Source: Mytilus galloprovincialis
Taxonomy: Eukaryota > Mollusca > Bivalvia > Mytilida > Mytilidae
DNA length: 64,000 nucleotides
NCBI RefSeq assembly: GCF_965363235.1
Contig: NC_134847.1
Coordinates: 58,498,439 to 58,562,438 of the forward strand
Direction: 5' to 3'
Made by a program: the position numbers and the translations under genes. The notes under the pieces are model-generated. The model was not told where the DNA came from. It saw only the letters and a program-made list of their open reading frames with translations, and searched no databases. Shown here piece by piece: positions 1-64,000 of the stretch. Position 1 is the first letter of the stretch. Every line of letters starts with the position of its first letter.

Positions 1-170
1 GCCACTGGGTCGATGCCACTACTCGTGGACGTTTCGTCTCAGAGGGTATCACCAGCCCAGTAGTCAGCACTTCGGTGTTGATATGAATATCAATTATATG
101 GTCATATTTATATTTCCTGTTTTCAAAACTATGAATTTTTCGAAAAGCTAAGGATTTTCTTATCAAATTA
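1..170 (+). repeat. Mytilus-type interspersed repeat, family D (right part)
   Basis: Starts at the window edge and contains CCACTGGGTCGATGCCACT and AGTAGTCAGCACTTCGGTG, which I recognise from a very common Mytilus repeat. Other pieces of the same family in this window lie at 13810-13983 (minus), 20970-21255, 25100-25170 and 39625-39850. No coding potential is evident. The class of the element is not known to me. Confidence 0.7.
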
Positions 171-196
171 TGACCTTTGATAATAGAGTTCATGTG

Positions 197-275
197 ATTC
201 CGTTTTTCTTTACTCTCATAACTGGGACAGTTCGAGAACACATTATCCTTATTTTATATTGATCCGTCAACTTAA
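197..275 (+). repeat. 79-bp direct repeat, copy 1 (unoccupied TTAA)
   Basis: This 79-bp block recurs at 695-773 with one visible mismatch. Both copies end in TTAA. Here TTAA (272-275) runs on into TTGCAT. In the second copy the TTAA is followed by the 2 kb element at 774-2843, after which TTAATTGCAT resumes. This copy therefore looks like an unoccupied paralogous site. Confidence 0.75.
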
Positions 276-360
276 TTGCATATTGTAATGGTAATGTGGC
301 GTTCTTAACTAGCTTTTATTAATTGTAAATGGTTTTCGTCTAAAACAGCTGGGATGTAAA

Positions 361-466
361 ATAGTTATCCCACTCGAACTTGGTGTGTCAGTGTTTAATC
401 ACCCTCTGGCCTCCGGCCATCGGAGTGATTTTACACTGACACACCAAGTCCGAGTGGGATAACTAT
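361..466. repeat. Fold-back (MITE-like) palindrome
   Basis: Inverted arms 361-393 and 434-466 match at 32 of 33 positions, beginning ATAGTTATCCCACTCG on the left and ending CGAGTGGGATAACTAT on the right, with a short loop rich in CTCCGG. It has no ORF. It is probably a small non-autonomous DNA element; a target-site duplication is not clear. Confidence 0.75.
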
Positions 467-694
467 TAAGGACAGTTTAACTTACTGAGATAAACTCGTG
501 TATTTCTACTTTGTTACAGTTGTCAAATTCATCTGATTTTTTGTCATTTTGCTCCGGCTGATCAAATTGACATTGATACCAATTTTGTTATGTTTGTGAT
601 CTTAACATTAACTTCAGTGTAAAACGTAGAAATGGTGTGATGAGTGACGTTTATAAAGAAGAGGTGTATAGGTACACTATATATTAGAGATGTT

Positions 695-773
695 ATTCCG
701 TTTTTCTTTACTCTCATAACTGGGACAGTTCGAGAACACATTATCCTTGTTTTATATTGATCCGTCAACTTAA
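695..773 (+). repeat. 79-bp direct repeat, copy 2 (occupied TTAA)
   Basis: Second copy of the block at 197-275. It is interrupted at its terminal TTAA (770-773) by the transposon-like element that follows. Confidence 0.75.
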
Positions 774-2843
774 GGCGAAGTGTACGTAATTGCACGCCTC
801 TAGCGGAATACGGGATTAAAAACGTTCGTCGTTAGTTACGCAAGTTATCTCCCTTACTCCAAGAAAGGACACACGAAAAAGAAACTACTTTCTGCGGTCT
901 ATAATGAATCCAACAAGCACGCCTGTGCTGTCTTAAACCTCATAGAAATTATCTAAATAACTCCAACTAGAAATCACAGCATTCTGTACGTTGTTCAGTG
1001 TGCAGTCTGACTTAAAAACACTGTTTTCTTTTTTTGGTTTTAGACGCGTAGGAGAAGGCATTTCGTGTTTATGATATCATCAGAAAGAAAAAACGCCTCA
1101 CAACAAAATTATAAACAAATAAACAAATAAACATGTAACATTTTTTCTTCTATTGATATCAAATTAATTAAAATAAACCTGAATTGACCCAACAATATCG
1201 ATTTAAAAAGCCGTAGTCTTGAACGAAAAACACACTTACTCAACGTAAAGTTTTAAAATAGGTTACAAATAATTAATGAAAGACGTGTGAATTTTTAAAA
1301 TTGTTTAATTAAAAAGACGTTGAAATGTTCGTATTTTGTGCAATTGAAAATTTAAGGACATGATTTATATTTATATAAGATATCAGACGATACCAAGAGT
1401 TCATATAATTTACATTCAACGTTTTTATCGAATATTTCAAGGCTTTTTGACTATCAATGTTGACCCCCTTCCAATTGATTAGATAAAATGAATGGATTGC
1501 CGCCCCTGTTTCAAACTCAGGTCCTATAAACTGACTGGTATTCGAATTTGTTAAAAGAAATAATTGGTATCTCTGACTCATATTGATTCAATACCGTAAT
1601 GCGAAAAACAATCATTTGTTTCCGCGAATTCCGAACAGTTAGAAATATATTCCCGAGTTTCAATTTGAGTAACTCGAATAATTCAAGCCCTTTCCTTGTC
1701 CGATTTTCTCCTACATGAGAAATGCAGCATTCGTACATCAGCTGAATAATACGACTGAATTATTCGGGTTACAATTTGTGTAAATCCCGAATGCACATAA
1801 AAGTAAAGGTCCAGGCCGACTTTCGGGAAAGGACTGTTGTAGATTTCAGATTGATTTCCAGAAATAAAAATCATAGAAAAATGTTTCACGTAAATATTCG
1901 TCTTCAGACGTGTAAAGTTATACAACGGTTACTAGCCGGTCTGGGTTGTGATAAAAAGAAGATCATGCAATGCATAAAATATATAATGTCGTGGCTCAGG
2001 GATGTGTTGAATTATAGAGATGCTTATGCGGCACAAAGATAAGATTAATTTACCCAAATGTACTAAGAATTACCACACAACTTAAATTTACTTAAATATT
2101 GATTTGTTATCCTGTGCCAGACAGATGGCTGATATTCTGAGAAGAGACCTTGATGAAATGAAGTTTTATGGGAACAAAGATTTTGAAAACACGTCGCAGT
2201 GTTTAGATTTTAACAAAAAATAAGGCACCAAGGTCGAAAATAGTTCTAGTTCATAATGAAGAAAATGTCAACCGTTTTATAGCTTGGCGATCTCCGCATG
2301 CACCCGAATATAATAGACAAATACAATACAATAATACACAAAACGTAACATAAAGAACTAAAGACCGAGCAACATGAACTCCAACAAAATTGTATATATT
2401 TCATACAAGTATAGAACTATATGAAGCGTCGTAACTGGTGCAGCGACGTCAATAACGTTGTCGTTGTTTTTTGTTTTTTTACACGCAAAATTCAACTTTA
2501 ACAGGGTATAGCTTGAAAAGTAGCACGGTTGCTAAGGACTTTCTTTGTACCAATCGATTCCTCGGACATTTTAGAATCGTCTCATAAATTTAAAAAAAAA
2601 TCGATTGTCTAATATAATAGAAAATCTTGGAAATGTAACAATTCTTGTCGAATTTCACGATTTTCCCTATATATCCTTTGTAATTTTGGTGTATGATACT
2701 GTTAACTTCAACAGCTCGTATAACAAAAACGAAAACGGTTACCCCCTTTTTTTATTTTATTTTCCGATTTATTTTTACAAGTAGAATCTAAATGTAAAAT
2801 TTCAAAAAAATCCATTGTGTAGTTTAATTACGTACACTTCGCC
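774..2843. mobile_element. Non-autonomous TTAA-flanked DNA transposon (piggyBac-like target site)
   Basis: A 2070-bp segment bounded by perfect 18-bp terminal inverted repeats: GGCGAAGTGTACGTAATT at 774-791 and its reverse complement at 2826-2843. It is flanked on both sides by TTAA (770-773 and 2844-2847). TTAA duplication is typical of the piggyBac superfamily, although the first bases of this inverted repeat are not the usual piggyBac CCY. Inside are only short ORFs without recognisable transposase motifs; the longest (1776-2042) matches nothing I know. A fragment of repeat family B may sit near 2340-2385. I infer a non-autonomous derivative. Confidence 0.7.
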
Positions 2844-2847
2844 TTAA

Positions 2848-4210
2848 TTGCATTGTACATTTTGGTTTAAAGTGTGAATTCGTATGAATAACCACGAAGA
2901 GGAAGACCGGGATTCTACTTCCAGAAATGGTGGCACGTTAACATAACTTTTCGCTGTATAGTGTTGTTGTTTTTTATCATTGTCTTATGATCTTTATATA
3001 TTAATACCCTTTTTAGGGCTATTGTGTTTTAGTTGAAATGTAACCGAGGCTAGCTTATTTTGCCATATATTCTTGAATTTTATTTATATACCATAACTGA
3101 ATTACTTTAAAAACGCAACACTCATTTTGTTTTATTTTTTTAACAAATCATGGTTGATTCTCTTACATACTTACCATACTTTTTTCTCTTTAGAAAAAAT
3201 CAACATCTGTCTTACCTGTGGTTATTAAACAAACCGGATTATTGAAGTCGCACGAATTTTTTTGTACAAAATTTGGAACCCATAAGAAATTTTTTTTTCT
3301 TCGTGATCCATGGTCACACTTAAATCATTTAAAACATGATACTTCTCCATGTAACCAAGACTGAGGAATAAAAAACCCGAATCAGCCCATAAGAATATTG
3401 CAAACAGGAAAACGTGAATATGCTGCTACCAAACATTTGACGTCAGAAACTCGTCTAACTGTCCTTCCGACAACGATACAGGCAGACGGGATTTTTTTAT
3501 GACCATCAATGACCAGATCAACATGTAGTGACAATGAAACGTCAAAAACTTTGATTACACAACGTCATTTGTGCGACATGTTTCGGATGCAACATCAACT
3601 GCTAATCAAATTTCTGAATGCCATTGCACACAGAGTTATGCCATAGATAATTACCATAAACTGAACTGCCAAAGAATCGACTGTATAAAAACATTTAAAG
3701 CCCTTAAGTTTCACCCGTATAATTTCCAAATCACACTGTTATGGGTGGAACAAAGGCAAAATCAGAATGTGCACACCAAAACCCAAAACGTGCGAACAGA
3801 ATTAAATGACTTTTCTGACAATCAGGCTGACATTGCTTTAGACGGTGACACATCCATTGGTAAGGCGAAAACCAGGGTTTCAGTGTCCACCACATGATTT
3901 GGACACTAATTAAAACGACGTAATCAATTTTACTTCGAACTACAATTTCTTTTTTAAACAATGAAGTATTGGATGAAATTTCTGCTCATAAGTTTGTTCA
4001 ACAAAAATCTCATATTTGAAAATAGGAATCAAAAAGTATAATCTAGTGTTGCGTTCCTAAAGTCAGTCAGTATAGTATATTACAATTCTTCGCAACATTG
4101 ATCATTAGAATAGGCGTATTATGTGAACTTGATTCATGAGTATGAACGTTTTGATAGTATAAACGATTCAATTATTTAAAAGGAGGCTTACGTTTAAAAT
4201 ACGTAAATAA
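2848..4210. other. Intergenic, no supported gene
   Basis: AT-rich intergenic sequence upstream of the first PHYHIP-like gene. One ORF of 108 codons (3571-3897) has no recognisable motif, no splice partner and no family resemblance, so I treat it as chance. I see no RNA gene. Confidence 0.5.
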
Positions 4211-4214
4211 GGTC

Positions 4215-4303
4215 AAGGAAGTTATCAGATATCTTGTTCAATATTAACACCATGATATGATTCCAGGTAGTATTATGAATAAAGCTGGGATTTTGTTTTC
4301 AAA
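4215..4303 (+). promoter_or_regulatory. Upstream block conserved between PHYHIP-like genes 1 and 2
   Basis: The sequence just before the ATG resembles that before gene 2 (about 16405-16490). Shared pieces in the same order are AGATATCTTGTT, a GTA(A)TA...TAT(G/A)AATA segment, AGCTGGG and CAAAATGGC. It probably holds the proximal promoter or 5' UTR copied in the tandem duplication. Gene 3 lacks clear similarity here. No transcription start can be fixed from sequence alone. Confidence 0.45.
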
Positions 4304-7300
4304 ATGGCTTCAGTAAAGGTAGATTCTAGTCACTTTGTAAGTAGAACATGTTATCTATATTGGCGTTATCTTTTTTTTTTCTTTCGAGGTGGTAAATAAA
4401 ATATATATCATATTATTCCTAATTGTACAAATCGCAAATTTTACTCAGAAGAGTCATTTATCGATATATTGCTGAGGTATCTCAAATGATAACTATAAAA
4501 AAAAAGTTTATTCCACCATTTTCTACATAAAATAATGCCTGTACCAAGTCAGGAATATAACAGTTTTTATCCATTCGTTTGATGGGTTTGAGCTTTTGGT
4601 TTTTGACATTTGATCAGAGACTTTCCGTTTTGAATTTTTCTCGGAGTTCAGTATTTTTGGGATTTTATTTTTTTGTATATACTCGCCTAATATTTTTTTT
4701 TATATGAATGTATTTAGTATAGACAAAGATTTCATATGATTGTGTGACATATCTTCTTACAAAGGATATTTGACGAGAATAACCACACATTTCAACAATA
4801 AAACGTACCAGGGATCATATGTGGTTTAAATTATCATGAAGATATATCTTTGTTTTTAATACAGTCTAGTGCATTAACAAATTAAATTTTAAACGGTCTG
4901 CAACTGCATATAAGATAATTGAAAAGCAAAAACTTAACTCTTTTTGAAAATGTTGGTCAAGTTGGCTTTATTTTGTTTGAACTTTACTACTGTTTAACTG
5001 TAAATCTTTTTTCTCGGAGTTCTGTGTTTTTTGTTATATTTACTTTTCATTGATAAAATACTATAATATCTCTTACTAGAACCAGCTTAGATCTGGATAT
5101 TAACGTTCACCAAAAACATTACTGGAGCGCGTGACAAATAACAAAAGTCACATATTATTCCACAAAAGAGACACTATTATAGAGAAAAGTTGTGGAAAAA
5201 CATACAACAATATGACCAAAACATACCTGAAACACATATTCAATGATAATTCTATACTGTTAAAGAAATACATTTTATTTAGATTCCATTTAGGTGTTTA
5301 CTTTCTTATCCATTTTTATAGTAACTGATATTGAATGACAGTCCAGCTGAAATTTAAGACAAATCAACATTTTTATATTTACACATAAAACTTCTTTCCA
5401 GGCTGCACCATGGTGTTGGTATATAAAGCTTACAGACATGAGTTATCATGAAATTGAATTACAAATAAGTAGTCCAATCTGTTATCCCGTTGATGTCCTA
5501 TTAATGGTATTGGTGGATAAATCCGATTCATCTTCAACGAATGTGTTCATGAACTCTCATCACGAAGAACTGTCTATTACATTGAATAAATATTTTATTC
5601 AAAAGAATAGTTTCATTGTGTATGTGTACGGACTAAAGACTATCGTTTCGAGTACAGAACAATATGACAGGGTATTATGTAGTGGAACTATAGAAGTTGT
5701 GTGTATGTATACATTTTTATCCTCCTGAATTGCAGGGTGTTTAAGTCAGTTATTAGTTAAAGTAAAATATGTCAGTGTATCTATTAAGATGCATTTTCAC
5801 ACACATTATACAATGAAATGCACTTTTATGATCCTCACGACGTTCCTCAATATGCATTAAAATAAATATGATATTGCTTTCAACAATCACGTTATTGGTA
5901 CATCCTTATTTTAATTTAAAAAAAAGTAGTTATTTCTTTCATTGAATTATAAAGGTCCAGTGGATATTCAAAAGACTGTTATTTTGGGACTACACGAAGA
6001 AGAAACACATACCTTCCCTTTTTTATCAACAGAAACACAGGTAAAATTAACAAGAAACATTGCACTTTTTACACAAAATTACATTACATCATATAGAATA
6101 GTTAAGGATGTTATTAGATTGATATATGTATACATTTAATGTATCTCAGTACTTTTTTTCTCTTTAATAAATCAAAGCTCATTGTTTACTATTGAATCCC
6201 AAACGCAATGAAAATGTAGAAATATAGTATTAACGGTGAAGAGATTTAAAATCGGTAAAGTAATGTTGCCACTAATATAAAAGTTTGTTGCACTTTTTTC
6301 ATGACAGTGTTTTAGAATTTAGACTTTTTGCCATAACCACAGGGTATAATAAATATACAAAGTCAGTTATTTTTTAATATATATCAAAGTTACCAGGCTT
6401 TTAATTTGCGTTTTGTTTACATAAACTCATTAGTGACGCTCAGCTCAAAAGCCAAACAAATATAAAGTTGAAGAGCATTGAGGACACAAATAAAATTTAG
6501 TTGACAGAACTATACCATCAAATAATACCAAAAAACAAAACACATACTAGTATTGAGTTCATCAGTTTAACAGAATTAAAATTAAAATATGGAAGTGTTT
6601 AGAGAATAAGAGGAATAATAAAACAAAACGCTAAGTTAACATTATTGTCTACAATGAATACATGTAGGAAAGCAGTAACTTTTCACAACGATGCATTATT
6701 TCCGATCTGGTTCACTTTCATCATTACTTAGCTAACTTGATTTAAGACTGAAATCAAAGCTTTTCTTTTTGTAGGATATGCTGCCAGTAATAGTTCATCG
6801 CCAACCTCCGTCGCTTTACAGACTAGATGTAAATGTTATGTTTGAAAAGGAAATGGATTTTATTGTCTTTGTTAGAGCAAACAATCAGCTGCGATGTTTT
6901 ATTGTCAATGGTCGGATTTTTAACAATACGTTTCCTTTTGAGTTGCCATCTGCATCATCAGTTTCATGCATGGTGGTATGTGCATGTCGGAAACAGCGGT
7001 TAGAAGGAAGCATTTGGATAACCACTACAATATCGTATAGCCATGTCATAAGTTTTAAAACGTGTAAGAAATATTTCATTATATAAACTAAATACAAACA
7101 AGCAAGGACACAACATAAACCAATGTAGTTATACATTTCAATAATCCCTTTTTATAGAATAGGAATCTGTTGAGTCTAGACTTGATCACATAAAACATAA
7201 GCATTTGGGTTATTTGATTATAAAAATAGATGAATAAACGGTGCAGTAATCACATTATACGCCTCTTCTAAGTCATGTACAAAGGTACAAAAATGCATTG

Positions 7301-9500
7301 TTTCAGTACTGAAACACACATTAACTGCAACGAAACCCGTTTTGAATTCCATTATAATACTTTATCTTACCTCCTATACATTTCTAGGAATATGAAGGTT
7401 AAAAGCGTCCTCGTGGAAACCGTGTATATTTAATATTAGGTTAGTTGGGAGGCGGGGATTATTTCATACACGGTTAGTAGTGGAGTTGCGTCACTTTATA
7501 TTCCATTTAAGGTAATAAGGAGGCGGGGTTTATTTCATACACGGTTAGTAGTGGTGTTTCGTCTCTTTAGAAAAACAAAACAGTACTGAGAAAAAATCTT
7601 TAAGGTTTCAACGTACGAAGAGAGTGATGATAAAAGTGAAATAAATTCATAAAACACATTTAAATCTAACAAGTTGTCATTGTTGGCATCTGTTTTGTAG
7701 GATCAAAGGAAGTAGTTTCTTAATCATGTTTTGCTAACTGTATTGAAAACTTGCTCATTTTGATAGGTCACTAGTTTAAATTTTACACGTTAAGATAGTC
7801 GGTAAGATAAATTTGTTACATCGTGTGCTAGTGACGTTATACGGTATATGTGGGGTCAGTAAATTCCATATGGGGATTTGAGCTTCGCTCTCACCCCATA
7901 TGGAATTTACACCATATATACCGTAAAAGGTCAGTAGCACACTATGTAACTAATAATATCAGACGACAATGAATAATAAAAAAGAAAAAAACATATTTAC
8001 TATAAAACACAAATACAAATTTCTAATACAGCTTTTGTTTTCAACTATTAATGTTTTCCAAATAAGTAATATCATAATGAAAACAAAAGATGTATATAGC
8101 AATACTGAACTAGGATAGTGATTTTGTTTTTTATGGGGGATGTATTTATTGCAATATGTTATTATCACAAGATTCTAACATTAATTTGATGTACTGTAGG
8201 TACATTAAACAAATTTTGTTTTAGTAAAGTGAGTTAAACCAAGAGCAACAGAAATTCAAAAATAAAAAAAAAATTCAGACGACTTAACGGTATACCACCA
8301 ACAGCGGGTTGATACCAGGCTATTGAAAACCTTTGCGTCTGCAATTTGTTCAAAATATCAAATTTACATTTGTCATTAGATGTTTTCTATGTAAATTAAG
8401 GTAATATATTATAGGTTTTTTAATGCATTCATAAATCATAAAACTTCATCTGAATATCGAAAATTAAATTATGAAGAAGTTAAAAGAATAATATCGCACC
8501 TTTTTATATACATTCTATATATGACAGTTGTTGTCTTTTCGTTTGATGTGTTTTATCATTTCAGTTTGCCATTTGATAAAGGACTTTCCGTTTTGAATTT
8601 TTCTCGGAGTTCAGTATTGAAGTTGATTACATCACTGGAAAAACAAATTTTACGTGTATCATTTTTTTCAATATTCAGATACAAGTCAACGAATTATTAA
8701 ATTTCACCAACCTCCAAAAACACCCATTTGATTAACCTTTATTAAAATTATAAAAAGATAACATTATGTTCTACAAAGCAAAATTTTTATTTCAGGAATT
8801 TAATAAGATCAATTATCTATTTTCAGTTTTATCATTGGTGGATACATACCGATTGTACGATCTCGCAATAGCATTTGGGACAAGGAAAGTAACTCCGAAC
8901 ATGCGACCTATTCAATACTTCTATAGGAATAAATCAAAGGAGTATTTTGATATGATAATGAAACAACTGGATGGAGAAATGCGACCATATTTGAAAAGCA
9001 ATGGTGGGGAACAGGGTTCTGTAGTAAACGGAAGGTTATCCGGTTTATTTTTCAGTACATATACTGATGCTATGACGAATATTCCAGATCCCTATTCTTA
9101 TTTTGGGCCAATTCGATTATATATCCAATGTTTAGAAATGTTCAACCCTGAGTGTAATTTATATTTTGCAGATTTTTACTGTCACGATAAACGACACCAT
9201 GTGACTGTTATTGTAGTCCCAAAGTTTTCAATGGATAACGAATTTTGTCGACAGTATTTGAAAGAATTGGACGTTTTTTATAATCCTTATTTGTGTTTGA
9301 GAGTACAATGTAATGGTGCTCTTACTGTAGTTGCAAATATGGATGTGACTGTTGAAGTGTTTTATACTGAGACCGTTAATGTGAGACGAGCTCTAGAGTT
9401 TAAGTATGGTTTTATAGAAAAAACAAAAACAATCGGTCGCGGATATGCTCACCCGTCTGGTATCCCGAAAAATCCTTCTTGTTCGATCTGTAACTTATAA
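4304..9500 (+). CDS. PHYHIP-like protein, tandem gene 1 (five coding exons)
   Basis: Exons: 4304-4336, 5402-5702, 5955-6040, 6775-7063 and 8827-9500; all junctions are GT-AG with phases 0, 1, 0, 1. Total 1383 nt, 460 residues. Residues 1-11 are a tiny first exon. Residues about 12-111 and 141-236 are beta-rich segments that may be fibronectin III-like. Residues 237-460 are the PHYHIP C-terminal domain: FYRNKSKEYFD near 268, LYFADFYC near 348, DNEFCRQYL, and an NPSCSICNL end that parallels the DPSCKTCN end of vertebrate PHYHIP/PHYHIPL (recalled, not searched). Vertebrate PHYHIP binds phytanoyl-CoA hydroxylase and DYRK1A; function here is inferred only. The protein is longer than vertebrate members (about 330-376 residues). 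No signal peptide or membrane segment is evident. The start is supported by the matching first exons of genes 2 and 3. Confidence 0.88.
4511..4670 (+). repeat. Retroelement 3'-end fragment, family A (copy 1)
   Basis: Lies in intron 1 of PHYHIP-like gene 1. The family is marked by GTACCAAGTCAGGA, CCATTCGTTTGATG, GACTTTCCGTTTTGAATTTT and CGGAGTTCAGTATTTTTG. Seven copies in the window share the same 3' end but start at different points, the pattern of 5'-truncated retroposition, and all seven are on the + strand. A 47-bp tail-like scrap near 4995-5035 may be an eighth. Confidence 0.6.
7440..7560 (+). repeat. Short tandem duplication
   Basis: Two direct copies, about 70 bp apart, of a block with GGAGGCGGGG, TTATTTCATACACGGTTAG and TAGTGG, in intron 4 of PHYHIP-like gene 1. 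A partial inverted match (CCGTGTATATTT) precedes them near 7420. Confidence 0.5.
7814..7950. repeat. Fold-back (MITE-like) palindrome
   Basis: Long imperfect inverted arms: left about 7814-7875 (GTTACATCGTGTGCTA, then ACGGTATATG and AATTCCATATGGGG) and right about 7893-7950 (the complementary order). It lies in intron 4 of gene 1. No ORF. Confidence 0.7.
8521..8618 (+). repeat. Retroelement 3'-end fragment, family A (copy 2)
   Basis: Short copy starting GACAGTTGTTGTC and running through GACTTTCCGTTTTGAATTTT to CGGAGTTCAGTATT. It is in intron 4 of PHYHIP-like gene 1, about 200 bp before the last exon. Confidence 0.6.
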
Positions 9501-9583
9501 TAATCATATATTGTTCTTCACAAGTTTAAAATTTGTTGACAACGTATGTAGCTTAGAATTTCTGGCAACCGAACTATTTTAGT

Positions 9584-9589
9584 AATAAA
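9584..9589 (+). terminator. Polyadenylation signal AATAAA of PHYHIP-like gene 1
   Basis: AATAAA about 84 bp after the stop codon. The surrounding 3' UTR (TTAGAATTTCTG, CAACCG) is also found after gene 2, where the matching hexamer reads TATAAA (22944-22949). The tandem duplication therefore included the 3' UTR. Confidence 0.5.
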
Positions 9590-10104
9590 CATGTAATGCA
9601 TTAAAATATTTTACATAATACATGCAATATGCATTTTACCTTCTGATCGTTTTATGTTTTACGTTTCATTGATATATTCATATCTAAACACAAACACTAC
9701 ATAATAATATATTATGTTATGATTTTTTTTCTCGCCCAATATGACTTTTGGACTGGAAGCTACTAATGGATGATTGTGTTTTACTTGTAACATATAAGAC
9801 ACCTGATGTTATATATTAAATCGGCATTGATTTTATGTATTTTAACATATCTGTACATCAAGTCACGCGATACTGATTTTAACAGAAATATAAGTACTGC
9901 TTAAAATCAAATATGTAGGAGTATATATTGTTACAGGTTTTGATAAGAATTCAATAAAACCCTCTATCATACTGTTTAGTATAACCAAGGGATATAGATT
10001 ATCCCTGAGGTTATTAAACAATGATTGCAAAAGTACCTATTCTATTCCCTGTACGGTAAACAATTCTTCCCTTTCGACGTACAATTTATTTGCTTCATTT
10101 ACCT

Positions 10105-10490
10105 GAAAGAGGGACGAAAGATACCAGAGGGACAGTCAAATTTATAAATCGCCATGGCTAAAAATGAAACAGACAAACAGACAAACACATGACACAACTT
10201 AGAAAACTAAAGAATTAGCAACATGAACCCCGCCAAAAACTAGGGATGATCTCATGTGATCCGGAAGGTTAAGCAGATCCTGCTCCACATGTGGCACCCG
10301 TCGTGTTGCACATGTTATAACAAATCCTATAAATAGTCTAATTCGGTAGGTCATTTTCATGAAAGGGAGACGATTGTAGTTAAGACGTAAGGAACATATC
10401 CGATATCATCTGTGAAACTCATGATGGCGTCCGTAAAATTTACGAACAGATGATTTCAACTTCAGCATTTGAAATTCCTGGTCTAATAGC
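10105..10490 (-). repeat. Retroelement 3'-end fragment, family B (copy 1, longest)
   Basis: Carries GGGACGAAAGATACCAGAGG, GCAGATCCTGCTCCACATG and CACCCGTCGTGTTGC. The minus strand of this family reads in one frame as HVEQDLLTLPEHLRSPL (clearest at about 16060-16120). I recall this as the degenerate 3' part of a mussel reverse-transcriptase element of the Penelope-like kind. This copy extends furthest (TAGTCTAATTCGGTAGGTCA, GATGGCGTCCGTAAAATTTA). The link to the element is from memory. Confidence 0.55.
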
Positions 10491-10784
10491 TGAACTTTTA
10501 CATGTAAACAGTAGTTTTTCTTTCTAAATACAGTCATATTAAAGTTTAAATATGATACATCTTTACTCTACGGAATCTTTAAAAGATAGTTGAAGAGAAA
10601 AGGCCAATAAAGGGTCATAATCTAGCCCTAAATAGAGGCTACATTAGTAGGAATCACTATCATAAAACTTAACTTGTCAGGGAAATGTAGAATATAATGA
10701 AAATAGGAAAAAATGTTACCTCACCTGACTTCAGTTTTTAACCACTCAGGTGTTGATGGTACACAGTGTTTCTATTCATATATA

Positions 10785-11370
10785 GATATAGGAAGATGTG
10801 GTGTGAGTGCCGATGAGACAACTCTCCATCCAAATAACAATTTATAAAAGTAATCCATTATAGGTCAATGTACGGCCTTCAACACGGAGCCTTGGCTCAC
10901 ACCGAACAACAAGCTATAAAGGGCCCCAAAATTACTAGTGTAAAACCATGATCGGGAAAACCAACGGTCTAATCTATATAAAAAACGAGAAACGAGAAAC
11001 ACGTATAAATTACATAAACAAACGACAACTACTGTACATCAGATTCCTGACTTAGGACAGGTGCAAACATTTTCAGCGGGATTAAACGTTTTAATGGTAC
11101 CAAACTTTCTCCCTTTGTCTGAAACAATAGCATAACATCACAACATAGAAAAACACACGATAAATATCAATTGGAAGGCTTAACTCAATCAAAAAACGTA
11201 AATTAACACACTATGAACGAATAAATTTTATCTGCGATATCTGAATGCAAATGCACAGTTAATAAAATAATAGGGACAAACATTCAAGGCCAAAAAGCAA
11301 ACAAACAAGTCCAAACAAAGCCATATCAAGACCCCACCGCGAAATATTTAACCCTTCGAAAATAATCACT
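10785..11370. repeat. Interspersed repeat, family C (long copy)
   Basis: Begins GATATAGGAAGATGTGGTGT and contains AACACGGAGCCTTGGCTCAC and GGCCCCAAAATTACTAGTGT. A 220-bp copy lies at 57813-58036, with scraps at 34438-34482, 39228-39262 (minus) and 58165-58215 (minus). It is non-coding and its class is unknown to me. Confidence 0.6.
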
Positions 11371-12164
11371 TTTGAAAAAAAAGGTTTTATTTAAATATAC
11401 AGGTAAATGAAAAATAACTTTGTCGTTTAAGGTATACGACTTATGTGTATAAAATAGGAATACAAAGAAAGTTCTGTCATATAAATACATAATTTAACAC
11501 TAGATACAAATTGGGGTGAATTGCAACAACAAAACTATACAGTAAGAGCTAGTTAAAACTTCCCTGTACAGATATGGCTATAATAGTATATGATATATTA
11601 CAATTTGTGTATTTTACTAAGGTGGTTGTGGACTTATTTCTTGTCAAGTTTACCTAAATTTCATTTCAAGATAAAAAAAAAATATATGTTCATGAAAGTT
11701 ACATAGGCTATGAAAAACTCAATTGCATGCATTAATCAAGATTCGGTTTAAAATATTTTTTCTTCGTCTTATTCAACACATATCTTGAAAACGACATAAG
11801 AAAAAGACATTTGCTGGAAACTAAGTTCTAAATTGGTACGTGTGCAGTAAGATATATGTACTTTTTTTTAATACATGTATATAAAAATCATCTAACAATG
11901 ACAACAATGAAAAAGGAGAAAACACCAACGTACGGAGACAATATCATAACAATAAATTTCAAAAATACAAAGCGTGATATTCACACCGTTCGACTTCTTT
12001 ACACACAGACAATATGACAAATTCGTGTGATTAGCAGAAACCTTTAAAACGTAACTTTATAATATTTAAATCGATTTTGATGTGTTTCATCAATTTAAGA
12101 TAAAACTCGACGTTGAAAGCACAATGATTTACCCAGTGTCAAGACGATATACAATTGCTTAATT
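11371..12164. other. Intergenic, no supported gene
   Basis: AT-rich sequence between repeats. I see no ORF with family features, no RNA gene and no obvious repeat boundary. Confidence 0.45.
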
Positions 12165-12372
12165 TACGACAACGGCATGGCTAAAAATAAAAAGACAAAC
12201 AGACAAATAATAGTTCAAAAGACACAACACAAAAATCTAAAGACTAAGCAACAAGAACCCCAACAAAAACTAGGCGTGATCTCACGTGCTCCGGAAGGGT
12301 AAGCATATCCTGCTCCACATGTGTCACCCGTCGTGTTGCTTATGTTATAACATTCCGGTAAATACTCTAAGA
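12165..12372 (-). repeat. Retroelement 3'-end fragment, family B (copy 2)
   Basis: Contains CATGGCTAAAAATAAAAAGA, GATCTCACGTGCTCCGGAAG and CACCCGTCGTGTTGCTTATG. It is the same family and orientation as 10105-10490 and 15900-16142. Confidence 0.6.
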
Positions 12373-12686
12373 TAGTCTAGAGATATATCTTATATAACGA
12401 GACAGAGCGGGAATCATTATGATAATGAATTGAACCCTTAAAACAATAAAAATCGTCATTAGTCCAATTTTGCATACGGTGGTTAGACTTATATTTTTTT
12501 GTAAACGATTTTTTAATTCATCAACAAATACAATTACCACTAATTGATAAAATTCTAACAATAATAATTTATTGAATTCATAATGAATACTATCTTGTCA
12601 ATGCAGTACACTAACAGGAGCAATTGCCCAGTGCCTCAGTGGGAACTGTCAGTTTCTTACATTAATTGAGTTTGAAGCATACTCAA

Positions 12687-12872
12687 TGAGAGGTTTAAGT
12701 AGATATAAAACCAGGTTTTCTACATAAAGAAATACCTGTACCAAGTCAGGGATATGACAGTTGTTATCCAATCGTTTGATGTGTTTAGGTATTGATTTTG
12801 CCATTAACTTAGAGACTTTCCGTTTAAAATTTTCCTCACAGTACGGTATTTTTGTTATTCAACTTTTTGATA
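12687..12872 (+). repeat. Retroelement 3'-end fragment, family A (copy 3)
   Basis: Starts further 5' than most copies (GAGAGGTTTAAGTAGATATA), then ACCAAGTCAGGGATATGACA and AGAGACTTTCCGTTT. Divergent. The 136-codon ORF overlapping it (12761-13171) is an artefact of the repeat. Confidence 0.6.
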
Positions 12873-13104
12873 ATCATCAGAAATACATGAAATATCCAAC
12901 CCGAAAAAGTATACTTACTGCTGATGAAAAACAAACGATAATAATAAATGAATGTTACATTTTTACCACATTTAAACATCAGTTTGGACAAAACTCTGAT
13001 AAGTTATTTTTCCTTGGTCAAAAGAAACTTCGATCTCTGTTTCATCGAAAGAAAACTTTCACGGTTTTAACTACATTGCTTAATTTGTTTGATCAAACTA
13101 ATTC

Positions 13105-13295
13105 ATATAAAGGCATCATTAGTATACTGGTGTTCAAAAGTCATAAATCGACTAAGAGAAAAAAAATGTAAGTAACAAACTAAAACCAAAGGAAACATAT
13201 AGATTATAAGAGTAAAACAAAGGAACACTGAAGTGATATTAGAACAACATTCAACATACATAGACTCCCATATTTCGGACTTTATACTGGACATT
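13105..13295 (-). repeat. Interspersed repeat, family E (minus copy)
   Basis: Reverse-strand copy of the block at 21601-21805 (there, GAACAGCGGTATACTACTGT followed by TGCCTTTATT). A further minus copy is at 35165-35345. It resembles a degenerate 3' tail of a retroelement. Confidence 0.5.
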
Positions 13296-13809
13296 TAAGA
13301 CAAAAGGTGCATTGAAGCAGATTTTATGGCTAACCAAAGTTACTGCAAAATATGACAATGGTAAAAAAATATATCGAAAAAATGACCAACAAGATGTGAC
13401 AGAGTAACGGCACATTTACGCTAATGATGCTGAAAACTTATTAAAAGGAATTAATTTGTAGTATAAACTCAATTGATTAATATCAAGTTATACAGCTTGT
13501 TTTCTTTGTTAAAAACACTTAAGATGAAAACTAGTTTAGAAACAACTTCTAAGCCATTCAGAAGAAACATTTTAACAAACATTTTGGGTCTATTTTCTAC
13601 TGTCACAATGTTGATTTTACAATTAGTTGAAATAAATTAAAGAACTAAGAAGGTTGAGAACTGATAGTATCTTTAGTAACGCTCAGAAGTTTGATAGTGA
13701 TATCTGAAATTATAATTGAAAATAATATTGCGATCATTGAATATTAAGAGAGGTCATGAAACGAAAACCAGTAAATAAATACTATGATTGTTAACATAAA
13801 CTCAACATA

Positions 13810-13983
13810 GATACCAGGATTGAAAAACAAATGTTTACGCCAGACGCTTGTTTCGTCTACAAAAGACTCATCAGTGACGCTAGAATAAAAAAATGTTAAA
13901 AAACAAATAATGTACGAGGTGGAAGCGCATTTAGAACCAAAAATTCCTAAAAGTTTTGCCAAATACAGCTAAGATAATCTATT
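13810..13983 (-). repeat. Mytilus-type repeat, family D (minus copy)
   Basis: On the minus strand it reads through a GTATTTGGCAAAAC-like segment, GAGTCTTTTGTAGACGAAAC and a TACCAGG-type end. On the + strand this shows as ATACCAGGATTG, CGCCAGACGC and GACTCATCAGTGACGC. It is the same family as 1-170. Confidence 0.6.
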
Positions 13984-13989
13984 CCTTTT

Positions 13990-15895
13990 ATACATTGTGA
14001 CTTGTGTTTGGAACTCATACCACATCATTCTTATTCATAATGATGAAACTACTTTAAAACATTATGACAAAATAAGAAAACATGTGTTGATCCATGTTCA
14101 TAACTTAATATTTGTTGACGCAAGTAATCATAAATTTATCAAAAAGTGATAAAGAACATGGTATCAATATACGAATAATGTAAGAACAAAATCGACAACA
14201 ACCAATGCGATGCCAACACCTTTGACACACACATAAAAAGCAATCTACCATAACAGACGAACATAGACAAGACTCAAATTATCAGAGAACCAGAATTGTA
14301 ATTATAAAAACAGTTATGATACGACCTCACAAATAATAATGAGGAATAATAAAAATTAGTACCTAAATAATCAAATATATATATATGACACATTCCTCAT
14401 TTCCATTCTCAATTTTATTGTTAAAATGCTATTAAACAGTTGTTTTTACGTTCAAATTCAACTGATTCTAACAATTTAATATTGTATAAACTCCAGTGAA
14501 TGGTTATAATGCTATTTGTGTATACTTACATACATTTACAGTACTATTTTTGTTTTGTAACATTTGCGTATAAAGGGGGGGGGGAGATATCGTCAAACTA
14601 TTTTCATTAGACTGGTGAAATACTTTTTTTTTAGACAAGGAAGGATGTTTTGCACAAACAACGAGAAGAAAAAAGAAATATTAAGCAACAGATGGCATAT
14701 CCCACTAATGACGAAAAACATTGTGTTTGTACTTTTCATGAATTGATAATCAATTTGCAAAACAGGGGTTGATGTTCTCAAAGTAAGCCAATCACATCAA
14801 AGATACAGATGTGACACACAGAGTTTGTGAACCATTGTCTCATCTGAGAAAAAATTGTTTTAGATGTTTGTAAAATAATTATTATATTATTTTCATATTA
14901 TGATATAATAATTTAAGAATGATAAATAAAGTGTACGGGCCAGTCTTTCAAATGCTTTTAATAGGGAGACTGAAGAGGAAAAAGATTGATACTGAACATT
15001 TAGAGGTGAAAACAGTAAACTCGAAGAATGACTTGGTTAAAACAACTGAAAACAGTCCAATGATAGTCCAATCACTGAAAACGGTTTTCGTCATGAGAAA
15101 AGAAAAAAATACAACCAAATAACAAATGACAATTATAAAAAATCGCCTTTCAATACAATAATTGTGTCAAAACAGTTTCTTGAGAGAAAAAAATCACTTT
15201 CAAATTGATTTTAACACTACCAAACGATTTATTCTCGTCTGTCTTTGGTTATCAAAATTGATCATTGGTGTTACTCTTACTATTCCTAACATCATTTTCA
15301 TCTACAATTAAAGAAAACCAAAAAGTAATGCCTATAACGTTTGATAGATCACGCTACAATACAAGGACCATAAACAACATAAACCTCACCCAGTGTAAAA
15401 GGGGAAATCTAGAACTTACTTCATGAACTACGAGACTACAATAGTTGTTCTAATTTTCAGGTTTCTGCGTTGATTTACAAGTTGCTGTTTTTAAGTTTAA
15501 TATCATTGCTTGAATATGAATATAATGCAACATTTCGCGTATGAACGAAGATGGATATGGTAACAAGCAGAATTAAGAATTAAGGAAATTTTACTGCGTG
15601 TTATCTGTTAAACAAATCGACCGTGTGTTCGATTCGCACTTTGTTCGTAGTGATCGTTGTATGTAAGAGAGAGGGTTTTTTTGCAAAAGGAAATCGAGAG
15701 ACAAAAAATGTTCCTTATATATTAAAAATATATATATAAGGGATATCAATAAATAAATAAACAGAAAAAAGAGGTGACACAACCTTCCGTGAAAACAATC
15801 GATAAAAAAGATGGAATATCAGATGGTACCGTTTTGAGTAAACAATCACATTCTCTTGAAAATTCAGATGAACAACAAAAGAATGTTAAATGATT
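13990..15895. other. Intergenic, no supported gene
   Basis: AT-rich sequence between PHYHIP-like genes 1 and 2, with a 10-base G run (14575-14584) and short AT microsatellites (near 14380 and 15720-15740). The ORFs present are short and featureless. Confidence 0.45.
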
Positions 15896-15899
15896 GCAC

Positions 15900-16142
15900 G
15901 TTTAAAAGAGGGACGAAAGATACCAAAGGGACAGTCAAACTCATAAATCTAAAACAAACTGACAACGCCATGGCTAAAAATGAAAAAGACAAACAGAAAA
16001 ACAATAGTACACATGACACAACATAGAAAACTAAAGAATAAACAACACGAACCCTACCAAAAACTAGGGGTGATCTCAGGTGCTCCGGAAGGGTAAGCAG
16101 ATCCTGCTCCACATGCGGCACCCGTCGTGTTGCTTATGTGAT
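15900..16142 (-). repeat. Retroelement 3'-end fragment, family B (copy 3)
   Basis: The best preserved copy of the family. The minus strand has an open stretch with HVEQDLLTLPEHLRSPLVFG followed by a hydrophobic run and VCFRFMSLTVPLVSFVPLL. I take this as the decayed tail of a reverse-transcriptase element, not a host gene. Confidence 0.6.
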
Positions 16143-18237
16143 ATATGCTTAAGATATTCATACATTTTATGAGTCCAATCATTACTCGATTGACCTCTAC
16201 TCGATGTTTACAAGATGTGCAAATTTATAAATAAAATGAATAACAGAATACTCCCGGGACCGATACTATTAGAATCCGAGTATTAACATTTAAATAGGTT
16301 TAGTGTGTGAACTCAATATGACAATGAAAGATATAATAGTATATTCTATTCGATGTTTTTAAAGACGTCGGCTGGCATTTAAAACATTTAACAACTGTGA
16401 AGGAAATTATGAGATATCTTGTTTACAATTAAGACATATAATCATTGTTAATTTGGTAATACTATAAATATAGCTGGGTATTTTTCCAAAATGGCGTCAT
16501 TAAAGGAAGATACAAGTAAAATTGTAAGTATTACAGATACAAGCTTAATAATAAATGTATACTATTTTTGTACACAAGTGAGTGCATTGTAAAATAAGAA
16601 AAGTTTGATGAAATATTTTTTTTTTTGAAAGTATCATGTACATGTCTGTAAAAAAGATAGTTTTACACTGGCAACAAGAATTTGTATGAAGCCTTCAAGT
16701 GTTAAAAACATATGATCTTAAACGGGTCTGACAGCCAACACAGTGATGTCGTTTTGTTATGAAATGTTTTTGCAACATAAAATCATTTTCATACGGGACA
16801 GTTGAAGTTGTTGGGTTTGGCAAGCACCTACGACAACCTTACCACTTTCACAAAAACTGTATACCTTACTATGGATTTGTGTCTATCGTGTTACTTGTAT
16901 ATGCAAATTCGTGCTCTCCTCGAGCTATCTTCATGTCAGTTCTTAAGTTTTACATTATTACAACCACGAACATAGGCGACATAAGAATTATTCTGAATAA
17001 TTCGTTGAACATTATTTTTTTTTTGTTTTTTTTTGGGGGGGGGGTCTTTTTCGCTTTAAAAATGTCATTGAATAAAAGAGAGTTAGAGAAAATAACACAG
17101 TGTCTCCCTATTATCTTATTTGATTCAATGAATTACTTACAAAGTCAGTTGAGAATTTCATTGATCAAAACAATGTATGTGTGTCTAGCTTCATGCAGCT
17201 GCAGTATATGTTTTTAACCGGATAATGACTTCTAAAGTTTATATCTAGATTGATACGTGAGTTTTATTTCACATAACAAATGAGTCGAATGGCGTTTTCA
17301 AACCTAAACACATCAGGAAAGAACATTCCACCTCAGTGAAAAAGGTTAAATATGATGCGATTAATGCAAATCTCAGCAGACATTATAATTTTTGTGGTAA
17401 TAAGTACAATAATGCATAATGCATAATTTAAGGTTTCGAGGGGTTTCGGGATTGGCATAAAAGACCTTCCTACGTTCCGTCTTTCATTTGATCAATCCTG
17501 ACAACCATCGATGTGTTATAAGACAAGAAAAGTAATCTATGTTTAATATAGATTACTAGTACATGCTTACATCTAGATATTTGCTGAAAGTGTTACTGGA
17601 ACGAATAACAAATGATATGTATCACAAGTATTTGACAATCGTTATCAATTTAGAAAATATCACACACTTGTTGATAAAAAAAAAAGACATACAAAGTTAT
17701 AACAATATGTGAAATCTATATTTAGTAACAATTCGGCATTGTCAATGATATAAACTTTTGTTTTATTTCAAGGTAATAAATTCTATAGAAATCAGATAAA
17801 AGATAATGTTTTTCTAATAAGGTTTATCATGTTAATCTCATTTCTTTAATTTGACCAACGTATATGCTTTATGTTTATAACTTTGTAGTAGAAAAGTATT
17901 ATACCTGAACGTTCATCTTTTTAAACTCTCTCAAATTATATCATCATTGAGAATGTTATCTTCTTCAAACTGTATTTGCCTTTGTATAATCCATAGCACT
18001 ATCGTTATTATTGCTATAACTTCCTTATTACTATTATCAAATCTAATTTAATTGCAACGTAGTAATGACAATTACAGCTTCCCATATATCGAATAAGTTC
18101 TGACTAATTGCAAGATTACTTTCGATGTTAACTTTCTTATCCCGTTTTCATTTTGGAAAGATCACCGTTCAGTTGCAATTTATGTCACATGTCCATATTT
18201 GTTGATTAAGATACGTCAGCGTGATGCTATTTTTCAG

Positions 18238-19907
18238 GTGGCTCCAAGGTCTTGGTTTGTAAAGATCATAGACAAAGATCATCAGAAATTTGATGTAAAC
18301 ATTACTTGTCCAATCGGTTTTCTTTTTGATGTTATATTCATGGTATTGGTGGATAAATCTGATTATTCATCAACAAATATTTTCATGAACACTCGTCAGG
18401 ATGAACTGACATTTTCACTGAACAACAGTTCTATTCAGAAGAATAGCTTTTTTGTATGTGTGTATGGGCTGAAGACATTTATTTCAAGTACAGACCAATA
18501 TGACAGGGCAGTATGTTATGGAAATAAAGAAATTGAGTGTATGTATATACAATTTTAGGATAATGACTTATAGGTTTTACTTTGTAAATACAGCTGTTTC
18601 ACATACATCGCCTCTTTTGGTGGAAATATATGCTATTCATAGATATTTTGTTTTCTTTACTTACTGGTTCCCATATGTGATCTCTATGTTTCATCTCATA
18701 CAGGGAAATTTGGAAATTGTACCAGAATAAATACACATGTTAGCGGTAACATTAAATTATGAGGAAGGGAGGGGTAGCACAGAATGTTAATGTAAGTTTA
18801 AACTCGTAGAGGTTCAAGGCATGTTAATGTTGAAAATATTCTGGATTTTTTACCTTTGAAAAAAAATATAAAAGCATGTGATCTTTCAATTCTAGGATAT
18901 AATTGTTTACAAAACTTTATATTAACAGTGGCACAGATATAGCCGAAAAGGAGTTCCAATAGAAAATTGTATTGTCATTTTTTACAGAAGTACATCCTCT
19001 CGAATGTTTAAGTTAGTTATCAAATTATTGGTCAAACTTAAATCTGTTCTTATATCTATGATTACGCATTTTCCAACAGTTAAACAAATGTATTGCAGTT
19101 GTCAGATCCTTAAATTAATGTGAATAAAAATAAACATTTTCTTGCTTTGAACAAACAATGTAATTAAAAATCCGTATCTGATATTTTATTAAGATAAGTT
19201 GTTCTTATCAAACAGTTGTCTATGCAATTATTTGTTTAAAAGGTCCAGTGAATATTTCAATTCCGGTTCTGTTGGAACAATACGACGAAGAACTACATAC
19301 ATTACCTTTATCATCAAAAGAAACACAGGTAATACTAACAGGACATATTGTACTTTTTAAAGACAAATAATTCAAAAATTAGTAAGGCTGGTTTTTATAT
19401 GTATATAAATAATACTTGATTTTTGGCAATTGTATCAAATTGGATCCAATAATAATATGAACATAAAATAAAAAGTGAATATATTCAAACAATTAATGTA
19501 GCCTTTAAATAGTAATTAATTAACTGTTTTGACTCATATATATTAAAACAATAAAACTAACGTTCTCGTCTATTTACAACACAATAATTGAAAAAAACAT
19601 AACGCCTTTTTTTTGTAGGGCACGTTGCCAGTTACAATTCATCGCCATCCTCCGTCGCTTTACAGATTAGATGTTAATCTTATGTTCACAAGTGAAAAGG
19701 ATTTTATCGTTTTTGTCAGAGCAAAAAATCAGCTGCGCGTTTTCATTGTCAGTGATTGGTTCCTTAACAACGAGTTTCCTTTTGAGTTTCCATCTGCATC
19801 ATCAGTTAAATGTATGGTTTTGTGTACATGTCGAGAGCAGCGGGTAGATGGAAGTGTTTGGATAACCACAACGGAATCGCATAGTCCTGTGATTAGTTTT
19901 AAAACAT
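18238..19907 (+). CDS. Intact N-terminal coding part of PHYHIP-like gene 2
   Basis: Exons 2-4 of gene 2. Exon 2 starts VAPRSWFVKIIDKDHQ and contains VLVDKSDYSSTN and FVCVYGLKTFISS. Exon 3 encodes PVNISIPVLLEQYDEELHT. Exon 4 starts GTLPVTIHRHPPSLYRLDVN. All three match genes 1 and 3 in length (301, 86 and 289 nt) and phase. The exon 4 donor, GTACGA, is weak but shared in form with gene 3 (GTACGT). No lesion is visible in this part, so any decay of the gene began at its 3' end. Confidence 0.75.
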
Positions 19908-19999
19908 GTACGAAATATATCTTTTACTTATGAATAATAAAGCAAGCCAAGACAATTGAAAACAGAAAAAGAAGTTGCCACAAAACATATAAATTTTTA

Positions 20000-20965
20000 T
20001 TGTCTTTTTATAAAAGTGAAATCTGTTGAATCTCAACTAAATAACTTACAACACTGAACTTCGTACTACTTTACAGAAATGAATTAATTAAATTAATATG
20101 TGTTGTATACGTCAAAGCGATAAAACATGCAGTTATAGTTAAAGAAAATATCCGCCAGTGATATTAATAGAAATGAAAATTCAAATATAATACAATTTTG
20201 AATAAAATGAAAGTTATATTTACAAGATACAAAAGTGCACTTGTTAATACTACAAAACAAATTTACTACAATGGAAATTTTCCAACGTACATCAATATAT
20301 TCTTATGCTGTGCTTATCCAGTAACCTTTGTTGTGTCACAATAGCAATACAATGGCTAAAACAGTTTCCCAAATAGAAGTTTGAATTATTCTCAATCATC
20401 CTGATCAACTGGTAAAATATTTTAACAAGTTGCTCAAGTGATATTTAGTACGAAGTGAGTGCTGTGAAATAAAAAGTAATACTTACCATCCAGCTCCTGA
20501 TAGTTGATGTCTCTCTCAGAATTATAAGTCAAAATAAATACTTACTATAAAACCAGTTACTGAGTTAGATGGTCTAACTTCGACATGAAAATTTCTATCA
20601 TAAAAATAAATAGTTCAAAATATAAGTCTTTACTTTATAGCTCTGTTTTCCAACAGCAAGTAAGTGCGTAATTGTAATTTGTGTATTTTTTTCTAAAGCA
20701 ATAACTCATCTGTTACTCTTAAAGGCGATATCATTTTCATCACCGTAACATCAGCAAAATTTTATTCTGTCTAACAAATACCAACTTCCTTCATTTTATT
20801 AGTATTTTGTTTGTAATATTACTTCCATGATTAATATACTTTTATCCTCTAGTCTGACAAGAACACTGAAATTTATTTTTAAGATGAATAAATTTTGAAA
20901 AACAAACTGTTTAAATGTATTATGGAACACATTAAAAGTTCTATAAATCATAATAATTCCTTTGA
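20000..20965. other. Intron 4 of PHYHIP-like gene 2, nothing further recognised
   Basis: AT-rich intronic sequence with no ORF or repeat that I recognise. The rest of the intron holds repeats D and E. Confidence 0.4.
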
Positions 20966-20969
20966 AAAT

Positions 20970-21255
20970 TAAGAAGGAATCACCGTCTCGGTAGTCAGCA
21001 ATTCTAAACTTTATTGACATGATTTTTTATTGATATTAAAGATTAACTGTTTTGCAAAACTTTGAATTGTTCAAAGCACCAAAGATTAGATAACTTATAT
21101 GCAGTATTTGGCAAAACCTCTCGTTATTTTGTGTCGTCAATGCTCTACATCTTCGTAATAATATGGATTTTCATTTTTTTTTTTATTCAAGTAGCATTGA
21201 TGAATGTTTTGGAGGCAAAACCATAATCCTCAAGCCTGGTATCATTGATTACATT
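20970..21255 (+). repeat. Mytilus-type repeat, family D (old copy)
   Basis: Contains CGGTAGTCAGCA, TTTTGCAAAACTTTGAATTG, AGTATTTGGCAAAACC, TCAATGCTCTACATCTTCG and a CCTGGTATCATTGATTAC end, in the order expected from the family. Strongly diverged. Confidence 0.5.
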
Positions 21256-21600
21256 TTTTAGAATACAATAACTCAATAAAATTATTTCTGTTTAATGCCA
21301 TGCAGCAGATCAGTAATTCTTATAGAAAAAATATCCAAATCACTATTACACATTGTCAATAACTTTCTACTAGAAAACAAAGCTATAAAATATTGACCTA
21401 CTAAACAATGTTCTAAACTAATTTTTTTTAAATATATTTATGGTAAAACGTTTTCATATCAAAGTTAGTCCTTCTAAATTAGTAGCTCATAATACTAAAG
21501 TAAGCTATTATTTCAATTGAAACTCTTGACAAAGACATCAACTATCAGTAGCTAGATGTGGTAAGTCTAACTTTTTATTTCACGTCACTTTTTTCTTATA

Positions 21601-21805
21601 AACAGTTTTGGTTTTCATGTTATATTTGTTATTCTCGTGGTGTTTTGTCTGATGATTGGTCAGTTTCTGTGTGTGTTGTGTCGTTGTTCTCCTCTTATAT
21701 TTAATGCGTTTCGCTCGGTTTTGGTTTGTTACCCCGATTTTGTTTTTTGTCCATGGATTTATGAGTTTTGAACAGCGGTATACTACTGTTGCCTTTATTC
21801 ACTCA
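21601..21805 (+). repeat. Interspersed repeat, family E (+ copy)
   Basis: Contains TGTGTCGTTGTTCTCCTC, ATGCGTTTCGCTCGGTTTTG and GAACAGCGGTATACTACTGT. The ORF here (84 codons) is part of the repeat. Minus copies lie at 13105-13295 and 35165-35345. Confidence 0.55.
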
Positions 21806-23410
21806 CTTCATACTTACAACCTTTCACTTGAGCAATTTGTTAAAATATTGTTTCCAGTTGATCAGTTTGTTGTAAAAGAAGTCAAACTGCAATTTAGTAA
21901 ATATTATTAGCCACAGTAAGAATAATCTACCATTCTCAACAGAATAGAATACATGTTCTATACTAATTTTTAACGAGGCCAGGAAGAGGTACCAGTACTT
22001 GATGTAAATATATAATCAAATTTAGTTAACAAATATTTAATTCCTTATATATCTAGAAATATAAATGGTATAAATATAATTTTCAATATTCAGATGTAAT
22101 TCATTGAGTTCATACCAAATTTCATCAACATCATAACTATTAAAATATGAATCAGATATAATTTCAATGAATGATATTTTTTTCTGTTTTCTCAGTGATG
22201 GATACATACTGATTGTATGATCTTGCTATAGCGTTTGGTAAAAGAAAAGGCTACCCGAACATGCGACCAATTCAATACTTCTATAGAAATAAATCAAAGA
22301 CGTATTTTGATAAGATAATGATACAACTGGATGGAGAAATGCGACCGTATTTGAAAAGTAATGGTGGAGAACAGGGTTCTGTAGTAAATGGAAGGTTGTC
22401 TGGTTTATTTTTCAGTACCTATACTGATGCTATGACGAACATGCCAGGTCCCTATTCTCATTTTGGGCCAATTCGATTATATATCCAATCTTTGGAAATG
22501 TTCAATTCTGAGTGTAATCTATATTTTACAGATTTTTACTGTCATAAAAAACGACACCATGTGACAGTCATTCTGGTGCCAAAATACTCAATTGATAACG
22601 AATTTTGTTGCCAGTATTTGAAAGAATTAAACATTTTTCGTAATCCATATTTGTGCTTGAGAGTAGATTGTTACGGCGCTTTCACTGTAATGGCAAATAT
22701 GGATGTCACAGTTGAAGTGTTTTATACTGACACCATTAATGTCAGAACAGCTTTAGAATTGCAGTATGGTTTTATAGAAAAATCACAAACTATTGGGCGG
22801 GGTTATGCTCCGCCATCTGGTATCCCAAAAAATCCTACTTGTACGATCTGTAACTTAGAATAGCCATTTATTTTTCAACAAATCTTCGAACACATGAGTC
22901 CCGTTTTGTAGATTAGAATTTCTGCCAACCGGATTGCTTGGCTTATAAACATATAATAATATATCAAAAGATTTAACACCAGTGATTTTTTATCTAATCG
23001 TTTTATGTTGAACGTTTATCAGCAATTCTATTTAAGCATTTAAATAAATACACTTCATGATAATATGTTTTGCTATCATAAAATTCTCACTCGAATGTAT
23101 AGCACTTATATTCGTTGGCTGCCGAAAACTAACAAAATTATTGCTGATGCTATATAGTGCATTAAATATGCATGTATATGTCATTAGTTAATTCATGTCT
23201 TTTATTTTTGCTTATGTGCTTTGTCTATGGAATGTCTATATGCCATTTGGTTTGTCTTTGTAGAAATAGTTGTTTGCTATTAAAGTGATAAGATTATAAA
23301 ACAATGTTGACCCATTTTGTTTTTACATTTTTACCCTATTACATGTATAATGACTGTTTGTCTTGTTCATACATAATTAAATATTGTGGAGTTTTAAGCA
23401 ACTATCATGA

Positions 23411-23590
23411 CAGTAAGAAGTTTAAGCTAGATATCTACAAAACCAGGTTTAATTCACCTCTACATGAGGAAATGCTTGTACCAAGTCTTGATTTGACACT
23501 TGTTTTCCATTCGCTTGATGTGTTAGAGCTTTTGATTTTGCCATATGATAAAAGACTTCCCGTCGGAATTTTTGTTATTTTACTTTTTCA
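23411..23590 (+). repeat. Retroelement 3'-end fragment, family A (copy 4)
   Basis: Contains AAACCAGGTTTAATTCACC, GTACCAAGTCTTGATTTGAC and AGACTTCCCGTCGGAATTTT, downstream of PHYHIP-like gene 2. The 108-codon ORF overlapping it is not a gene. Confidence 0.55.
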
Positions 23591-24350
23591 GATAATATTA
23601 ATTTATGAGAAATATCTTTTTGTCAGCTAATGTTCCTAGACACAGATAACAACGAGAAAACCTTGTATAAATGACCTAGATCAAAGAGTCTGAGCTATGT
23701 TTGCTGTTAATAAAACACAAGTTGAGTAAAATGTCATTTATTCAGAAATTAACTTAAAATGCAACTTACATCTTAACAATTATAATAGTACTGCATAAAT
23801 GACAATGACTTTAATAAGCACAGGTGGGGTTGAAAAAGTGCCACACCGTAACAAAATAAACATCATAAAAATGACAAAAATAAAAGTGAGTTGAAAAATT
23901 AACTCAGCAACATAGTATATACAAATTATATAAATACTACATGAATATTGTAATTAATTCATGTTTAAAGAAAAATAAATTTCCTATATGATAACACTTA
24001 AAAGGGAGGGAAATGGGAGGGCTTTCAGATAAAATTCAAAAACGATCTTTTCTCTCCCCCAAAACAAAGGTGAATGACCGCATGTCCAAGCACATGTAGA
24101 AATTTGATATTAATTACCAATCTCAAGAACTGACCAATCAGATAATGTAATAAGATGATCATGCATTGAACATGCTGAAGTCATTTACCTCATGTTGATA
24201 TACTTATACAAAGAAATGCCTTCTTACACACATGCCATTAATAAAATTAATATTATCGGAAATTCCAGCCAAAAAATATTTTATTTACAATAAATGTTAA
24301 CTAAGTATAATTTCAAAAATTAAAATGTTAAGAAAGATTGTTATGATTGA

Positions 24351-24475
24351 AAAGAGATGACAGATATTATCCATTCGTTTCATGTGTTTGAGCTTTTGAT
24401 TTCGCCAATTGATTAGGGACTTTCCTCTTCATTTCTCCTCGGAGTTCAGTATTTTTGTGATTTTACTTTTATTTT
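24351..24475 (+). repeat. Retroelement 3'-end fragment, family A (copy 5)
   Basis: Starts GAGATGACAGATATTATCC and runs to CTCGGAGTTCAGTATTTTTG and TGATTTTACTTTTATTTT. Between copy 4 and here the sequence is AT-rich with no gene seen. Confidence 0.55.
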
Positions 24476-25099
24476 CATCAAGATCGAATCGATCAGACTC
24501 AGATGTGATCGAAGTGTTTTAATATTTATACTATCGCAAATTGTATGGAAACATTTACTTTACCTCAGCGAATAACTTGTTACATTACCTACCCTTATGT
24601 TTATTATATCAGTGCCTTTACAAGAATACGTAAGATTGAAGGCAATCTCAAATCTGCAAAAATGGGAACAAAAGTATATATGAATATAATATAAGTCATT
24701 GTAATTGAATAAAAGGGATTGTATGTGTAATATTGTCACAAGCACCCACTTGAAAGGAGAACTAAATCATATATTAAGTATATTTGTTCAGGTTTGCATA
24801 GTAATAAATAAGTTAATGACACATGGCCTGGCCAGAATGTTAGTCTTCTTCTCGCATGTTTTCACTACGACCATAGAAGGACTAAAAAATATATTGATGT
24901 GTACTTGTCCAACGTTGTATTGCAGATACAAATGAACTATTTATAGAAATTATTCAACCGTGATCAAAAACTTGCATTAAGATCGAAAGAAAATTATCCA
25001 AGATACTGGCCTTACAATTGTGTACGCAAGACATTCAAACGAATTTGTCGGTTTTTCACCACTGCCTCAAATACCATGGTATTTTCCATTTTCGATATT

Positions 25100-25170
25100 C
25101 CTCTTATGTAGAAGAAACGCGCGTCTGGCGTACTAAATTATAATCCTGGTACCTTTGATAACTATTAGCC
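25100..25170 (+). repeat. Mytilus-type repeat, family D (short, well preserved)
   Basis: Contains GAAACGCGCGTCTGGCGTA and CCTGGTACCTTTGATAACTA, the most recognisable piece of this mussel family. Confidence 0.65.
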
Positions 25171-25392
25171 TCTCGAGCATCTTCCTATCAATTTTTTTCG
25201 GATATGACGTAACATAAAAAAGCGAGCTAACGCGTATTAGTACATGTATAATTTCCGCGGTTTTATGATAATATCCTCTTATCCTAAAAAGTATGCATAA
25301 ACATGTAAATGAATTAAAGCTTCCAAGTAAAAAAAATATATCTTCACCTGTACAGAGAGTTTCAATCCAAATCCATTCTGTGTAATTAAATA

Positions 25393-25504
25393 GATATATC
25401 ATGTTATGGAGGGGTATTTGCGAATAATACCAGTCATGGGACAAAATTTTAACTGTCCCTTGGCTGGTATTTTTCGTAAATACTCCTCCATATCATGATA
25501 TATC
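25393..25504. repeat. Fold-back (MITE-like) palindrome
   Basis: Left arm about 25393-25443 (GATATATCATGTTATGGAGG, AATACCAGTCATGGGACA) and right arm about 25454-25504 (TGTCCCTTGGCTGGTATT, CTCCTCCATATCATGATATA). The 103-codon minus ORF across it is an artefact. Confidence 0.7.
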
Positions 25505-25509
25505 TGTTC

Positions 25510-26225
25510 AAAATGTTTGCATTTGATTACGAATAAAGTTAAAAGTATTTACATATGCCAATGTTTTTATGATTTATGCAAAAACAAATAACCTGTTTTC
25601 TAAGTATTTATTTTTATAAAGAGGAGGGAGTAAGACTTTCAAAGAGGTAATAACAGGAAATTGCTCATTAAGATGAACTAACTGTGTGATAATTAGAAAC
25701 TCGGTTGACCTTAATTTAAGTAGGGCACATTTGAACATTTGTGTCGTGATATTTAAAGAAACATCTGTTTCTTGAACGAAAAATCTACGAACAGAAATAT
25801 TTCCAAAAGTAAAATATAAAGTCTTATTGCTATTTTTTTGTATATTTTAATAACTTAACAATCGTTTGATATCAGTAGGTTTACGGTGTGAAGTTTTAGA
25901 TTTTGCAATTCACGGGGTTTTTTTTACGTCAAACACGTTGACCTTAATAACTTTGCCCCAGATATATAATTTACGTCACAATGAATAGTTTGATCCGACT
26001 TAATCAAGTCATCTTCAATTTTTCTGGTGAATCAAAGAAAACACTTGTTTGTATCATGAACAATACGCAAATGCAACCTGATAATCGGTGCATATTAGAT
26101 TATACATTTAAAACACGTGACATACATTTAAAACTTGTATACATTCAAGGAACTTTAAATCACTTGTAATCAAATCTGTTGTTGTATTTCTACAACAAGA
26201 ACCTTAATCAACAAATTTTTGTTTA
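25510..26225. other. Intergenic upstream of PHYHIP-like gene 3
   Basis: AT-rich sequence that should contain the promoter of gene 3. I see no block matching the upstream regions of genes 1 and 2. A 62-codon ORF (25981-26169) has no features. Confidence 0.4.
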
Positions 26226-26230
26226 CAAAA

Positions 26231-29200
26231 ATGGCTGCTTTAAAAGAAGTAAGTAATATTGTTACATGTTACATAAATAATGCAAAAACTAGTTTGTGAT
26301 AATTTTTACAATCGTTAAATGCAAAATGTTCAAATAAGGATTTAATCAAACTAGTAAAAACTTACTTTCTTGTAAAAAAAAACTGTATTATAGAAAAACA
26401 AAATTATAAAATGTTTTTATTAAACGTTACACAGAGAACAGAATAGACACCTGTGTTAAGTGTTAATTGTTACTGTTTCAAATACTGTCCTTTTAAGAAG
26501 TATCATTGATAGAATACTACGCATTGCTACAATAAATCTTGTACTTTTTATGTTTGTTTGTCTTGGTATCTTTAGGTTACCGATAAGTGGTTTGTAAAAT
26601 TATGTGCACAACAGGTAAACAAAAATCAAAATTTTAAATCAGGATGTAAAAGGGTTTAAGTAGTTGTTTGAAGAGAAGAGACCATGTAACGTGCACTAAG
26701 AAAGTCGAACATTTTTAATTTTTTTTTTCAAACTGTTTAATAACTGTTGTTATACAGGTTGATAATATTTTAATTAATCTAGTTTGAATTTGAATAATTT
26801 CTATTAACTTACACGCAAATTTTTGCAGCTTTAATATCCAATAAGGTAAAAGATTAAGTTAAACACGTCTCATGATTAATTACATATACTTCAATGAATT
26901 TCAACTGAACAGATCTGTATATTTAACTTAAACATAGGTTGAACATTCAGCGAAACAAAGTTAACCTTTCGATAATGTATTAAATGTATATATTTATCTG
27001 AGGTAACAATATATAACTATTAATCCTACTGTTTTATCTTTTAAACATATCAGATTAGATTGTATTTGTGCATGTCATGTGAAATGTCATGCGATTTAGA
27101 ACACTTTGACAATATACACTTTTCCAACTTATCTTGTTTCTTACGTAATTCCTACCATTTGCAGGTATAATTATCATTACTGATTTCTTATCGTCTATCA
27201 GAGTGGCTAAACGGTTTAAAATGGGACAAATAAAATAGTTTAGACTTCTATTATTAAGATATGCTATTGCTTATATAAAAGTATTTTAAAGTATCTGTTG
27301 AACTTTTATAATTTAATATGAACCGCGATTCTCACTCTTTTTTCACTTCCCTAAATATTGTAATAATATACAGCTTTCAATAAACAGAAAATCTTGATTT
27401 ACGTGTGTAAGTTTTACGGCTTCTTAGATTAAAAATCTAAACATGTCTACTAGTTTGGGTAAATCTTTATTACTAAGCAATGCAGAACGTACGAAGATGC
27501 TCTCTTCTAAGTCAGACGAAACTATAGTTTACAACTTGTCAAAGCTCCTGAAAGCGACGGCCATTTCATCCAAAACAAATTATAGATAGAACTGCAAAAG
27601 CTACCCTTGTAGACTACTATACGGAGAATACGAAACTTCCATCCACCCCCTTTCCATGCAAGAAAAACTTATATCAACACAAAATATAATATGATATATG
27701 CATATTTTCCAACGAGGTATGCATACTTTCCATTTGATGTGGTCATAATTGTACTCTCAAAATTTATATAATGTTTTAGAACTCCGTGTTACATGTAAAG
27801 TGAAATTAAACAAGTTATAGCACATTTGTGTACCTTTTATATCGTCGCGGCTTTTCACTCACATATGTGCTGTGTCGTTGCATTTGGAAAAGCTATTGGC
27901 GAATTCCAGATTAGAAGAAAAAAGATCAATGACAGTTCATTTCATTATATTTTTTTAAAGAAAAATCAGCTTTAACAGAGGTCCATGAACACCTGTTTAT
28001 AGTAAATAACTTAGCAAATCAACAATGTAAAACAATCTCTGTTTTATCAGCGTATTTATACGACTTTAATATCAATCAGCGTATTTATATTTTCTAGGTT
28101 CCATCATGGTGTTGGTCTGTTAAGCTGGAAGACAAGGCTCAGCATTTAATTGATTTGAAAATAAGCTGTCCTATCTGTTTTCTGTTTGATGTTGTGTTTA
28201 TCGTATTGGTGGATACATCGGATTTTTCATCAACTAACATGTTTATCAACTCTCATTGTGGTGAAATTACTATATCATTAAACAACAGTTTTAATCCAAC
28301 AAAAACATTCATTCTGTATGTATACGGACTCAAAACAATCATTTCTAGTACCGGTCAATACGATTGGGTGGTATGTTATGGAAATAAAGAAATTGAATGT
28401 AAGTCTGTTTTCAGCCTCGTGTTTAACATTTGATGTAAAAAACAAGTAACATCTTTTCAACATTCTTTTCAGATAAGTAATAGCCTCCACACATACTCAA
28501 ATCTATTCTATCTATTTATATAAATTTTTAGTTTGCGCAAAAAAGTTATTATGCAATTTGAAATACACAACTAGTAAGAATTTTGATATATAATGTTATT
28601 ATTTAATTGTGTCGTGCTTTGAACAATTTAAATATACTTCATCGTCTTAAAGTGCATCCTCCTTAGTTAGACCAAGATGTTTAACTTTTTTTATACTTCA
28701 ATTGTATTTAAAACCGTAAAATTTCTTACTCGATTGATGAATAACGATATACTGATGTGGCCTTTATTTAGACAAAAACGAAAATAAACAAAAAAGATTG
28801 CATGATACAAACTTTAGTCATTGATGTCTTTTAAAGGTAAAGAAGAGATTCAAACAAACGTGCCTTTGAAAGAAATTGAAGAAGACATACACTTGCCTTT
28901 GTTGTCCACAGTAACCCAGGTGATTTTATCAGCAGACATTGAACTTGGATCCTATTTCTAAAACAGCTATTGAAAATAATATGGCCAAATACAGGGTTTT
29001 GTTATCTGTCAATTCAGAAAGAGTTAAATTGAAATCTTGTTTATCTAGATCGTATTTGCTTCAGAGTTTGTGCTTTTATCGGTTTGATTGTTTATTCCTT
29101 TTAGGTTTTATCGCTTGGGCTTTGATGTTAGAATTTTTTTCCTGCACATTGATTGATTAATATAAATAACAAAAGGGGAAACATATGACTGATTGATGAT

Positions 29201-30993
29201 TTGTTCATTGTTGCTTGCTCAAAGCCCAGTTGCAATAATGTCATGCACTAAGACGAAAACAATTTAACTAACAATAATAAAGTAGGTAGATTTTGCAAAG
29301 TGGGACAACCAGTATTGAGAATATAAAATAAGTAGGGGTAACTTCCTCTTAAAAAAATCTGACAAGTTTTTATGAAGAATGTTATCATTTGAACGAATGA
29401 AAAAAAAATCATTATTGAAGTGAAAAATTTACACATGAAAAAAACAAATTGACAAAAGTCATAATATAGAAAATAAAGAGCTCCTTCATGCAGTAGAACA
29501 GAAGTGGACGAAAACGTAGGGTGTCATGTTGATTATAAATTACCAATTGAGAGACATTTCTATGTTGATTTGTTAATGAGAATAACCATATATATTTTGT
29601 CTGATTTTAGGGTACATTGCCATTAACTGTCCATCGCCAACCACCGTCGCTTTACAGATTAGATGTTAATACTATCTTCACAGATGAAAAACATTTTATC
29701 GTCTTTGTCAAAGTAAAGAATCAGCTCCGCTGTTACAATGTCAGTGGTCGATGTCTAAACAAGCCGTTTCCTTTTGAGTTGCCATCTGCATCACCAGTTC
29801 AATGTAAGGTTTTGTGTGCATGTCGACAGCAGCGGATGAATGGAAGATTTTTTGTTACGACTACTGTATCGCATAGCCATGTGATCAGTTTTAAAACGTG
29901 TACGTAATTCTACGCTGTATTGAAAATAATTAAAAGGAAAGACAACCGACAACAAACGAATAAAAAGACTAAATACGAAAAGAAAAAAATTCGATATAGG
30001 AATTGCAACTATTCTTTTAATAATAAAAACACAAATAAACAAAAGTTCGGTTTTTTTTTCAGTAATGAGATCGTGCGTACTTGTTATTAAAAAAGCAAAC
30101 ATAAATAATTATCTCCTCTAACTGGTAAAATTTTCATCAAGAATGTAAAAAAAAAAGGTTTTAGGACAGTTCTGTATTAAAAACTGTTCATTATTATCTC
30201 AAATGAAATGATTTGAAGAAAAAAAGTATCGGGTACAATTTGTTAGTTGATCGTTTTGCAAACTATTATTTCAGTAATCCAATTTCAGCAAAACATTTTT
30301 TTATTTTCAGTTTTGTCTCATGTGGATACATACCGATTATATAATCTAGCTATAGCATTCGGAACAAGAAAAGTCTACCCGAACATGCGACCTATTCAGT
30401 ATTTCTATAGGAATAAATCAGTTGAATATTTTCAAATTATACTAAATTCAAACTATCTAAAAGGAGAAATGCGACCATATTTGAAAAGTAATGGTGGAGA
30501 ACAGGGTTCCGTGGTGAATGGTCGGTTACCTGGTTTATTTTTCAGTACATATATTGATATAACGACGAACATGCCAAATCCATGTTCTCACTATGGACCA
30601 ATAAGATTGTATTATAAAGCTTTGGTGATGATTAATCCTCAGTGTAATTTGTATTTTGCCGATTTTTATTGTCATTATAAACGACATCATGTGACAATTA
30701 TACTGGTACCAAAATTATCAACGCATAACAATTTTTGTAGACAATATTTGACAGAATTAAACATTTTTCATAATCCATATTTGTGTTTGAGAGTAGAATT
30801 AAATGGTACATTCACTGTTCTGGCAAATATGGATGTCACTGTTGAAGTGTTTTATACTGAAATCATTAATGTGAAAAGAGCTTTAGAGTTGAAGTATGGA
30901 TTTCTAGAAGAAACACCAACTATTGGGAAAGGGTTTGCTAAGCCTTCTGGTACTCCTAAAAACCCTGATTGTAACATATGTAACTTAAAATAG
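26231..30993 (+). CDS. PHYHIP-like protein, tandem gene 3 (five coding exons)
   Basis: Exons: 26231-26248 (MAALKE), 28098-28398, 28837-28919, 29611-29899 and 30311-30993; all GT-AG, phases 0, 1, 0, 1 as in gene 1. Total 1374 nt, 457 residues. Exon 2 starts VPSWCWSVKLEDKAQ; exon 4 starts GTLPLTVHRQPPSLYRLDVN. The last exon holds the PHYHIP C-terminal domain with FYRNKSVEYF, GEMRPYLKSNGGEQGS, LYFADFYCHYKRHH and a final NPDCNICNLK. Differences from gene 1 are a shorter first exon, one codon less in exon 3 and three codons more before GEMRPYL. Open throughout, so probably functional. The role is inferred from vertebrate PHYHIP, a partner of phytanoyl-CoA hydroxylase; that interaction is not shown for mussels. 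Confidence 0.88.
26576..26614 (+). other. Possible 39-nt mini-exon resembling the start of PHYHIP-like exon 2
   Basis: Preceded by a T-rich stretch ending TTTAG and followed by GTAAAC. It encodes VTDKWFVKLCAQQ in phase 0 at both ends, so it could be added between exons 1 and 2 of gene 3 without shifting frame. The peptide resembles the first residues of exon 2 (VAPRSWFVKIIDK in gene 2). It is either a cassette exon or the remnant of a duplicated exon 2. No counterpart was seen in intron 1 of genes 1 or 2. Confidence 0.4.
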
Positions 30994-31586
30994 TCATATA
31001 ATTTTAGGTTTAGGTTGTGCGTACGTTTGAATATCTGTAAATCGGTTTGCTTAAGTTATGGGCATGTAACAAATTAAAATATTACAGCTCTTTTCATAAT
31101 GCTAGCAAGAGAAAGGTTTGGTTGACTTGCTTGCTTTGTTTGAATAAATGTTTGCTCAAGCATTGTAATTAGTTCGTTCAGCTACTCAAAAAGAAAACAC
31201 GGATGTTTTATACTCAATATTTTTTTTTTATACATGTTGTATATTCAAAATCTGATTTAAATTCAGACATTTTATGAAATAAATACTGCGTATAGGTTTA
31301 AATTACATACAATTTTACACGTTTTAGGAAAATAAATAAATTCCTCAATGTACTCTTGTGTCTTTATATGATTTTATAAATTTCATTTTCATTGATTTTT
31401 TTTTTATAAATATTATAAAATCATATAGAATTCATCGTATTATACTCGTTGCGAATGGTCATTGCCTAAACTCTATTATCTATCTTTTAATCAGTTTCCG
31501 ATATTACCGATTTATATTAATGTAAGAAGATGTGAATAAGTTTGATCAATAATATTCATTGGTTTAGATTTTTTCATTTATAGTAT

Positions 31587-33400
31587 GTGATCAGCAACCA
31601 TATGGGGATTCTTAAAAATTCTAAAGAACTTCTAGACAATTTTAAATCTCGGTCTTTTTCTGAAATTAGTTCTTTCAAAACTTTTTCAACCCTGCATACC
31701 ACCATTCCCCGTGTGAAAATGAAAAATCGCCTAAAAGAAATAATTCACAATGCCTTTCAACATAAAAATGGTAGCATACGCTATAAAGGAGTAGGTTCAG
31801 TAAGACCCCTTTTTGGCCCCAAAGTATAGCAGTTTAAGAAAATTGTGAAAATGTAATCGTTTAGATATTTATTAAAAAGTAGAATGCTTCTGCTACATAA
31901 ATATGGGCTGTTTTTTGACAATACAATGCACATATATCGGGTACTAGCATCATTAAGTCATGCTAAATTACTGAAATCTTCACAATTGTAGCATTTTAGT
32001 TAAATTTTAGACGGTTTCCGTCTTAAATGAAAGTGGCCGCATTCGTGTTCATTCATAATATTGAAATGTAAGTTGTATTTGATGATAATACATAATATAT
32101 ATAAAGGTTGAGGATGAACACGGATGCGGCCACTTTCATTTTTGACAATAACCATCTGAAAAGTGACGATTTTTGGCATATTTGATAGATTTTTCATATT
32201 TAAGCTTGAATCGGAGCGTTTTTAATGACTTAATAAGTTAAAATTTTTCACATTAACTAATTGAATCAATTGAAATAGCCACTTAAGTGTTTAGAAAGTG
32301 TCTAAAATCTTTCGTTAGATGAACTTGAATATTGAGGCCGAAATCGACCCTTACCGGACCTACTCCTTTATTACTTTGGGATTTCATCAGGCATATTTCG
32401 TTAATAGTGACAAACAAAAAGGTAAAACATGCTACACAGAAGAACAAGTGGTCAGTATGCTGGAGTTTCTTATCGACAACATATTTGTTGAGTTTGGAGG
32501 TAGACTTTTCCAACAAATTGTCGGCATTCATATGGGAACAAACTGTGCGCCTCTTCTTGCCGACCTCTTCTTATTTTCATATGAATCGGAGTTCCTCCAG
32601 ACACTTGTCAAAAACAAGAGGATCAAAGAAGCCAGATTATTTAATTTCACTTTCAGATATATTGATGATGTTCTTTCCATAAAAAATCCGAACTTTTCTG
32701 ATTGGGTTCCATTAATATATCCCCCAGAACTAGAGATTAAAGAAACAACAGACACGGCTTCCTCCGCTTCATTTTTAGACTTATATCTCGAACTTGACTT
32801 ACACAGTCATCTCAGTACCAGAATCTTTGACAAACGAGACTATTTTAATTTTGAAATTATAAATTTCCCCCACCTTAGTAGCAATATACCAACTTCACCT
32901 GCATATGGGATATATATTTCCCAACTTATTCGATATTCAAGAGATTCCAGCTCCTACTCAGACTTTGTAAAACGTCATCAGTGTCTGAGTAGAAAGTTGA
33001 TGAACCAGGGGTATGTCAAAGAACGTCTCGTCCTTTTTCTAAAAAAGTTCATCGGAAGGTACCAAGACCTTGTTGATAAATATTCCGTATCAAATTCACA
33101 AATAATACACGATGGTCTTGATGTAAAGATTCTGCGTACTGATGTTGTTGACCATCTTGACAACGTGTTTTATAGTTCATTCATGTGTCTTTGTTCTATT
33201 ATTAATATTACTTTTACTGTTGAATGGTTTTATGTGATATTCGTTTGACGTGGCTCGGTACTTATACATCTTGTCAATGTGTTTGTATTGTCTTTCATTT
33301 TTTGGTGGTGTGTTTTGTATATGCGACTTTTTGTATTTCTTTGGTTCTTATAACCTGACTCTGTACTTTAAAAGATCCCGACAGTATGATATATTGTTCT
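31587..33400 (+). mobile_element. Penelope-like reverse transcriptase element, 5'-truncated and split by an insertion
   Basis: The left piece (31587-31784) encodes ILKNSKELLDNFKSRSF and a motif A-like region ending KNRLKEIIHNAFQHKNGS. The right piece (32370-33248) encodes FQQIVGIHMGTNCAPLLADL, FRYIDDVLSI (catalytic YIDD), ASFLDLYLELD and AYGIYISQLIRYSR. The YIDD box and the MGTNCAPLLADLF context are what I recall for Penelope-like elements of molluscs and cnidarians. No GIY-YIG endonuclease is seen. The two pieces are separated by the inverted-repeat element at 31785-32369. A second, heavily decayed partial copy follows at 33480-34062. The assignment to Penelope-like rather than another retroelement group is moderate. 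Confidence 0.65.
31785..32369. mobile_element. 585-bp long-inverted-repeat element inserted in the reverse transcriptase
   Basis: Terminal inverted repeats AAAGGAGTAGGTTCAGTAAG (left) and AAAGGAGTAGGTCCGGTAAG (right end, read on the minus strand), with further similarity (GGCC). A second pair of arms, 32025-32053 and about 32114-32141 (AAGTGGCCGCATTCGTGTTC and its complement), shares the same centre, so the whole element is one imperfect palindrome. Flanks suggest a 2-bp AT duplication, not certain. It has no transposase: a non-autonomous DNA element younger than its host copy. Confidence 0.75.
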
Positions 33401-33479
33401 ATTTTATGTCATTATGATATATTTCTATTATGAATTACAATATACGTTGAACCACAAACGTCAAAGTCATTCAATCGCG

Positions 33480-34062
33480 TAGTGGAATTAACTATTTGTG
33501 GATTCTTATAAATTCTATATATAACTTTTGGACTAGTTTAAATCTCGGTCCATTTCTGAAATTTATTCTTACAGACTTTTGATTTTTTAACCCTGCTAAC
33601 ATTGCTTAATGTAAATTTTAAAATTGTTTGTATGCACATTGAAAGACAAATCTATGTGACGTATAAAATTTTCTGACGTCAGACACACAAATCAATGAAT
33701 GTGTTTGTAGATAGATGTTTTTGTGTTCTGTTAAATTGTTCCTTTTAAAATTGTTATACGATGATGACTGATGTACCCATCTTCTGACTATTTTATTTAT
33801 TGTGTCTGTTTAGTTAACGCATCAATGTAAATATAACGGAAATTGATGAGACTGTCATCAAAGTGAGAGGGTTAGCGCTATAAAATCAGGTTTAATCCAC
33901 CATTTTCTACATTTGAAAATGCCTGTACCAAGTCAGGAATATGACAGTTCTTGTCCATTCGTTTTTGATGCGTTTTGTTATTTGATTTTGCCATGTGATT
34001 ATGGACTTTCCGAATTGATTTTCCTCTATGTTCAGTACTTTTGTGATTTTAGTTTTTATAAA
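33480..34062 (+). repeat. Decayed second Penelope-like copy ending in family A tail (copy 6)
   Basis: At 33490-33600 the DNA parallels 31600-31710 (GTGGATTCTTATAAATTCTA, then TTTAAATCTCGGTCCATTTC). At 33885-34062 it ends with the family A tail (GCCTGTACCAAGTCAGGAAT, GACTTTCCGAATTGATTTTC). This is the internal evidence linking family A repeats to the 3' end of the reverse-transcriptase element. Confidence 0.55.
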
Positions 34063-34257
34063 TTTTACTATTTGATCAAATTGATATTCTATAAATTGCA
34101 TCAATTACACCTGTATTGAATTGAACTTGGAATAAATAGGTGTTTCTCATGTGTTTATAAATTCGAAGCATTTATATTTATTTCCACCATTTAAACGATG
34201 CTCTGTTGTAAAATCAATTGGTGAGTCTCCAAAGCATGGACCTTTCAATCCATATAT

Positions 34258-34388
34258 TCATGGAGAACATAAAATGTTGTTGTCCATTCGTTTGATGTGT
34301 TTTATCATCTGATTTTGCCATTTGATTGGGGACTTTACGTTTTGAATTTTCCTCGGAGTTCAGTATTTTAGTGATTCTACTTTTATGT
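34258..34388 (+). repeat. Retroelement 3'-end fragment, family A (copy 7)
   Basis: Starts GAACATAAAATGTTGTTGTCC and runs through ATTGGGGACTTTACGTTTTG to CTCGGAGTTCAGTATTTTAG. A scrap of family C (GTAAGAAGATGTCGTATGAT) follows at 34438-34482. Confidence 0.6.
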
Positions 34389-34837
34389 AACAAAACAATG
34401 GTTTCATCTCTCTCTAGTCAAAGTTCACCATATAAAGTAAGAAGATGTCGTATGATTCCTGATGAGACACCTATCCACCATAGATCAAATAACGAAGATG
34501 TTTGCGACTATCTTCAACCATAAGCATAACGCAAACCCCATTGCGAGTAATAAAATCTCCGACAAGACAAAATGTAAAACGAATCAACCGAGAAGGAATT
34601 GTTACAGTACACATAATCTCTTTCCTCTTGCAATAGAATGAGTGCATTTGATTTTTGAATCCTTTACACAACTATTCTCATTTCCTTAAAGAAAAGACTA
34701 GTTGAAAGTATCGGTCCTGTTTTGTTTCATAAAACAGAATGGCCAACATAGATACACATATCTTGTCTTGAGTGGTAAATCAAACTTTGTAAAAAGAACT
34801 CTCTTTAATATTCAAACAAACAAAAAAACAAGCAACA

Positions 34838-34995
34838 TGACGGGTATCACTAGTAACGCAGGATTTGATTGCCCTTTTGGAGCACCCAAGATCACCCCTC
34901 GTTTTTGTAGGGTTCGTATTTCCCGGCTTTTAGTTTTCTATAATGTATTTTGTGTACTAGTACTGTTGTGATCTGTTGTGTGTCCTTTCATTGTT
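34838..34995 (+). repeat. Retroelement 3'-end fragment, family B (+ copy)
   Basis: Contains CCCTTTTGGAGCACCCAAGA, TCACCCCTCGTTTTTGTAGG and TTAGTTTTCTATAATGTATT. It is the opposite orientation to the other three copies. The 89-codon ORF here (34702-34971) belongs to the repeat. Confidence 0.55.
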
Positions 34996-35164
34996 TTCCA
35001 TTTTTTTAATATCGCTTTTATATTTCGACTATTCTTTGTGTACAAAACAACGAACTGATCGGTTTATTTTCTTTTGTTTTTTGATAATTAAATTGTTGCT
35101 TTCCTGCATACATTATAATGCTTAGTCCGGTGACAGAACATTTGCATCATCAATAAAGGAAACA

Positions 35165-35345
35165 GTAATATACCGCTGTTCAAGACATAAATAGATGAAG
35201 CGAAAACAAATCAGGGTCACAAACCCAAACCGAGAGAAACGCATCAACTATAAGAGAAAGCAACAGAAACACTGAACTGCAACGAACACAAACGCCAACA
35301 TACATAGAAATGGACTATTTGAACTATTTTAACTCCCACGATCCC
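35165..35345 (-). repeat. Interspersed repeat, family E (minus copy 2)
   Basis: Contains ATATACCGCTGTTCAAGACA, GAGAGAAACGCATCAACTAT and AACGCCAACATACATAGAAA, the complement of the block at 21601-21805. Confidence 0.5.
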
Positions 35346-35349
35346 GACT

Positions 35350-36240
35350 TGGTACAAGATATTTTATTAAAATCAAAGCGCGAAAACGCTGTAAAGGCAG
35401 TTAATTACAGGTTGTGTGTATTTCTAGTCCAGTTATATCATTATCTTCCATAGTACAGAGGTGGTTTGTAGTATTTAAGATTAAGAGTTCTCTTGTACCT
35501 AGTTCACCTATATTCATAGTCTACTGTTTCAGTATATTTTCTGTACCTCGCCACGAAATGCATTTTAAGTCATAAAAGAACTTTTCCTTATTAACATAAA
35601 TAGACGTCTTTTAATTATTGATTATATACGCATATTCAATGACTCCCATCCTATGAAAAGTAGTTCACAAAGATTGACAAGTCACCGTACTGTGTGTATT
35701 GCAAGAACATCAAGTAACATAATGGTAAATGTACATAGTAACAGGTCTTTTGATTAAGAAAACAATGACATCTCGTGGTCATTTATAACAGCTGTCTCAA
35801 TAGCATTTTAACCACTTCCCATATTTGCGATTAAGACAATCATGACAATAGAAGAAAATGATGCAACGCAAAAACTACTTGTAAATCTATGAAATTCTCT
35901 TTACGGTATGAGTTTTTCACATTGTTGGAGATTGCACAGTAGTACCTGTAACTGCTTATACCCATTTCTTATGCACTTTAGTTTGATAAACTCACTAAAT
36001 ATCATGTATATACCACATCTCCTTATTTTTATATGCATTACAATATCATTTACAATGTGTAAATTCAAATCTATATATCAAAGCAAAATGAATTGCACCA
36101 CTTTCATTTATGCATCCTTTGGCAAAATACAAGTTCTTAAATTACACAATATAAATTTATTTATATAAAAATAAAATTTAGTATACGACTCTTAACAGGT
36201 ACAAATCAAAGAGCTGATAGCTCTGAGGTGGAAGAAGGTG
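35350..36240. other. Intergenic, no supported gene
   Basis: AT-rich. An 86-codon ORF at 35908-36168 has hydrophobic, low-complexity content and no recognisable family; I treat it as chance. Confidence 0.4.
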
Positions 36241-36259
36241 AATAAAAGGTAACTTGAAT

Positions 36260-36600
36260 TACCATAAAAGCAGCCCCACTAACACAGGCTGCTTTGTTCC
36301 ACTATCGTTATGATGTATTTTTTTTTCTTCAAACAAGAATGTGTCATAAGTACATGGATTTCCCATCCGTACAATCATTTTCTATGTTCAGTGGACTGTG
36401 AAAATTAGGTAAAATCTTTAATTTGGCAGTAAAATTAGAAAGATCATATCATAAGGAACACATGTGTACTAAGTTTCAAGTTGATTGGATTTCAACTTCA
36501 TAAAAAACTACCTCGACCATAAACTTTAACCTGAAGCAGGACAGACGGACAGACCAGAAAACATAATGCCCATAAATGGGACATAAAGATAGTAAGACTT
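36260..36600 (+). repeat. Interspersed molluscan repeat, family F
   Basis: Starts with a 9-bp hairpin (AAAGCAGCC at 36267-36275, GGCTGCTTT at 36287-36295). It ends with AGTTGATTGGATTTCAACTT, CTTTAACCTGAAGCAGGACA, GACGGACAGACCAGAAAACA and TAATGCCCATAAATGGG. I recognise the latter as a common molluscan repeat. Confidence 0.55.
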
Positions 36601-39220
36601 GTTACATAGATACCTAACAACTTTTGAAAGTTCCCATGTTTTTTTTTAGTGCGCAACAGCAATTTTAAACATTACAATTTCTAGCGAAGTATTTTGCACG
36701 ATCTGGATTGTCTAGAAAAAGTGTCGTATTTGTATAATGAACTTACATGCCTTTTTCGTAAGTCTGTTTGCATGATTCTAGTTATTAAATCGGTAGAAAA
36801 GATGAGCATGTAGCTAGCAGACCAGGGTTTATTTCTTTGTGTAAGAATATTAGATGCTTGTTGAAATTTCCAATTTTGAATTATGCACAAAGATGGACCT
36901 TTAACAGGTTGGGAACAACACTCCAAATGAAGGGTAACCCCCATTGGAAGAACATTACAACCCGTTGTAAAAATGAGCACCTTTATATTCATATTATTTG
37001 ATGAAACTTTTCCCCAAGAACTATGCATCTATTAAGTATTAAATGGTCAAAAATTTAAACATGTCAAAATAATTTTGTGATGTTTCTAAACTTATATATA
37101 TCTTCTTTATTAATTTAACCCTTCATTTAGAAAAGTTGTTCCAAATATAAAGAATTTTCCCACTTTTGAGTTAAAAGTCTTTAACAGTAAAATTACCCCT
37201 TGTTTTAGGCACAGTCCCTCATTTAAGGGACACCACTCATAATGGTTGTGGGGGGGGGGGGGGGCACAACCTGTTTGTTGGTCTTTGTGAAAAAAGAACA
37301 GTACATTGTCCTGTAAATGATTTAATTGCATACAAAAAAAATAATATGTTACAACAAGTTTTATGTCAATAAATTAGTGAAAAAAAATACTATTTATTAT
37401 CTTTATGGTAGTACAGTAGACTCCGGCCAATCGCATACCCAAAATGTCAGCTAAAAATATCCGATTACCCGATATATTTAATTAGACGATGAATCTATAT
37501 TCATTGAATATTCTACATTAATAAGTAGATTTATTTCTTAATATGTGAAAGGGCTGAAGGATTGATGGAGTGATTTTTATCAGTTACATCACCACGATGT
37601 TTGCGTAAAAAATTATCAGCTGATTATGTAATGATTAAATTTGTTTGCACTTGCAGTTTTTAAATCCTAGATTCATTAAAATAAATCAAATGTCCTGAAA
37701 TATTTATGTGAATTATTATCTTCCATCCATAGTTTGTCTTTACTTGTTTAGTAAACAAATTAATATCCATTATTTACATTTTCACACAGGTAAACTAATT
37801 TGGCTATAAATAGATCAAAGCATGTCTGTGTAGAATCTCTAATCTAAAACCGTAATTGTTATAATTTTATTTCTTTAAATAATCAAATTTAAATTTATGA
37901 AAATAATCATGATTGATAAAATAGTATTGCATAAAGTTTACGTTTTCGGAAGACTTTATGTTTAGGTCATAGTTCTAGAGGCTTCTTCACAAATTTGTAA
38001 ACAAACCAATATGACCGCCACACGTGATTACCTTTGCACATGTGAAAAAATAGATCCCGTGTATAATTTAAAGGCAAAGCAAAGAACCTCTGCACAAATT
38101 AAAGACAAAAGTCAGATTTCTCTTGTCAAAAGGGATTTATATTTATATTGCAATAAATTATTCAGAAGGAGGTACATTCAGTTTAGATTATATTTCTTAT
38201 TCTATGAGCATTTAGAGTTTAATCAAAATTCTCCCAACAGCAACGTAGAACGTACTGTGTCATATGTACACAAACACGCGTAGATTGACTGGTACCCGAT
38301 CGTAATGTTACACATATATCAAATAGCTAATGCCCGGAACGTAGTAGCGGGAACCAGGATAATACGTAGACAACATACATAACTAACGAAATTGAAAACG
38401 CTAACGGTATCATGTTCATAAACCGAATTCCACTTTGAATTATAGAAAATGCAATATTAATCATGTTCAGTCGACCTTTCATTGTTATATCAACGTCTGA
38501 ACTGATTAAAAAATCTTAACATGTCAGATAACACTCGAAATTGACCAGACCTCTTTCCACACGGAATACAAATAATGATAGTTTGTAATCAGGTTGACTG
38601 CTTATAATGCAAAATACACATTAATAACAAGTTTTTTTTAAACGAACAATACACACTGATCGTTTCTTTATTTCCCAATATAAATGAAAGAAACAAAAAC
38701 CATATCATACCATAAAAAGGAGGAGAAAATTGAACATTTCCGGATCTATTTCTGGCCAAATGACCCCCTACATAGATTTGTCGCGTATGAAAAGATGTAC
38801 CTCATGACTTGAAAGTCAGGCCTTAAAGCACTGCCTTTAAAAATGGTGGGTTGAACCTGGTTTTATGGCTAGCTATACCATCTGATCATATGTCAATGTA
38901 GAAGCCGTAATATTATAATTATGAACAATTGCTGTATGCATAGTTTAAGATGATTTTAACATTTTCAAAAATTGAAGATTGCTATGGATATTGTAAATTA
39001 CCTCAATAGGGTGTGTCACGATATTAACTATTCGTTTATAGGCAAACCCAACTGTGTTATCCTGATATTTGGTTGATAGCAAGCTTAACCTCCCAAGTGA
39101 AGGGCAGTCGTATACAGTTCCGTTAGATAGACAAAATGGATTGAGCAACCCAAGCAGACATGATTAGTAACAACCAATTATTGGGATGCTGCAGCTAAAA
39201 TTGTGTAAACATACATGCAT
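36601..39220. other. Intergenic, no supported gene
   Basis: Contains a 15-base G run (37250-37264) and two featureless ORFs: 36681-37028 on the minus strand (115 codons) and 38011-38283 on the plus strand (90 codons). Neither shows motifs, splice partners or family similarity. A minus-strand tRNA-like box near 38800-38870 is too degenerate to call. Confidence 0.4.
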
Positions 39221-39624
39221 ACTTAGAAAGAGAGCTGTCTCATTGGCACTCATACCACATATACTTGTATATTTAATTTTCACACTGAATATTTATCTAT
39301 ATGCTCACAAATCGGTAAGTGCATTTTTTGTGTAAGGATCACCCCCTGTTAATGGATTTCGTATAATGTGAACAGGCACGAGCCTTACAACATTAATGGT
39401 TCCAATTTTACTGCAACACGTATACTCTAAGATATGCACATGCCATGGACAGAGGATGTGCTACTGTTGAGATATTGGCAGTTGACAAGAGGAAAGTTGA
39501 AATCATCATTTGTTGAGATTATAGTTTCAAGTCGTCTAAAGAATGCAAGATATGAAGATGACCTCATCACAATATTTCTGTCAGCAAATTTTGTGTTGAC
39601 ATGAATTACCTTTGGTATGGTCAT

Positions 39625-39850
39625 AATTATAAATCAACTGTTTACAAAACTTTGAATTTTAAAAATACTAAAGGTTTTCTGCCTCAGGACTAGATTACCT
39701 CAGCTGTATTTGACCAAAATTTTAGGAATTTTTGGTCCCCAATGCTCTCAACTTCGCACTTAATTTGGCCATTTTGACATCACTGATGAGTCTTTTAAAA
39801 ACGAAATGTGCTTCTGGTGCAAATACAAAATTGCAATCCTGGTATATATG
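39625..39850 (+). repeat. Mytilus-type repeat, family D (right part)
   Basis: Contains TTTACAAAACTTTGAATTTT, GATTACCTCAGCTGTATTTG, CATCACTGATGAGTCTTTTA and GCAATCCTGGTATATATGAT in family order. A 35-bp minus scrap of family C lies just before it at 39228-39262. Confidence 0.65.
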
Positions 39851-39859
39851 ATGAGTTTA

Positions 39860-41280
39860 TTTACAGTTGAAGAAATGTAGAAAGAGGTTTAGAATTCAGT
39901 ATATTCCAGCAACTTTACTACCCGGCTATATATAGTTTTTGATAAGAATATTATCAAGAAAAAGAGGTTGGAACTGTAGATGCAAGTGATAATTTCCCTT
40001 TTACATTAAGAAACTTAAGTTGAAAAGCATCCAGTGATGTACATTCCATATTCAGGGTGTTACAGAAAGCTACTACATAAAAATATAGATTTAGATAGGG
40101 AAAAAGAAATCATCTATATGTCACCTTTGACTTAATATGTTGACACATTGAATCCGTCTAACCTTTAACATCAGGTCAGTGTAAGAAATGAGAAATGTAT
40201 AGGTTTTCCCTATCATCTTTTCAAAGCAGTTTGAAAATGTACTTACAATCTAGACAATTGGAACCCATTGAAAAAATTCTTTTCCTGCAACTTTGCATAC
40301 ATACATCCCGGCAAACATATCAAAGATGTCCAATTATAGATTTACAGTAATCTTATATTCCATTTTTGAAATTTTTTTTTCTTACCATGGTCCATGTACT
40401 TACCTTTGTGCTTTGATACTTAAAAAATTAAACATTTCTACTTCATACTTTCGACATAAAACACATTTGATGTGAACAAAAACCATATTTCATTGTATTT
40501 TTTATCTTTTTTTTTTTTGATTTGTAAACATAAAATATTGATGTCAGGTACAATATACACTTGAAGTTTAGAAAGCAAAGTTAAGAGCCCTAGAAACCGG
40601 AATGAACCAGAATGAACCTGGAGAAACCTGTCTTAATTTTAAAACATATTTGCTTGGGAAATCTTAATCTTAGTGCATTTCAAGAATTTTCAACTAAAAT
40701 TTAAAGACAACATATTATTCTTTTCTGTATTTTTCTTATATAAATGTAGCAACTCACACAAAAATTTTACGGTCATACAAAAACAATGTGAAAGAAATTT
40801 AAAAACCTTACCAACATGTAGAGTTTATTAATGATTTTGGTCATGTTTGCCCCTTGTATATTATGTCTTTCTGTATACAGTTTCTCTCTATCTTTATGTC
40901 ATGCATTCAGATTGATAAAATGTTAATGTCCTATGACTAGGATTGATAGATTGTTGGTTGCTTAACTTCCAGAGCCTATGACAAGGATTCCGGCTTTGTC
41001 CTTGTCTGACACATTGTACCTAGTTAAAACAGGTGAGATCTCAAGTTCACTATAACCAGACACATTATTCACACAAGAGCAGTTTGTTCTCCTTAATATA
41101 TTTTGCTAAGAAGAGAAGCAGCAAAAACAATTTTCACAGATTAGCAAGTAACCATGGGACCACAAAGGCAGTTATCATACTTCCATTGGATCACCACTAT
41201 ATATGTCTAACAAGTGTCTACTTAAATATAAATCAATGTTTCTGCAGTAGAAAATCATAAACTAACAATTTTTTCTTTAT
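39860..41280. other. Intergenic, no supported gene
   Basis: AT-rich sequence downstream of the minus-strand gene whose last exon is at 41831-41949. I see no coding region of its own. Confidence 0.4.
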
Positions 41281-41287
41281 ATATAAC

Positions 41288-41293
41288 TTTATT
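41288..41293 (-). terminator. Polyadenylation signal (AATAAA on the minus strand)
   Basis: TTTATT on the + strand, about 540 bp downstream of the stop codon of the acidic last exon. It is a candidate end for that transcript; other hexamers in the AT-rich 3' region are possible. Confidence 0.35.
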
Positions 41294-41830
41294 TCTTCCT
41301 ATACAAGCATACAAAAAATAATCAATACAGATCTTTTTTACCAATTCAAAAATACATTTCAAATGGAAATATGTCTTTAACGTACGTTTTGCTTTAAACC
41401 ATTCTTATTGCTCTTTAATTTGCCTCTCATTATCACTTCACACATTTTATGATCCTTCTTTATCTAATTATGTCTTTAATTCTGGAAATCAAAAGAAAAT
41501 ATAGCAAGCACCATTTAATGATAACTATGTTGATGATAATGCCTGACTAGATGGATCTGATGAAAACATGCATGTTCATTCTCTAGCGAGAATGAATAGG
41601 TCCAACAAAAAATCACAACCAATTAAATTGTTTGTTTGTGGAATGAATGGATGGAAAATTATATGATGTTTTGTAAGAAACAAAATAAGTTTGGGATAAA
41701 GATAGCAAATTATTTTTACTATGTTCTTTTTACATATAACAAAGACGGTCACATTTCACTATGTTCACATTACTTATACACATACTACAACAATGACAAT
41801 GTAAATGATTCTGGATTAAGTACAAGTGCC

Positions 41831-41949
41831 CTAAATGTCTTTTTCTGACAATTCTATGCTTTCACCAAGATCTTCCTCCTCAGATTCTACAATAGAACCA
41901 TCTTCTTTATCCATGTCATCCTCTTTAGAGGTTTTAATCTCATCGCCAC
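41831..41949 (-). CDS. Acidic C-terminal last exon (ZEB-like or SMARCE1)
   Basis: Acceptor TTTTCAG at 41956-41950, phase 1. Encodes GDEIKTSKEDDMDKEDGS then IVESEEEDLGESIELSEKDI and a TAG stop. Vertebrate ZEB proteins end in a long acidic tail after the last zinc fingers, and SMARCE1 also has an acidic C-terminus, so composition does not decide. The phase fits both the zinc-finger exon (46823-47005) and the last SMARCE1 exon (50458-50677): joining directly to SMARCE1 gives 1659 nt of continuous frame for the part in the window. Confidence 0.7.
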
Positions 41950-41999
41950 CTGAAAATATAACAACCTTACTTATTTCTGTATTTCTATAGGCATATTTT

Positions 42000-43480
42000 T
42001 ATAAAAAAAAAACTCCAAACTTATTTTTTTTTCAAGGTAAAATATGAAACATTTTTTTTTTTAATATTTATAAAATTACACAACAGCTCAACCATTTCTT
42101 TGACATTACAGATTATTATGTTAGAAAAATTTCTACTACTTCTCATTCTTGCATATTTTATTTCTTATATGTTTATCTTGTATGTTTAAAAGAGATTTTT
42201 TGTTCATTTGATTAATTTCACAATATTTCTGATGTCAGCATGGTGAGCCCTTGTGTTTTTTTAATAATGCTTATCAACCATCGAAATCTAGAGATAATAT
42301 CATCCAATACAAGAAGCATTTTAAACTTTAAAAAGAGGACATAGGTTCAACCAATATAAAGGAACAACATCTTGGCTTCCAGAATTTCTGTTCATTTATA
42401 CTTTCATGAAAAAAACTGTTTGATCCAAAATACAAGTCTTTACCAAACTGAAGATGGTTGCAATTTCATAATATCTGTAGTTAGTTTAATACCTGAAGTT
42501 CTTTGGATAAAAACATTTCAGTAATTTTGTTGTAACATAAATAGTTGTATCGAATGAAATTACAATGAAACCTGTTCAACTTTAAGGCAAAATTCAGTTT
42601 AAAATTATTGCCAATGCCAAGTAACAACAATAGCATTCAACGTTTTTTTGTCTCCAATTGAAAAAGCTATGTGAATATTTCATACCTTGAATATAAAAAG
42701 GAATTACACTCTTAGTGCTAATAATTCAAATTAGTTTGCATATATGTAAAGAGACATATATTTAGTTGGAATACTTTGATTAATTATCATTTAGAAGAAA
42801 CAGGTTCCACTGTAAATACACGATATATACCCAGCATAAATAGATAAAACAACAGGATTTATAGCATAACAGTTGATCACATTTACTTTTCAGACAAATT
42901 TTAGATTCTGACCATTGCTTGATTTACACAAGGTGCATCACAGAAAATACATTAGTGTTGTGAGACATAAAGCTAGTGTTAGTAGCATCAAATTTAAAAT
43001 GGTGAATAGGTACCAATGTCATCTACTGTATACGAATAGAACAGAAGGATGGCTTTCAAAAAAAGGTTATTTGCAAAGAAGAATTCAGAACAAATTTGAA
43101 GCTTTCTTATCTAACTTTGAAGATTCATTCAGCTTACTTATTATTTATTATTTTTAACTTCTGCACTTGCAAATGTAATGACTTTCAAAATCAGTTATAC
43201 AGCCTACTTCAATCAATTGGAAAATTTTAAGAAATCCTACAACTTTTTACTATTCCTTTCTTTCAGACAAATTTTGTCATATATGTTTTAAACAAAAGAT
43301 GTCTAATTGGTTTTGTTAACTTTTAGGTATACTGACCTACACTTTAACATTAATTGATTTGATTTCACTAATATATAGGTATGTTTCTATTTCACATTAT
43401 ATGGGTTAGTTCAAGGTTATTAAAAGACTGATTGACCAAAAAACTGAAGGTGTTTTTCTCTTTTCTTAATCATCCGTCTG
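42000..43480. other. Intron, no feature recognised
   Basis: Intronic, AT-rich, between the acidic last exon and the zinc-finger exon. A plus-strand ORF of 80 codons (42915-43157) has no support. Confidence 0.4.
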
Positions 43481-43554
43481 AAAGTTTCATTTCACTCAAA
43501 GAGACATTAAGTTACGATCTGTAAGCTAATGTATTCCCAAAAGTTTCTATCTAA

Positions 43555-43940
43555 AGTAACAATCACCTTGAACTTAGACTTATTTACTACAAAATCATTA
43601 AGCTTGTTCCCCTTCTGTCTGCATTAGTTTCATTCTAATCAGTCAAAGGAAAGTAAAGTTACCACCTAGAAACCATTTATAAGAACACTATTTTTGGACT
43701 TGTGAGCCCATGGAGCAAAATCAATAGATGTCTTACCTACCACCATATCTTCCATCAGCATAAGTTATATTTCATCAGGAAACAAAAATGAAAGATACAT
43801 TTGGGAAACCAATTTTCAAATATATATCTTAAAAACAGTGACCTTCAACTTTGACTCCTATATCAATAGGCTTTTCCCCCTTCCCTCTATTGTTCATAGC
43901 TACAAGTTTCATTCCAATCAGGCAAGGGAAACTCAAGCTT
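43555..43940 (+). repeat. Pair of related repeats with a TGACCTT-type core
   Basis: Two diverged copies, about 43560-43655 and 43838-43935, roughly 280 bp apart. Shared order: ACCTT(G/C)AACTT, a CAATAGGCTT-like piece, CCCCTTC(C/T), GTTTCATTC(C/T)AATCAG and GGAAA. The type is common in mollusc introns. Confidence 0.45.
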
Positions 43941-44096
43941 TTGATCATCAAAGATTTCTTAACCTTTCCTTTGTCTTTGCACTGCTATCAAGCAAAAGAC
44001 ACCAAATTTACCATCCGTAATTCATTCCAAATCAACAAATTGTTTTCATGAGGTATCATTGTTATATTAAAAAAAAAATGTTTAAAAGCCCCCAAC

Positions 44097-44820
44097 TGAT
44101 GTATATAAAATGCTTTGCTGAGCACAGCCTGATACGACTGCAGTGGTCGCACCCTGAACAGTTGGTGCAAGTTTAGACACAATATTCAAGCTTGATACTG
44201 TCTGAATTTATTTCCCACAAACTCAATCCCAGCTTTCCCTTTGTGGTATGGTACCTTGCTGTACAATTTCAGAGAGATCCATACAATTGACCTCAAGTAA
44301 TTATCTGGAAACTAGACAAATGCTTCTTTTTGGCCCCTAATTCCTGAACATTTTGGGCAATTACCCCCAAAATCCAATCCCAGCCTTCCCTTTATGTTGT
44401 GATACCTTGCATTACAATTGTAGAGAGATCCATACACTTAAACACAAGTTAATGTCTGAAAACTAGAAAATTGTGTGTTTTTTGTAAGTTTTTTGTCCCT
44501 TATTCCTGAACCTTTGGGCAATTACTCCCAAGGTCAATCCCAGCCTTCCCTTTGTGATATGGAACCTAATTGTACAATTTCATACAGGTCCATACACTAA
44601 CACATATTTTATTGCCTGGAAACTATAAAAATGCTTATTTTAACTCCTTTTGGGCACCTAATTCCTTACACTGTTGGGACCTTAACCCCCAAAATCAATC
44701 CCAACCTTCCTATTGTGGAATTTCATAGAGATCTACTTAAACTAAAGTTGTTGTTCGGAAACCATGTGTCTTCAGATGCGGACGACGACGACGTGATACC
44801 AATATACAACCGCAATTGAG
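44097..44820. repeat. Interspersed repeat, family G, with an internal ~155-bp tandem array
   Basis: Starts GAGCACAGCCTGATACGACT and CTGAACAGTTGGTGCAAG, and ends ATGCGGACGACGACGACGTG then ATACAACCGCAA. Inside are four tandem units beginning CAATCCCA at about 44224, 44375, 44535 and 44695, each with a TTCCTGAAC...GGGCAATTA-like segment. The head recurs at 63175-63310. Confidence 0.6.
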
Positions 44821-44824
44821 TTTC

Positions 44825-46530
44825 TGCAGATTTTTTTGAAAGAGGTGGAAACAGTAAAAAAGTATTGGAAATCCTATGCATGTTTCAAAGCAACTGCTCT
44901 GTTTTAATGATGTTTTCCCATATTTTTCACACCATTTTTACCTCCATTCTGAAAATCTGCCCCATATACATATGTCCGAATTAACCGTATTGAAAAAAAT
45001 GAAACGTATTGTACTGTATTTTATTGCTGGTCTTTAAAAAAAAAATTATTTATTGCAGGTTGAGTCAATACTTTTTATGTTATAAACAATTGTCATTTTT
45101 TTTTTTATATTATTAAGCTTGATTTATTTAAACCTTAGAAAATAATGTTCTGGATTTCTTGTTGAAACAGTTTCTAAATAGCTAAAATGTTTTAAGTACC
45201 AATTCATAAAAACTGAACATTCTGATAGTTCTGCTTTTGCACAACACAACCTAACATAAAATGCTGTGTTCTTTGCTTAAATGTAAAACCAAAATATTCT
45301 TACAGAGAATTAAATTATTATACAGCATACATTTTTCATACCAACCTACATATTGATTCCAACAACGTCCTAGGCAAATGAGAGTTTAAAGGAGCCAACA
45401 ACACTAACACACAATATTGTCAAAGACAGTAGATAGTAAATGAAATAAATATGTTTTTATACATAACATTTTAAGACAAAGTATCAAAATTTAAGTGTAG
45501 AGGTGAATTAGTGTTTGTAGGTCTATCGTTAGATGTTTAGTAGGATTAGTCACAACACACGACACAACACATTGGTTGGATAAAGGCGAAGAACAAAGAT
45601 GTGTCCTAAAACAGAAAAAAAAATTTTTTAATATTATTCCCTTATTTTGTGCAATAACATGTCTATAATGATATAAAGGCACCATATTGCCATACTGTAA
45701 TGAAATAAGAGTGAATTTAAAAATTAACCTCGGAACATTTTATATCTCATTTTTTTTCAATTTAGATGAACTTTAAAATTTATGCCAATAAATAGCTACA
45801 AGAATCATGAATATTCAAAGGTTCTCAATAAAAATAATGAGATGAGGTATGATTGTCAATATAATAACTATCCACCAAAGACCACAGTGACCTGTAGTTG
45901 TTTACATTGTTTTACTTTGTTCTTCAGTGAATTGTTTTTACCTCATCCTCTTATTTTTGTATTGAACAAAAAAAAAATGTTCCCAATAATATGAATTTAT
46001 ATCAATTGGACTTTTTTTTGGTTATTTTGAAAATAGATTTTTTTTTAAATTTCAATCCTTATGCCATTATCTTAGAAAGTGAAATGTGCACAGATTCTGT
46101 TTTTATAAGTTTGTACTATATCCCTGAAATTTCTATCACAAAGATAGATACACTTGTAAATAAAAGTTATTTCCTGGAAAGAAAAATCTACATCAACAAA
46201 ATATTTACAATGATTGCAATATGCAACGGACTTTACAACATATGCAAATTCTGTGATGCACCAGTTTCAAGACAATGCAATGTTACCATGCTGACAGACA
46301 ACAAATAAACAAGCAATAAACACAAACAAACAAAAGAAAAAACAACAATTGTTATGCTAAAAATGTTAATGCAAAAAGTAAAGAAAAAATCATTCCAAGA
46401 GAGATTTGGTTTTTAAAATGTGGCATAGTCTTCTACTGTTACAGAGGAGTACACCACTTTTTGTAAGTTTCCCTAATACGTTTTTTGTTTTCAATCAAAA
46501 TGTAGTTCTGGTGATAAGTGAAATGCAATG
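44825..46530. other. Intron, no supported exon
   Basis: AT-rich. A minus-strand acceptor-like TTTTTTCTGTTTTAG near 45608 opens a short phase-1 frame to a stop, but nothing supports it as an exon. The plus-strand ORFs (45782-46308) are low-complexity. Confidence 0.4.
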
Positions 46531-46537
46531 AGTGAAT

Positions 46538-46569
46538 TTAACGTGGAGGGTTCCAATCATTTCCACCAC
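46538..46569 (-). CDS. Possible alternative last exon of the zinc-finger gene
   Basis: A T-rich tract ending TTTAATAG precedes a phase-1 reading that gives GGGNDWNPPR and a TAA stop when joined to the zinc-finger exon. It lies only about 250 bp downstream of that exon. If used, it would replace the acidic tail by ten residues. Support is only the acceptor and the matching phase. Confidence 0.35.
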
Positions 46570-46822
46570 CTATTAAACATAAACAAAAACATTTATAAAT
46601 ATTAACAGATTTAACAGTAATTCATAAATTTGGAGAGGCCTAATAAAACTCTGTTTTGAACGAATTTCGAATATGAAAAAATTTGATTACAGTCTAATAT
46701 CCAGATTTATTTTAAGCAAATTAAATAAATGCCAACAGGATCAATATGACAATCTTGGCCATATGGAAATGCATTAGAACCCTTCATTGGGCCAATGTGA
46801 TGAATGATTTTCTCACCGTTAC

Positions 46823-47005
46823 CGCCAGAGGTTTTACATAAGCGGTGGTTCATGTGTTGGCTGTAAGATCCGGAGTGAGAGAAGCGTTTGAGGCACCGTT
46901 TACACTGGAAGGGTTTCTCTCCAGTATGGAGGCGCTTGTGTTCCGTCATATGGTGCTTGTGTTTGAACGCCTTACCACAGATATCACAAGGGTACCGACG
47001 GGGAC
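46823..47005 (-). CDS. ZEB/zfh1-type exon with the last two C2H2 zinc fingers
   Basis: Acceptor TTTTTAG at 47012-47006, phase 1. Encodes [40 protein letters not shown] and [18 protein letters not shown]. These are two complete C2H2 fingers: C-x2-C...H-x3-H, a TGEKPFQC linker, and C-x2-C...H-x4-H. The KAFKHKHH and [15 protein letters not shown] signatures are those of the C-terminal fingers of ZEB1/ZEB2 and Drosophila zfh-1, E-box-binding transcription repressors. The exon begins where, as I recall, vertebrate ZEB1 also has an intron (just before the [16 protein letters not shown] finger). There are two possible donors six bases apart, GTAACG after 46823 and GTGAGA after 46817; both keep phase 1. 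The preceding ZEB exons are not found within 47.0-50.4 kb. Confidence 0.8.
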
Positions 47006-47009
47006 CTAA

Positions 47010-48100
47010 AAATTAAAATAACATATCACTGGGGTACAAATGGGAGCTTGGCAAAAGATTTGATATCACGAAGGGTGAAAATTTGAATTTTTAAACTTTC
47101 TTCAATTCTTACTAACTAATATCACAGGGCTACTAGCAATGAGAGACATAAATGACATAATATACTAGGGATGTGGCACAAATATAAGGGGACAAAAGCC
47201 AAAGTTAAACAAACATTTCATGGTTGAGTTTATTTCATTTTCTTCTTTATTTTCAATTTCCAAAGCTGAAAGGGCATTAAATGGATGTTGGAATAAGTTC
47301 TACAACTTGGAAGATGCAAAAGCTTGATACTTATTAATGATATCTAATGTTTGCATAAATAATTTTATCTTTAAATCATGATGTTAATGTCAATCTTTAC
47401 CTTTAAAAATGAAAGAACTGACTTTGAAGATTCATATTACATCCCCTATTCATGGCGAACTTGCATCATCTATGTGCATTTTAGTTTGTTAATTTTGGTG
47501 CAATAAATTTTAGTACTTAAATGTGTAAAACCCAAAATAATGGTCATTAGTACTGTTAATCAGCAAATAGTTTCTTTTCCTTTTTTTTTCTTAAATCCAT
47601 GGAGTATTTGATCCATTATTTTCATAAAATATTGCTTTGAGCGTAAAAACGTTAATGAAAGCATTGTCAGGTTTTAGCAAAATTTAAGCCAATATCAATT
47701 GGCAGGTGTTAGAACATAGATGTAAAAATTTTAAGACAGTTATCAGCAATAAATTACTAATCCAAATCTCATCTTTTTATTTTTTTGGCCCGAAAATAAA
47801 ATTAAAGATGAGCAGGACTGAAATTTATATTTTTCTAAAAAATGGGATATACATAACTTATTATGCAGATTAATAATTCACTCATAGGCACTAGTTTCCT
47901 TAATTTGACTTGGGAGTAGGAAAATTACCTAATGAATACTTCAACAATTTGCTTCTTAACAAATGTGCAATTGTGCAAAAATACTTAAAAAATAACAGAA
48001 AAAAGTATAAAAACCAAATGAAAATTAAATCAGATAATTGAAGTAAATGCAATATAACAAAATAAACTCAAAAGATAAAGTGCACAAAGTAAAAGAGAAG
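47010..48100. other. Intron or intergenic, no supported exon
   Basis: I looked on the minus strand for a preceding zinc-finger exon (C-x2-C...H and a TG-linker) and found none here or up to 50.4 kb. Confidence 0.5.
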
Positions 48101-48107
48101 ATTAGTC

Positions 48108-48276
48108 AAATATCAGTCTGCACGGTTAGCCACTAGTCCGATGCCCCAGACTAGTAAAATGTCATTCGGACTAGTAAGGTTTTGCAAAACTTTGTTTGGC
48201 CCAATAAGAAAAATGTCAGAATATTGGTCTTCGGACTAGTAGTTGAAAAAGTTTTTGGTGCAGACTGAAATATAAC
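48108..48276. repeat. Small inverted-repeat element (MITE-like)
   Basis: The left end ATATCAGTCTGCAC...ACTAGTCCGA is matched in inverted order by the right end (CGGACTAGTAG...GTGCAGACTGAAATAT). GGACTAGTA and GACTAGTAA motifs repeat inside. About 170 bp, non-coding. Confidence 0.55.
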
Positions 48277-48279
48277 CAA

Positions 48280-50455
48280 ATGGAAAAAAATAAAATAAAC
48301 TGAAATGTACAGAATAATATTGTGTTGTTGTCTGTTGCATTCAAAATATACAAACTGTAAAATTCACATTTCTTTATCAGCAAATCTGTTAGTAGTGTTA
48401 AAATGTTAATATCATGCATAAAATAACATAAAACCACCATAAAACACATCTAAGTCTTCAATTAAAGTATAATCCATCATAATTTGATAAAATAGTATAA
48501 AATATTGATTTATTAAGCCAAATGCCTGTAATAATCTTATCTAAAGTACTTAAATTTTCAAATTTTCATGCTTATGCAATACAATGTCACAAAGATTTCT
48601 TGCATTCCAAGACTTTTGTTTAATAAAACTATAGAACTCAATTATCAACTCAATTTTGGGTGTATTTATTTGAAATATCTTCTTCATTTTCTCTCTTTAT
48701 ATTTTCATATTGACATTTGCCAAAATCAGAGACATAGGAACAAAGTTTTTCCATCTTGACTCTCCTAAATTAAAAAGGATAATTTTTGCAGTGAGCTTTG
48801 TACAAGCTTTAAACAGCTTGTGTTTTCGAATCCTCCTATCAAATTATTTGGTTATAAAAAGTTTCAAAACAAATATCCTCCATGCTTCTTTAAAATTATT
48901 ATGACATATCAAATGATGACCTTAGATGGGTTTTCATAGCAAAAACAAAGCTGTTCCCTTGCAAATTATAAGAACTAAAACTAAACAAAATTAAAATAAA
49001 ATGTGTGTATCCAACTGGATTAGTCTGGAAATTCTGGAAGTATTGTATGATCTCAAACATGCTGTCATTCAAACTCCATTCTATAAACAACGTTCATGTC
49101 AATTCATTCTTGAATTCCCCCTTCTAAGTAAACTACTGCTGTAAAAAATCCTTAGCATTTGTTCAACCATAAATAGGGGATGTCCCTTACTAGGAAATAT
49201 TTATGAATGATTAAATAAAAGGAAAATTTACTGTGCTGTTAGTTTTATATTTTCCCTATTGATGATGCAAAATAACATAATCATCATACCCCAAAAAAAC
49301 ATAAATTCTAATTATCTAAATAAAAATTCTATCTTTTTTTTATTATTTCTTTTTAACTTGCAAGGTACAGTTTGTCAAATTCAATGGCATGCAATATAAA
49401 TATCCATCCACAAACTGACATTACTTCTCATGCCAAAAAATGTTAGTCACAGAATTCATTGTCATGCCTTTTATTATCCAACATGCGTTAAAACTATCTA
49501 CTTCATTTAGCAATGGCCAAGTCCTAAATTAAGCTATTCACTAGCAAATGATGCCTTATACAACTAATTCATCTATCTGGGGTACCACAGTGTATATAAA
49601 CACTAAAATTTAATGTGGCTATCTATTGCAATTCAGAAAAACAATACAATATTACAATGGTTAATAGAAATTGTGCTTACTACCATCCTACTTGGAAGTC
49701 CGATAGTAATGAATTACAAATACACCTAAACAATATTAATGTTATTGCAGTCACAAATCTGTGTTTATAAATTACTTAATCACTGCTAGTATGTGTGTCG
49801 GTTTTTTTCTTAATTCTAAAAGATTTCATTTATATGTTTGTGCATTTCATTCAATAATGGAATTATATATAATTAAAATAATGTTTGCAGTATCAGATTT
49901 ATCTACATCTATCTAGAATTTATATATAGTTAACCAATTGTATAATAATCAAGTGGACCCTGAAATGAGAGTTCTGTTTTGATAGTGACATTTTTACTTG
50001 AATCAAGAACTAAGAAGTTTGTGTATGAAGAAAAAGAAAATGATACGCGACTATCTTACCCTGTTTTGATTTTTTTGCTTTTCTAATGACTACAAGTGTT
50101 CCAATTTTATTTTTATCCATGTTCTATGCCTTCACCTAACCAGTTATACTTGTCCATTTTCCTTTGTTCAGCAATATTTTCAATTTATATTTGAGTTGAT
50201 GAATATTTTCATATTGAGCTTAATGAACATTTCTGTAAACCAGAGTATGACCTTGAATCTGAAGCAATGTACAACAAACAATATGGAGACCGGATTATGA
50301 GAATTCTTTTGATAGGGAGATAAGTTGAGTAAATAGAGTTAACAAAAGTATGAAAATGTGGACAAGTATAACTATATCCTACACAACCTATCCTGATAAT
50401 GATCTCTACTTATAAAAAGAAAATCCACATGCGCAAGCAAGCACAAACACAACAT
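48280..50455. other. Intron or intergenic, no supported exon
   Basis: AT-rich. A minus-strand stretch at about 50056-50078 (AAAGCAAAAAAATCAAAAC between TTAG and GGGTAAGA) could be a lysine-rich micro-exon, but its acceptor is weak. I do not call it. Confidence 0.4.
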
Positions 50456-50457
50456 AC

Positions 50458-53400
50458 TTTCTTTCCTGTCTTCCCTCTTTTTCTTTCTATGAGCTGGTTT
50501 TTTGCTCTTCTTTTGAGGAGAATTGTCCTCCTGTGACTCTTGGCTATCTGACATCATACTCTTATCTGGAGACATGCCATCTGGTGATGACTTAGCTGAG
50601 TCATCAGGTGACATAGAATTAAAGGATTCATCCCCACCACCTTCCATACCTGCTGCCATGCCATCCTGAGATAAATCCTGAAAAAATGGCATGCAATGTA
50701 TATATATATCAATAGTCCACCAAAAAGTCCACTAGAAATCAAAAAGGCATATTTCCTTAAAAAAATGTGATTATAGTAAAAATATTAGTCAGAACAAATT
50801 TTTATACTTAATCTGATAGCAGTGAAACTGAATGAATCAACAAAAAGATAGTAATTGTTGAATTATTTATGTAAGCGCTACCCTTTATTAATCCTTTATT
50901 AATATTTTGAAATATTATTTTTTTTAAATTTTTTAAAATATTCAATGTTACTGTATGTTTGTTTCAAAGTATGAAGCATCTATAGGCTAGTACAATGATT
51001 ACCTCTGTTTTCTGAGAATCAGGAGAATCAATGCTACCCATTTCCATCATTTGTTGTTGGTTTGCCTGTTCCATCGAAGGGTCCTGAAATAAGAAATTAT
51101 CACAATATACAGTCAGTAAATAAGTTATCAGAGAAAAATAACACGCATGTGTTATTACAGACACTTTCATGAGTTGTCTACTCTTTTTTCCTTAATCTGT
51201 AATAACATATGTTTGTTATCAGTTAAATATATCATAAATATTTTATCTTTAATAGGCACTTGGGAATTCTTAAAAACTTTGCACAGTAGCTTAATATATT
51301 TCCTTGATAACTAATTTTCTAATTCTATTGATACAATTTTGATCAACCATGGTAAATCAATGAGACAAGGCCTTTAAGGGAAAACTAAGCTGCAATAACA
51401 AGGCTTAGTTATTACAAGCGTGAAACTTACTATATGAGAGTAAATGAGACACTTGGAATCTTGCACAGTGCCTCATTACAAGCTCTGATCATCATTCTTA
51501 CAATGAATTGAAATACATTGTTATGCAAGTCAGAGCAAAGCCTTTAAAGAGATATAGAAAAGCTGTAATAACACCCTTTGGTTATTGCAGGAATATATTT
51601 TTTGTAATAACATAGGTGTACTATGCATGATTGCTAAACTATGAGCTGTTATATCTTTGCAAAGATTAGTATACATAAAGAAAATTATAATAGAACTGGA
51701 GAAAAATTTAACAAAATAAAGGTTGTATATTTTCCCTTTGAAACATGTAACATACATATGTTATCACAGGTTTTTTTTTATATTTTAGCTCACAATAACA
51801 ACATGTATGTTATTTTTCTCTTACATGTCTAATAACTTAATTTAAGTTAGACCCTTGACTGATATACCATCTGATCATTTCTTTACCATCAGTAACATAA
51901 ATACAAGGATAAAACTTATCATATCTTTTAACAATACCTACACATATTTTTTAACAATACCTTATTACAGACTTGAAAACACTTGAAAATACAAGCCAGA
52001 AAAATATTGACACATGATCTTAGAGTTGAAGTTTAACAACTAATTTCTAATTCATGCCTTAAGAGTTGAAATATATCTACTCATTTTTTAATTCATATTA
52101 GTCATATAAATCACATTGTATTGCTACTATTTAAGTATAACAACCTGTGGCATCATAGGCTGTGGCTGTATAACAGTTTGTGGCTGTATCATGTTCTGTT
52201 GTGGCATTACATTCTGTGGCATCATATTCTGATTCTGCATGATTTGTTGTGGCTGTAACATGTTCTGTTGAGGCACCACGTTCGGCATTGGCATCATTTG
52301 TGGCTGTTGTGGCACTGCATTTGGTGAATTCATCATTGGCTGATTTGGGACCATATTCTGGTTTGAAACTGGTGGCTGTGCTGGCATTACACCTTGGTTC
52401 ATGACTTGTGGCAAATTTGCCATTACTTGTCCCTATTGCAATAATCAAGATTTGTTATTTTGTATGTAACAACTTCATACACATTTGGATAATGTTATCA
52501 GTTTCAAAACTCTTTGCTTAGTCTGATTGTTGACTTTTATACAGCAGAATTTAATTAATATTTACAGGACTATTCTGCATTTACACTAGCTTTTTCTCTA
52601 CATCATTTTTTTTTTGTATCAAACTTTCTTCACAATTTAGTATTATAAACATCATACGTTATTATGATATTATTTAATGTATGTATTAGTTTAACAAAAT
52701 TTGAAAGTGATGTCTTGTTAAAATTACCTTATTCTTTACTGAAGAATTTTTGTTCATGTTTTTCAATGAGACAAGATAAGAATAAACAATGATCCTACAT
52801 ATATGTCTGACCACAATCTTTAGGATAATTTACTACCACATGAGTATTTTTACCTCTGAAACAATAGGAGGTGGTGGTACAGGATTATCTAACTGATGCT
52901 GTCTTTCTTCTTCCTCCCTTTTTAATCTCTCTTCTTCTTCACGTTTTATTCTCTCCTCCTCTTCCTTCTTTCTTTTTTCTGCTAGCTCTGCTTGTTTTTT
53001 CTTTTCTTCTTCTTGCTGTTGTAAATACTGTATGTGTCTTTGCTTCAGTTCTTCTTTGGCTTTGACCATCATTGTATTGAACATGTCATCACTTATCTGT
53101 GGTTTATTTTCACACAGCTGTAAATAAAGAATATTATTGACTGTATGTGTGCATGTGTATCACTGTGTATTATTATGAGAATTAGCTATACTCATATAGA
53201 TGCTTTACTACCTTTGACATCTTAGTGTAACCCTCAAAAGAAGCTGTTCCCTAACATTTAATAATGACAAGATCTTAAAACAAGTCTTTTTTTCCATTCA
53301 TGAACCTCAAATATGTTGCTAGGCTATGTTATCAGTGTAACAATTGTATCATCAAGATTATAACAAACAAGAAAATAAATAAATTTTCTAGGACTTTGAA

Positions 53401-56400
53401 GCTTACTTATAGCTACTCTTTCAATATCACATCATAAACTTACTTTTTTCAATTCTTCTTGAAATTGTTCACTAGCCTCAGAAAATCTCTTTTTCTTTGC
53501 TTCATGCTTTTCTTCAATTGTTTGTAATTCGTTTTCTAATTTTTTCTGTAAAAAAAAGACAAAATGATATCAACCTAAAAAAATAATACCTTGTGTCACC
53601 CGATCCCTTAAATTTTTAATAAATTTTTACTTCTTATATATATAATTTTTTCATGATTATAGCAGTCATAGTATTGTATAGGACAGATTTGATTTTACCA
53701 GACTATGCCTTACTTGGATTTATAGTCTAAACATACATTATCACTCTAATTGCTAATAATTATCAGTACTACGTATAATTTCTTTCAGGACTGTATGTGA
53801 CAGGATGCAAAAACAAAGACACAGATTTCATAAAATGAAGATTTACTGTAAATATAACAGCTTACAAACTTTGGTAACCTCCCAAAAATTGATAACGACT
53901 AAGAATTCTATGAAAATGTTTATACCTGATGCATGGTTAATGATTGCACTTGACGTTTTAGTACTCCCATTCTGCCTGTTGTAACTACTGTTCGTATATC
54001 TGGTACCACTGTTTCACTGAATATGTCATTTATAAGTCTATGATTACGTAGATATCTTGCATGGGCTATATGTTTCACTGAAAATCCATCATCTGGATCT
54101 ACAAAAAATAAATGATATTTTATTATAACGTAAAAGAGATATTTCTATGGTTATAAACATATAAAAAGTTAATCACAATATTTTCATGTCTGTACCATAT
54201 CAATAGCTTCATTGAACAGATAATAAACCAAATGGTTTATTTTTGTAATTGTGTTTAACTTGTTCAAAACTTATCTAGATATTGTTGAGCTTGAGGTCTG
54301 AAGTGGATTTGTGACAATTGTGGTTTCTGTTCTTGCTTTGATGATTTGCTATCAAATTGAAGTACCCTCTAAATAGGTAATTAACTTCATCCAGAAAATT
54401 CATATATTTTGTTAAAATATAAACATTGACAGTCATAATAGTAGAGGTAAAAAATAAGAAGTCTGCATTGTAAACCCAACATTATATTATAATTGCAGTG
54501 CTATAAAAGATTTGAAAAGCTTTGACTGACAAGTTGTACAATGTTTTAATTGATACCGCCTTATAAAAGGTTACGCATTACATTAACCTTAATCTTATTT
54601 CTTTCTGCGTCAGAAGTTGCATAAGGCCTCAAGTGAAAAGTTTCAAATTTAATATTAATATACTCTCCTATCTGCATTTTCAAAGACTAGATTTAAAAGT
54701 TGAATGTTCATTTGTTTTCCGCTCTATAAAATTAAACCAACCTTCATCCTCATCAGCTTGCTGTATACTTATTCTCCCTTGGGCCTCCATTTTAGCTGCC
54801 TGTGAAATAAAGAATATGATGCATGTGTAGCAAATATTTTTGTCAAGATTTAAATTTTATTATTTCCCTGAAAGATAATATCCAGGAAATTAAAACACCA
54901 TAGAAATTTAAACCTACATAGAATATTACTTTAACATACTGGAAACCTTGAAATTTAATCCCCATAAATTAAAAGACTAAGATGTAACAAAAAATATTAA
55001 CCCCAGGAAACTGATGTTTCTACAGTATTAATCATAGCAGCCATTCTACTAAACAAGTGTCTTTAATGAACAATTTGTTCTCTCTTCCGAGAATGATTAA
55101 CATAACAATTTAATTCTAAAACATGGAAAACTTGAAAACTGATTATTTGATTAGAGTGTGAATAAAGGGACAGAGATCCTGGGTATGTGTCAATGAGATT
55201 GTAACCCACCAACAAAACTAACAAAATTGCTTTGGTGATTGGTTTTATCAAAAGGTCTTTATAGATCACAAACAAAATTTAATTGTTTGCTTATAATTCC
55301 TTATGAGAAGATATATTAGCAAATGTAAACTATATAAATACTAAATGGAAAATTATAAATATATATCATATATCAAATATATAACTGTGAAGAAAATTCG
55401 AATAAAGTTGTTTTACATTTGTCATTTCTGGGCTTTTTATAGTGTTGTACTGTGACCTATAATTGTTAATTTCAGTGTCATTTGAATTTTGAGGAGAGTT
55501 TTCTCATTGGCAATCTTGAAACATCTTCTTTTATATATTTACTTAATGCAATGTAGTTTAATATACTTGTACAGTTTCAGGAAAATGTAACTTACTTGTT
55601 GACCCCTAGGTGTTCTTTGTTCTCTTTGCTTCTGTTGTTCTTCTTCCATAGCAGCCTCAGCAGCAGCTGGAAATAACAAAATAACATGCTACATGTACAT
55701 TGTATAAATTACATCCCCATATTTCAAAACTATAATCAGTAAACTCAACTTTTACTTAATATTAACATTCAATTCTTTATCCAGTAGTTATAAATTTAAA
55801 ACCTTTGTACAATAGTTTTATCTCATATTTATTTTTAATATGTAACGATTTTCTATTTGTAAATGTAAAGTTCCTATGGTTCATTATTTACATTAAATTT
55901 AAAAGATATTGACAAAAGAATAAACAAAAATAGTTCTTTTATAAAAGAAAGTGTTGAGTAATTATCAAATATGTTCTTACCTTTTCCTTTAGCTGCAACC
56001 CACGCTTGGTATGCTGAGGAGTTATGATACAGTTTCATTGCTTCATTGTACTGAGCCTGTAAAAAACAACAAGTTTTTAATTACAATTTCAATATTGATT
56101 AAACAATAAAACAAAATTAAATTTTACATACAATTGTAAATCGTCATTATGCTGATTCCATGTTTTCTCAAAGTGGCTAATATCTTATGAACTTAATGAT
56201 ATCTTTTTCAACTCTTGATCATGATCATGAAAATTGTGTAGTTTAAAAAATCAGATAAATAGTTATTATATATCAACTTTTCTTTATGCTGGTAAATATC
56301 AATTACCCTGATTAGTAAAGGGACATTCTGTCAGTACATAAAGAGAAATATGTGGATTCTACCTTTTCTGATTCATATTCATCCATAAATTCCTGTTTTT

Positions 56401-59400
56401 GAGATTCATCTAAATCTCTCCACATTTGTCCAATGATCTTGCCTATCTCCCATAGCTTCAAATCTGGATTAGAATTCTTTACACTATCCCATATCTACAA
56501 AGAAAATTCACCATTTTATATGTGTGCTTCTTTCACTGAAATTTAATTATTACTCCATACTAAAACCATGTGTATTCATACATGTGATGGACTGTGAAAC
56601 TCAGATCAGGAGATTTGGAAATTTTGGTCAGGAGATTAGGACTCAGATCAGGAGGTTTTTTATCGACATAAATTTTGTCGTAAATGTAACCGTATGATGT
56701 AATCAAAGAGCAGAATGCTCTGAGGGATACGATTGCCATATAGTTTTCATTGACACATGTATAGCAGTTCTGCCAACTTTTCATTAAGCAAATTCGTGAG
56801 ATTTGGCCAAAATAGAAAAGATCAAAGAGGAAAAAAATGATCCAAGGATACTGCTGCAAAAAAGCATGAACATGCGTGAGTCTCACGCATTTTTGGCAGC
56901 CCTGGCCTTGATAGTCCAAATAATTATGACGTCTTGAAAGGCTATTATATTTTTTTTTCTTTCACGCCTTACTTCGACGTGGAAGTAAGGCTTCAAAGAA
57001 AAAAATTATAATAGCCTTCCAAGACGTCATAATTATTTGGACTATGGCCTTGAAGGCATAAAACTTTGCTCAGTGCTTGGAGCACAAAAATCATGCTCGA
57101 AACAAGAAATCAAGCAATTTCATTGGTTGATTTTCGAGTATGAGTACAAAAAAACTGACTCGAAAGTTTTATGACCGCAAGGCCAGGTACAGCTGGATAG
57201 TAGAATTAATTGCATAACAGTGTGGTCGACAGTAAAAAGTTTGTAGGTTGTAACTTGTTTGTCAACGGCTATGATTTTATGCTCACCCAGCCTGTCAGAG
57301 GCCTTCCAGTGGGGATTGAAATATTCACTTGTTACACATTCCGATACATAAAATGAAACTTTCTTTTTACAAAGCTTGAAAGGAATTTGTTTTAAATATT
57401 TATTATAATCATCACATACAACCGTGTCATTTATAAGAATAATAATGTTCAGAGATGATATTATTTACTAATAATAAAAAAATAGGTTTATCCATTGTAA
57501 AAAAAACTATTAAGTTGATGGGGTTAATTCACAAAATATCTCATTGATTAAGAGCACAACTACTACGGTGTGATCATTTAAGAATGGCCTACTATTTATT
57601 CAATGCGTATACATGTGGGTTTTGTTTGTGAAGAGTTCTGGAGAATTAAAAAATCGTTTGATTTCTTTGTTTAATACCATAAAACGATTCATTCTTTCAG
57701 ATATTTGTCACTTTGCCTTATCTTCAAGTCCAACACAATTTCTCACGTTTCTTACAAAACTTATATTCTTGTGATGTATTCTTTTGTTGGAAAAAAATGT
57801 ATTGATATAGATAGATATAGGAAGATGTGGTATGAGTGCCAATGAGACAACTCTCCTCCCAAGTAATAATTCATAAAAGTAAATCATTATAGGTCAAGGT
57901 ACGACCTGCAACACGGAGCCTTGGCTCACATCGAACAGCAAGTTATAGAGGGCCCCAAAACTACTAGTGTAAAACCATTCAAACGGGAAAACCAACGAGA
58001 AACGAAAAACACATATGAACTACATAAACAGACGACATCATGCATTGTAACTTTTAAAGCCAATTAAGTAAAAAAAATAATCTGAAAGAACGTGCGATAT
58101 CATATTAGGAAAATTGATGGTCAAACCATAACAAAAAATCAAGTAAAGAATTTTAAGTATTCAACCTTTATAGCTTGCTGTTCGGTGTGAGCCAAGACTC
58201 CGTGTTGAAGGCCATTTTTATTTATTTTCAAATTACAAAGGTTATTCCTGATTAGTATTTTTAATTATTTTATTTAGGCGTTTAGAACCTTTGGTGACCT
58301 CACAGTTTAAATTTCTATGATAAGTACGTCGTGAGCAGTGGGCATTACAGACGAACGTTCACCTAATTTCCCCCAGTCAATGAATGGCCATAGCTACACT
58401 GTCATGAATTTCATTCTATTATTTTCAAAACTAATTCAACTGCACATGCAAAGGTAATATAAATCTGAATAGTCACTCAACTTTAAAAATTGCTAATCCC
58501 GGATACAAGTGTACGAGCAATGTACTTATTGTGTTTTATTTGTGTGCTATCAATTCCAAGTTTACTTTCCACAGCAGTCACTGAGAGAGAGAGAAGGTAT
58601 TTCACTTCATAGTTCGAGATTACTCTGATGTCCGACGGCTGATTTGCCAGACAAGCTGGGACCGTGGGGGACTTTTATGCTAGTAGACTTAAATTACAAA
58701 CTTAAATAGTCCCAGTCCCATATATTATATCGAGTATTACTGGATGCCGAATTGAATTTTAAATATATAGGTGCCGATTTGACTTTTTCTATGTGTGCCG
58801 ATTTGACCAGGTGCATGCCGATTTGACTTGTACCCAGTAATCTGACAGACTCGGGACTATTCACTTCGTATCTTATCACCGTTAATTCTAGGAGGAACCC
58901 CATTTCCCAGTCCCGTATATTATATCAAATATTTTTGGATGCCGAATTGACTTTTAAATAGGTGCCGATTTGACTAGATGCCGATTTAACCAGGTGCCGA
59001 TTTGACTTTTTCTATGGGTGCCGATTTGACTTCTACCCAGTAATCTCGGACTATTCACTTCGTATCTTATGACTTATCACCGTTAATTCTAGGAGGAACC
59101 CCATTTCTTAATCTTTAATTGTTAATTTCCTTTGGGTCAGTGGGCATGAATCCTTCCGTACACACTCCTCTGTTTAAATTGAGATCGTTCTTAATATAAT
59201 ACGACGTTCATCGACATCTGTTGAATCTGTTCCATACCAAACTCCTCCTGTAGACAAAATGATAAACATCATAGTAACAACAAAGGGTGTAGAAAAAATA
59301 CTAAAAAATATTAATGCATCAAAAGCGATGGGCCCTGATGGTATACATCCAAGAGTACTTAAAGAACTGGCACCTAACATATCAGAGGTAATGGCTCACT

Positions 59401-62400
59401 TTTTCCAGCAATCCATCAACAGAGGAACCATCCCAGACGAATGGAAAAATGCTAATATATGCCCACTATTCAAAAAGAACGACAGAACCATCCCAAGCAA
59501 TTACAGACCAGTTTCCCTAACATGTATCACTTGTAAATTACTAGAACACATCATTTGCTCAAACCTAATGCAGCACTTTGAAAAACACAACATCCTAAAT
59601 AGCCGACAACATGCATTTAGAAGAAGACACAGCTGTGAAACCCAACTTATCAACGTTATACATGACTGGGCAACTGCTATTGATAAAAGGAAACAAACAG
59701 ATATATTTATTTTGGATTTTGAAAAAGCTTTTGACACCGTACCGCACGAGCTCTTAAAAAGTAAACTTCACAAATATGTCGTGCCCAAAAACATCTTAAA
59801 TTGGATTGACGCTTTTCTATCTAAAAGATCTCAGTGTGTGATAGTAAACGGAGTTAAATCGGAAACATCATCAGTCCTATCAGGAGTTCCTCAAGGAACG
59901 GTTCTTGGTCCAATCCTATTTCTGGTCCATATCAACGACATAGCAGATAACGTAACATCAGAAATTAGGCTGTTTGCAGACGACTGTGTATGCTACAGAG
60001 AAATTAATACTGAAGATGACTGTGCTGAACTACAGAAGGATATTGATACCCTAGGTAACTGGGCGACAGATTGGGGAATGAGATTTCAACCAGTTAAATG
60101 CAACATGATGACATTGAGTCGCAAGAAGAAAACAACATCATTTAAATACACCTTGAAAAATACGGAACTCCAATTTCTAACATCAATAAAATATCTAGGA
60201 GTTAACATCACGAATGATCTACACTGGGGTAAGCACATAGAGGAGATATGCAATAAATCTTACAGGACATTAGGTTTACTAAAAAGAAATCTATCCGCAT
60301 GTCCACTTGAAGTTAAACTCCAGGCCTATAAAGGACTGATACGACCTGTCCTAGAATATGCAAGCACTGCCTGGGACCCACATCAACTATATCTCCAAGA
60401 CCAACTGGAAAATGTACAGAAAAGAGCGGCTAGGTTTATAACATCAAACTACACTGATTACGAACCAGGAAGTATGACAGCGATTTTAGATCAGCTACAA
60501 TTACCCTCACTGAAAGACCGTCGTACACAAAACAGATTAATTCTTTTCTGCAAGAATATACATGGTCAAGCAAACAGTACTTACCATCTGACCAACTGAA
60601 AAAACCATCCCGTACAACCAAGAACATGCACAGTCAACATTTCCTCCGACTTCAAACAAAAACAGACACGTTAAAATACAGTTTTATCCCAAATACCATT
60701 AAAGACGGAAACCTACTACCACCGGATATCTTCACCAAAATTCAGACAGCAGAAGAACCAGCTAAAACCTTTAGTGAAATTGTAAGGGGGGTCCAACTTA
60801 AGTAAATTACTTGACGCACGCGCGGTGTATTAATATCCTTGGATGTTTCACCGTAAACCTATCAAGATCAAGATCAAAGATCATCTAACGAGTTTTTTCT
60901 TCGACGATTTAGACGGGAAATACTTCTGAAAGGGAGACAACTCGAAACGATAATATGGAAGACTCCATTTCGGCTAAAGGGGTGTTATAGGTTCATTGAT
61001 TTTAATTTAAATGATGCATATGATTTTAAATTATGCAACAACATTATTAAACCCTCAATAGCAGGCAGACATAGAAAGAATCTAATGAGTTTCAAATTAA
61101 TTAATAAGCGGGGAATCCAGAACAACCACTCAATCTGATACCCCTTGAAATCAAGAAACTATACGCATGCGCATTAATACATAAACAAAGCCGCGACTTG
61201 CGATTTGGAACAAGAACGTTTATTTAATTTATGATATGATGAATGAGTCTCAATTTCTTTATGAGAGTACAGTATCAGTTTCATAACGGTAAAATATAGA
61301 AAACTCCACTTCAGTTCTTATATGACAGAAATAGAATTATCGGAATTCAAAGAACTCTCGCATTTATCTAAACTGGGGAATCCCTCTGACGTGTTTCTAA
61401 ATTTATAAAAACACTAAATATAAATACTGCTTAATTCTGATTTTCCGTGTTGTTAAAAACACGCATATAAGTCGAGTGAAAAATCAAACATGAAGATTAT
61501 GAGAAGAACATTACAGGAAAGTTGTTTATGTTCAATCCTTTTGCTTGTTTTTACCTTTTAAAGCAAGACAATCATAAGAATCTGAGATGTTGCTGAATGT
61601 TTAGAATAAAACGGTTGACGTGAGGGAATGAGCCCTGAGTCAACGGTAAAAGTCTACAGATTGCTTAAAAGCAATCGTATCCCAAAAATTGTGTTTTTTC
61701 TTCAAATTTCCATCAAATTGTAATATGTTTATAGTACCCTTATGGCCTTTCTATTTGAATGAAAATAAAATATTAAGAAGAATCTGTTTCTTGTTTTGTT
61801 TTTGATAATTGAGTGTTCACTGCTTTCAAATAAATCATTATATTTATTTATCTTATCTGTATAGATTTGTATTCAAGTCTCCATCTCCTTATCATTGGTA
61901 ACTGTATAGACAAATAAGAAAGAAATATGCTATACATGTATATTTGCAACATGAAAAATTAATAAGAAAAATAACAAACACTAACAATAGTATTGCATGG
62001 ATTCCTTATGAAAATCATATATTTCTTGAAAACTTAAAGACAAAAACAGTGTAAAACTTTTTGCTATCTTAAGCTAAATCAATAAAATCTTATATACTGG
62101 CATAGACAATTTTCAATCTCAGGGTTTTATTAGATATTAAAATGTACATTTTGTGTATTCCACACACAAAAGTTGTAGACAGACTTACCATATAAACTTT
62201 GATTTAATCCTTGAAAGAAGTATAGATTGCTAAAATAATTTATAAATTTATATTTTTTATATGTCCCAATACATTTAAATTCATTTAATTACCATCCTTT
62301 TATGATTATTTGATTAAAATATTTATTCATTTATAGTCTTTTTACAATTAACATTTTTAAAAGCAAAATGACTTAAAACAGGATAAATCAAAGGGAAGTA

Positions 62401-63119
62401 ACCAAATACACAAAGTTTTTATAACACAACGGCAGTTAGTTAGCCAGAGTAAACATCGTTGATTACCACCCAAGCTGTCAAGGGAAGCCATGTAATTATA
62501 CTTCTTCTTTGATTTACAGGTAAAATTTAACACAGGTGTCAATTACACCTGTACGTAGTAAGAAATTATCAAATATGATGGCTGAAAATTTTCATTCATG
62601 AAATATTTCATACACAGGAGTTTTTTCTGCTAAACGGGAGGACGGGAGGAGACCCCTGAAAACGGGATTATTGTACTCCCGTCGGGAGGTTCACATGTAT
62701 GTGTATTCTACATGTATATCCAGGAAACCACAATCAATGGCTCATATATGCAATTGAAAATGAAAAAGCTCTTTTTAAATCAGTGCAGCAGTATTGACAC
62801 ACTGAAAATATTAATATGTAAAGGTAGACAAAATTATCCCTTATCAGATATTTACATACTGTAAGTCATAATCCAAGATGCTTACAATATGAGTTCTTAC
62901 AATAAATGCTACTTTTTCGTCTATTTGAAAGTGTTAACAGACTCCAGACTATTTTGTTTCTAATTATAACTGTATAATAAAATTTCCTGAACACAAGTGT
63001 TTTTCAAACAGTATATAAATAGAATAGAGATGTTTGTCACATACTTTCCTGCTATATCTCATGTAAGGCATTAATGGCTTGTCTGGTGCCTTAGGTGCTT
63101 TTGGTGCTCGGCTGTCAGA
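50458..63119 (-). CDS. SMARCE1: SMARCE1/BAF57, HMG-box subunit of the BAF (SWI/SNF) complex; 5' end outside window
   Basis: Eleven exons in transcript order: 63045-63119, 56363-56494, 55981-56056, 55596-55666, 54742-54799, 53926-54098, 53444-53545, 52854-53117, 52145-52432, 51003-51083, 50458-50677 (1540 nt, ending phase 1). The first three cover the HMG box ([13 protein letters not shown], then [20 protein letters not shown] and [20 protein letters not shown]). Next come [16 protein letters not shown], the [16 protein letters not shown] block and the coiled coil ([20 protein letters not shown]), all as in vertebrate BAF57. Then follow a charged helix of KREEEER units, an M/P/Q/N-rich exon and a serine-rich exon ending [18 protein letters not shown]. 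The N-terminal exon(s) lie beyond the right edge. The protein acts in the nucleus, binding DNA through the HMG box. Two donors are weak (GTTGGT, GTTGTT). The terminal exon is uncertain; see 41831-41949. Confidence 0.93.
51180..51835. repeat. Diverged tandem repeats with (T/A)AATAAC palindromes
   Basis: Between SMARCE1 exons. A unit of about 170 bp recurs (AGGCCTTTAAGGGAAAACTA near 51369, AAGCCTTTAAAGAGATATAG near 51539). Each unit is followed by a small palindrome such as AATAACAAGGCTTAGTTATT or GTAATAACACCCTTTGGTTA. Related TAACATATGTTTGTTA and AACAACATGTATGTTATT motifs lie on either side. Confidence 0.45.
56905..57190. repeat. Two adjoining fold-back elements
   Basis: The first has arms about 56906-56970 and 56988-57052: TAGTCCAAATAATTATGACG, then TCTT(G)GAAAGGCTATTATA and the exact complement order. 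The second has arms about 57041-57065 (GGCCTTGAAGGCATAAAAC) and 57160-57184 (GTTTTATGACCGCAAGGCC). The right edge of the first is the left edge of the second, so one sits against or inside the other. In a SMARCE1 intron. Confidence 0.7.
57813..58036. repeat. Interspersed repeat, family C (shorter copy)
   Basis: Contains GATATAGGAAGATGTGGTAT, AACACGGAGCCTTGGCTCAC and ACTAGTGTAAAACCATTCAA. An inverted 50-bp scrap of the same segment lies 130 bp on (58165-58215, GTGTGAGCCAAGACTCCGTG). In a SMARCE1 intron. Confidence 0.6.
58709..59105 (+). repeat. 198-bp tandem duplication containing a TGCCGATTTGAC minisatellite
   Basis: Copy 1 is 58709-58906 and copy 2 is 58907-59105, both starting CCCAGTCCC(A/G)TATATTATA and ending GGAGGAACCCCATTT. 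Inside copy 1 the motif (G)TGCCGA(T/A)TTGA occurs four times; inside copy 2 five times. Both are followed by TACCCAGTAATCT. It lies immediately 5' of the LINE, on the same strand as the LINE. Confidence 0.7.
59160..60890 (+). mobile_element. 5'-truncated non-LTR retrotransposon (LINE, Jockey/CR1/L2-like reverse transcriptase)
   Basis: ORF 59259-60599 (446 codons), frame open slightly upstream. RT motifs in order: [72 protein letters not shown] (catalytic ADD) and [17 protein letters not shown]. No AP endonuclease domain is present upstream, so the copy is 5'-truncated. Near 60555 a one-base shift moves the C-terminus to another frame, which continues as [19 protein letters not shown] to a stop at 60803-60805. 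A (GATCAA)-like run at 60862-60885 may mark the 3' tail. It lies in the largest SMARCE1 intron, antisense to that gene. The clade within the Jockey group is not certain. Confidence 0.85.
60895..63040. other. SMARCE1 intron, mostly unrecognised
   Basis: AT-rich intron. Contains a short GC-richer patch (62630-62700) with ACGGGAGG repeated directly and inverted (CTCCCGTCGGGAGG). No exon or RNA gene seen. Confidence 0.4.
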
Positions 63120-63174
63120 CTGTAAAATAAAATATGTGTTAAAAGTAATTAGAAAATTGAAATCAAATGATAAC

Positions 63175-63310
63175 CAGATGCTCTGCAGGGCACAGCTTTA
63201 TACGACCGCAGAGTTCGAACTCTGAGCAGTTGGGGCAACTATGGACACAACATTCAAGCTGGATGCAGCTCTGAATTCGGACTGTGATTAAATAACTGAC
63301 ACAGCATAGG
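63175..63310. repeat. Interspersed repeat, family G (head portion)
   Basis: Contains GGGCACAGCTTTATACGACC, GCAGTTGGGGCAACTATGGA, CAACATTCAAGCTGGATGCA and CACAGCATAGGTTTCTGACA. It matches the head of the repeat at 44097 and a type I recognise from mussels. In the SMARCE1 intron next to the HMG-box exon. Confidence 0.6.
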
Positions 63311-63519
63311 TTTCTGACACAGAATAAATGTGGTCTAATGAACTTCAAATTATTTTTTTTCTTTTGAGCAATTTACTATGCTGTTGAATATGAATCCTCT
63401 CAAAGAAAAAATATTTGAAGAAATTTTCTTTTTAAATTCTGAAATCTGAAATTAGAAACAAAATTGACCTCCACCCCAATTTTTTTTCTCACTTCCCCCT
63501 TTCCCTTATTCCAAAAATG

Positions 63520-63960
63520 ATCTCAATTCAAGTTTCTAATGGAGTTTGCAACAAAAACTACTCATTTAAAGTCATATGAAACGAGTGAGTGGTGAAAAAT
63601 AATGTTTATCCAATTCTTGAAACAATGCATGTATATATCATAAACTTAGTCCTCTGTGCACGATTTTATCATTTTTAAGCAAGTATATCGTATAATAGTC
63701 AATTTATTTTTCTCTCTGTCTGTTATGATTTAACAAATATGGCTGCTCATTAAATGCCGTGTTTTGAAGCCGAAGTTTACCGATTGTCACCTTATTGTAA
63801 ACAAATAACAAAAAGCATGGGTATTGAGAACGTGTTTAACATGTACAATCAGATAATTGTTTATTTTAATGACAGATCCATGCGTATTGCGATCACCGGA
63901 TTTTTACGAGAAGAGTTACGCTCAGGTCACTATGCATACGGAAAATAGGTCGGCTAATTG
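63520..63960. other. Probable repeat with a 64-codon ORF of unknown meaning
   Basis: The stretch GTCATATGAAACGAGTGAGT...GCATGTATATATCATAAAC feels like a mussel interspersed repeat, but no second copy is in the window. The ORF at 63754-63948 (+), starting MPCFEAEVYRLSPYC, has no recognised family. I do not call it a gene. Confidence 0.3.
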
Positions 63961-64000
63961 CTTCCTGGAAGCAAGCAATTAAAAATAAGTAAACTTCTTC

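What the first reader, a model, noticed from the sequence alone, without database searches (positions are those of the whole stretch)
41831..63119. ZEB-type zinc-finger exon lies downstream of SMARCE1 on the same strand in a compatible phase
The last SMARCE1 exon ends in phase 1. The zinc-finger exon and the acidic last exon both begin in phase 1, and the zinc-finger exon ends in phase 1. So SMARCE1-acid, SMARCE1-fingers-acid and ZEB-fingers-acid transcripts are all frame-consistent. No earlier ZEB exon is found between 47.0 and 50.4 kb. Either SMARCE1 is nested on the same strand inside a ZEB intron, or the locus makes a chromatin-remodeller/zinc-finger hybrid, or exons have been moved.
Basis: partly seen in the sequence, partly recalled or inferred. 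Interest (0 to 1): 0.7.

Follow-up and report, generated by a model that had tools for sequence, protein, structure and literature searches.

The report
ZEB zinc-finger exon inside SMARCE1 gene
In what looks like a bivalve genome, an old and well-preserved copy of the DNA-binding exon of the ZEB transcription factor sits, in the right orientation and reading frame, in the last intron of the gene for a chromatin-remodelling subunit, so the gene may make a remodeller with ZEB's DNA-reading fingers, although no RNA has yet shown this.

Summary
The minus strand carries SMARCE1: 11 exons, 63119-50458, open for 513 codons. The last one ends in phase 1. A finger exon (47005 to 46817 or 46823) and an acidic final exon (41949-41831) follow on the same strand, all in frame.

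"SMARCE1 nested in a ZEB intron" is effectively refuted. The only ZEB gene found lies on contig C2, with its own pair exon 80% identical to the window's. No other ZEB part was recognised in the window or 200 kb upstream. The window exon is a relocated paralogous copy of ZEB's last exon: same 5' boundary and phase, N-versus-C tree split 97/99, pN 0.14 against pS 0.92, so it is old and constrained. Two more such copies (C9, C11) also begin in phase 1 and have phase-1 donors.

The exon cannot start translation of both fingers, its splice sites score like SMARCE1's, and the only recognised nearby coding exon able to feed it is SMARCE1's. Best reading: a cassette giving SMARCE1 ZEB's CACCT-reading fingers. 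Not shown: any RNA. Rival: a tiny separate mini-ZEB gene sharing the acidic exon.

The parts
50458..63119 (-). SMARCE1 gene, 11 exons visible in the window: 63119-63045, 56494-56363, 56056-55981, 55666-55596, 54799-54742, 54098-53926, 53545-53444, 53117-52854, 52432-52145, 51083-51003, 50677-50458; N-terminal exons beyond 63119 not found
   Evidence: Continuous 513-codon frame with GT-AG at every junction; human SMARCE1 in PDB 6lth_Q E 1.2e-90; HMG box PF00505 6.2e-17; all 5 SMARCE1 matches in the assembly lie here
50458..50677 (-). last visible SMARCE1 exon before the finger exon; ends in phase 1 with a basic stretch ([20 protein letters not shown])
46817..47005 (-).
41831..41949 (-). acidic terminal exon, 38 residues after the junction codon, stop codon 41833-41831; an AATAAA at 41293 on the minus strand downstream
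   Evidence: the only match in the assembly is itself
41950..50457 (-). last SMARCE1 intron, phase 1, holding the finger exon; no other coding peak on the minus strand in a scan of limited sensitivity

Best explanation
A copy of the last exon of a ZEB-type gene (the two C-terminal fingers that read CACCT) came to lie in the phase-1 last intron of SMARCE1 on the same strand. It begins in phase 1 where the ZEB exon begins, and it has a donor in phase 1, so it can be included between SMARCE1's basic exon and its acidic final exon without breaking the frame. The gene would then make two proteins: ordinary SMARCE1 with an acidic tail, and SMARCE1 with two ZEB fingers before that tail. The finger form would give the BAF remodelling complex a built-in ability to settle at E2-box (CACCT[G]) sites. 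Shown: exon anatomy, phases, splice-site quality, ancestry, constraint, separate ZEB gene. Inferred: splicing of the finger exon to SMARCE1, the acidic exon being SMARCE1's, incorporation into BAF, CACCT binding.
For: SMARCE1 exons form one frame up to a phase-1 donor and join both later exons in frame. The finger exon cannot begin translation of both fingers: an in-frame stop lies just 5' of the acceptor and the first in-frame ATG is inside the first finger, so it needs an upstream coding exon ending in phase 1. A codon-usage scan that recovered 7 of 11 SMARCE1 exons and the acidic exon found no other coding peak on the minus strand between 50.4 and 41.95 kb. Its acceptor (97.3rd percentile) and donor (99.7th) are within the range of SMARCE1's own (10 acceptors 86.7-99.9, 11 donors 79.5-99.9). 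pN 0.136 against pS 0.92 relative to ZEB's own exon: a working exon, not debris. Finger contact positions (-1,2,3,6: HHHE and HGSQ) equal those of the C2 ZEB pair, read by eye. The acidic exon gave no match within about 11 kb after ZEB's pair exon, ZEB's pair exon has no good donor so appears terminal there, and no other last exon of SMARCE1 was seen, so the acidic exon is most simply SMARCE1's. Of the C9 and C11 finger loci, only the pair was recognised near the window in the rows printed.
Against: No RNA of any kind. The codon scan scores the finger exon itself below zero (-2.8), missed 4 of 11 SMARCE1 exons and, at C9, did not list a 291-codon frame that was in its own training set, so an unseen exon could feed the fingers. 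One possible start exon (50120-50060, 20 residues, donor score 4.94) exists in the interval, 3 at a laxer threshold, against 0 and 1 on the opposite strand. The C9 and C11 copies also lack a recognisable upstream coding exon in the roughly 10 kb read, where only weak peaks (6.3-8.7) appear, which suggests such exons may follow tiny start exons. The last SMARCE1 exon plus acidic exon shows no match to any PDB chain, human SMARCE1 included, at E up to 10. No relative's genome was available to show that the linkage is conserved.
Confidence: 0.58

Rival explanations
1. A mini-ZEB gene nested in SMARCE1's last intron: its own promoter and a tiny start exon between 47.0 and 50.4 kb (or a distant one) splice to the finger exon and then to the acidic exon, making a protein of roughly 100-120 residues with two CACCT-reading fingers and an acidic tail that could compete with ZEB at its sites. 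SMARCE1 skips the finger exon.
For: One start-exon candidate with a good phase-1 donor at 50120-50060. C9 and C11 copies likewise have no recognisable upstream coding exon in the stretch read. The acidic exon fits the finger exon's phase.
Against: Candidate start exons are hardly more frequent than on the opposite strand (3 against 1 at the lax threshold, 1 against 0 at the strict one). SMARCE1 would have to share the acidic exon, or end by reading into intron-like sequence. A strong exon inside a transcribed SMARCE1 intron would be expected to be spliced into SMARCE1 as well (inference).
Confidence: 0.24
2. The finger and acidic exons are the 3' part of a larger ZEB-like paralogue whose 5' exons lie far upstream, with SMARCE1 nested in its intron.
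For: The exon is a ZEB-type paralogue and two other copies appear to be in larger genes; C11 has homeodomain exons downstream.
Against: No significant match to ZEB N-fingers, homeodomain or first C-finger in the window or 200 kb upstream. Other gene-like frames (DEAH-helicase-like, coatomer-like; names by eye) lie on the same strand about 45-70 kb further up. The only ZEB homeodomain plus first C-finger locus found is C2.
Confidence: 0.08
3. A dormant exon: a transposed ZEB-type exon that is no longer, or hardly, spliced into any mRNA.
For: No transcript evidence exists. Neutral copies can lie in introns.
Against: Saturated synonymous sites with few amino-acid changes, intact zinc ligands and contact residues, an open frame and both splice sites intact with a strong donor all point to selection. 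Part of that constraint could have acted before the exon arrived here.
Confidence: 0.1

Closest known systems
ZEB1/ZEB2 (ZFHX1; zfh1 of flies), C-terminal finger cluster
   Same: The exon encodes the last two fingers of the C cluster, 80% identical to this genome's ZEB and 75% to human ZEB1 (recalled sequence) over 51 residues, with the same 5' intron position and phase as the C2 gene. ZEB clusters bind CACCT(G) (passage seen in PMC8304685).
   Different: No N cluster, homeodomain or first C-finger recognised at this locus; the pair has a good donor and looks internal, not terminal, and an acidic exon follows that was not found at the C2 ZEB locus.
SMARCE1/BAF57, HMG-box subunit of the BAF (SWI/SNF) complex
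   Same: HMG box and following region align with human SMARCE1 (PDB 6lth_Q, E 1.2e-90); one locus found.
   Different: An in-frame zinc-finger exon and a basic stretch before the acidic tail. I know of no SMARCE1 with zinc fingers (recall); PMC searches: 0 papers, and none by title among the 8 of 105 listed.
ZEB1-BRG1 partnership at E-cadherin (Sanchez-Tillo 2010, as summarised in PMC11895388; passages seen)
   Same: ZEB fingers bring SWI/SNF to target sites.
   Different: There two proteins meet; here the fingers would be part of a subunit of the complex.
Exon shuffling of symmetrical 1-1 exons
   Same: A phase 1-1 exon in a phase-1 intron keeps the frame.
   Different: The classical cases are extracellular modules (recalled); here a nuclear DNA-binding module in a chromatin remodeller.

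Membership tests
ZEB (ZFHX1) transcription factor gene | N-terminal C2H2 finger cluster | tested here: not met
   no significant match in window plus 200 kb upstream other than to the pair itself; present on C2
ZEB (ZFHX1) transcription factor gene | central homeodomain | tested here: not met
   no significant match here; found on C2
ZEB (ZFHX1) transcription factor gene | C-terminal cluster with first finger plus the FKHKHH and FSHSGSYS pair | tested here: not met
   only the pair was found; the first finger gives no significant match other than to the pair's own finger
ZEB (ZFHX1) transcription factor gene | CtBP motif PLDLS | not tested
   seen in the C2 frame; not searched for at the window locus
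ZEB C-terminal finger-pair module (exon, not gene) | same intron boundary and phase, contact residues HHHE/HGSQ, clusters with ZEB C pairs | tested here: met
   residues read by eye
ZEB C-terminal finger-pair module (exon, not gene) | binds CACCT(G) | not testable with these tools
   inferred from identical contact positions
SMARCE1 (BAF57) | HMG box and SMARCE1-specific following region | tested here: met
SMARCE1 (BAF57) | acidic C-terminus in the acidic exon | tested here: inconclusive
   frame and splice sites fit, no sequence match to human SMARCE1
SMARCE1-ZEB finger hybrid | mRNA joining 50458 to 47005 | not testable with these tools
   no RNA data held

The most novel reading that the evidence does not exclude
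A core BAF subunit has captured the minimal CACCT-reading module of ZEB as a cassette exon, so alternative splicing switches the remodeller between general and ZEB-site-directed forms: a natural fusion of two proteins that act together in vertebrates (ZEB1 and the SWI/SNF complex).
Probability: 0.45. Interest if true: 0.8.

Novelty: new variant of a known kind. Interest (0 to 1): 0.56.

Why it matters
If transcribed as a hybrid, it would be a natural fusion of a SWI/SNF subunit with the DNA-binding module of a repressor that recruits SWI/SNF in vertebrates. That would support the functional link and offer a splicing-controlled way to aim a remodeller. It would also show repeated movement of one ZEB-type exon: three dispersed copies were found besides ZEB itself, all starting in phase 1 and with phase-1 donors.

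Tried and rejected
SMARCE1 nested in a ZEB intron: rejected, because ZEB is on C2 with its own pair exon. Misassembled fragment of ZEB: rejected, because the exon differs from the C2 exon at nearly all synonymous sites and the flanks (44.5-49.0 kb) match the C2 and C9/C11 stretches only in the exon (132-146 bp) apart from two short matches of 44 and 72 bp. Part of a nearby ZEB-like paralogue: 104 frames of the C9 and C11 loci searched in the 264-kb region gave, in the 40 rows printed, only the finger pair plus hits that by eye look like interspersed repeats; the two C11 homeodomains gave nothing below E 1.

Led nowhere: viral-contig scan for the finger pair (8 pattern matches, none confirmed); Rfam and tRNA scans of the window (nothing); single-sequence AlphaFold of the exon (mean pLDDT 58.8, not used); PDB search of the C-terminal exons (nothing); PDB search with the fingers, which returned generic C2H2 proteins in the 60 rows shown of 233; recalled human SMARCE1 N-terminus against the region, whose only significant match was the 63.1-kb exon. 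Literature, listings only: 0 papers for SMARCE1+ZEB+mollusc, SMARCE1+bivalve, SMARCE1+oyster; others (10 of 12 listed; 15 of 32; 15 of 7,856, none of the listed holding SMARCE1; 12 of 13; 8 of 21; 5 of 5; 8 of 105) listed no title on such a hybrid.

Caveats on my own steps: splice matrices are approximate textbook frequencies from memory; the acceptor of exon 50677 was scored one base off (at 50676) and is not used, and the first exon's acceptor was scored at 63111 rather than 63119; the codon model was trained on 7 own-genome frames, two of them from C9 and one from C11, and its plus-strand run also gave 5 peaks (two antisense shadows of SMARCE1 exons, three in or near the reverse-transcriptase-like stretch); the tree has 7 short rows and its C clade is unresolved; one search scored 150 of 3586 first-look candidates and one search scored 150 of 236, so copy counts are lower bounds.
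Full report
WHAT IS THERE. The window is G000:C10:58498439-58562438 of an unnamed 1.38-Gb genome in 331 contigs. On the minus strand, exons at 63119-63045, 56494-56363, 56056-55981, 55666-55596, 54799-54742, 54098-53926, 53545-53444, 53117-52854, 52432-52145, 51083-51003 and 50677-50458 join with GT-AG at each junction into a 513-codon frame. The conserved part matches human SMARCE1 (PDB 6lth_Q, E 1.2e-90) and has an HMG box (PF00505, 6.2e-17). All 5 SMARCE1 matches in the assembly lie here. Exons 5' of 63119 were not found.

Downstream on the same strand come the finger exon, 47005 to 46823 or 46817, and the acidic exon, 41949 to the stop codon at 41833-41831. SMARCE1-acid (552 codons from 63119) and SMARCE1-fingers-acid (615 codons) are open to the same stop. 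The six-base-later donor is the stronger one (99.7th against 97.2nd percentile of GTs on that strand).

IT IS NOT THE ZEB GENE. A search of the whole assembly with the finger pair (150 of 3586 first-look candidates scored) gave, after the window itself, C2:84600729 (80% identity), C11:61288348 (69%), C9:13898394 (68%) and C2:84595977 (65%); the other matches listed are at 58% or below. C2 holds a ZEB gene: N-fingers, homeodomain and PLDLS-type motifs in one long frame, a first C-finger exon ending in phase 1 (TCA G|gtaaga) and the pair exon starting in phase 1. A search with the C2 homeodomain plus first C-finger gave 17 matches: C2 at 93% and 98%, and 15 others at 31-42%, in the homeodomain part of the query. 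In the window plus 200 kb upstream, neither recalled vertebrate ZEB stretches nor the C2 stretches give a significant ZEB match except to the pair; the next best is E 0.017. So SMARCE1 is not nested in ZEB.

ANCESTRY AND CONSTRAINT. In all four pair exons (C2, C10 window, C9, C11) the acceptor lies at exactly the same codon and phase. The N-terminal pair of C2 lies inside a long frame without that intron. In a 7-row tree (51 columns, two human rows recalled) the N pairs split from the C pairs at 97/99; within the C pairs nothing is resolved. The window exon therefore most likely descends from the C-terminal pair. Against the C2 exon pN is 0.136 and pS 0.92; against C11 pS is 0.72, the only one of ten pairs not saturated. 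The copy is old and its protein sequence has been kept. The C2 exon has no good donor (best score -2.15) and appears to be ZEB's last exon, whereas the window, C9 and C11 copies have donors in phase 1 (best scores 5.68, 2.15 and 6.27). Finger contact positions (-1, 2, 3, 6) read HHHE and HGSQ in all four copies (by eye) and in recalled human ZEB1. ZEB clusters bind CACCT(G) (passage seen in PMC8304685).

WHO USES THE EXON. It cannot start translation of both fingers: a stop lies just upstream in frame and the first ATG is inside the first finger. It must be spliced to a coding exon ending in phase 1. A codon-usage scan over 36-64 kb gave on the minus strand 9 peaks: 7 of 11 SMARCE1 exons, the acidic exon and one overlapping-frame shadow; the plus strand gave 5, two of them antisense shadows of SMARCE1 exons and the rest in or near a reverse-transcriptase-like stretch. 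The scan is blind to the finger exon itself (-2.8) and to a 291-codon frame at C9 that was in its training set, so it can miss exons. Start-exon candidates in 47.0-50.4 kb with a phase-1 donor number 3 on the minus strand against 1 on the plus strand (lax), or 1 against 0 (strict). The finger exon's splice sites score within the range of SMARCE1's own. The acidic exon is unique in the assembly (1 match) and not found in about 11 kb after the C2 pair exon, while no other end of SMARCE1 was seen. The simplest reading is SMARCE1 with an optional finger exon. The main rival is a tiny gene inside the intron that shares the acidic exon; that the C9 and C11 copies also lack recognisable upstream coding exons in the roughly 10 kb read (weak peaks of 6.3-8.7 only) keeps this alive.

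HOW IT WOULD WORK. Inferred: inclusion of the exon places two CACCT-reading fingers between SMARCE1's basic stretch and acidic tail, so BAF complexes with this isoform would be drawn to ZEB-type sites. In vertebrates ZEB1 interacts with BRG1 to repress E-cadherin (PMC11895388, passages seen), so the two activities already meet in one pathway.

NOVELTY. Searches of the held papers for SMARCE1 with ZEB and mollusc, with bivalve and with oyster returned 0 papers each; a wider search with C2H2 zinc finger, fusion and domain architecture listed 8 of 105 papers, none titled on such a hybrid. Subscription papers are not held and annotated relatives' genomes could not be checked. I call it a new variant of a known kind (exon shuffling) with an unusual pair of partners, pending RNA.

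Noticed in passing
window 8754-9500, 22213-22863, 30247-30993 (+): Three frames of the same kind in tandem (similar by eye); the first matches Pfam PHYHIP_C at 3.5e-36.
   Followed up: partly
window 59178-60599 (+): 473-residue reverse-transcriptase-like open frame (by eye), antisense in the SMARCE1 intron between 63045 and 56494.
   Followed up: no
window 32319-33248 (+): 309-residue frame that looks like a Penelope-type reverse transcriptase (recalled resemblance, not tested).
   Followed up: no
L041 and L031 (C11:61278500-61288499), minus strand: ZEB-type finger-pair exon followed by two homeodomain frames (Pfam 9.4e-5, just below the cut-off, and 1.4e-16) and a DUF3504-like frame below its cut-off: an unfamiliar zinc-finger multi-homeodomain arrangement. 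Another homeodomain match lies at C11:61270550.
   Followed up: partly
L039, L032 and L038 (C9:13888500-13908499), minus strand: ZEB-type finger-pair exon with a phase-1 donor, then a frame of 376 residues without a Pfam match (query typed inexactly at its start) and a further finger-like frame.
   Followed up: partly
window 50458-50677 (-): The SMARCE1 exon before the finger exon ends in a strongly basic stretch that human SMARCE1 does not have (human sequence recalled).
   Followed up: no
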